Notes under the pieces: model-generated
Told to the model about the DNA's origin: nothing
The model's input: only the letters and a program-made list of their open reading frames with translations
The model's database searches: none
Part shown: piece after piece, positions 1-36,261 of the stretch
Layout: each line of letters opens with the position of its first letter
Numbering within the stretch: the first letter of the stretch is position 1
Translations under genes and position numbers: made by a program
IMG/VR virus record: IMGVR_UViG_3300024273_002159
Span: 1-36,261 of that record
Length of the DNA stretch: 36,261 nt
Direction: 5' to 3' (one strand)
DNA from: a virus

Positions 1-374
1 TTTTTCTTTTTAAATATATTTTTACTCAAACCACTTTCATGAGAGAGGCTTTTTGTAAAAGTCTTAACTTCAGTAGATGCTTGAGCGCCAGCCTCTATTC
101 TAGGTACGTATAGCAAATCTTCATGATTTGTTTTTATGCTTAATTCTAAATTTTCTAAATCTGAATAAATAGAATCCATAGTTCCATACAAACAAAACTT
201 CAATGATTGCCTTCTTTCTTTGTTGAATTGCTCTCTTAAATTAAAATCGTTATTAATTATTTCAGTTTGCAATTCATCTGCAGAGTTATATATTTCTAAA
301 TTTATATATAAATCTTTATTTACCCGAGGTAGCACATCTTTTGTTCCTAATAGTATTTTTCTCTTGTCTTTCAT
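1..374 (-). CDS. Probable virion structural protein, C-terminus cut by window edge
   Basis: An open minus-strand frame runs from an ATG at 374 to the left edge without a stop (124 codons seen). It begins MKDKRKILLGTKDVLPRV and is rich in charged residues, with a stretch NLREQFNKERRQSLKF followed by CLYGTMDSIYSDLENLEL. No domain is recognised. It lies just downstream of the 992-residue virion protein (19-base gap) in the same direction, so it probably belongs to the same virion or baseplate transcription unit. The start is the only ATG close to the upstream stop and has an A/T-rich leader. The function is inferred only from position. Confidence 0.6.
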   Translation of the reverse strand, partial: MKDKRKILLGTKDVLPRVNKDLYINLEIYNSADELQTEIINNDFNLREQFNKERRQSLKFCLYGTMDSIYSDLENLELSIKTNHEDLLYVPRIEAGAQASTEVKTFTKSLSHESGLSKNIFKKK

Positions 375-393
375 ATAATTTAACTAATAGGCC

Positions 394-3372
394 TTATTTT
401 ATAGGTCTTATTTTTCTAATCCCAAAACCTCCATCGCTACAATGAATACCTACTTTTGCATCCTTAAATCTAAGTTCCACTCTGTCTGACCTTGTTTTTT
501 CAAAAACCAAACCATTAACTTCATAGTCTCCATCTTTCGTAAAGTTACTTTTACACTTATCAACATAAACCTCACCATCTCCATCTTTTTTCAATCTTAC
601 ATTTCCATCACAATCAACTATAGTAGAAACAAGATACTTTTTTGGTACTTTCCCTGAAACATCTGTACTAGATGAAAAATCAGCGTAATAAGTTAAAGTC
701 CCTGCATTGGTAATTTCAGTATTTATAAACGAACAAGCATACCTAGCAGTTTTGTAAGTGTTTTCTATAAAATCAAAATCAGTATTACCATCAAAAGTAA
801 CAGTGCTAGATGCTGTTATTGTAAATGTAGACTTATCCCCAGGATTAATCTTTTTCTTAGTCCCATTTACATTTACCTCAGCAACTATAGAACCATCATT
901 TCTCACTTCTAGTTGCGAACTTGAAGATGTTGTCATTTCGTCTTTTTGACTTCCAAACTTTAATTTTAATTCTTGACTTGTGGTCTTTTTGTTATTTCTC
1001 AACATGTCACCTATTTCAAATTGTGCATACCTTTTTTGTAGAGGAGGGAGTCTTGATGCTAATTCTTGAGGCAAATCATCTACTATTCTATAAAAGTCAA
1101 TAGTACCATTTCTTATCCAGCTAGGTCTTGCTGTAGTGTCCATTCTTATCGTCAAGTTCTCACCTTGCCTAAACATAGATGCGGAGTAACTTGTTGGATA
1201 TATGTTTGGGGGCAATGTAGAAGATGACTTAATGTCTGAGCTTAACATAATATCACCCCAACTATAGTGAGTAATTCTACCCCAACCTTCAGGTTTCATA
1301 AAGTAACTAAATCCACACTCTAGCCTCTGATATTCTTCTCCATTTTTTACGGTAAATGTTTTGCCTGGGAACAGTTGTGAATTTCTTGCTTTTCTAAATC
1401 CGTTTGAATATTCTTCATGCCAAGCTACGTTATTTTCATACTTATATATACTTCCCTTAGTAACGGTTTGCGCAAATTTATTATAAATTGCATCACCACC
1501 CTCTAAAGGGGTCATAAGCCCATATCCACTAGATGATTCTTGACCCCAATAAAGACCAGCCTTATCTCCGTCTAAATATCTAGGTTCAACTTGATTAGAA
1601 AAGCTTTTATCTTCGTTAAGTTCTGTAGGCTCTGAAGGTATACTGTAAGGTGCTGGGTAGTTTATTGTCCATGGTTGTTCATATGGAAAAGTGTTTAATG
1701 AAAAATTTTCAACCTCTCCTGTAGCGGAATCGGCATCAGAACCTGGCCCTCTGTTTAAATCAAAATGATTAGCTTTTTTTGAACCAGTTGAAAGTGCGCT
1801 CCTAACAAAACCTGTAGCACGAAAAACATTCGGTATACTTTCGTAATACATTTTTAACTGATAACATGAAAGCCAAACCCCCTTTGAGCCACTAATGCTT
1901 TTTCTGCCACTATCTTTTGAGGCGTATCCATTTGGGTCATATAAATTTGATGGCAATTTGAATGCTTGATATTGGTTTTTAGTAAATTCTATATTTGGCT
2001 TTGAAAACCTAAGCTCAGTGAACCATTCTTGTCTTTGAGTTTTTATTCTAGAAAAAATATCTGAAATTTGGACAGCTTCAGTAGTGAGGGGATAGCCTTT
2101 TTTAGTCATATCTCTAGCTAAAATAGTTAGTGGAGAAAAGTTTCCAGAAGCAAATAACTCTTCCATATTTGTTTCAGAAATAGATATTGGTGGTACATAA
2201 AATGTATTCCACTTTCTCAAGTCTAAGTTGGTAGTAATATTTACTTCGGTATATCCCGTTTGAAAACTGCCCCAGGATGAAGTTACTCCTACAGGTATTT
2301 GTCTATAATAAAAGTGAGGTATATTATCCACATTAGGCAATTCTTCAGTTGAATATGGAAAAAAATTTAAAGCCACTTCCCCTTTTGTCATGCCCTGTTT
2401 TAACAAGTCAACTTCAAATAAAATAACTTGATTTCCAACTGGGACATCTTGTATTATAAATTCGCCCTTATCATTTGTAATGGTGGAATACTTATACCTA
2501 TCTGGTACAAACAAGGTCTCTACAGATTTTAACAGCGGTTTTATGCCATCGTAATCACTGTCAACCTTTTCTTCTCCAAGAACTTTTCTAGCTTGGTCTG
2601 TACCGACATCCAAAACGTAAGACTGCGTATCGGCATAGTCTGAAGGTGTTGAATTTTGAGTTAAGTTTAATGTGATTCTGTTACCATCAGCATCTTTAGA
2701 GGCGTAACTAGGAAATTCTTCTGATGGATTAAAAATAACAATGGGAACGTTCGATAAAGGTATTAATACTCTTTCCCCGTTTTCATCTAAAACTTTTTGC
2801 CTAGCCATTAGCGTTCCGCAGACAACGCCAGTTTCAGATTCTTGCTGAGGCATTTCAGTTAATGGATTGTTTTTAACACTTAAAGTGTCTAGAGTATCCA
2901 TGGTTCTCTTAATGGTTACATCAGCATAGTAATCTACTTTTTTTTTGGGTGTAGAAAATATATTAGAATATGCGGAATCTCCTGAATAGCTTGCTGCTTG
3001 CAATACAAAATCTTGTATACGCCCGTTATTGGGTGGGGTGACGTCTTCTGTTTGAGACTTAAACATCTTCCCCTTAACAACGTCTTTAGACTCTTCTTCT
3101 GTTAAAAATTTATATTTATTAGTCAAAGGTATTCTTTTGCAAAATGAACCATCAACTACCTCTATAATTTCTATAACTTTGTTTGCCCTTCCCTTTATTG
3201 CATATGCTACTTCACCATCCCTTTGTAAAAAGTCAAAAACATTTATAGAGTTCTGAGGCATAATTGCAGAAGCATTTGTAAGCATTTGTGTAGCGCTAGC
3301 ATCAACGGTTGAAAAGTAAGTCAACACACTTACATCTTTATTAACCTTTATTTTCTTTATAGTATCCGTCAT
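394..3372 (-). CDS. Large virion/baseplate protein with carboxypeptidase-regulatory-like domain
   Basis: This 992-residue protein lacks a signal peptide or membrane segment. Residues about 183-326 look like a carboxypeptidase-regulatory-like beta-sandwich. It starts GVVCGTLMAR, has a long insertion after SNVPIVIFNP, and closes with TNDKGEFIIQDVPVGNQVIL, the typical 'decorate with DxxGxF' ending of that fold. The rest is aromatic- and Ser/Thr-rich, as in tail or baseplate proteins, and not recognised. Its neighbours are the gp25/gp6/spike baseplate genes, so a structural role in the tail or baseplate is likely. Upstream at 3411-3421 there is a YATTTAC motif that may be its promoter. The family assignment is an inference from pattern, and an adhesive role is possible. 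Confidence 0.65.
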   Translation of the reverse strand: MTDTIKKIKVNKDVSVLTYFSTVDASATQMLTNASAIMPQNSINVFDFLQRDGEVAYAIKGRANKVIEIIEVVDGSFCKRIPLTNKYKFLTEEESKDVVKGKMFKSQTEDVTPPNNGRIQDFVLQAASYSGDSAYSNIFSTPKKKVDYYADVTIKRTMDTLDTLSVKNNPLTEMPQQESETGVVCGTLMARQKVLDENGERVLIPLSNVPIVIFNPSEEFPSYASKDADGNRITLNLTQNSTPSDYADTQSYVLDVGTDQARKVLGEEKVDSDYDGIKPLLKSVETLFVPDRYKYSTITNDKGEFIIQDVPVGNQVILFEVDLLKQGMTKGEVALNFFPYSTEELPNVDNIPHFYYRQIPVGVTSSWGSFQTGYTEVNITTNLDLRKWNTFYVPPISISETNMEELFASGNFSPLTILARDMTKKGYPLTTEAVQISDIFSRIKTQRQEWFTELRFSKPNIEFTKNQYQAFKLPSNLYDPNGYASKDSGRKSISGSKGVWLSCYQLKMYYESIPNVFRATGFVRSALSTGSKKANHFDLNRGPGSDADSATGEVENFSLNTFPYEQPWTINYPAPYSIPSEPTELNEDKSFSNQVEPRYLDGDKAGLYWGQESSSGYGLMTPLEGGDAIYNKFAQTVTKGSIYKYENNVAWHEEYSNGFRKARNSQLFPGKTFTVKNGEEYQRLECGFSYFMKPEGWGRITHYSWGDIMLSSDIKSSSTLPPNIYPTSYSASMFRQGENLTIRMDTTARPSWIRNGTIDFYRIVDDLPQELASRLPPLQKRYAQFEIGDMLRNNKKTTSQELKLKFGSQKDEMTTSSSSQLEVRNDGSIVAEVNVNGTKKKINPGDKSTFTITASSTVTFDGNTDFDFIENTYKTARYACSFINTEITNAGTLTYYADFSSSTDVSGKVPKKYLVSTIVDCDGNVRLKKDGDGEVYVDKCKSNFTKDGDYEVNGLVFEKTRSDRVELRFKDAKVGIHCSDGGFGIRKIRPIK

Positions 3373-3410
3373 TTAAAGTAGATATGTTGTTATTTTAATA
3401 CATTTTTAAA

Positions 3411-3421
3411 AAAAGTAAATA
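3411..3421 (-). promoter_or_regulatory. YATTTAC motif, candidate phage promoter element
   Basis: On the minus strand this reads TATTTACTTTT, 39-49 bases before the ATG of the 992-residue protein. Related YATTTACW sequences precede other first genes in the window (4888, 4926, 13150, 15413, 22885). It contains TACTTTT, one base short of the Bacteroidota -7 box TAnnTTTG. Confidence 0.35.
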
Positions 3422-3425
3422 TACT

Positions 3426-4832
3426 TTAATCTCTTTCGTCAAAAATTCTAAAATAAATTTTTTCACTTAAAACCCTTTTAGTTCCCAGCTCGTTTACTCT
3501 TAATTCTATAGTATAATTCTGATTAGGCAAGAGCCAAGATGTGTCTAAATCCATAAACTCCTTAGTGCAACCACCTATAACTAAAGTGCTGAAAGAAGAC
3601 CATGGAATAGTTTCTGTAATTTCATTTTGAACCATTCTATATTCTAAGCCATAATATTCAGTTGGAGATTTTGTGCTATATTCAACTCTAGTTTCTGCAT
3701 ATACCCTTATAACTTCTCCTTTTTTTAATATTTCATTATTAGAAATTCCATACAAATCAACAACATATTCGTTAATTTCTTTAGGGTAGTTATTATAATA
3801 ATTTCCTAAAATTTGAAATTTCTGTTCATAAGTTTGTACATCAACTCCTGGGTCGAACGTTATATCACTCCACACATCTTTGTATATTTGACTTTTAGTC
3901 GCTCCCGTCATAAGAATGTCAACATAATAAACTCCTTTAGTCAACTGCTTAGGCACCAGTCCAGTTATTACATCTTGATTTGAAGACGTTTTAATTGATA
4001 CGGTACCTGCTGAAAAATAGTTAGCAGATGTATTTCCGCTAAACAAGCTAAGAAATAATCTAGAAGTTCTATTATTAGCAACTCTCAATCTATCATCTCT
4101 CATTATCTGCTCATCATAAACAACTTCTAAATATGGCTTAAATGCAGTGTTGGTTTTATTTGTGTAAAATCTAGACAAATATCTAGTGTCACCCGAATTT
4201 AGCTCATAATCTCTAGCGTATGATATGGCAACACCGTTATTTTGAGAGCCTCCGCTTAGCCAATCACTTACTAAAGGCGTTATATCCATGTCTAAATCCT
4301 CATCTCCCACATCGAAGTGTTGACTATAATTTTGTGCAGTTGACGCTGTTGGGTTAGTAAATATTCCTGGCTCATCCCAAAAGTCCAAACTTGTTGCACT
4401 GTTCCAGTTGGAGTATCCAGTTAAATTAGTATCCCCCTGACTTACCTTTATGTATTCAGAACCCATTAAGTCATAACCTCTTCCATTATCCCAACTTTTA
4501 TTTATTGGAAAAGCAATTAAATCAAAAGATGAAGCCACTTTCTTTCTAAGCTTAGCAAGTTCGAAGTCACTATCCAACAAATCTCCATCAGGTATTACAT
4601 TTGTCATTTTTAATCTGTAGGACGATATATACTCTTCATTTATCTCCTTAGAGGCTAATTTACCTTTTAATTCATCTAAATCAAATTGAATTAAAAATCG
4701 AGATATACTAGCTCTATTGCCAGTTCCTCCGTACCATAATATGGCACCTGGATTTAGTGCTGAATTGAAATTTTCAAAATAACCAGAAGCTATTGTATTG
4801 TTTTTTGTAGGATAAATTCTAAGCCTTCCCAT
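3426..4832 (-). CDS. DNRLRE-domain-like virion protein
   Basis: This 468-residue protein has an N-terminal half that resembles the DNRLRE beta-sandwich found in secreted and cell-surface proteins. It shows an early repeat-like strand (TKNNTIASGYFENFNSA), then RFLIQFDLDELKG, SSYRLKMTNV, and the family's characteristic end DITPLVSDWLSGG followed by NNGVAISY. The C-terminal half (from about residue 245) is another beta-rich region that is not recognised. It sits among baseplate genes, 53 bases upstream of the 992-residue virion protein, and no signal peptide is visible. The likely role is a tail- or baseplate-associated structural or glycan-binding protein, which is inference. The start was chosen as the first ATG after an AT-rich leader. 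Confidence 0.7.
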   Translation of the reverse strand: MGRLRIYPTKNNTIASGYFENFNSALNPGAILWYGGTGNRASISRFLIQFDLDELKGKLASKEINEEYISSYRLKMTNVIPDGDLLDSDFELAKLRKKVASSFDLIAFPINKSWDNGRGYDLMGSEYIKVSQGDTNLTGYSNWNSATSLDFWDEPGIFTNPTASTAQNYSQHFDVGDEDLDMDITPLVSDWLSGGSQNNGVAISYARDYELNSGDTRYLSRFYTNKTNTAFKPYLEVVYDEQIMRDDRLRVANNRTSRLFLSLFSGNTSANYFSAGTVSIKTSSNQDVITGLVPKQLTKGVYYVDILMTGATKSQIYKDVWSDITFDPGVDVQTYEQKFQILGNYYNNYPKEINEYVVDLYGISNNEILKKGEVIRVYAETRVEYSTKSPTEYYGLEYRMVQNEITETIPWSSFSTLVIGGCTKEFMDLDTSWLLPNQNYTIELRVNELGTKRVLSEKIYFRIFDERD

Positions 4833-4887
4833 TTTATAGTTTATTTTTATTTTAAATTATATATATTATATAATATTTATTGTATAT

Positions 4888-4897
4888 ATGTAAATAG
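4888..4897 (-). promoter_or_regulatory. YATTTAC motif upstream of the DNRLRE-like gene
   Basis: The minus strand reads CTATTTACAT, about 56-65 bases before the ATG at 4832. It faces a second copy on the plus strand at 4926-4932, so the 121-base gap between the divergent genes carries one motif for each direction. Confidence 0.3.
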
Positions 4898-4925
4898 TGC
4901 CCGAAAAAAGTCTTTATTTTTTTTG

Positions 4926-4940
4926 CATTTACTATTTATA
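4926..4940 (+). promoter_or_regulatory. YATTTAC motif upstream of gp25/gp6 pair
   Basis: The plus strand reads CATTTACTATTTATA, ending 13 bases before the gp25 ATG. Its TATTTATA part is the reverse complement of the T4 late promoter box TATAAATA, which may be coincidence in such AT-rich DNA. Confidence 0.3.
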
Positions 4941-4953
4941 AAAAAAGAATATA

Positions 4954-5340
4954 ATGGCTAATGGTATAAATATTAAATTTCCTTTTCAGAACACAATAGA
5001 AGGTGGGGTGTTTGCAACAAACAAATCAACCTCAACTGCAATAAAAGATGATTTAATATCTCTACTAACAACAAGAAGGGGTCAGAGGCCTATGAGGAAT
5101 TCTCTTTATTCTCCAATATATGATTATATAATGGAGCCTTTAGATAATTTTGTTAAGTCTGAAATGAAAAAAGATATAGAAAAAAAAGTGTCTGAATTTA
5201 TACCTCAAATATCAATAACAGCTATAGAATTCGAAGAGCCAGAACAAGGTAATATACTAACGGTAGATATAACTTTTAGGGTAGATACTGCATTTAAAAC
5301 AGAATTTGTTAGCCTAAACATATCAAGAGAGGCTCAATAA
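4954..5340 (+). CDS. Baseplate wedge protein, T4 gp25-like (GPW/gp25 family)
   Basis: At 128 residues it is close to the family's usual length (T4 gp25 is 132). The hallmark of GPW/gp25 is present: SLLTTRRGQRPMRNSLYSP followed by a short helix (DYIMEPLDNFVKSEM), then FIPQISITAIEF and a final beta hairpin. In contractile tails gp25 organises the baseplate wedge next to the gp6 dimer and the sheath start. It is the first gene of a two-gene plus-strand unit with the gp6 homologue 17 bases downstream. The start has an A-rich leader and no Shine-Dalgarno sequence. Confidence 0.92.
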   Translation: MANGINIKFPFQNTIEGGVFATNKSTSTAIKDDLISLLTTRRGQRPMRNSLYSPIYDYIMEPLDNFVKSEMKKDIEKKVSEFIPQISITAIEFEEPEQGNILTVDITFRVDTAFKTEFVSLNISREAQ

Positions 5341-5357
5341 AAATAAAACAATAAATT

Positions 5358-7217
5358 ATGCCAACAATTAAAAAACAAGATTACCTTAAGAGAGACTTCT
5401 CTACAATAAGGTTGGATATTGAAAATGTTTTAAAAGTATATTTCCCAAAACAATGGCAAGACTTTAACGTTGCCAGTGCTGGTATGGCTTTGGTAGATTT
5501 GTTGGCCTATGTATCTGACTTACTGTCTTACTATACAGACAAAAGGTTCAATGAATTGTTTTTAGATGGAGTCTCAGAAACTTCATCTGCATATAGGATA
5601 GCAAAAACACTTGGTTATAAAGTTCCTGGAGTTAGAGGCAGTTCTACATTAGTAAATGTGACAATTAGAGTTCCCGCACTTTCAACTGGGCCAGATGAAC
5701 AGTATTTGCCAATATATAGACCTGGTGTCAGATTTGAGGGGGGAGGTCAGCTGTTTGAAACGGCTAATCAGATAGATTTTTCTAACGACTTTTCAGAGGT
5801 AGGAGTTACAAATAGAACTGTTAATCCTATTTTTGATTCTTCACAAAATATATTAGGATACAATATAACAAAAAGAGAATTTGTAGTCGCGGGAGTTACA
5901 ACAAATTTCAATAAAGTATTAAACGATAGAGATGCTGAAACCCCTTTTTTAGAAGTGTTTTTAAATGAGAAAAATGTCCTTGACATTTTGGATGTAATAG
6001 TAGTTCCTGGCACCAACATAACTGTTCCTCCAACGTACACTGACTATAAAGATTTTGAATTAAAATATCATGAAGTTGAACACTTATCTCAAAGCGAAGT
6101 GTTTACAGAGGATACTGGTGAGTCTACAGAATCTTTTGCTTTTGGAAAATGGGTTAATGTTAACAAGAGATTTACTAAAGAATTTATGTCTGACGGCTCT
6201 TGCAAATTAACCTTTGGAGGTGGGACTCCCAATGTCGATGCTTATGCAGAGTACTTAAACAGTTTAGCGCTATCAAACTCTGGAGAAGTTAGTTACGAAA
6301 GAGTTTTAAACAATACGTCTCTTGGAGAAAAGTTGCCTTCTGACTCTACTCTTTTCATAAAATATAGAACAGGGGGAGGTGAGCTGTCTAACGTTGGTAC
6401 TAACGTATTAAACAACATAAGCAACATAAACGCTTTAATACAAGGTTCTGAAGCTACAAAGAATGATGCAACACTGTCCTCAACTAGAGGCACAAATATA
6501 ATACCAGCACTAGGAGGGAGGGGGTTGCCTACAGTTCAAGAAATAAGGTATGCTGCTTCTGGAAACTTTGCTGCACAAGAAAGGTGTGTAACTCTATCTG
6601 ATTACATATCTAGAGCAAAGCAAATGCCTGGTAAGTTTGGTGCACCATTTAGGGTGGGAGGAAGAGTTAATGATAATAAAATTCAATTGTACATATTGTC
6701 AAAAGATGGAAAAGGAAAACTAACTGAACAAAGTTCTAATTTAGTAAAAAATAATATGGTTAGTTACTTATCTAAATTTAGAATGATAAATGATTTCATT
6801 GAAATAAACAATGCTAAAGTAGTAAACCTATCTTTTGAAGTAGACTTACTTGCTGACAAGAGTTTTAATAGTAATGAAATAAAAGTTAGTGCACTACAGC
6901 AGTTAAAAGATTACTTTAACGTAAACAAGTGGGATTTAGGCCAACATGTATACATTGCTCAAGTCACAGACATACTAAGAGAAGTTCCTGGGGTCATAAA
7001 CGTTTCTGGTCTTAGGGCTTACAATTTAGATGGAGGAATTTACTCTTCAACTTTAATTTCTCAAGCAAATGGTAATGTACAACTGTTATCTGGTGGGGTT
7101 TCGAGTGGCGCTAAAAGGACTGAAATAAACTTCATAGACAATGCCATATACGCAACTCCGCTTTCCATGTTTGAAGTCAGATACCCAGATACGGACATAA
7201 TGATAAGAACGGCTTAA
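5358..7217 (+). CDS. Baseplate wedge protein, T4 gp6-like (baseplate J superfamily)
   Basis: This 619-residue protein is close in size to T4 gp6 (660). Its N-terminus has the conserved wedge pattern: KRDFSTIRLDIENVLKVYFP, then DFNVASAGMALVDLLAYVSD and YYTDKRFNELFLD. The C-terminal part has the J-like segment (QVTDILREVPGVINVSGL). gp6 forms the dimeric ring that ties wedges together around the hub, and it follows gp25 directly, as in many contractile-tail modules. Its TAA overlaps the stop codon of the convergent spike gene (shared TTAA at 7214-7217), and no terminator hairpin is visible at the junction. Confidence 0.92.
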   Translation: MPTIKKQDYLKRDFSTIRLDIENVLKVYFPKQWQDFNVASAGMALVDLLAYVSDLLSYYTDKRFNELFLDGVSETSSAYRIAKTLGYKVPGVRGSSTLVNVTIRVPALSTGPDEQYLPIYRPGVRFEGGGQLFETANQIDFSNDFSEVGVTNRTVNPIFDSSQNILGYNITKREFVVAGVTTNFNKVLNDRDAETPFLEVFLNEKNVLDILDVIVVPGTNITVPPTYTDYKDFELKYHEVEHLSQSEVFTEDTGESTESFAFGKWVNVNKRFTKEFMSDGSCKLTFGGGTPNVDAYAEYLNSLALSNSGEVSYERVLNNTSLGEKLPSDSTLFIKYRTGGGELSNVGTNVLNNISNINALIQGSEATKNDATLSSTRGTNIIPALGGRGLPTVQEIRYAASGNFAAQERCVTLSDYISRAKQMPGKFGAPFRVGGRVNDNKIQLYILSKDGKGKLTEQSSNLVKNNMVSYLSKFRMINDFIEINNAKVVNLSFEVDLLADKSFNSNEIKVSALQQLKDYFNVNKWDLGQHVYIAQVTDILREVPGVINVSGLRAYNLDGGIYSSTLISQANGNVQLLSGGVSSGAKRTEINFIDNAIYATPLSMFEVRYPDTDIMIRTA

Positions 7218-8254
7218 TTTGTTCTTACAGACTTAGATAGTATAGCTGATATGTTTTCGTCAGCCAAATAATCATTTAGTAAATTAATCTCTTCTTCTGT
7301 GGCATATGGAGACTGCTGTGGAGTATGTTTGTGGTTTAAGCAAAACCTTATCATTATCTTTAATACCTTCACCAGTTCGTCACCCAAAACTAATGGGTGT
7401 AACTCTTTGGCTGCATTTCCATATGTTTCTAAATCTGGATTAGTTTTTTGCTCAACATTTGATACATCTTTTATTTTTCCATTTTCGTCTAGAGTCCTAT
7501 TTTGTCTGGATGATGTGTTTGATGATATTAGATTAATGTTAGATGCTACTATGTTCATTTGAGAGTAAGAGTCTCTTGTTATTTTTGTTTTACCCCCTTC
7601 TTCCCTAGGTGATGATGGAAAGTCTGGCTCAGTCTCAGCAACATTGTCTTTAAGTTGAATAAAACATTTAGTTTTTTCATTCAATTCGAAGCTATTATCT
7701 TTCAATTCACCAGCAGTAATCAAAACTTCTCTTGGCTTGAATGTTATATTTGAATTGTTTTTACCATCTAGTCTAATGTTGTCATTCGAAAAAAAAGTAA
7801 CATCATTTATTGGTTGACTATCTGTATTTTTTTGTCCATATGAATTAACTGTAAACATTTTATTAGCTGAAGCCGTGCTTTCAAAATTTGATTGAAACTT
7901 TTTAACACTTCTTATTGGTCCTATATAAAATCTTCTAGAAGATTGGTCTTTGGGATTTTCGAGAAAAATATATACCAACTCTCCTACTCTAGGTATTACA
8001 TTTACAAATTGATAAATTAAAGGAAAAGCATATTTTGGTATGTTATCATTCTTGTCTTTACCTGGCTGCTCTTCTCCGTTTACATCATTGAAATCTATAA
8101 TTGTAGCCTGTATCCTCCCCATGTTAGACCTGTCTGAATTGTCAACAACTCTTCCTAGGTATATTATTTTATCACCTTTTGTCGCATTGCCAGAAGTGGG
8201 ACTTTGTCCTCCCATAATGTTGAGGCTGTCAGCCATCATATCTAATCCACCCAT
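7214..8254 (-). CDS. Baseplate spike/hub protein with gp5-type OB-fold, no lysozyme domain
   Basis: This 346-residue protein starts with a short leader and then an OB-fold of the T4 gp5/VgrG type: YLGRVVDNSDRSNMGRIQAT, then FPLIYQFVNVIPRVGELVYI and the RRFYIGP strand. The following part is rich in short beta repeats (VTFFSNDNIRL, SNITFKPREVLITAG, MNIVASNINLISS), as in a spike beta-helix or prism. The tail NHKHTPQQSPYA resembles C-termini of other phage spike proteins. The lysozyme domain of T4 gp5 is absent. It is the last gene of a minus-strand run that converges on gp6, with overlapping stop codons. Confidence 0.8.
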   Translation of the reverse strand: MGGLDMMADSLNIMGGQSPTSGNATKGDKIIYLGRVVDNSDRSNMGRIQATIIDFNDVNGEEQPGKDKNDNIPKYAFPLIYQFVNVIPRVGELVYIFLENPKDQSSRRFYIGPIRSVKKFQSNFESTASANKMFTVNSYGQKNTDSQPINDVTFFSNDNIRLDGKNNSNITFKPREVLITAGELKDNSFELNEKTKCFIQLKDNVAETEPDFPSSPREEGGKTKITRDSYSQMNIVASNINLISSNTSSRQNRTLDENGKIKDVSNVEQKTNPDLETYGNAAKELHPLVLGDELVKVLKIMIRFCLNHKHTPQQSPYATEEEINLLNDYLADENISAILSKSVRTN

Positions 8255-8255
8255 A

Positions 8256-8420
8256 TTACTTACCTTTTGCTTCTTGCTTCAATGCGTTATATTTTCTCTC
8301 TAAATAATCTACTTCATCTAGTAACGAGTTAATTTTTTCTTTTTTTTCAAAAAAACTATCTACAGTATCTTGAATTTCTCTTAGAATTTGAGTTTTATTT
8401 CTTTTTTTAACCTCTTTCAT
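8256..8420 (-). CDS. Small 54-residue charged coiled-coil protein
   Basis: A short complete frame begins at ATG 8418-8420 and ends with TAA at 8256-8258, one base before the spike gene's ATG. The protein starts MKEVKKRNKTQILREIQDTV and continues with SFFEKKEKINSLLDEVDYLERKY, a heptad-like pattern that suggests one long amphipathic helix. It fills the gap between the 138-residue gene (stop at 8430) and the spike gene, and its tight spacing supports expression. It could be a small assembly factor or baseplate accessory protein, but nothing specific is recognised. Confidence 0.6.
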   Translation of the reverse strand: MKEVKKRNKTQILREIQDTVDSFFEKKEKINSLLDEVDYLERKYNALKQEAKGK

Positions 8421-8429
8421 AATATTTTT

Positions 8430-8846
8430 TTAAGTAGCTAAACCACTTCCGCTATGAGGAGTTGGGTTTGAGCCAGTTGTTACCACTGGGCCTCCTGCGT
8501 TTGCTCCACTTCCCAAAACGGTCATCCCAGCATCTATTGCAACATCAACTCTCATGTCTGATTGTAGGGCATCTACTAATTCATCCATTACAACTTTAGT
8601 ATATTCTTCCATAACATTAGGAGTTCCGTTTTCCAGAGGCCCAGATGGAATTCCTATTTTATCAAATTTTGAAATAATTTCTGAAGTGATAGAATCACTA
8701 TCTAACCCAGGTCTAGTTTTAGATAATAATATCTGAAACAGACTAAACTTTGGTATTTTAATCCTATTTTCTTTAAATAAAAATAATATAAAATTAGAAA
8801 GCTCTTCTGATTTTTGTAATTTCTCATCTACTTTTATACATCCCAT
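8430..8846 (-). CDS. Putative baseplate-associated protein, Gly/Ser-rich C-terminus
   Basis: This 138-residue protein is not recognised by family. The N-terminal two thirds are helical (EELSNFILFLFKENRIKIPK, MEEYTKVVMDELVDALQSDM). The last ~35 residues are a flexible Gly/Thr/Pro tail (GSGANAGGPVVTTGSNPTP). Small proteins with such glycine-threonine tails are common beside phage spike and hub genes, so a virion role is plausible but inferred. It lies 24 bases downstream of the 984-residue virion protein and 9 bases upstream of the small coiled-coil gene. Confidence 0.6.
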   Translation of the reverse strand: MGCIKVDEKLQKSEELSNFILFLFKENRIKIPKFSLFQILLSKTRPGLDSDSITSEIISKFDKIGIPSGPLENGTPNVMEEYTKVVMDELVDALQSDMRVDVAIDAGMTVLGSGANAGGPVVTTGSNPTPHSGSGLAT

Positions 8847-8870
8847 ATTTATAAATATTATGTTTTATTT

Positions 8871-11825
8871 TTATTCCAGACCTCCTGAATCATCTGATTC
8901 ACCATCCTCTTCTTTTTTCTTATCTAAAAATGAAAAAATATCCTTTAAACCAGCGCCCTTAACTTGGTCTTTATACTCTTGTGCCTTATCAATGGAACCG
9001 TCTATTTTGCTTAAAAATTTAAATCTTTCTTTTTGTTTTTTTATTAATTTTAAAACTTTTTCTTTAGCTTTTTCTTGTATTAGTTTAGCTATTTTTGACT
9101 TAGCTTCAGAAACTAATCTCTTAATCAACATAGAAAGAATTAGTGAGTAAAGTGAATTTATGATACTTCTAGAAAATGATGATTTTTCTTCAAAATCTTT
9201 TTTGTTTTCACTTTTACATGCTGCAGTTATTTCGCAAGGACTAGACAGCAGTTCTTTTGGACTTATTGCTTCTTGACCCGTTTTTCCAAGTTCTACATTT
9301 AGCGTATCAAATATACGACCTATCTCTGGACTGTATGCGAATGCCACGCTAATGTATTGCATTATCTTATCAATCATTATTTTAATGAAACTTTCCCTAA
9401 CTGCAGTAGCATCCTCTTCGTTTCTTTGTCTTTGCATTTCTTGCTTAATATAGTTACCCACCAAACTAAAAGACTCTGCGGGATTAGGTCTTTGAGATTC
9501 TGGCACCCCCGTATCTACTGATGGCTGTAAATCAAACTCCTCCTCAAAGTTTTCAGGCATTTTTATTTCAACTTTTTGACATGAAACTGTTAGTTCAATC
9601 TTTCCTTTTTCTAATTGTTTTTTTAGCTTAACTCTATTAAATTCAAGCTCTTTTTCGGTGACGCTAGGATTGTTTGATAAGGAATACATCTTTTCTCCAC
9701 ATGCAGCTGAGTTTAAAAGCTTGTCTTGAACTTCTGGGTCTGGACTCATGACTTCTTTTGGGCCAAAAATCATCTTAATTATTTGTGCAACCAAAGCCCT
9801 TTTGCCAGCATTTAATACTGGTTTTAAATATTTATCTAAATATTCTACATTTGTCAAACCTACATCATCTGGGTTTACTTTGAAAGAAAAGGATGATGCT
9901 AGCTCACTTTTTAAATCAGAAGTAATTCCGCTAAGTCCAGCATTTAACACATCTTGGTCTATAACTATATTAGCCTCTATTTCCCCAACAAAATTACTAA
10001 AACTATCCGCCACTAAAGTGCTACCTGTATCTCCAGTCAATATAAATGTTGAACTATCCACAACACTGCTTCCTGCAAAAAATTGAGCTCCCTCTGGAGG
10101 GTATGTAGTGCCGCTTATAATTCTTTCAGTAGTAAAGGAATCTTTTAACATCTCTTCTGCTGTCTCCCCAATCATTGAGAAGTCATATGTTGGCAATCCA
10201 GCATTGTTGGTGATAGAAAATTTATACAAACCATCTGTTCTTCCTGGATATTCTTTGCCATCCCAGTATATTGTATCAGAATCATTAAACAACTCTATCC
10301 ACCTATTTTTTTCCCGATTAAGTTCAATGTAATTTTTAAATATACCACCCTCTTCTATGGGGCCTATAGTAATAGTTGCTGGTGTTATTCCTCTATTATT
10401 TGTGACTACCAGCAATATACTATCATAATTATCATTTGGTGCGTTAGGCGGTAAATTTTGATAATCAAATTCATAAATTAAAGGTTCAGATATTGTAGAA
10501 TATTGATAGTTAATATTGATTGTGTCAGTAGTACCTCCTGTGGTATTTATAGTTTGTGAATTAGTTTGTGCAGTGTTATAATTGCTACCATCACCTATTG
10601 TGGTACCAGTAGTTGTTCCTGATGAAGGAGTGTTGGCTGATGTTGCCGTGAAACCAGTATAGGTAAGGGGGGAACTAATAATATTTTCTACATCTTGCCT
10701 TTCGCTTATTGCTACATCAATAACTCTGGAAATGTAACCTTGTGATGATAGCTTAAATGCATAACTTCCAGCAGTTAGACCTTTTATTAAATACTTTCCA
10801 TCAGCATCAGTCAATACTCCCAATGGTGGTTTTGCTCCTATTATCTCAATTAATGCACCAGGTATTGACACTCCGTCTTCGTCATAAACTTCTCCAGTAA
10901 TGTCTCCCTTTATGTCTGTAACCTCCTCTTGAAGAGTTCCTGCCGGGGGGTAGTTTATGCCTGAACCTTGAGAAAAGTATCCATTTTTACTTACATCTAT
11001 CTTCACTTCTCTAACAACTTCATCAATCGTCATTCCAGTATTTCCAGAGTAAGTGCCAACGGAGAAGTCTGGGAGCTTCTCTGGTATGTTACTTGAAACA
11101 TTAACAAATTTACCTGCGGGAGATATTGTATCAATTTCTTTTATAGTTCCTTCAGGTGGATAGAACAGACCATTAACGGGAGGTGTAAACCCATCTACTT
11201 CGGTTTGAGTTTTAGCTTTAAGTATTATTTCTTCATCACTTTTATTGCCTGGTCTTTTGTATGATAAACCTGGAAGACCTATATTGTTAAGGAGGAACAT
11301 ACGTTTATTATAAGCGACTCCATTTTTTACGGTTATATCAGCTGGGTCAGTTATTTCTGATATAAGATACACGTAATTAGTGGCTACACTTTTTTTAGTT
11401 TTTTCCTCTTCTTTTTCGTTACCTGTAAAATTGTATTCAACAACATTGGTAGTAGCAGAAGTGCTACCCGTTGAAGATTCTGTCGTAGTTCCACTAGGCA
11501 ATTGTGGTGCCAAATATATTTCTCTAGTATCTAAAGATTTTGCTAAAGCTTTTATTATAATGTCTTCAAGTAGAAATTGGTCTTCTCCATAAGTTGCAAA
11601 AATTTTTCTAGTAAATTGTTGTAAAACAACGTCTTGAGTGCCTGGCCCTGCTATCGAGTCAAGAAACTTGCCAGACAAGTCAAATGTACTTATTTGTTGA
11701 TTTTTTTTTAAATTTTGAAACGCCTTTTTTGGTGCTGTAACATAAGTGTTAAGCGAATTTAACTTCGACAAAGCTTTGTTTTGAGCTTCCGTTAATGGTG
11801 AGTTTAAAGGTGTTTTAAATGGCAT
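8871..11825 (-). CDS. Large virion protein with carboxypeptidase-regulatory domain and YPPEG repeats
   Basis: This 984-residue protein has several visible regions. Residues about 309-385 form a clear carboxypeptidase-regulatory-like (CarboxypepD_reg) beta-sandwich: GEVYDEDGVSIPGALIEIIG, LTDADGKYLIKGLTAGSYAF and SQGYISRVIDV. Three copies of a short YPP[EA]G motif lie near residues 222, 292 and 590. Low-complexity Ser/Thr/Gly linkers lie at about 110-128 and 393-440. The C-terminal ~130 residues are Lys/Ile-rich and strongly helical. No signal peptide is seen. The position next to the spike and hub genes points to a tail or baseplate protein. The start has an AT-rich leader 3 bases after the upstream stop. 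Confidence 0.7.
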   Translation of the reverse strand: MPFKTPLNSPLTEAQNKALSKLNSLNTYVTAPKKAFQNLKKNQQISTFDLSGKFLDSIAGPGTQDVVLQQFTRKIFATYGEDQFLLEDIIIKALAKSLDTREIYLAPQLPSGTTTESSTGSTSATTNVVEYNFTGNEKEEEKTKKSVATNYVYLISEITDPADITVKNGVAYNKRMFLLNNIGLPGLSYKRPGNKSDEEIILKAKTQTEVDGFTPPVNGLFYPPEGTIKEIDTISPAGKFVNVSSNIPEKLPDFSVGTYSGNTGMTIDEVVREVKIDVSKNGYFSQGSGINYPPAGTLQEEVTDIKGDITGEVYDEDGVSIPGALIEIIGAKPPLGVLTDADGKYLIKGLTAGSYAFKLSSQGYISRVIDVAISERQDVENIISSPLTYTGFTATSANTPSSGTTTGTTIGDGSNYNTAQTNSQTINTTGGTTDTININYQYSTISEPLIYEFDYQNLPPNAPNDNYDSILLVVTNNRGITPATITIGPIEEGGIFKNYIELNREKNRWIELFNDSDTIYWDGKEYPGRTDGLYKFSITNNAGLPTYDFSMIGETAEEMLKDSFTTERIISGTTYPPEGAQFFAGSSVVDSSTFILTGDTGSTLVADSFSNFVGEIEANIVIDQDVLNAGLSGITSDLKSELASSFSFKVNPDDVGLTNVEYLDKYLKPVLNAGKRALVAQIIKMIFGPKEVMSPDPEVQDKLLNSAACGEKMYSLSNNPSVTEKELEFNRVKLKKQLEKGKIELTVSCQKVEIKMPENFEEEFDLQPSVDTGVPESQRPNPAESFSLVGNYIKQEMQRQRNEEDATAVRESFIKIMIDKIMQYISVAFAYSPEIGRIFDTLNVELGKTGQEAISPKELLSSPCEITAACKSENKKDFEEKSSFSRSIINSLYSLILSMLIKRLVSEAKSKIAKLIQEKAKEKVLKLIKKQKERFKFLSKIDGSIDKAQEYKDQVKGAGLKDIFSFLDKKKEEDGESDDSGGLE

Positions 11826-11827
11826 TT

Positions 11828-12190
11828 TTAACTTTTATCAGTTGGACCTTCTTTGTTTTCTTTGATATATTTATATATCTCTCTCTTAAGGTCATCACTA
11901 GGGGCGCTAGATGAGCTAATCCCTTCATTATTAGAGCCTTCTTTGTATATTATGTCTTTTATCATTTTTGCAACTCCTATCATTGAATTTGAACGCTCAG
12001 CGGCCACTTTTAGATAGTCTACTGCAAACTTTCCCTGTAGAACAAAGTCTTCAGGACTAACTATAGTTTCGTCTTGACGCCTATATCTCTCTAGAGACAA
12101 TTCTCTTTCCTCTTCCATGTTCTGTAGAGACTTATCTAAAAGCTCTTTGAACATAGACTCTAAGTCTTTTGGTTTTTCTTCACTATTCAT
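11828..12190 (-). CDS. Hypothetical acidic helical protein
   Basis: This 120-residue, highly charged and helical protein starts MNSEEKPKDLESMFKELLDK. Its central segment (DFVLQGKFAVDYLKVAAERS, then MIGVAKMIKDII) faintly recalls the central helices of T4-type small terminase subunits. That likeness is weak, and no large terminase is in the window. It stops 2 bases before the 984-residue virion gene, so the two are probably co-transcribed. It may be an assembly chaperone or scaffold, but no function is claimed. Confidence 0.55.
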   Translation of the reverse strand: MNSEEKPKDLESMFKELLDKSLQNMEEERELSLERYRRQDETIVSPEDFVLQGKFAVDYLKVAAERSNSMIGVAKMIKDIIYKEGSNNEGISSSSAPSDDLKREIYKYIKENKEGPTDKS

Positions 12191-12236
12191 GATAATATAA
12201 TTTATAAATAAATATATTTAACAAAAAAAAGTAGCA

Positions 12237-13121
12237 TCAATTTATAGTCTTCAGAAACATCTCCTTAAACTCCTTGTACATATTTCTTATTCTGGTTAAA
12301 GAATAGGTTATTTCTTTAGCTTGTAAATCTGTCCTTTCTTTAATTAAATGGTATAATAAGTTTTTGTTGTATATGTTAATTACTTCATGTCTATTAAATA
12401 TAAATATAATAGCCTCCATAACCTTTTTATCATTAAGAAGCACTTTAGGGTTTAACAATTCTAGTTCTAGTTTTTTTATAACCTCTCTAAAAACTACATT
12501 GTTCACCTTTTCAGACTCTAAGTCCATTTGCCTATCTTCATTTCCTTCTTCTAAGTTGATTTCAGCAGTAGAACCTTCTAGACTAATGTTGTTTTGCATA
12601 TTTTTGTATGATACTTTTTTTTCTCCCATTAAATAATGTTTAGCTATGGTGCCAAAAAAAGCAAAAGCTCTTGTGCCTTTTGAGGGGTCATATCTATCCA
12701 TTTTTGTAATTAAAAAAGACATACAATCTTCTTGCAACTCTCTTATCTCAACATCAGAACGAAAAAGTTTGTAGGTAAATATAATATTTTCAACAAGTTT
12801 TTTTAAGGGCTTGTATATGTCTTCTCTAAATATTTTTTCTTTTTGTTCAATGTTTTTTTCCACAATAAATTGAGCTATAGCCCTCTCTTGCTCTACAGTC
12901 CAATAGACTGAATTTTTTTCATACTTCTCCTCAACCTCTCCTTCATTCACTATTCTAGAGTATTCCTCTCTTAAATATTCAATAGTTATTTCTTTTTTTT
13001 CTTTTTGTTCAGTTTCGAATTCTTTATTGTATTTAGATATCTTACTGTGTAGATAAATAAATTCTTCTCCTATTGAATCAAACTTTAATTCATTTAAGGA
13101 TTTTAATTTTTGTCCAGCCAT
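12237..13121 (-). CDS. T4 gp55-like late sigma factor
   Basis: This 294-residue protein resembles sigma-70 region 2 at about residues 105-175. It has LVENIIFTYKLF, then IRELQEDCMSFLITKMDRYD, PSKGTRAFAFFGTIAKHYLM and a basic GEKKVSYKN. The pattern L-x-x-E/D-x-hhx-a-h-x-x-[FY]DPSKG-x-x-F is diagnostic of core-binding and -10-recognising helices. There is no clear region 4, as in T4 gp55, which reprogrammes host RNA polymerase for late genes. The N-terminal ~100 residues are a charged extension absent from T4 gp55 (185 residues). It is preceded by a 118-base gap holding a palindrome and a promoter-like signal. It probably drives virion genes, and the YATTTACW motifs are candidate targets. Confidence 0.78.
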   Translation of the reverse strand: MAGQKLKSLNELKFDSIGEEFIYLHSKISKYNKEFETEQKEKKEITIEYLREEYSRIVNEGEVEEKYEKNSVYWTVEQERAIAQFIVEKNIEQKEKIFREDIYKPLKKLVENIIFTYKLFRSDVEIRELQEDCMSFLITKMDRYDPSKGTRAFAFFGTIAKHYLMGEKKVSYKNMQNNISLEGSTAEINLEEGNEDRQMDLESEKVNNVVFREVIKKLELELLNPKVLLNDKKVMEAIIFIFNRHEVINIYNKNLLYHLIKERTDLQAKEITYSLTRIRNMYKEFKEMFLKTIN

Positions 13122-13133
13122 TTTTCATTTTTA

Positions 13134-13165
13134 TTTGTTTTGCTTAGGACATTTACTTATATTTG
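13134..13165 (+). promoter_or_regulatory. Candidate Bacteroidota-type promoter on plus strand
   Basis: The -33-like TTG at 13135-13137 (within TTTG) is followed after 20 bases by TATATTTG (13158-13165), a full match to the Bacteroidota -7 consensus TAnnTTTG. Transcription would begin near 13172 and run into the terminator at 13210-13241. No protein-coding gene follows on this strand. Confidence 0.4.
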
Positions 13166-13171
13166 TAAATG
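13150..13171. repeat. 7-bp perfect inverted repeat CATTTAC...GTAAATG
   Basis: CATTTAC (13150-13156) and GTAAATG (13165-13171) are perfect inverted copies separated by 8 bases. Both arms are YATTTAC motifs, so the site offers the motif in both directions upstream of the sigma factor gene. It may be an operator or two overlapping promoters. Confidence 0.5.
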
Positions 13172-13241
13172 CTTTACAGTTTTTCATCTATATATTGTGA
13201 GCAAACCTTAAGGGCAACCCTTGCAGGGGTTGCCTTTTTTT
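13172..13241 (+). ncRNA. Candidate small RNA, ~70 nt
   Basis: This segment lies between the plus-strand promoter-like sequence (13134-13165) and a strong plus-strand terminator (13210-13241). It is flanked only by minus-strand genes. A 24-codon frame (ATG 13169 to TAA 13243) overlaps it, but its ATG would lie at or before the predicted transcript start. Existence and ends are inferred from the signals only. If real, its 3' end is antisense to the last few bases of the glycosyltransferase gene ending at 13240. Confidence 0.3.
13210..13241 (+). terminator. Rho-independent terminator, plus strand
   Basis: GGCAACCC (13213-13220) pairs with GGGTTGCC (13227-13234) around a 6-base loop, extended by A-T pairs, and is followed by seven T (13235-13241). 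In the minus direction the hairpin follows the stop codon of the glycosyltransferase gene but lacks a good U-tract, so it is primarily a plus-strand terminator. Confidence 0.75.
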
Positions 13242-14190
13242 AAGCATTTTGTGGTTCGTATTCTATATCTCTATCTTCAGACATAAAGTATTCGCTTTTA
13301 GCTTGTTCCATCCAAAAGCCAATTTCATGCGCTGTAATTCCGCCTTTACTTACTTCTAACTGTGTAATATTAGAAGGTATCTTAGAAGAGAATCTGTCAA
13401 ACGTAGAAGCGTTAACATCCATTCTCATTTGATAACCAAACCTAGGAATAGTGTATGTTTTTAAATCTTCGTATACCATTCTCAAAAAGAACTCATAAGA
13501 AGAAGCGACATTCATATTTTCCTTAAAAGGATAGTATGCCCCTTCTACTTCTTCACTATACTCTTTAACGTCTTCCAGCTTAATCATGCATCCCGTTGGA
13601 GACAAACAATTCCAAGACATCAACATTTGCAAGTCAGCCTGCCCAGCCACTTCTGACCTACCCTCTAGCCAAGTAGCCTCATTGAGGTGTCCAGTCATAT
13701 TTCCTGCAGAAACCTGTCTAACAATAGGGAAAAATATTGATACATTATCCATTTGTTTAGAATATCTATCAAAATTATATATCCAGTTTGATTCAACAGT
13801 ATCATCTTTATCTATTACGCTTAGCCACTTATATCCATTAGACAAGGCAATATTAAATGCCTCATTGAATATAGAGTTAAAACTCTTGGATTCTGTCTGT
13901 TCAATTGCAAAATTTAAACCTTTATCAGAAGATACAATCTCTGACCTTGGGTTACCTTCTTCATCTGAATCAAAAACTCTTTTGTAAGGTTTAGATGCAA
14001 TTTCAGATAACTTTTCTAAACTTTCTTTACTACAATCATTAGACACTAAGAATAAAACGTCTGAATCATTCGTCTGATTAGATAAACTATAAAGGGATTC
14101 ATTTAAAGTTTCCTCTTCAAATTCGTTAATTGGTACTACTACTAGTAGATTTTTGTTATTTAATGCTTTTAAGCTCTTCAATTCTTTCAT
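13240..14190 (-). CDS. GT-A fold glycosyltransferase, family 2-like
   Basis: This 316-residue protein opens with a GT2 nucleotide-binding strand (NLLVVVPINEFEEETLNESL, then SLSNQT and FLVSNDCS). It has FNEAFNIALSNGYKWLSVID and a metal-binding DKDD at 127-130. The C-terminal half (TGCMIKLEDVKEYSEE, EFFLRMVYEDL) fits the acceptor-side region of GT-A enzymes. It would transfer a sugar from a nucleotide sugar to an unknown acceptor in the cytoplasm. Its start overlaps the end of the upstream GT-B gene by 35 bases, which suggests coupled translation. The stop codon lies at the edge of the 13210-13241 hairpin. Confidence 0.8.
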   Translation of the reverse strand: MKELKSLKALNNKNLLVVVPINEFEEETLNESLYSLSNQTNDSDVLFLVSNDCSKESLEKLSEIASKPYKRVFDSDEEGNPRSEIVSSDKGLNFAIEQTESKSFNSIFNEAFNIALSNGYKWLSVIDKDDTVESNWIYNFDRYSKQMDNVSIFFPIVRQVSAGNMTGHLNEATWLEGRSEVAGQADLQMLMSWNCLSPTGCMIKLEDVKEYSEEVEGAYYPFKENMNVASSYEFFLRMVYEDLKTYTIPRFGYQMRMDVNASTFDRFSSKIPSNITQLEVSKGGITAHEIGFWMEQAKSEYFMSEDRDIEYEPQNA

Positions 14191-15364
14191 TATTAATTTC
14201 TTTATAAATGTTTAAAACAGATTCTACTTCTTTTTCTTTAGTATACTCTGAAAGTGTTTTTTCGTATTCTTTTGATACTTCTTCTGAATCTAAAAGACCA
14301 GAAAAATATCTATCTAAGGCCATGCCAATCAATTCTGCTAACTGAAAAACATCTCCATTAACAGCCCAAAAACCATTGTCTTCATTAATGTACTCTTTAC
14401 TACCAAAAGGAGTCCATCCTACAACGTGAGTCCCACAAGCCATTGCCTCTAATGGAAAAGTACCAAATCCAGCAACTTCATCTGTATACAATGCAAGTGC
14501 AGATGTTTTTAATTGAGATGCAAAATCTTCTTTAGACAAGCCTTGCAATTGTGCAAAACGAACCCATCTATAGTGTGGGAAAAACTCGTAAAAAGTTCTA
14601 ATAACAGTATTTGTTTTCATTTGAGATTCAGGACCTCTTCCTGGCATGTATGAAATCATAGGCGCCTTATCAGCAATGTTTTCTGATACATTAAACAACT
14701 CTCTATCGATAGCTTGTTTATAATTTTTAACATTAAGCCCTGGCATTACCGTATTTAAAAACTCTGTAATACCATCAGAAATAGAAATTACATCTTTAAT
14801 TCCAAAGTGCTGCCATTTTTGACCAACCTTTAGTCCAGACAATATATAATACCAACTTTGAGCCATAACAATTCTCTTACAAGGTAATTGAGCTGTATTT
14901 TCCATGATATTTGGAAACCCTTCAGGTATAATCATTATATCTTCTGGGTTCATCATTAGTGACTCAATCTTTTCTGTAGTTCCGTCAGAATAAGTAAGTT
15001 CTCCTTCTGCCAAACACCTCATACTCACATCTTCTCTTAAAGAACCTAACCACGAAGGGTTAAATTTATCAAAGATAATAGCTGGTTCTTTAGCGCCTTT
15101 AAGTCTAGCCTTTTTAGTGGCTTCTAATGATGCTTGATTGTTTTGTTGTGGTTCATAAACAATAGTAACGCTTTTGCCTGCGTCTTTTAATATTTTTGCA
15201 TGCTCAAACAAGACAGAAATACCTCCACTTGGAGAGCTCATTGCAGGACAATATATATATATTGTATTTTCACCCTTATCTAACTTAGATACCAGACCTG
15301 TAATTGCTTCTTCTCTTTGTTTTAGCTCTTCTTCTTGCGAAATTTCTTGAGAAACTGTTTCCAT
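14156..15364 (-). CDS. GT-B fold glycosyltransferase, family 4-like
   Basis: This 402-residue protein has the two-domain GT-B pattern. The N-terminal domain has YIYCPAMSSPSGGISVLFEH (a glycine-rich GGIS loop at 47-50). The C-terminal donor domain contains GFGTFPLEAMACGTHVVGW (299-317) and ENNG-type NEDNGFWAV. The usual EX7E motif is altered: the second Glu is E306, but the position of the first is Ala298, with E296 two residues before it. It is the first gene of a two-gene unit with the GT2-like enzyme and is preceded by a YATTTAC motif at 15413-15423. A terminator for the upstream gene lies just behind that motif. Confidence 0.82.
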   Translation of the reverse strand: METVSQEISQEEELKQREEAITGLVSKLDKGENTIYIYCPAMSSPSGGISVLFEHAKILKDAGKSVTIVYEPQQNNQASLEATKKARLKGAKEPAIIFDKFNPSWLGSLREDVSMRCLAEGELTYSDGTTEKIESLMMNPEDIMIIPEGFPNIMENTAQLPCKRIVMAQSWYYILSGLKVGQKWQHFGIKDVISISDGITEFLNTVMPGLNVKNYKQAIDRELFNVSENIADKAPMISYMPGRGPESQMKTNTVIRTFYEFFPHYRWVRFAQLQGLSKEDFASQLKTSALALYTDEVAGFGTFPLEAMACGTHVVGWTPFGSKEYINEDNGFWAVNGDVFQLAELIGMALDRYFSGLLDSEEVSKEYEKTLSEYTKEKEVESVLNIYKEINNERIEELKSIK

Positions 15365-15412
15365 AATTTTATATTATTTTTTATTTGATATCTAAAATAA
15401 TAATATTATTAC

Positions 15413-15423
15413 AAAAGTAAATG
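15413..15423 (-). promoter_or_regulatory. YATTTAC / TAnnTTTG element upstream of glycosyltransferase pair
   Basis: The minus strand reads CATTTACTTTT followed by G, about 49-59 bases before the ATG at 15364. It includes TACTTTTG (15412-15419), a full TAnnTTTG match. No TTG lies at the right distance upstream, so a phage-specific factor may be needed. Confidence 0.4.
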
Positions 15424-15428
15424 GTAAC

Positions 15429-15459
15429 AAAAAAAAAGCTTCGAATAATCGAAGCTTTT
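15429..15459 (-). terminator. Rho-independent terminator, minus strand
   Basis: AAAAGCTTCGA (15434-15444) and TCGAAGCTTTT (15449-15459) form a perfect 11-bp stem with a 4-base loop. Read on the minus strand it is followed by a run of about nine U (A-run 15429-15437). It ends the unit whose last gene stops at 15479. Confidence 0.88.
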
Positions 15460-15478
15460 AATGTTTTTTTTATATTGA

Positions 15479-16174
15479 CTAACTTAATTCCTTTTGTTTC
15501 TCAAATAAGGACTTTATAAATTTTTCACTTTTGATTTCGTTTATAGAATCAAAAGAGTAGTCAGATTCAGAATAAGAGTTATACATGTGATTTATTTTTA
15601 TAGAAACCTTGCCTTTTGGCTTAGTCTCAAAAATTTCGGGACAATCACTTATTGCAACATCAGCAAAATCCCACACGTCTTCATATTCATTAACAAATTT
15701 AACGTTTTTTATTTTACAAGCGTTTTTTGCCAAAAAATGATACGTAGAAACAATAGATGTATTTTTACATTTTGCATACAAAACTACGTCAAACAATTTT
15801 GAAACTTCTCCAAATATTTGCAAAAAATTAGCAGAATCCATAGACTTGGGAAAAGAGTGAGAAGAGCCAAAAATTTGAAAAGAACAATCAGTATACATAA
15901 ACTTCTCTAAATCTACTCTGTTTTCAAATTGATAATGATTTAGTAGGTCAAAAGTATCTAATGGTAAATTTATCTTTTCATCAATCTCTCTTTGAAGTGA
16001 AAGCTTGTCATCACTAGTCTCTTCTGGTGATTCTACGTAATTATAATTATCATCCATTTGAACTAAAGAATCATTTTTAATAAAAGTTCTTCTATACCAT
16101 GTGTCAAATTGAGAATAGACATCTCTTATGGTTCCATCTATACCTATAGCTAATACTTTTTTATTTTCAGACAT
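15479..16174 (-). CDS. HAD-like protein lacking the nucleophilic Asp
   Basis: This 231-residue protein begins like a HAD-superfamily (5'-nucleotidase/cap-less) phosphatase: KKVLAIGIDGTIRD. The canonical D-x-D-G-T motif is G11-I-D13-G-T, so the nucleophilic first Asp is a Gly. Later it has LFDVVLYAKCKNTS (motif II-like) and DFADVAISDCPEIFE (motif IV-like). Known HAD catalysis needs both Asp residues, so this copy is probably inactive and may have a binding or structural role. It follows the gene at 16185-16682 after 10 bases and ends before a strong terminator. No symbol is assigned. Confidence 0.65.
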   Translation of the reverse strand: MSENKKVLAIGIDGTIRDVYSQFDTWYRRTFIKNDSLVQMDDNYNYVESPEETSDDKLSLQREIDEKINLPLDTFDLLNHYQFENRVDLEKFMYTDCSFQIFGSSHSFPKSMDSANFLQIFGEVSKLFDVVLYAKCKNTSIVSTYHFLAKNACKIKNVKFVNEYEDVWDFADVAISDCPEIFETKPKGKVSIKINHMYNSYSESDYSFDSINEIKSEKFIKSLFEKQKELS

Positions 16175-16184
16175 ATGTTAATTT

Positions 16185-16682
16185 TTATTTAGCGTTTTCT
16201 ACCACCTCTTCAGAGTCGTACTCAAAAGAAGAGTCTGATTTTAATATTAAATTAAAACCATAAAGTTCATAATCATTTTGAACTTCTTGATTTTTTACAG
16301 AACCCTTACCTTTTGGCACTACTGCATACAAATCTAAATTTGCATCTTGTGAATATATTTCTGAAGTTAAGTTACTACAAGAGTTGGGAAGTTTGAATCT
16401 TACACTTGCAAACAAAAATCCATCTTTTATTTTTAAATTATTTACGATGCCACAACTTAACGAATCTAATGTGAATTCATTATAAATATCTCGTGTCACA
16501 CCTTCATCTTCATTGTCTATGGCAAACTCCAGGTCATACCCTTCATTAATGTTTTCAGAATTATTTAAATCATTAGACAACCACAAATTTACAACTTCCT
16601 CCGTATATGCTCTGTGATTTTTATTTCTACTATCTATCATTAAAACTTTATACTCTTTTTCTACTACTTTAGTTTTTGACAT
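16185..16682 (-). CDS. Protein resembling T4 gp21 prohead protease without catalytic residues
   Basis: This 165-residue protein follows the layout of T4 gp21-type prohead proteases. It has an early RNKNHRAYTEEVVNLWL (compare gp21 NRNKRLYP), a central CGIVNNLKIKDGFLFASVRF, and a later VVPKGKGSVKNQEVQNDYEL (121-140) where gp21 has its SSRGxGS segment. The catalytic Ser (before RG) is replaced by Val/Pro, and no His aligns with the HPPR motif. The acidic C-terminus ends in EYDSEEVVENAK. It may be a pseudo-protease or capsid-assembly protein. The resemblance is by eye only and could be misleading. Confidence 0.5.
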   Translation of the reverse strand: MSKTKVVEKEYKVLMIDSRNKNHRAYTEEVVNLWLSNDLNNSENINEGYDLEFAIDNEDEGVTRDIYNEFTLDSLSCGIVNNLKIKDGFLFASVRFKLPNSCSNLTSEIYSQDANLDLYAVVPKGKGSVKNQEVQNDYELYGFNLILKSDSSFEYDSEEVVENAK

Positions 16683-16766
16683 TTTTATTTTTTTATTATA
16701 CGTTATTTAATTACGATTTTCACTTAACAAATATAATGAATTTATTTTATATGTAAAAATTACTTA

Positions 16767-17909
16767 TCAAAATAAATCCGAAATACCCATATCATCTTCA
16801 GAAGCCTTCGTGTTGTCTTCATAGTTTTCTTCACCATATACATCCTCTTCAGTCATTTCAGCCTCCATCGTATTATATGCTAATGGGGGTTCCATTTCTA
16901 CTGGGGCTTCTTCGTAAACATCTTCTTTCTGACAGTTTATTATTTTCTCAAACCTTTCTTTGGTACTAATTTTTTTGCCAAAAAGCCTATAATACATTTT
17001 ATCGTTTAATATTAGAAGATTATCTTTAGAGTCCTTTAATGATTCCTCTAAATCTTTTAAAGATTCAATAATACTCATTTTATAATCCACAATATAAGAT
17101 AACGCCTCCTCTAGGCTTAAGTTTCTATCACTACATAATCCTTTTTTTTCTTGAAAATAATCATACTCCTTTAAGTCTATACTGCTTAAATTATTTCTAT
17201 TATTGTTGTTGTTATCCCCAAACAGAGAAATTCTTTTTTCATAAGGGATTTTACTCAGAACAGAAAGGCCTCTATAATCTTTTCTTATGTCATATATTTT
17301 TTCTATTGATTTTTGTTCTAATTCTTGAGTTAAACTTAAGCTTTTATTTTTTTTAAAAAATTCATTAATATAGTACCAGTGACTTGCCTTAATTGAAGTG
17401 TTTGCAAATCCATAATGCTGACTCAAATTTCCATAAACTCCTACCTGTATATGGCACAAGGTTTTTGAAACTTTATTCTTTAGAGCAAGTATAGCAATTT
17501 CTTTAGAATGAATCTGTCTAGCCATAGAGCCTAAGCAGTTTCTCATAGATTCACCTTCATATAGCGCTTCCTTGTGAGTTATTTGAATTATATAATTTCC
17601 ATCTGGGAATCTTTGCAAAACTCTTTTATTTTCACTCTCATCACTTTCAACAACTTGGCAAGCCTTAAATATAGCTTTGCTTAAAGTTTTTGTGTTTTCT
17701 TTTTCTTTTTTGTTTTTTAAAAACATTTTCAAAACCAGGCTTATGTGTTCTTTAGATTTTTCTGATTTTATGGGAAAGTTTTCTTTTTCTATCTTATCCA
17801 CAAACCAAACAATATGCTCTATTGGAATTTTTAAATCCCTACAAAATCTAATAGTTTCTATACTTTTACCCTGCTTTATTAAAAATTCTTCTTTACTTTT
17901 CAGTTTCAT
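16767..17909 (-). CDS. PcfJ-like protein
   Basis: This 380-residue protein carries the PcfJ signature at about 114-160: EALYEGESMRNCLGSM, followed by ILALKNKVSKTLCHIQVGVY and YGFANTSIKASHWYYINEF. The pattern 'L-x-x-EG-x-x-MxxCxG ... hhhh' is shared with PcfJ-like proteins of conjugative plasmids and phages, whose biochemical role is not known. An Asn-rich stretch (DNNNNNRNN) and an acidic C-terminus (from about 330) are flexible. The gene starts 8 bases after the upstream metallophosphoesterase gene ends, so they are co-transcribed. There is an 84-base gap downstream. Confidence 0.6.
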   Translation of the reverse strand: MKLKSKEEFLIKQGKSIETIRFCRDLKIPIEHIVWFVDKIEKENFPIKSEKSKEHISLVLKMFLKNKKEKENTKTLSKAIFKACQVVESDESENKRVLQRFPDGNYIIQITHKEALYEGESMRNCLGSMARQIHSKEIAILALKNKVSKTLCHIQVGVYGNLSQHYGFANTSIKASHWYYINEFFKKNKSLSLTQELEQKSIEKIYDIRKDYRGLSVLSKIPYEKRISLFGDNNNNNRNNLSSIDLKEYDYFQEKKGLCSDRNLSLEEALSYIVDYKMSIIESLKDLEESLKDSKDNLLILNDKMYYRLFGKKISTKERFEKIINCQKEDVYEEAPVEMEPPLAYNTMEAEMTEEDVYGEENYEDNTKASEDDMGISDLF

Positions 17910-17917
17910 TTGTGCAA

Positions 17918-19561
17918 TTATTTAGACGTGGTATAATTTACTGTTCCATTTTTGTTTTTAAAGAAATTCAGATGTTGTGCTTTTCCATTCTTATGTATTA
18001 TAACATGAGACTGCAGCCAAGAGCTTGGACCATTGTTGTAACCAACTCTTAAGTGGGTTGATGTACCTACAGCCAAAGCTCCATCCTTCCTTCCAGGAGA
18101 ATGGTAGTGTCCAACAACTATTTTTGTATTCAACTTTCTCATTTGTAAAAGTGAGCCCCTTGAACCATTTGAGCCAACATCACCATGCTGACCTAGCTCC
18201 CAATCTAAAACCTTATACGAATCTCTTCTTCCTAATGTTTTAAATTTTGGGAATCTACTATTAATGATAGACGGTATTATACCCTTAATATTACTTGGCG
18301 TATCAGCATACTGTCTTAATAATATTGCTGAATACTCCATGTATAGAGGTGAATTTTTTGGAGTAGGCTGACGCTTCCAATCTTCGTTCTTAACCCATCT
18401 ATCCAAAAAGTCATCATGATTACTTCTTACTATTATAACATTTTCATAAGGCTCAAAAGGAGATAAACCCTCCAACATCTCTGTCACCTCTTTATTTAAG
18501 TCGTTATTGCCATTTATCTCTTTGCCATACTGAGCAAATGGGTCTTTCATGTCGTGATGAGATATTGAATATCCGTCAAAAACATCATGTAATATTACAT
18601 GTTTAGGTTTTATCTTTTTTAACATCTTATGAGTCAAATTGACGACTTCAGGGTCATGATGCCCCCAGTGTAAATCACCTAATATACAAGCCTCTATTTC
18701 TTTTATGCTATTAATCTTAGTCTTTTTTGTTTCTTTATTATACTTAATCTCTTTGTATAAGTCACAAAAATCACCACTATCTTCTGCAGATACTTGTCTT
18801 ACATAAAACGTATCATTATCTTCTATTTCAACAATTGTAAAGCCTATGACGTGATGAAATTCGCCTTTTTTGCCCGCCTTAGAGTCTGTGTAGTTTTTTC
18901 TAGTACAAGAACCTGTAGTTAACATCATTTTAGACTTTTCACCTTCTATTACTGGTATCATTTCCATTTGCAATTTAGGCGAACCAAAAACACAGGAATT
19001 TATACCCGAAAGCGCATGCATACCAGTCATGGGGTTAACTGCTGTAGGCTGAATCTTTACATCAGACATGATTGACACATACTTATGTATATTATGTCTG
19101 TTTGCATCCAAAAAAGGCTGCACTCTTGTGTCCCACTTCTCTTCTTCCTCCTGGCCAGAAGACCACATGGATGTAGGATTTTTATAACGACCTGCTATAA
19201 CGTGTATATCTGCACTTATGTGTTTGGCGTATGAAGTTAGGTTTTCAAAAAACTCTTTATGTACTGGTGTGTTGTTTTGGGCCCACGTTATTATAAACTT
19301 CTTTTTCTTTTTGTCAAATTTTCTAGACTTTGCTTGCTCATATTCTGCAGAAATGCTTTCTTGCTTTTCATTTAAGTTTAGCTTTTTAGAAGCCCAAACT
19401 CGTACAGTTCTTTCAGACTTTCCAGTTAATTTCATTAACTTCTTCATTCTGTCGTCCCAAGATAAATCTTTATCTTTGTAAATTTCCGAAAAGCGCTTTA
19501 TATCACTTTTAGTCATGTCTTTAAATCTCATCAAAAATCTTATTAATTTATTTCCGAACAA
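17918..19561 (-). CDS. Metallophosphoesterase with N-terminal HTH-like region
   Basis: This 547-residue protein has three parts. Residues about 16-64 look like a helix-turn-helix (MTKSDIKRFSEIYK, then LTGKSERTVRVWASKKLNL). Residues about 88-285 form an unrecognised alpha/beta domain. The C-terminal calcineurin-like phosphoesterase has the metal motifs GDLHWGHHD (295-303), HDVFDGYS (325-332), SNHDDF (380-385, Ser for the usual Gly), GQHGD (457-461) and GHYHSPG (484-490). It may be a phage nuclease, or a phosphatase acting on nucleic acid. A shorter start at Met11 or Met16 is possible. Confidence 0.78.
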   Translation of the reverse strand: MFGNKLIRFLMRFKDMTKSDIKRFSEIYKDKDLSWDDRMKKLMKLTGKSERTVRVWASKKLNLNEKQESISAEYEQAKSRKFDKKKKKFIITWAQNNTPVHKEFFENLTSYAKHISADIHVIAGRYKNPTSMWSSGQEEEEKWDTRVQPFLDANRHNIHKYVSIMSDVKIQPTAVNPMTGMHALSGINSCVFGSPKLQMEMIPVIEGEKSKMMLTTGSCTRKNYTDSKAGKKGEFHHVIGFTIVEIEDNDTFYVRQVSAEDSGDFCDLYKEIKYNKETKKTKINSIKEIEACILGDLHWGHHDPEVVNLTHKMLKKIKPKHVILHDVFDGYSISHHDMKDPFAQYGKEINGNNDLNKEVTEMLEGLSPFEPYENVIIVRSNHDDFLDRWVKNEDWKRQPTPKNSPLYMEYSAILLRQYADTPSNIKGIIPSIINSRFPKFKTLGRRDSYKVLDWELGQHGDVGSNGSRGSLLQMRKLNTKIVVGHYHSPGRKDGALAVGTSTHLRVGYNNGPSSWLQSHVIIHKNGKAQHLNFFKNKNGTVNYTTSK

Positions 19562-19596
19562 ATAAAGGGAAAAGTTTAATAAAATGCAAGTTTTTA

Positions 19597-20607
19597 TTAA
19601 CTTATTGACTTAAGTATAGAGCCTATACTATCTAAAACATCTCTTTTAGGCACCCAATTCATAACTTGCTTTGCTTTTGAAACGTCTCCATATATACTGT
19701 CTATGTCTCCATTTCTTTTGGGAAATATTTTGAAAGGTATTTCATATCCCAAGCTTTTAAAGCATTCAATTATTTCCATAACTGAATATCCACATCCAGA
19801 GCCTACGTTAATAGTTTGATAACTTTTTTCGCCTACAACACCTAAAGCTTTTACGTGAGCTTCTGCCAAATCTAAAACATCTACATAGTCCCTTATTGCA
19901 GTACCATCTTTAGTGTTATAATCATTTCCAAAAACTCTTAAATATTCATACTCCTTATTTAATACGCCGATTATATATGGGATTAAATTTTCTGGGGTGC
20001 CTTTTGGGTTATCTGACAACAATCCAGACTCGTGACATCCAATGGGATTAAAGTACCTTAAAGAAACTACGTTTATACCTTCTTTTTCTGAAGTATTTTT
20101 TAATAAATTTTCACATACTTGTTTAGTTTCGCCATATGGACTTTCTGCCGTCTTAACTGGGGCTTTTTCGCAAACAGGATATTTGTCTGGCTGTCCGTAA
20201 ACAGTGCACGAAGAAGAGAATATAATGTTTTTAACATCATATTTTTTCATCATTTCCAACAAAGAAATAGTTCCGCCTATATTGTTACTGTAATACTTTA
20301 AAGGATTTTTTACAGATTCATTTACGGACTTAAAAGCAGCAAAGTGCATAACAGAATTTATATCATATTTTTCCATTATATGAGATAAGTTACTAAAACC
20401 TTTAGGCGCCCTTATATCTCCATTGTAATAATGAATTTTTGAATTAGTTATTGTTTCTAATTCGTTTAATCTATAAAAATCACTATTAGAAAGATTGTCT
20501 ATTATAATGGGGTTATAGCCGTTTTCAAACAACTTAACAACAGTATTACTCCCTATATAGCCTAGCCCTCCAGTTACTAATATGTTTTTATTTTCTTGCT
20601 GTTTCAT
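19597..20607 (-). CDS. galE: UDP-glucose 4-epimerase
   Basis: This 336-residue protein is the usual length for GalE. It has the NAD-binding GGLGYIGSN, IIDNLSN, DIRAPKG, HFAAFKSVNESVKNP, the catalytic Ser region FSSSCTVYG, YGETK (YxxxK), RYFNPIG and the late RDYVDVLDLAEAH. It interconverts UDP-glucose and UDP-galactose, or their N-acetyl forms, in the cytoplasm. It is the last gene of the long operon and overlaps the fcl gene by 20 bases. Its product probably feeds Gal- or GalNAc-type transferases such as the GT6-like enzyme at 32632. GalE-like enzymes of other specificity cannot be ruled out by sequence alone. Confidence 0.9.
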   Translation of the reverse strand: MKQQENKNILVTGGLGYIGSNTVVKLFENGYNPIIIDNLSNSDFYRLNELETITNSKIHYYNGDIRAPKGFSNLSHIMEKYDINSVMHFAAFKSVNESVKNPLKYYSNNIGGTISLLEMMKKYDVKNIIFSSSCTVYGQPDKYPVCEKAPVKTAESPYGETKQVCENLLKNTSEKEGINVVSLRYFNPIGCHESGLLSDNPKGTPENLIPYIIGVLNKEYEYLRVFGNDYNTKDGTAIRDYVDVLDLAEAHVKALGVVGEKSYQTINVGSGCGYSVMEIIECFKSLGYEIPFKIFPKRNGDIDSIYGDVSKAKQVMNWVPKRDVLDSIGSILKSIS

Positions 20608-21496
20608 AATTTTCTATAAACCATTCCACGGTTTCTTTTAATCCATCGTATAAGGATGTGAATTTAAAATCGGGTAAATAATTTTTTATTTTAGAATTAT
20701 CTGAAGGCTTTCTAAACTGCCCATCTGGCTTATTGTTGTCCCATTTAACCTGGCCTTTGAAATCCATTAATTCTACAATAATTCCCACAACATCTCTTAT
20801 TGAAATCTCTTCTGATGTTGAAAGAATGATAGGCTCGTCTTCATTGTAGTTTTCAAGGACCCATTCAGTTAATTTTGCAACATCTTTGTTATAAATAAAC
20901 TCCCTAAGAGGTGTACCGCTTCCCCATATTACAAAAGGAGTATTAGTTTCTCTGGCAATATAACACTTGTGAATCAAAGAAGGTATTACGTGTCCGTTTT
21001 CTATATCAAAGTTGTCGTTTATTCCATATATGTTCGTAGGTATGACCGACTTGTAATTCAAACCATACTGCTCTCTATATGCTCTTATTTGAACTTCTGC
21101 CATACGTTTCGAATAGGCATAGGCATCATTGCTAAAATGAGGAGGGCCTAAGTGTATACTTTTTTCAACTAGAGGATATTCTACGCCGTCAGGAAAAACA
21201 CATGTAGATAAAAATACAACCAATTTTTTAACATCAGCTTGCCTGCAGGACTCTATCACATTTGTATTCATCATAATGTTTTTGTAGAAAAACTCTCCTT
21301 TATGATTCATGTTTCCCATTAGACCGCCAACTTTGGCTGCTGCATGAATAACACCATCCCAATCTTTATTAATTATATCGTAAGCTTGTTTTTGGTTAAT
21401 TAAATCATATTCTTTAGACCCTATTTTGTGATACTTTTCTCCACTGAACTGAGAACCAACAAGCCCATTACCACCAGTAACTAATATTCTATCCAT
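20588..21496 (-). CDS. fcl: GDP-L-fucose synthase
   Basis: This 302-residue protein is close to the usual ~310-320. It has GGNGLVGSQ, VIHAAAKVGGLMGN, the N-terminal pattern of epimerase/reductases, the catalytic STCVFPDGVEYP, AYAYSKRMAE (YxxxK) and PTNIYGINDNFD. It converts GDP-4-keto-6-deoxy-mannose, the gmd product, to GDP-L-fucose using NADPH. Its ATG overlaps the gmd stop codon by one base (TAATG), so the two steps are translationally coupled. It ends inside galE. Confidence 0.9.
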   Translation of the reverse strand: MDRILVTGGNGLVGSQFSGEKYHKIGSKEYDLINQKQAYDIINKDWDGVIHAAAKVGGLMGNMNHKGEFFYKNIMMNTNVIESCRQADVKKLVVFLSTCVFPDGVEYPLVEKSIHLGPPHFSNDAYAYSKRMAEVQIRAYREQYGLNYKSVIPTNIYGINDNFDIENGHVIPSLIHKCYIARETNTPFVIWGSGTPLREFIYNKDVAKLTEWVLENYNEDEPIILSTSEEISIRDVVGIIVELMDFKGQVKWDNNKPDGQFRKPSDNSKIKNYLPDFKFTSLYDGLKETVEWFIENYETARK

Positions 21497-22572
21497 TATT
21501 TATCTATTGTATAAAATTTATGACCTTTTTTTTCTAATTTAGCTCTATCATTTTCAGACATAAGTCTTACAAGTTCTTTAAAATTTATTTGAGGAGACCA
21601 GTCTAGCTTTTTCTTTGCCTTAGAGTAATCACCCAAAAGAATGTTTACTTCTGAAGGTCTGAAATATCTTTCATCCACCTGGACCAACAGTTTTCCTGTA
21701 GACTTATCATAACCCTTTTCTTTTACACCCTTACCCTTCCAGACTATTTCATAATCAAAATAAGAAACAGCTTCTTCTATAAAATCTCTAACTGAATATG
21801 CTGTATTTGTAGCTAAAACAAAATCTTCAGGCTCTTCCAGCTGAAGCATTCTCCACATACCATCAACATAATCTCTTGCGTGTCCCCAATCTCTTTTTGC
21901 ATCAAGATTGCCTATTGTTAACACTTCTCTTTTTCCACAAGCAACTTCGGCTAAGTTTGTAGTAATCTTTCTTGTCACAAAAGTTTCTCCTCTTCTTTCT
22001 GATTCGTGATTAAAAAGTATTCCATTACAAGCATATAAACCATGAGCTTCTCTATAATTCCTAACTATCCATAAAGCATAAAGTTTAGCAACCCCATATG
22101 GACTTCTTGGGTGGAACTTAGAATCTTCTGTATAACCATTTTCTGGCATGTTGTATCCCATTCCTCCGTAAAGTTCAGATGTTGATGCTTGGTAAAATTT
22201 TGTATTTGGACAATGAGCTCTTATAGCTTCTAAAATAGCTAAAGTACCTAATGCATCAGTTTGAGCTGTGTAGTAAGGTAGTTCAAAAGAAACTTTTACG
22301 TGAGACTGGGCAGCTAGATTATAAACTTCATCTGGCTGTATTTTTGAAATTATATTCGTTACACTTAAAGGGTCTGTTATGTCTCCGTAGTGAAAGTAAA
22401 AATCATTATTCTTATCTATTAGATGGTCAATTCTCTTTGTATTAAAAGAACTAGAGCGCCTTATAACTCCATGAACTTCATATCCTTTTTCTAAAAGTAA
22501 TTCAGTAAGGTAACTTCCATCTTGACCTGTTACGCCAAAGCAAATAGCTTTTTTCTTTTTTATTTCTTTCAT
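21496..22572 (-). CDS. gmd: GDP-mannose 4,6-dehydratase
   Basis: This ~358-residue protein has CFGVTGQDGSYLTELLLEKG, RRSSSFNTKRIDHL, DPLSVTNII, NLAAQSHVKVSFELP, YQASTSELYG, RSPYGVAKLYA (YxxxK) and LFNHESERRGETFVTRKIT, all typical of GMD. It dehydrates GDP-D-mannose to GDP-4-keto-6-deoxymannose. I chose the ATG at 22572 because it forms an ATGA junction with the stop of the LAGLIDADG-type ORF. A start three codons upstream (22581) is also in frame. GDP-mannose must come from the host, as no manB or manC is here. Confidence 0.93.
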   Translation of the reverse strand: MKEIKKKKAICFGVTGQDGSYLTELLLEKGYEVHGVIRRSSSFNTKRIDHLIDKNNDFYFHYGDITDPLSVTNIISKIQPDEVYNLAAQSHVKVSFELPYYTAQTDALGTLAILEAIRAHCPNTKFYQASTSELYGGMGYNMPENGYTEDSKFHPRSPYGVAKLYALWIVRNYREAHGLYACNGILFNHESERRGETFVTRKITTNLAEVACGKREVLTIGNLDAKRDWGHARDYVDGMWRMLQLEEPEDFVLATNTAYSVRDFIEEAVSYFDYEIVWKGKGVKEKGYDKSTGKLLVQVDERYFRPSEVNILLGDYSKAKKKLDWSPQINFKELVRLMSENDRAKLEKKGHKFYTIDK

Positions 22573-22859
22573 ATTTCCCATTTATATTTGTATTGTTTCA
22601 TTATTCCTGACTTAGGAGTAATCCATTCTAAAAATTTAATTGTATCTTGTTTGTTAAATGCTATCCTGTTATTACTTCTTAAAGAAGGATTAAACCCTTC
22701 TTTATTTAATTTTTTAATTAAATAATAATTATCATCTTTTGTAAAAGAATCTGTACATAAATAAACATTTCTATTACTTGTATATCCATCTCCAATAAAC
22801 CACCAATAACAAGATTTAGGGGTCACCAAAATATTTTTAGGAACTATTTTGTTATCCAT
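22569..22859 (-). CDS. LAGLIDADG-type homing endonuclease fragment or small family member
   Basis: This 96-residue protein contains YWWFIGDGYTSNRNVYLCTD (18-37), resembling the first LAGLIDADG helix and GDG turn. It then has SFTKDDNYYLIKKLNKEGF and RIAFNKQDTIKFLEWI, the usual strand and helix that follow. Full homing endonucleases have two such halves in one chain or act as homodimers, so this could be a dimeric type or a truncated copy. Its TGA overlaps the gmd start (ATGA). A YATTTAC element lies 26-36 bases upstream of its ATG. No intron or intein boundary was seen. Confidence 0.6.
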   Translation of the reverse strand: MDNKIVPKNILVTPKSCYWWFIGDGYTSNRNVYLCTDSFTKDDNYYLIKKLNKEGFNPSLRSNNRIAFNKQDTIKFLEWITPKSGIMKQYKYKWEI

Positions 22860-22884
22860 ATAACGAATATATGGTAAGAAAAAT

Positions 22885-22895
22885 AAAAGTAAATA
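22885..22895 (-). promoter_or_regulatory. YATTTAC motif upstream of LAGLIDADG ORF
   Basis: The minus strand reads TATTTACTTTT, identical over 11 bases to the element at 3411-3421. It lies in a 38-base gap in an otherwise tightly packed operon, so it may give the LAGLIDADG-gmd-fcl-galE genes a promoter of their own. Confidence 0.35.
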
Positions 22896-22897
22896 AA

Positions 22898-23356
22898 TTA
22901 ATCTATATATAACCCTATAAAGTCACTACAAATTCCATAAATGTTTTTAGGAACTTCCTCATCTGTTCTTTCTGGTAATACGGAAATAGATTTCTTTGAT
23001 AAAAGGGGTTTACCTGGAAATGTCCATATATGTCCGTTTGAAGTTAAAGTGAAGTCGTCTGAGTCGTGGAAAAAGAAATTCGTCCTTCCAACACCTTCTC
23101 TTTCACAAATTATTAATGCTTCTATGTTTTTGCAGTGATACCAAATTCTACCATCTCCAAGGTAATCAAAATGTCCAAAAAACTCTTTAATTTTATATAT
23201 AGGCTCATCATGACCAACCCATAGCTCGCCATTTTTACCCCACACATCCGTTTCAATATCATAACCCTTGCTCAATGCATCAAGTAGGTATTCTGGTTTG
23301 TTTTCCATTTTTAAGTTTGGACCGTCAATATTTCCTCTGTGTGCAATTAGCTTCAT
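22898..23356 (-). CDS. GDPD/PI-PLC-like phosphodiesterase, short form
   Basis: This 152-residue protein has the glycerophosphodiester phosphodiesterase core: LIAHRGN (HRG 6-8), MENKPEYLLDAL, the metal ligands in YDIETDVWG (E35, D37) and GELWVGHDEPIY (H49, D50). It also has IWYHCKNIEAL, FFFHDSDDFTLTS and IWTFPGKPL, typical of a short clade found in polysaccharide gene clusters. It is smaller than classic GDPDs (~250-350) but keeps the metal-binding and catalytic His/Glu/Asp. It may hydrolyse a phosphodiester linking sugars or glycerol in a glycan. It overlaps the methyltransferase gene by an ATGA junction. Confidence 0.75.
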   Translation of the reverse strand: MKLIAHRGNIDGPNLKMENKPEYLLDALSKGYDIETDVWGKNGELWVGHDEPIYKIKEFFGHFDYLGDGRIWYHCKNIEALIICEREGVGRTNFFFHDSDDFTLTSNGHIWTFPGKPLLSKKSISVLPERTDEEVPKNIYGICSDFIGLYID

Positions 23357-24048
23357 ATTTGAGATAGATTTACAATATTTAAATTATCATGCTTAAATGT
23401 TACTATTGACTTTAGCCCACAAGCGTTAAATAATTCGTCTACAGTATCTGGTGTAAAGGTGTGGTGATGGACAACTCTAGTTTTATCATTATTTTCACAT
23501 AATTCACTAAAGTCTGGATGGCCTCCTTGACTCCAATCATGTAATTTTTTTTGTTCTTCAATATGTGTTTTATCATCTTCACCAATATTATTTTCATAAT
23601 CATTTATTAAATGCTCTATAGTTGTCAAAGGTCTATTCCTATCGAAACAAAATGAATAATGTGGTATTATTGATAATACATAACCACCTTCATTTAATAG
23701 TAAATTTGACCAATTTTTAATAGTTTTTATTGGGTTGGCTAAGTGTTCAATAAGGTGTGATGTAACTATAAAGTCATATTTTTTATTTATTTTATTTAAG
23801 TCACTTTCCAGTGAGCAATCAACATTAAATTGAGTTCCATCTTCTTTTCCGTACTTAAAAGTTTTATCAAAATCAGCATGACCTTTTAAATTTTTAAAAG
23901 AACTGTCATCAACCATATTCCCTCCATCAAGGAATACGTGATTATATAAATCCATTCTAAATGTGGGGTTGTAAAAAAGCTCTGTTGGCCCTCCAAATTC
24001 AATTCCTCTTTTATTTTTAAGTACTTCTACTATTTTTTTATTAAACAT
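23353..24048 (-). CDS. SAM-dependent methyltransferase, class I
   Basis: This 231-residue protein has a SAM-binding start (GIEFGGPTELF, 15-25), YDFIVTSHLIEHLANPIKTI (motif of Methyltransf_11-like enzymes), then LLLNEGGYVLSIIPHY. The last part VVHHHTFTPDTVDELFNACG is common in glycan-cluster methyltransferases. It probably methylates a sugar on the glycan built by the neighbouring transferases. It overlaps the GDPD-like gene (ATGA), and 20 bases separate it from the upstream GT-A-like gene. Confidence 0.8.
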   Translation of the reverse strand: MFNKKIVEVLKNKRGIEFGGPTELFYNPTFRMDLYNHVFLDGGNMVDDSSFKNLKGHADFDKTFKYGKEDGTQFNVDCSLESDLNKINKKYDFIVTSHLIEHLANPIKTIKNWSNLLLNEGGYVLSIIPHYSFCFDRNRPLTTIEHLINDYENNIGEDDKTHIEEQKKLHDWSQGGHPDFSELCENNDKTRVVHHHTFTPDTVDELFNACGLKSIVTFKHDNLNIVNLSQI

Positions 24049-24068
24049 ATTTTATTTTTTTATTTATA

Positions 24069-24926
24069 TTATATAGAATCTAAAACATTTATATTAAAAC
24101 CAACATCTTTAATACTAACATATTTTTTTGCAATATCTAAGCCAGGTAAATAAATAAGATTATTAAAAGGTTCTAAATCATTATATATCTTTTGATTTCG
24201 TATATGTGGAAATGGTGACGTGATTTCAATGTTCTTATCTACCTTATTTTCATAATACATTCTCTCTAGTTCTCCAATCACTTCATATTTACCAAATGGT
24301 GATAGTGTTGGGAATAGTTTCTTTTCTAACAGCTGTGTTATATGGTCTTTCTCTGTTGAGTCAAAACCTAAATCTAATTTATTACCAATTTGTACTCCAA
24401 AATAACCAGCATCAGTTAGTTGATTTCCTATTTTCATTTCTCCATCATGGTCATTATTAAATTCCCATTTTATTTTACTTAAAGCTTCTTTTTTTGCGAA
24501 CCAAAATGGAGCTCTAATATGACTCTCGTGAGGATAGTTTTTACCTCCATTAAAAATTTGGCTAGCTCCAAACCCTAATTTATCATGTATATTTAAAGTG
24601 TTTATAATATCTAACAACCAATTATCTCGTTTTATAACAACATCGTCAGAAATAAAAATAAATATATCATATTTATCTTTATACATCTGATAAAAATGTC
24701 TATAAGCTCCAAATGCTCTATGAGGAACATCATTTCCATTATTATCTATTTTATTATGAATAAATAATTTACCGTATTTATTATTCATTTCCTTTGGTAA
24801 TCCTAATTTGTTTCTATGAATAATAATTAAATCATGAGGATATCCTGAATCACAATTGTAATAGGATGGCCAAAAACAAATTTGTTGTTTATCTCCTCCT
24901 AACATTATAATTCCAACTTTATTCAT
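24069..24926 (-). CDS. Putative GT-A fold glycosyltransferase
   Basis: This 285-residue protein begins MNKVGIIMLGGDKQQICFW and has DLIIIHRNKLGLPKE, then YDIFIFISDDVVIKRDNW, where SDD (93-95) matches the DxD metal-binding site of GT-A enzymes. Then comes GASQIFNGG and HIRAPFWFAKKEAL, a typical post-DxD segment. No exact family is recognised. It is translationally coupled to the sulfotransferase gene (ATGA at 24923-24926). Donor and acceptor are unknown. Confidence 0.65.
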   Translation of the reverse strand: MNKVGIIMLGGDKQQICFWPSYYNCDSGYPHDLIIIHRNKLGLPKEMNNKYGKLFIHNKIDNNGNDVPHRAFGAYRHFYQMYKDKYDIFIFISDDVVIKRDNWLLDIINTLNIHDKLGFGASQIFNGGKNYPHESHIRAPFWFAKKEALSKIKWEFNNDHDGEMKIGNQLTDAGYFGVQIGNKLDLGFDSTEKDHITQLLEKKLFPTLSPFGKYEVIGELERMYYENKVDKNIEITSPFPHIRNQKIYNDLEPFNNLIYLPGLDIAKKYVSIKDVGFNINVLDSI

Positions 24927-25579
24927 TTTCTTTTTTTAATTTTATAATCATTACTCAATAAGAAGTCTTTGAAGTTGTTTTCTATTATCTTTATTTCAAC
25001 CTCACTTAATATATTTAAATATTCTTTAACACCTATATCTTTGGATGTTATGTGATGGGTTTTTACATTATTTTCAACAATTTCTTTTATCTTATTTCCA
25101 TCTACATAGTCTATTTCTAATATATCACATATCTTTTTTGAATATTTATCAAAATCTTTTACATAATCCTCATATTTAAAACAATAATCAGAATATTTTT
25201 CCCAAGACTCATAAATTTCTAATTGATTTTTACATTCATCAAAAATATTATCTTTAGTATATTCTTGTTTATAATTTATTTTTTTTAAATACTTTTTAGT
25301 TGAAGACATCATTTCTCTAATATCTCTCATGCAAGTAAATGTATAATCTGAATCCTTAGCGTAATTATGAACATTATAATGAGCTTTTAAAATTAAAAAA
25401 TCTTCATTAACATTGTTCTTACTAACAGGGGCGCATTGATTTTTAGAGAACTCTTGAGATATAAATTTATATTTAATGTCAGAAATTTGAAAAATTGCTT
25501 TAATAATATTAGTCAAAACAGTAGACCCACATCTACCCATAGTCCCTACTGTTATTTGTTTAGTATTATTTGTTTTCAT
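24923..25579 (-). CDS. Putative sulfotransferase
   Basis: This 218-residue protein has the two PAPS-binding motifs of sulfotransferases. A P-loop-like 5'-PSB lies in ITVGTMGRCGSTVLTNIIKA (GRCGST 15-20), and a 3'-PB in FTCMRDIREMMSSTKKY (RDIREMMSST 85-94). The rest is Lys/Asn/Ile-rich and helical (YCFKYEDYVKDF, IENNFKDFLLSNDYK), as in many small glycan sulfotransferases. It would move sulfate from PAPS, supplied by the host, to a sugar hydroxyl. It is coupled to the GT-A-like gene downstream (ATGA) and overlaps the fusion enzyme gene by 14 bases. Family details need a profile search. Confidence 0.75.
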   Translation of the reverse strand: MKTNNTKQITVGTMGRCGSTVLTNIIKAIFQISDIKYKFISQEFSKNQCAPVSKNNVNEDFLILKAHYNVHNYAKDSDYTFTCMRDIREMMSSTKKYLKKINYKQEYTKDNIFDECKNQLEIYESWEKYSDYCFKYEDYVKDFDKYSKKICDILEIDYVDGNKIKEIVENNVKTHHITSKDIGVKEYLNILSEVEIKIIENNFKDFLLSNDYKIKKRK

Positions 25580-26924
25580 AATTTTTTAAGTAATAATTTA
25601 AATCTTCTGGTGTTCCTAGTCCCCACATTTTTTTAATATTGAAATTTGTTATTTTTTTACCATCAGAAATAGCTTCATTAAACACTGGACATACGTAAAA
25701 TTCATTATTAACCCTTACATCGTTTTCAATCATTTGTTCAGAATATTTAACAAAATCACTACCAGACTTCCAGAAATAATACCCTACAGTTGCTATATTT
25801 GATATTGGGTTTTTCTCAGCAACTTCAGTTACAAATCCTGATTTATCAATTTTTGCAAATGACCACTTTGGATGTGTGGCAGTAAATGAAACAATTCCTC
25901 CATCTACATTTGTCTCTTGCATTTTATACATGAATTCATTTGAATCCCATTCTACAAATTGGTCTGAATTTGCAAAAAACAAAGGTGAATCATTATTAAT
26001 GTACTCTTTAGCTAGCAAAGCGGTGCAGGCTGCACCTTCAGTAACTCCTTCAGTTTCTATTATTTGACAATTAGGGGTTATTAAATTTAATAAAGCGTCT
26101 AAATTATACTTTTCTCTATGCTTTTTCTGTACTACATATATAAAGTTTGCATCTAAATTTAAGTTTTCAACAACAAGTTGAATCATTGGCTTTCCATTAA
26201 CTTCAATTAATGGCTTTGGAAATGTATACCCAGCTTGCTCGAATCTACTTCCAGCACCAGCCATTGGTATTAATACGTTTAATTTTTCATTTTTCCATTT
26301 GTGTTTCTTTTCCATATCAATATTATTTAAGTAATTATTTATATTTTCAAGAGTTATGTCACTAGGCGACTCTACTCTCATTACATTTGAAGTTGCTCTA
26401 TTTGCAGCTATTAATCCAAATGGTGAATCTTCAACTATCATAACCTCATTTGGCAAGCACTTCATTTCTGATATTGCTTTCCAGTACATTTCTGGGTGGG
26501 GCTTGCTATTTTTTACATCTTCATTAGATATTATATAATCAAAATACTCTATAATTTCTAACTTAGACAAAACAGTTAGTACTGTTTTTCTTATACTATT
26601 GCTGCAACAAGCTATTTTATACCCCTTTTCACTCAAGCTTTTAATACAATGTAGTATTTTTTTAGATTTTTTAATATCTTTTAATCTTTTTAATGTTAAG
26701 CTTTGTTTTTTTTTCCAAATCTCCTTATGTAAATCAGAAGATAATCCCCTTTCCTTTGTTAACATTGATAGTTTTTGAACTGTCTTTAAGCCATCATACT
26801 TACTTAAGTGTTCATTCCATCCAATACTATACTTTTTTCCTAAAGCTTCATTTAATGTTTCAAAATGTATTTTTTTAGCCTCAATTAGAACGCCGTCTAA
26901 ATCAAATATTATTAATTTTATCAT
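25566..26924 (-). CDS. HAD phosphatase fused to sugar-1-phosphate nucleotidyltransferase
   Basis: This 452-residue protein has two domains. Residues 1-200 are a beta-phosphoglucomutase-type HAD: FDLDGVL (7-13), CSNS (107-110), SKPHPEMY (140-147) and VEDSPFGLIAA (164-174), with all catalytic residues present. Residues about 215-452 are an NTP_transferase (LNVLIPMAGAGSRFEQAGYT, then FPKPLIEVNGKPMIQLV, TEGAACTALLAKEYI and ANSDQFVEW). Such a pair could remove a phosphate from, or isomerise, a sugar phosphate and then activate it to an NDP-sugar. The exact sugar is unknown. It overlaps the next gene by 23 bases at its start and the sulfotransferase gene by 14 at its end. Confidence 0.85.
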   Translation of the reverse strand: MIKLIIFDLDGVLIEAKKIHFETLNEALGKKYSIGWNEHLSKYDGLKTVQKLSMLTKERGLSSDLHKEIWKKKQSLTLKRLKDIKKSKKILHCIKSLSEKGYKIACCSNSIRKTVLTVLSKLEIIEYFDYIISNEDVKNSKPHPEMYWKAISEMKCLPNEVMIVEDSPFGLIAANRATSNVMRVESPSDITLENINNYLNNIDMEKKHKWKNEKLNVLIPMAGAGSRFEQAGYTFPKPLIEVNGKPMIQLVVENLNLDANFIYVVQKKHREKYNLDALLNLITPNCQIIETEGVTEGAACTALLAKEYINNDSPLFFANSDQFVEWDSNEFMYKMQETNVDGGIVSFTATHPKWSFAKIDKSGFVTEVAEKNPISNIATVGYYFWKSGSDFVKYSEQMIENDVRVNNEFYVCPVFNEAISDGKKITNFNIKKMWGLGTPEDLNYYLKNYENK

Positions 26925-27882
26925 TATTTTCTATTAAAAGTTTAATGTATTTTTTTTCCAAATCCTTTTGAGGTATAACTCCAATAGTATTATAAGCCAT
27001 ATGTACCGCATAAGAATTTTTTATAAAAGACATTTTTTTATTATATTTTTTCATATATGTATTTAATGGAACTTCATCAAAACTATCTACATACAATGAT
27101 TTATCTAAGATTATTTCTTTCCATATTTTTGTTTCAATAAAAAACATACTATTACAAAAATATGGTCTATTTAATTTTAAAATATCAAAATTATTATTAT
27201 CTATAATTTCATTAAACCTACTCTTAATTACATTAAAAATTAAATTATGTATCTCTTGTGAGATTCTTACTGGGTGGATGCCTTTATAATGGTGTTTTAT
27301 CTTTCCTACATTTTTATAAAATTCATCACAATTAAATTTTTTAGAATTTATTGTATTTTCGTTTAAAGATTTATAATCAACACCCCAACTATTAGCTATA
27401 GCATTTGATATCATATTTGTCTTTTTTATAATTTTAAAATATTCATCTTTTTCTTCTTTATTAAAAAAATTATCTACAAAAATATCGACAGATGGTATTC
27501 CATTTGTTATAATTGGAGATAAAAACAAAACATCTTCATTATTTTTTAAATAATCAATATTTTCAATAACATAATCCCAAGAGTTTGAGCTAATAAAAAT
27601 ATCATCATCCCACTTGCAAGAAAATGAACAGTCGCTTTTTATGAAATCGTGAATTTTATTCATATAATTTCCATCCGTTTTCTTGAACGAAACTTTTATG
27701 TTGTTATTTTTAAATAATTCTACAACCTCATGCCATTTATTTGATTCATACGAAGAGTTTATATTTAATTTTATATATTTTTTATTTTCTTCTTTTATAT
27801 TAAGTAACTCAATTAAGCAGGATTTAGAATATTCAAACCTTGAACCATTATGAGGTATGTAATTTATTTGTATTTTTTTCAT
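26902..27882 (-). CDS. Putative GT-A fold glycosyltransferase
   Basis: This 326-residue protein begins IQINYIPHNGSRFEYSKSCL and has FSCKWDDDIFISSNSW. The WDDD (91-94) matches the DxD motif of GT-A enzymes and is followed by a typical DxxFhSxxSW segment. Then comes LNRPYFCNSMFFIETKIWKE. It is Asn/Lys/Ile-rich and lies in the most AT-rich part of the window. It is coupled to the next gene by an ATGA junction at 27879-27882. No exact family is recognised. Confidence 0.65.
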   Translation of the reverse strand: MKKIQINYIPHNGSRFEYSKSCLIELLNIKEENKKYIKLNINSSYESNKWHEVVELFKNNNIKVSFKKTDGNYMNKIHDFIKSDCSFSCKWDDDIFISSNSWDYVIENIDYLKNNEDVLFLSPIITNGIPSVDIFVDNFFNKEEKDEYFKIIKKTNMISNAIANSWGVDYKSLNENTINSKKFNCDEFYKNVGKIKHHYKGIHPVRISQEIHNLIFNVIKSRFNEIIDNNNFDILKLNRPYFCNSMFFIETKIWKEIILDKSLYVDSFDEVPLNTYMKKYNKKMSFIKNSYAVHMAYNTIGVIPQKDLEKKYIKLLIENNDKINNI

Positions 27883-28592
27883 AAGTTCATTTTTTTTATT
27901 AACTCTAAAGCTTTTTCTCTTTTTAACTCACTAAAGATAACATCTTTTTGTTTTAATAGCCTACATTTAGAATTAGAATTAAAAGAAAAATCATACTTAG
28001 CAGAGTATTCTCCTGCCCAAACAATATCCTCTCCATGACCCCAGGTCAGATTTTCATCAAACCTTATCTCTTCCATTATGCTTTTTTTTGCTATGAAAAA
28101 AGTTCCAGAAAAATATATCCACTTATTGAAATTATTTTCTAAGCCATATGGTAATAAATAATCTGTTTTTAAATCTGTTGGGAATCTATTTTTAAAATCT
28201 TTTAACCAATTTGGAATTAGGCATAAATCTCTAAATCTACTTCCGTCATAATTTAAGATTACATTATTTACACATTTAAAATCATCTCCATATTTTAAAA
28301 ATTCTATATACCAATTATCGCAAAGACAAATATAATCATGCATATAAACTACATTTTCATATTTTGAATTTTCTGTTATTATATTTTTCTTTTTTGTAAT
28401 CCATTTGTCTTTTATTTTTTCATTAAAAGCTATATGAACGACATTTTTTTGTTCTTTTAAAAATTCAGTATATAAACCTCCAATAATTATAATTTCAAAA
28501 ACTGGTATATTTTGCTTATAAATAGAATTTAGTATATTTTTTATATTTTCACTATTTGTATTATTTGTTATTATTCCAAATGTAAAATTCAT
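27879..28592 (-). CDS. GT-A glycosyltransferase, family 2-like
   Basis: This 237-residue protein starts with a GT2-type strand (FTFGIITNNTNSENIKNILN, then VFEIIIIGG). The usual DxD position is in VVYMHDYICLCDNWY (HDY 85-87, where one Asp is replaced). It has IYFSGTFFIAKKSIMEE and then LTWGHGEDIVWAGEYS, a GxGEDxxW segment like the C-terminal motif of galactosyltransferases. It is coupled to the downstream GT gene (ATGA). The altered DxD may affect metal use. Confidence 0.7.
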   Translation of the reverse strand: MNFTFGIITNNTNSENIKNILNSIYKQNIPVFEIIIIGGLYTEFLKEQKNVVHIAFNEKIKDKWITKKKNIITENSKYENVVYMHDYICLCDNWYIEFLKYGDDFKCVNNVILNYDGSRFRDLCLIPNWLKDFKNRFPTDLKTDYLLPYGLENNFNKWIYFSGTFFIAKKSIMEEIRFDENLTWGHGEDIVWAGEYSAKYDFSFNSNSKCRLLKQKDVIFSELKREKALELIKKMNL

Positions 28593-28596
28593 GTTT

Positions 28597-29265
28597 TTAT
28601 TTTAAATATTCGATATTATCTGGTAATATTTTTTTATCATATATTTTTAATAATTCAAAATAGTTATTACGTTCTTTTTGTTCATTATCCATATATGCTA
28701 TTTTTTGATTGAAATCAGTTAATGGTAAGCATTTTATATTATTCAGTTTTTTATATTTATAACCAAAACTTTTAGCTCTATAACTCATATCTCCATCGCA
28801 AAAATAATATTTATAAGAGTTGTTATATAGCCCTATTTCTCTAAAAATTTTTTTGTTATAAATGCCAAAATTTAACACAAACTCTTTTTCATTATCGTAA
28901 ATAACATATCTACCTCCTTTTTTTTCTAGAAATGAAAATAAATATAAATCATGCTCTTTTGTTAGTTCGTTCAACACTTCCTCCCAGTTATTTTCTAATA
29001 AAACATCATCATTCCATTGACATATATAATCGTATTTTGAATTTTTAATTCCCAAATTCATAAAATCCCAATAATAACTCCTATTATTGACCTCTATTAG
29101 CTTTATTCTTTTATTATTTAATTTTTTAATATATTCTATTGTTCCATCTAAAGAGCCACCATCTACTAATACTAATTCTAACTTATCATTAGAATCAACA
29201 GTATTTTGTATTATTTTTTTTATGTAATCTAATCTATTTAATGTGCCAGAAACTATACTTATCAT
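28597..29265 (-). CDS. Glycosyltransferase family 2
   Basis: This 222-residue protein has the standard GT2 layout: ISIVSGTLNRLDYIKKIIQN, LVLVDGGSLDGTIEYI (DGGSLDGT 35-42), YDYICQWNDDVLLENNW (NDD 85-87) and KIFREIGLYNNSYKYYF, followed by CDGDMSYRA. The donor sugar cannot be predicted from this. It lies 8 bases downstream of the FkbM methyltransferase gene. One 60-base line inside it was hand-counted at 15% GC, well below the flanking genes. Confidence 0.88.
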   Translation of the reverse strand: MISIVSGTLNRLDYIKKIIQNTVDSNDKLELVLVDGGSLDGTIEYIKKLNNKRIKLIEVNNRSYYWDFMNLGIKNSKYDYICQWNDDVLLENNWEEVLNELTKEHDLYLFSFLEKKGGRYVIYDNEKEFVLNFGIYNKKIFREIGLYNNSYKYYFCDGDMSYRAKSFGYKYKKLNNIKCLPLTDFNQKIAYMDNEQKERNNYFELLKIYDKKILPDNIEYLK

Positions 29266-29272
29266 AATTTAT

Positions 29273-29899
29273 TTATTTTTTTATATATAAAGCATCTCCC
29301 CATTCATATTGAGTCATTTTTGTTTCAACTCTTTCAAAGTTGAATTTAGACAAATATTCATCTAGCTCCTCTATTTGAGCGCATCCTTTATAAATTTCTG
29401 CAGTATTAACTTCCGTATAAATATAGTCTATATTTTCTAATGTTTTTTCCATTCCCTTAAGAGCTAACAATTCAGCTCCCTGAATATCTAAGTTAAGAAA
29501 ATTATAGTCATTAGGACTAAAATCTTCTTCTTCAAAAAATGTATCAATTTTTTTAGTTTTAACAATTTTTTTATCAACTACAGTTATGTGAGGGTGGTGT
29601 ATTGTATGTTTTCCCATCTCTAAAATTGACGAAGACTCTCCATTGCTAGCCACATGAAAATCAACCTCTTGCCCATCCACATCAGATGCGGCAAAACAAT
29701 AAGGTTTATGTAGTGGATATTTATTAATAATCACACTTAACTCTTTAAATGTTTCAATGTCAGCCTCTACCCACAAAACGCTGTGAACACCAGATTCTGT
29801 GTAGGAGAGAGCTTCTTCAGCATGGTGAGCACCAACATGTAATATTCCATTTGGTGTTATCCCGTACTTTCTTACTATATCTTTAAATTTAATTAGCAT
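29273..29899 (-). CDS. FkbM-family SAM methyltransferase
   Basis: This 208-residue protein has GILHVGAHHAEEALSY (SAM-binding motif), VLWVEADIETFKEL, FAASDVDGQEVDFHVASNGE, the FkbM hallmark KTKKIDTFFEEED and then NFLNLDIQGAELLALKGMEK. FkbM enzymes usually methylate a hydroxyl on a sugar or polyketide. Here the context is a glycan. It starts 1 base after the upstream GT2 gene ends. A second FkbM protein (31935-32621) is only distantly similar. Confidence 0.9.
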   Translation of the reverse strand: MLIKFKDIVRKYGITPNGILHVGAHHAEEALSYTESGVHSVLWVEADIETFKELSVIINKYPLHKPYCFAASDVDGQEVDFHVASNGESSSILEMGKHTIHHPHITVVDKKIVKTKKIDTFFEEEDFSPNDYNFLNLDIQGAELLALKGMEKTLENIDYIYTEVNTAEIYKGCAQIEELDEYLSKFNFERVETKMTQYEWGDALYIKK

Positions 29900-29900
29900 A

Positions 29901-30569
29901 TTAATTGTATTTTTCTATCACAGATTTTATATCATGTGTTTTTGTGTTAAAATTACTTTTACTATGTATTCTATGTAATACAAGTTGTTTTTTTGTATTT
30001 GTAAATTTATATCCTTTACTCATTAGTTTAAGCCAAAAGTCAAAATCTTCAATGCCAGACAGGCTCTCATCCCATCCATTAACTTCTTTTGTTATAGACT
30101 TTCTAAAAATGGCAGAAGTATTAGGCACTTGATTATCTCCTTTTCTTGAGCGCTCTACAATGTCTTTGTGTTCTGTAGAGATATTAGGGTGTCCTGTTAT
30201 TTTATCTAAGTCATTACAATAAAATATTCTAGAACCTATAACATCATAATTACCATTTTCTGCAAGTTCCATTTGTATTTCTAATTTTTTTGGAAGCCAT
30301 ATGTCATCATCATCTTGCATTGCTAACCAGTCTCCTTTTGCTTTTTTTAATAACTTATTTAAAGTCTTCGACTTCCCAGAGTTCATTCCGTAATCAAATG
30401 TTCTAATTCTCTTATCATTAAATGAGGCAACTATCTCTTTGCTTTTATCAACTGTTCCATTGAAACCGATTAATAACTCAAAATCTTCATAAGTTTGATT
30501 CAAAACAGATTCTATAGAACGTCTTAAATATTTTTCTCCATTATATACTGCTAGTAATATTGATACCAT
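29901..30569 (-). CDS. Glycosyltransferase family 2
   Basis: This 222-residue protein is a classic GT2: VSILLAVYNGEKYLRRSIES, VLNQTYEDFELLIGFNGTVD, then KGDWLAMQDDDDIWLPKKLE (QDDDD 85-89) and NTSAIFRKSITKEVNGWDES, followed by IEDFDFWLKLM, the ED-type catalytic base segment. It probably adds a hexose or amino-sugar to the glycan. One base separates it from the downstream FkbM gene and from the upstream methyltransferase gene. Confidence 0.92.
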   Translation of the reverse strand: MVSILLAVYNGEKYLRRSIESVLNQTYEDFELLIGFNGTVDKSKEIVASFNDKRIRTFDYGMNSGKSKTLNKLLKKAKGDWLAMQDDDDIWLPKKLEIQMELAENGNYDVIGSRIFYCNDLDKITGHPNISTEHKDIVERSRKGDNQVPNTSAIFRKSITKEVNGWDESLSGIEDFDFWLKLMSKGYKFTNTKKQLVLHRIHSKSNFNTKTHDIKSVIEKYN

Positions 30570-30570
30570 A

Positions 30571-31104
30571 TTAAATTTTAGTAGCTTCTATATTTAAGCT
30601 CATTAACTCTCCGTCCTCTTTATCCATGTGGGGTATATAACATTGACTATAGTCATCTACGTGACCATGTTCAACCTCTTTCCAGTCCCATTTTTTAATA
30701 TCTTTAAAGCCTAAATTTTCTAAATCTTCTTTTAGTAATTCATAATCAAAGCCTATATAATGATAATTTTCTGCATAAGTTTGTCCTCCATACAAAAATC
30801 CTGTCAAACTTCTCAAAGACATTCCATTAACATACATTTCCATAACCTTTCCTATGTCTGGCACTGATATTCTTAATGTTCCTTCACTTTTTAATATTTC
30901 AGACCATTTTCTTAAAACCTTTAAATATTCATGTCTTCCGAAATGCTCAAGAACATGGCATGCATATATAAGTTCTGCAGATTCATTTTTAAATTCAGAT
31001 AAAACAGAAATATCATCAACTACATCAGGATTAACATCTTCTCTTATGTCAATATTTATGAAATCTTTAAATTTCTTTTCTCCGCAACCTAAGTGTAACT
31101 TCAT
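30571..31104 (-). CDS. SAM-dependent methyltransferase, class I
   Basis: This 177-residue protein opens MKLHLGCGEKKFKDFINIDI, a compact SAM-binding motif, followed by LIYACHVLEHFGRHEYLKVL (Methyltransf_11-type HxLEH) and ILKSEGTLRISVPDIGKVME. It is short but complete for this family, which often sits in LPS and capsule clusters. It overlaps the upstream GT10-like gene by an ATGA junction (31101-31104). Confidence 0.85.
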   Translation of the reverse strand: MKLHLGCGEKKFKDFINIDIREDVNPDVVDDISVLSEFKNESAELIYACHVLEHFGRHEYLKVLRKWSEILKSEGTLRISVPDIGKVMEMYVNGMSLRSLTGFLYGGQTYAENYHYIGFDYELLKEDLENLGFKDIKKWDWKEVEHGHVDDYSQCYIPHMDKEDGELMSLNIEATKI

Positions 31105-31892
31105 ATCAGTTCTTTTATTTTATTATAAATTCTTTCAGAATGATTAACCCAATTTAAAGCTTTTTTATAATTTTCTTCAACATATTCTATTCTATCATAG
31201 TAGTCTTTTTCAGTTAAATTATTACAAACTTTTATTATATCTTCCACACTATTAACTAATATCATTCCTTTAGAATTAAAATACTCATCTATATTTGTGC
31301 ATCCCCAATAAATTGGAATAGTTTTACATAATAAAGTGTCTATTAGTTTTTCTGTGAAAAAATATCTCTTCGGTACATTTTCAATACATATATGAAACAT
31401 GCTTTCAAACATTGGTAATTTAGAATCTTTAAGTATTTCATTTCCATCAAAAAGCCTTGGTCCTCCATGCTTACTTAAAAAGAATTTTTTTGGAATATTA
31501 ATTTTTTCTTGAGATAACCAAAGTTTGTGTCTAGATTTATGAAATTTTGTTATTGACTTTCCTCCACAAACATTAGATACGCTAAATTCTTTTTTTAATT
31601 TTTTATAATCATCCAACTCTACCCACTTTGTTCCAAATTCAAACAAAACAGCATTATCTAATTTATTTAGCAAATCTTCATCATAAGTTAAAATGAAATT
31701 AAAAGCTTTACTAAAATATTCAATACGTTCATTTAAATTAATTATTTCTTCAGGCTCTAATGCTATAAATATTTTTTTTTGAGCTCTACTTACATCTATT
31801 CTATCAAATGTGTCAACCCACAATTCAACACTTTTACTTACGTCATATTGAGCTAAATTAAAGCCGTAATTTGAGTTACATCTTATTTTCAT
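31101..31892 (-). CDS. GT10-like fucosyltransferase
   Basis: This 263-residue protein has the GT10 (alpha-1,3/4-fucosyltransferase) signature at about 165-214: FHICIENVPKRYFFTEKLID, then TLLCKTIPIYWGCTNIDEYF and SKGMILVN. This is the known donor-binding region (FENS...EKL...A..hPVYWG). The N-terminal part has ALEPEEI and FILTYDEDLL. Bacterial GT10 enzymes transfer L-fucose from GDP-fucose, which gmd and fcl in the same operon would provide. It may therefore fucosylate the phage glycan. It starts after a 42-base gap, with an ATGA junction at its end. Confidence 0.85.
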   Translation of the reverse strand: MKIRCNSNYGFNLAQYDVSKSVELWVDTFDRIDVSRAQKKIFIALEPEEIINLNERIEYFSKAFNFILTYDEDLLNKLDNAVLFEFGTKWVELDDYKKLKKEFSVSNVCGGKSITKFHKSRHKLWLSQEKINIPKKFFLSKHGGPRLFDGNEILKDSKLPMFESMFHICIENVPKRYFFTEKLIDTLLCKTIPIYWGCTNIDEYFNSKGMILVNSVEDIIKVCNNLTEKDYYDRIEYVEENYKKALNWVNHSERIYNKIKELI

Positions 31893-31934
31893 AATCTTAT
31901 TTCTGAGTGATTTTTATCTAATGCTAGCAACTTT

Positions 31935-32621
31935 TTATAAATTAATGATTTCTTTATTTACAAAAATGCTATTATTTTCATCTTTATAAACTTTTTTATA
32001 ATTATTTTCTTTAAAATAATCTAACATCTCTTTTAAGTTCTTCTTTAGAGAGTCATATTCATTATCTTCATGTAGTTCTATTATTACCATTTTTGGCTTC
32101 CACTTTGAAATTGTAAAGCCATTTAGAACTTCGTACTCAGCCCCCTCAACGTCAACCACTAGTACATCAAAGTTTTCTTCATAATTTTCATTTGTAAGAA
32201 AATTATCTAATGTATCTATTTTACTTACAATATTTCTTTCTTCATCTAAAACTCCCTTAAACCAATCTATTTTTTCATATTCTTTTAAACTGTCTAAATC
32301 TGTAGTGGCCAAAGAATATCCAGTATATAAAGTTATTTCACCAGTATAATTTCCTACACAAGAATTAATAACTTTTACTTTTGGGAATTTATCATAGTTT
32401 TTAGTACATTCCTCAAAATAACTAGGTTGTGGCTCAAAAAATAAACCCTTCCAACCAGCTACCGCTAGCCCAAATGTATTACTCCAAGAGTACCCATCAA
32501 AAGCTCCCACTTCTACAAATGAACCATCTTTTTTTAGCCCTAAATATTCTTCATATATTTTCGGTAAATTTTCAATCTGACACTTATTGCTTGTTGGGTT
32601 TTTTAAATTGTATTTTTTCAT
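31935..32621 (-). CDS. FkbM-family SAM methyltransferase
   Basis: This 228-residue protein has GSFVEVGAFDGYSWSNTFGL (SAM motif, FVEVGAFDGY at 35-44), GLFFEPQPSYFEECTKNY, INSCVGNYTGEITLY, SKIDTLDNFL and VLVVDVEGAEYEVLNGF, the full FkbM signature. It would methylate a sugar hydroxyl in the glycan. It differs enough from the FkbM protein at 29273-29899 that the two may act at different positions. It lies 10 bases after the GT6-like gene. Confidence 0.9.
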   Translation of the reverse strand: MKKYNLKNPTSNKCQIENLPKIYEEYLGLKKDGSFVEVGAFDGYSWSNTFGLAVAGWKGLFFEPQPSYFEECTKNYDKFPKVKVINSCVGNYTGEITLYTGYSLATTDLDSLKEYEKIDWFKGVLDEERNIVSKIDTLDNFLTNENYEENFDVLVVDVEGAEYEVLNGFTISKWKPKMVIIELHEDNEYDSLKKNLKEMLDYFKENNYKKVYKDENNSIFVNKEIINL

Positions 32622-32631
32622 TTTACTATAT

Positions 32632-33318
32632 TTAATATCTTACTTCACTATGTTTTTTTGCTAGTGCTAATAATTTCTTTTCAAAAGGCACGCTCCAAGT
32701 TTCTGGGTAGCAATAGCTTGGGCTTAACGTTTTTGGAGGATTGTCAATAAAGTATCTATTCGTTTGGCTCTCGTCATGCCATACCGCGATAATATCTTTT
32801 TCTAAATCCTTATCTACTCTTTCTTTTATAATTTTTGACATATTCAAAAATGCTTCTGAAGTTCCTCCATTAAAACCTCCTGCATAATATACACTCCCCT
32901 CTTCTGTAGATACGTATGCTGTTGATTCTGGTCTAGTTTCATAAGTCCCTCTTCTTCCGCCGTGAAAACCAGGATGTTCTGTTCCAACTAATCCATTGGA
33001 GTCCTCTTCTGGCAATATTTCTTCTCCAACATCTCCAACAAACTTCATATCAGAATCACAATAAAATAAGTAATCCATTTCAGATAAAACATCTTTATTT
33101 TTATCGAAAATATGATACCTTTTTAAAGTGGCTCCTGGCCACCCTAAATGCTCTTGTTCAACCCTTTTAACCATGTCATTTTCTGGTATTTTTCCATCTG
33201 TAAAAACAAACATGTTTACCTCATGACCTTTCATAAAGTGTTTGTGAACAGATTTAAATAGTGGAGGTATAAACTGAGTATACTTTCCTGTCGCTATAAC
33301 TAATAGTCCTATTTTCAT
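32632..33318 (-). CDS. GT6-like (ABO/alpha-gal type) glycosyltransferase
   Basis: This 228-residue protein carries the full GT6 pattern. MKIGLLVIATGKYTQFIPPL opens the fold, and MDYLFYCDSDMKFVG has DSD (88-90) at the metal site. HPGF lies at 115-118, and YETRPESTAYV and YYAGGFNGG (144-152) follow. The catalytic region is WHDESQTNRYF (E183 aligns with the nucleophile/base of mammalian GTB/alpha3GalT), then TLSPSYCYPE (197-206). GT6 enzymes retain configuration and transfer Gal or GalNAc from UDP-sugars to an acceptor, often one carrying fucose. It overlaps the next gene by an ATGA junction and is richer in GC than its downstream neighbours. Confidence 0.93.
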   Translation of the reverse strand: MKIGLLVIATGKYTQFIPPLFKSVHKHFMKGHEVNMFVFTDGKIPENDMVKRVEQEHLGWPGATLKRYHIFDKNKDVLSEMDYLFYCDSDMKFVGDVGEEILPEEDSNGLVGTEHPGFHGGRRGTYETRPESTAYVSTEEGSVYYAGGFNGGTSEAFLNMSKIIKERVDKDLEKDIIAVWHDESQTNRYFIDNPPKTLSPSYCYPETWSVPFEKKLLALAKKHSEVRY

Positions 33319-33611
33319 ATTTTTTCTATTAAAAGAATATTTGTATTTGTGAAAGGAAATTTTTTAATAATTTCATCCGTTCTATGTTTTAGGTAGTTTA
33401 ATTTATTTATAAAGACTTGTTTACCGTCCAATTCTTTTATAGATGTAGGATTTAAACATTCAATTTGTGTTTCCCTATCTCTAACTGGTATAAAAACAGA
33501 ATGATACTCTCCGTCATATGTACACATATCCTTAACCTTATACACATAAGAAGCAACCTCTGATAATTCTATATTTCCTACGTTAATATAATGTACTATT
33601 ACTGGCTTCAT
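33315..33611 (-). CDS. Hypothetical 98-residue protein of the glycan operon
   Basis: This small protein begins MKPVIVHYINVGNIELSEVA and has an alpha/beta look (VFIPVRDRETQIECLNP, ELDGKQVFINKLNYL). No signal peptide or motif is seen. It is embedded between two glycosyltransferase genes (ATGA junction with the GT6-like gene and a 1-base gap to the next), which supports a real gene with a role tied to the cluster, but its function is not recognised. Confidence 0.65.
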   Translation of the reverse strand: MKPVIVHYINVGNIELSEVASYVYKVKDMCTYDGEYHSVFIPVRDRETQIECLNPTSIKELDGKQVFINKLNYLKHRTDEIIKKFPFTNTNILLIEKI

Positions 33612-33612
33612 A

Positions 33613-34437
33613 TTAGTCTTCTGTAAATTCTAACTCTGTTAAAGGCAATTCGAGCTCTTGGTGACATCCTACTATATTAGAAAAGTCAATCTTATTATAA
33701 TCAATTTCTTGACCTGATAAAAAAGCTATATTTAATTCTTCTACACTAATTCCATACTCTTCTCCTTTTCTGTTTTGATAAACTTCTTGAACAACATTTG
33801 AAGGAGAGTTTACTAGTACACTTTCTTTGTATGCCCACATGTGTTTTCTTGGAAAGTTATCAAAAATCTGAAGCCCAGCTTCATATGTGTTTGGATTTTC
33901 AAAAGATACTTTTTTTGTAAGTTTTTTTATCTCTTTAGTTCTAAATATATGACCATCTACAGATAGTGGGTATCCAAAATCCAAATAATGCACCTGCCAA
34001 TTCCAGCAAATAAACTTATCGTCTTCATGATGAGGCTTTATAACATTGTCAGCATTCATTGTATAACACTTTACAGTATTCTTTCCTAGTCTAGTTGAAA
34101 AACAAAAAGCATCTTTATCCTCTTTTAGTTTAGATGTTAAATCCTCCTCGTTTATTTTTCGATAAACAATGTCGTCATCTGTAAAGAAGCAAGTATATTC
34201 ACTTTCTGTATTGTCAATTGCAGATAATACATCTTCCTTAAAGTTGGATGATTCTTTCATCCACTTTACTTCTGGGTATTTGTCAATCAGCTTTTCATAG
34301 CCCTTTTCAAATGAAATTTCTGATGATGCGTATATAACTTTTAATTGAAATATATCTTTCGCGTTTTTGCCTATAGATTTTAGTAGTAAATCTAATTGTG
34401 CTGCTCTATCTTTTGAGAATACTATACTATTAATCAT
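33613..34437 (-). CDS. Putative GT-A glycosyltransferase
   Basis: This 274-residue protein starts INSIVFSKDRAAQLDLLLKS and has QLKVIYASSE, YTCFFTDDDIVYRKINEEDL (TDDD 86-89, the DxD site) and then YPLSVDGHIFRTKEIKKL and SPSNVVQEVYQNRKG. It fits a GT-A transferase with a short N-terminal GT2-like strand. The specific family is not recognised. Its ATG overlaps the end of the first operon gene by 8 bases. Confidence 0.72.
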   Translation of the reverse strand: MINSIVFSKDRAAQLDLLLKSIGKNAKDIFQLKVIYASSEISFEKGYEKLIDKYPEVKWMKESSNFKEDVLSAIDNTESEYTCFFTDDDIVYRKINEEDLTSKLKEDKDAFCFSTRLGKNTVKCYTMNADNVIKPHHEDDKFICWNWQVHYLDFGYPLSVDGHIFRTKEIKKLTKKVSFENPNTYEAGLQIFDNFPRKHMWAYKESVLVNSPSNVVQEVYQNRKGEEYGISVEELNIAFLSGQEIDYNKIDFSNIVGCHQELELPLTELEFTED

Positions 34438-35296
34438 TAATTTCTATTTTTTCAAATTTATAACTATCAATCTTGTCAAAGCTTTTCTTTTTATTTATTT
34501 GCAAGTGTATCGCGGTTTGTAAGTTTTGATTTACTTTATCGTCAGATATTGGATTTTCTCTATTATAAACATATAAAGGTATATGATTGTAGAACACATG
34601 TTCTTTACCTGCCATTTCAAGCATTGGCAAAAACATAGCTACATCATATGTCATTTTATACCAATTACCAGCAGTATCTTTCATGCAGGAATAATCTTCA
34701 TCTTGCTCTGCTATTTTAGCGTAAAGACCAGCTCTAAAAGTTCTAATGTGAGAAACTTTAAACTGAGTCTTTCTTAAATTGTCAAACTCTTCTTCAGTAT
34801 ACTCTCTAGCACAACACTGCATTCCGTTGGTCCACTTAGAGCTTCCGTACATCATCCAACATTCTTTATTATCGTTATAAAAGTCATTGATATATGATAA
34901 AACATTTTTATTGCAAAGCCAATCATCTCCGTCAACAATAATAACTATATCTTCTGGGTCTGTGGCAAATCTCATTATACCATTATGTAAATTAGGAAGT
35001 GCGGTAACTCTTTCTCCAGATTTCCATGCCAATATGTTGCTACACTTCGTTTTATCTAACAAGTGATGCTTAGACTCTACTATTGGCTCATCATTTTCGT
35101 CCATAATTAAATCACCATTATCATCTGCCTTATATTTAACCGCTGGTATTTTTAAAAAAGAATCATCCGAAGAACAGTCGTCTATAAATAGAATCTCATA
35201 GTTATCATAATCTTGCGTCAACAAAGAGTTTACACACCTGTCTAAGAATTTTCCAGGATTGTAAAACGGTACAATTATTTTTATTTTATTTTTCAT
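34430..35296 (-). CDS. Glycosyltransferase family 2 with insertion
   Basis: This 288-residue protein is GT2-like: IKIIVPFYNPGKFLDRCVNS, LLTQDYDNYEILFIDDCSSD and IVIIVDGDDWLCNKNVL (DGDD at 122-125). Between residues about 46 and 80 there is an acidic insertion (ADDNGDLIMDENDEPIV), which is unusual for this family. It is the first gene of the long operon and is preceded by a 132-base AT-rich divergent gap where no clear minus-strand promoter motif was found. Confidence 0.88.
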   Translation of the reverse strand: MKNKIKIIVPFYNPGKFLDRCVNSLLTQDYDNYEILFIDDCSSDDSFLKIPAVKYKADDNGDLIMDENDEPIVESKHHLLDKTKCSNILAWKSGERVTALPNLHNGIMRFATDPEDIVIIVDGDDWLCNKNVLSYINDFYNDNKECWMMYGSSKWTNGMQCCAREYTEEEFDNLRKTQFKVSHIRTFRAGLYAKIAEQDEDYSCMKDTAGNWYKMTYDVAMFLPMLEMAGKEHVFYNHIPLYVYNRENPISDDKVNQNLQTAIHLQINKKKSFDKIDSYKFEKIEIND

Positions 35297-35428
35297 ATTT
35301 ATTGTTATAGTATTTCTAATTAAAGCAATATACGTTTTTTTTAGATAAAATAAATAAAATATTTAAAAAAGATTTTTTTTTATACTATTTATTTTTGAAA
35401 TTATAAAATTTTAATAATATAATTTAAA

Positions 35429-35824
35429 ATGGAGAAAAGAACACTAAACAAATCAAACATCCTTAACCTTATAAAGGAAGAGGCGAATTTCATTCTTAAA
35501 CAAGAAGAACTTCACAATAAAGTAACTCAAATGAATGAGGAGATTAAAAATCTTTACGAAAATAGAGATTTTGTTGGAACTTTCGGGTTTGAAGGTGATA
35601 ACAAGGATAAAAGTGTATCTGGATTCGTTGACACTCCAAACATTTCATATATAGCTCAATTAGAGAAAGATTTTGCATCACAAGATGCTAAAGAAGACGT
35701 TTCTACTATTAATGAGGACGAATTAAGTGAAATGGATGGATTAAAAAAAGAAAACAAAAACCTAAAAAAACAAATAGAGGAAATTTCAGCATTCATATCA
35801 GAAATGAAAAAAGCTGGTAAATAA
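35429..35824 (+). CDS. Coiled-coil protein with IKEEA leader
   Basis: This 131-residue plus-strand protein starts MEKRTLNKSNILNLIKEEAN and is otherwise charged and helical, ending in a clear coiled coil (about 100-128: GLKKENKNLKKQIEEISAFI). Its N-terminal LIKEEA stretch matches that of the next gene (IIKEEA), so the two are probably related at their starts. The sequence I-K-E before E-A fits the [LI]xE cleavage rule of T4-type prohead proteases. It may be a capsid-internal or scaffold-type protein. No signal peptide is seen. Confidence 0.65.
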   Translation: MEKRTLNKSNILNLIKEEANFILKQEELHNKVTQMNEEIKNLYENRDFVGTFGFEGDNKDKSVSGFVDTPNISYIAQLEKDFASQDAKEDVSTINEDELSEMDGLKKENKNLKKQIEEISAFISEMKKAGK

Positions 35825-35841
35825 TAGTTAAATTAAACAAA

Positions 35842-36261
35842 ATGAAAATTACAAAATCAGAATTAAAGCAAATCATTAAAGAAGAGGCTTTAAAATTTAA
35901 GAAAAAATTACAGCTGGAAAGTGAGCTTGCCGAAGTGGAAAAAGAACTAGCAGAAGTTACCGCTGGTAACATGCATGAACTTCCTGATGGAACTAAGAAG
36001 TGGAAGCCAGAGTTTGAGAAATTAAGCAAAGATGGTGGATACCCTGCTCTGAAAGAAGAAGAAACTTGCGAAGAAGATGAGGCTGTTGAAGAAACTGTTG
36101 AAGAAGGTGAAGCCGTTGAAGAAGGTGAGAATTGCGAAGAAGAACAATCACTAGAAGAAATGTTAGCTGAAATTATGGCTGAAGATGAAACTTGTGAAGA
36201 AGAAGAAGTTGTTTCTGAAGAAGAGGCTTGTGAAGAAGAAGAAGTTGTTTCTGAAGAAGAA
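35842..36261 (+). CDS. Glu-rich acidic protein with IKEEA leader, cut by window edge
   Basis: From ATG 35842 the frame stays open to the right edge (140 codons). It begins MKITKSELKQIIKEEALKFK, then has a helical part (LESELAEVEKELAEVTAG). From about residue 70 it becomes a Glu-rich low-complexity region with repeated Cys-Glu-Glu steps. The N-terminal leader matches that of the upstream gene (16 bases away) and resembles N-termini common in marine phage proteins. A scaffold or internal capsid role is inferred. The 3' end is missing. Confidence 0.65.
   Translation, partial: MKITKSELKQIIKEEALKFKKKLQLESELAEVEKELAEVTAGNMHELPDGTKKWKPEFEKLSKDGGYPALKEEETCEEDEAVEETVEEGEAVEEGENCEEEQSLEEMLAEIMAEDETCEEEEVVSEEEACEEEEVVSEEE
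36193..36261 (+). repeat. 36-base tandem repeat encoding CEEEEVVSEEEA
   Basis: Two near-identical 36-base units, starting at 36193 and 36229, encode CEEEEVVSEEE(A). The second unit is cut by the window edge. The first part of the Glu-rich region has looser CEE-type copies. Confidence 0.75.

Follow-up and report, generated by a model that had tools for sequence, protein, structure and literature searches.

Two cyanophages and 36 bacterial species have been described as carrying glycosyltransferase genes of family GT6, nearly all of the bacterial ones with an NXN motif (PMC3961637). In this family NXN accompanies metal independence: BoGT6a of Bacteroides ovatus (PDB 4AYJ, 4CJ8) is metal-independent, while the DXD enzyme of Parachlamydia is metal-dependent (PMC3961637). 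Among phages, Prochlorococcus phage P-SSM2 has a gene (PSSM2_268, AAX44645.1; PHROG 3317) that is annotated in GenBank as 'glycosyltransferase family 6' and whose motif we read from the sequence as DVD. A literature search returned no biochemistry on any phage GT6.

Here we analysed a GT6 gene on IMG/VR virus record IMGVR_UViG_3300024273_002159, the whole 36,261-nucleotide stretch of which is referred to as the window. As in P-SSM2, the DxD GT6 of the window lies in a phage glycan cluster that also encodes gmd and nucleotide-sugar epimerases; the two GT6 enzymes share 46% identity, and P-SSM2 has a GT11 where the window has a GT10-like gene. BoGT6a is the best structural match and shares the A-G-G donor site and the catalytic residues, but reads NAN instead of DSD. 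The window enzyme belongs to the same DxD lineage as the GT6 enzymes of Parachlamydia and other Chlamydiae, Dependentiae and Verrucomicrobia, which differ in being bacterial and, for the 26 rows in our tree, in forming a branch of their own. Human GTA and GTB and bovine α3GT have the same catalytic domain, DxD site and WHDES loop, but are only ~35% identical in a structural alignment and possess an additional N-terminal part. Finally, WbwK (GT11) and WbnI (GT6) of E. coli O86 follow the fucosyltransferase-plus-GT6 logic of most phage GT6 loci (PMC4202792), although that pathway builds a bacterial O-antigen of B-antigen type and the window has a GT10-like enzyme with no GT11 in view. As a single gene the window GT6 is ordinary for its family, and cyanophage GT6 genes have been published previously; its position in a cassette and the co-occurrence of GT6 with GT11 are new here, and the points worth following are the exchange of the cassette and the pairing with fucosyltransferases.

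Identity and active site of the window enzyme

The gene under study and its site residues, the latter placed by alignment, are as follows.

32632..33318 (-): GT6 glycosyltransferase, 228 aa, ATG start, catalytic domain only (PF03414, PDB, PHROG, AlphaFold/Foldseek)
33049..33057 (-): D88-S89-D90, predicted metal site (DxD), aligned with GTA and BoGT6a
32875..32883 (-): A146-G147-G148, donor-selecting site, same letters as in GalNAc-specific BoGT6a, aligned with GTA L266/G268
32770..32772 (-): E183, equivalent of GTA E303 and BoGT6a E192, in 101/101 viral copies
32638..32658 (-): C-terminal K221...R227, corresponding to the diphosphate-binding K346/R352 of GTA

The initial annotation had assigned the gene to GT6 on the basis of HPGF, YYAGGF, WHDES and LSPSYCYPE, all of which are found in the 33318->32632 translation, and membership of another family is excluded by Pfam and PDB matches far above chance. 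PF03414, the Pfam GT6 profile, matches residues 2-223 at 4.2e-42 (144.5 bits against a curated cutoff of 25 bits) and does so from profile position 76 onwards; the PDB search returned BoGT6a (4AYJ, 2.2e-61) and human GTA (1e-35), and PHROG 3317 ('glycosyltransferase') matched at 6.5e-64. The AlphaFold model, built on an alignment of 35 relatives with rows from the window, IMG/VR and genomes, has a mean pLDDT of 95.8 and a pTM of 0.92. When this predicted model was used in Foldseek, BoGT6a came first (TM 0.96 by query length, 1.5 Å), followed by GTA structures (TM ~0.9); with GT6 enzymes as its best PDB matches, the model has a GT-A fold of GT6 type. The phage context claimed for the gene is borne out by the T4-type baseplate wedge genes on the same 36-kb virus record. 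The window gene is a genuine relative of the human ABO blood-group enzyme in a large environmental phage.

D88 and D90 correspond to D211 and D213 of GTA and to N95 and N97 of BoGT6a, with S89, V and A as the respective middle residues. The alignment is exact, and the earlier claim that DSD occupies the metal site was correct. Further along, H115 corresponds to GTA H233, T125 to T245 and A146/G148 to L266/G268, and the catalytic glutamate is kept together with the WHDE loop, W180-H181-D182-E183 aligning with GTA W300-E303. Like E183, K221 is kept in 101/101 viral GT6 copies. G117, A146 and G148 are donor-site residues of the GTA/BoGT6a type, the roles of which in GT6 have been described (PMC4692239, PMC4202792) and from which UDP-GalNAc specificity is predicted. 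Metal dependence of the enzyme is likewise a prediction, made from DxD. The C-terminal Arg (equivalent of α3GT R365) was considered as an additional marker of metal dependence and rejected, because Arg is aligned there in most NxN bacterial enzymes too.

The metal-site motif across the GT6 tree

The initial annotation had singled out DSD against a background in which most bacterial GT6 enzymes have NxN. Our viral set consists of 101 GT6 copies (the window and 100 loci, 4 or 5 contigs being counted twice), of which 54 read DVD, 39 DAD, 4 DID, 3 DSD and 1 NAN. Far from being an oddity, DxD is thus the norm in phage GT6 (100/101 viral loci), and it also occurs in the relatives from Chlamydiae, Dependentiae and Verrucomicrobia. 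The serine in the middle of the window motif is a minor variant, since the closest viral relative (locus L022, 80% identity) has DAD, and phage GT6 with DxD was already known in kind from the cyanophages of PMC3961637 and the P-SSM2 gene. The sole copy with NAN (L013, MT838506.1) comes from a 7.7-kb unverified contig of a human faecal 'Bacteriophage sp.' and groups with Gemmiger; a prophage or bacterial DNA may be its source.

Of bacterial loci we took the 80 closest to the query, a sample biased by that very choice so that its proportions are no estimates, and counted 35 with DxD, 42 with NxN, 2 with NGT and 1 that is truncated. The DxD bacteria are mostly Chlamydiota, Dependentiae/Babeliales and Verrucomicrobiota, plus the cyanobacterium Moorena, and the NxN bacteria are mostly Bacteroidota, Gemmiger and Helicobacter. 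NGT, which is neither DxD nor NxN, stands at the metal position in two loci (L172 and L177; Clostridiales, Akkermansia). The statement that most bacterial GT6 have NxN therefore applies to the Bacteroides-type clade, in agreement with PMC3961637, but not to the Chlamydiae/Dependentiae relatives. Since DxD, and with it predicted metal dependence, is the phage GT6 norm, a rule that equates 'bacterial' with NxN fails for phages as well as for these relatives.

A maximum-likelihood tree of 107 GT6 rows (unrooted, motif columns excluded, the Parachlamydia enzyme itself not among the rows) placed the window enzyme among DxD members from phages, Chlamydiae/Dependentiae and vertebrates. It falls in a 63-row DxD clade (SH-aLRT 99) together with 26 other viral rows, DxD bacteria and both vertebrate enzymes, and within that clade it pairs with L022 (SH-aLRT 99), the next relative being L024 (88). 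Grouping near the window, the bacterial DxD cluster of Chlamydiae/Dependentiae/Verrucomicrobia type (26 rows) forms its own branch with an SH-aLRT of 99. In this free tree, eight Synechococcus-phage GT6 sit on a 1.54-long branch among NxN rows, hinting at two independent origins of DxD. Such a second origin is not needed: when all 71 DxD rows were constrained to group together, the log-likelihood was 44 units higher (p-AU 0.9), and because this grouping is not rejected and has the better likelihood, the data can be accommodated by one DxD/NxN switch. The Synechococcus-phage enzymes (L012, L014-L020) carry DAD and an unusual donor-site motif, YxQGCxWGG, and their specificity probably differs from that of the window enzyme. 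A copy from a Bacteroidetes MAG (L120) sits among viral rows, which means that transfer or contig misbinning occurs.

The glycan cassette and its exchange between sister phages

The genes of the window that bear on the glycan pathway and on the nature of the contig are listed below; in the following, genes are named by their first coordinate.

4954..7217 (+): two baseplate wedge genes, marking the contig as a tailed phage (PHROGs 2.6e-13, 1.2e-21)
17918..19561 (-): conserved gene, other cassette flank, kept in L318 (81%), L319 (57%) and L320 (72%)
19597..20607 (-): UDP-glucose/GalNAc 4-epimerase-like gene of GalE type (Pfam 7e-52; exact enzyme predicted)
20588..21496 (-): GDP-fucose-synthase-like epimerase/reductase (Pfam Epimerase 9.8e-45; adjoins gmd as in P-SSM2; exact enzyme predicted)
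21496..22581 (-): GDP-mannose 4,6-dehydratase, gmd (Pfam 1.8e-137)
25566..26924 (-): HAD hydrolase + nucleotidyltransferase fusion (Pfam HAD_2 1.8e-33, NTP_transferase 1.5e-13)
29273..29899 (-): second FkbM-type methyltransferase, kept in related GT6 loci (Pfam 9e-18; synteny)
29901..30569 (-): GT2 glycosyltransferase, kept in related GT6 loci (Pfam 1e-29; synteny)
31101..31892 (-): GT10-like (α1,3-fucosyltransferase-type) enzyme (PDB 2nzw 8e-8; Pfam GT10 7.8e-5, just under cutoff)
31935..32621 (-): FkbM-type methyltransferase, adjoins GT6 downstream (Pfam 1.6e-22; synteny)
33315..33611 (-): small conserved protein, borders the variable cassette as the last gene retained (50% identity in sister L318)
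33613..34437 (-): conserved flank gene, no Pfam match (kept in L022, L024, L318)
34430..35296 (-): GT2 glycosyltransferase, conserved flank (Pfam 6e-13; homologue fused to GT6 in L024)

The baseplate proteins are divergent: they have no Kyanoviridae baseplate match, and the matches of a window baseplate gene, in Microcystis and Flavobacterium phages and in a 484-kb uncultured phage, reach 27-30% only, so that the label 'typical cyanophage' is not supported. Downstream of GT6, the genes in 19597-32621 are mostly glycan genes, among them methyltransferases other than the FkbM type, with GT6 standing first in the cassette. GDP-fucose would be supplied by gmd and the GDP-fucose-synthase-like gene, which lie side by side, the function of the second being predicted. 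Just upstream of gmd, a 96-aa ORF (22569-22859, -) matches LAGLIDADG_2 homing endonucleases in their C-terminal half alone (4e-9); it has no match in the part of sister phage L320 that was compared and looks like a remnant. A further, independent contig (L321, IMGVR_UViG_3300024273_001991) encodes proteins 100% identical to those of the left part of the window (genes 394 to 12237); its 32.7-kb record gave no GT6 match, the part compared ending before the glycan cassette.

The sister phage represented by L022/L023 (G004) shares the gene order 35429-34430-33613-33315-GT6-GT10-30571 with the window, and its gmd, fcl-like and galE-like genes lie farther along; FkbM 31935 is absent at the corresponding place. 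In a second sister phage (L318, G005), the flank genes 35429/34430/33613/33315 and 17918 are retained with 50-83% identity. They enclose ~5.3 kb there instead of the ~13.7 kb of the window, and no GT6 occurs anywhere in the 232-kb G005 record. Between the same flanks, L318:3972-9272 is an alternative cassette with GT25, a sulfotransferase, APS kinase, another GT10 and an FkbM-like gene, which suggests that a sulfated glycan is made instead of the GT6 product. phoH lies beside the cassette flank in L318; large cyanophage glycan clusters have been described near hli03 and/or phoH (PMC3037559). In L024, a 663-aa frame (4687-6678) joins an N-terminal GT2, a methyltransferase-looking unmatched middle and a C-terminal GT6, and the fusion of this homologue of window 34430 to GT6 suggests that both act on the same glycan. 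The place of GT6 as the first gene of a replaceable glycan cassette is new from the present analysis, and this architecture, with a sister phage that has the same flanks around another gene set without GT6, indicates mobility of the gene.

Fucosyltransferase partnership and the proposed pathway

Profiles seeded on phage genes were run over the flanks of GT6, which span ~6 kb and in a few loci as much as 12 kb. Of 95 viral loci, 70 have GT11 (α1,2-fucosyltransferase) there, in every case on the strand of GT6, and 73 have a fucosyltransferase of some kind. GT11 calls were confirmed by Pfam in 6/6 checked, and after dereplication at 72% identity GT11 was present in 24 of 34 viral GT6 groups. By comparison, a control set of 83 phage sugar loci that lack GT6 but are of comparable length, almost all of them retrieved via the unrelated gene 25566, contains GT11 in 5 cases (Fisher p 7e-22 raw and 1.6e-12 with dereplicated GT6 loci; some dependence among loci remains, and the controls were not dereplicated). 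GT11 also lies nearby in 51/80 bacterial GT6 loci. No description of the phage GT6-GT11 pairing was found in a literature search that had most subscription journals outside its scope. The listed genes of the window, whose contig is a fragment, contain no GT11 match, and a classic H-antigen acceptor is therefore not predicted from it. Instead, the lineage formed by the window, L022 and L024 carries a GT10-like gene next to GT6 or close by, an assignment that rests on matches to α1,3-fucosyltransferase structures (~1e-7) and on Pfam scores above the cutoff in L024 and just below it in the window.

Taken together, we think it probable that the window gene encodes an active, metal-dependent GT6 of the DxD lineage that performs one step of a phage glycan pathway, carried in a replaceable cassette for a variable surface glycan. 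We infer activity, metal dependence, donor, linkage, acceptor and biological role as follows. The enzyme would be a retaining glycosyltransferase with GT-A fold, in which Mn2+/Mg2+ held by D88 and D90 bridges the diphosphate of UDP, the WHDE loop and E183 are placed at the sugar under transfer, and the C-terminus closes over UDP through K221 and R227. Judging by the A-G-G site, the donor would be UDP-GalNAc or, less likely, UDP-Gal, and the sugar would be transferred α1,3, with retention, onto a galactose-type acceptor that is probably fucosylated. This step would stand beside GDP-fucose synthesis, a GalE-type epimerase, the GT10-like fucosyltransferase, GT2 enzymes and methyltransferases, and the product would be a variable glycan on the surface of the virion or the infected host; the cassette probably decorates the phage or its host.

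The reading that competes most directly with a GalNAc donor is that the enzyme uses UDP-Gal (B-/α-Gal-type) on a non-fucosylated galactoside, with fucose elsewhere in the glycan or uninvolved. The GalE-type epimerase of the window, the lack of GT11 there and the 22/95 viral GT6 loci without a fucosyltransferase within ~6 kb would fit such a reaction. We nevertheless consider it unlikely, as A-G-G is the donor site of GalNAc-specific BoGT6a and G117 and G148 are as in GTA, whereas α3GT has H-A-A and GTB M-G-A, and GT11 is strongly enriched at GT6 loci.

The origin and the functionality of the gene can also be questioned. The initial annotation had rightly noted that GT6 is richer in GC than its downstream neighbours (34.6%, the next two genes having 27.7% and 24.6%) and had taken this as a hint of a different origin. 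A recent import from a bacterium would accord with this difference, with the absence of GT6 from sister phage L318 and with the Bacteroidetes MAG copy among viral rows, but we regard it as very improbable: the nearest relatives, L022/L023 and L024, are viral and have gene neighbours in common with the window, and GT6 ranks only 6th of 37 genes in GC, 1.1 SD above the gene mean. Because its value equals that of the phage's own baseplate genes (31-35%), GC is no argument for a separate origin. That the glycan genes are non-functional ballast has been raised as a possibility for large cyanophage LPS clusters under the name of stuffer DNA (PMC3037559), and cassette content is indeed highly variable, one sister phage doing without GT6. 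The site residues, however, are intact, the partner genes are non-random and, weighing heavily, dN/dS is 0.15 for the window and L022 (dS 1.1) and has a median of 0.05 (range 0.02-0.13) over 59 phage GT6 pairs, some members being common to several pairs. Phage GT6 is under purifying selection, and we give ballast hardly any credence.

For the functional glycan pathway that we favour, the wider picture is more tentative. It is possible, though we would not presume it, that many large aquatic phages use a fucose-plus-GT6 route to build an A-antigen-like GalNAcα1-3(Fucα)Gal- coat on virions or infected hosts, and that the DxD lineage of phage and Chlamydiae/Dependentiae type, not the gut Bacteroides NxN enzymes, is nearest to the vertebrate ABO-family enzymes. 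The swapping of the cassette at a fixed site between sister phages is what would be expected for variable surface glycans. Both the purifying selection on phage GT6 and its pairing with fucosyltransferases bear on the published question of whether such clusters are functional or stuffer DNA (PMC3037559), and the fact that GT6 and fucosyltransferases travel together in phages is an argument for regarding phage 'LPS clusters' as functional pathways of glycan synthesis.
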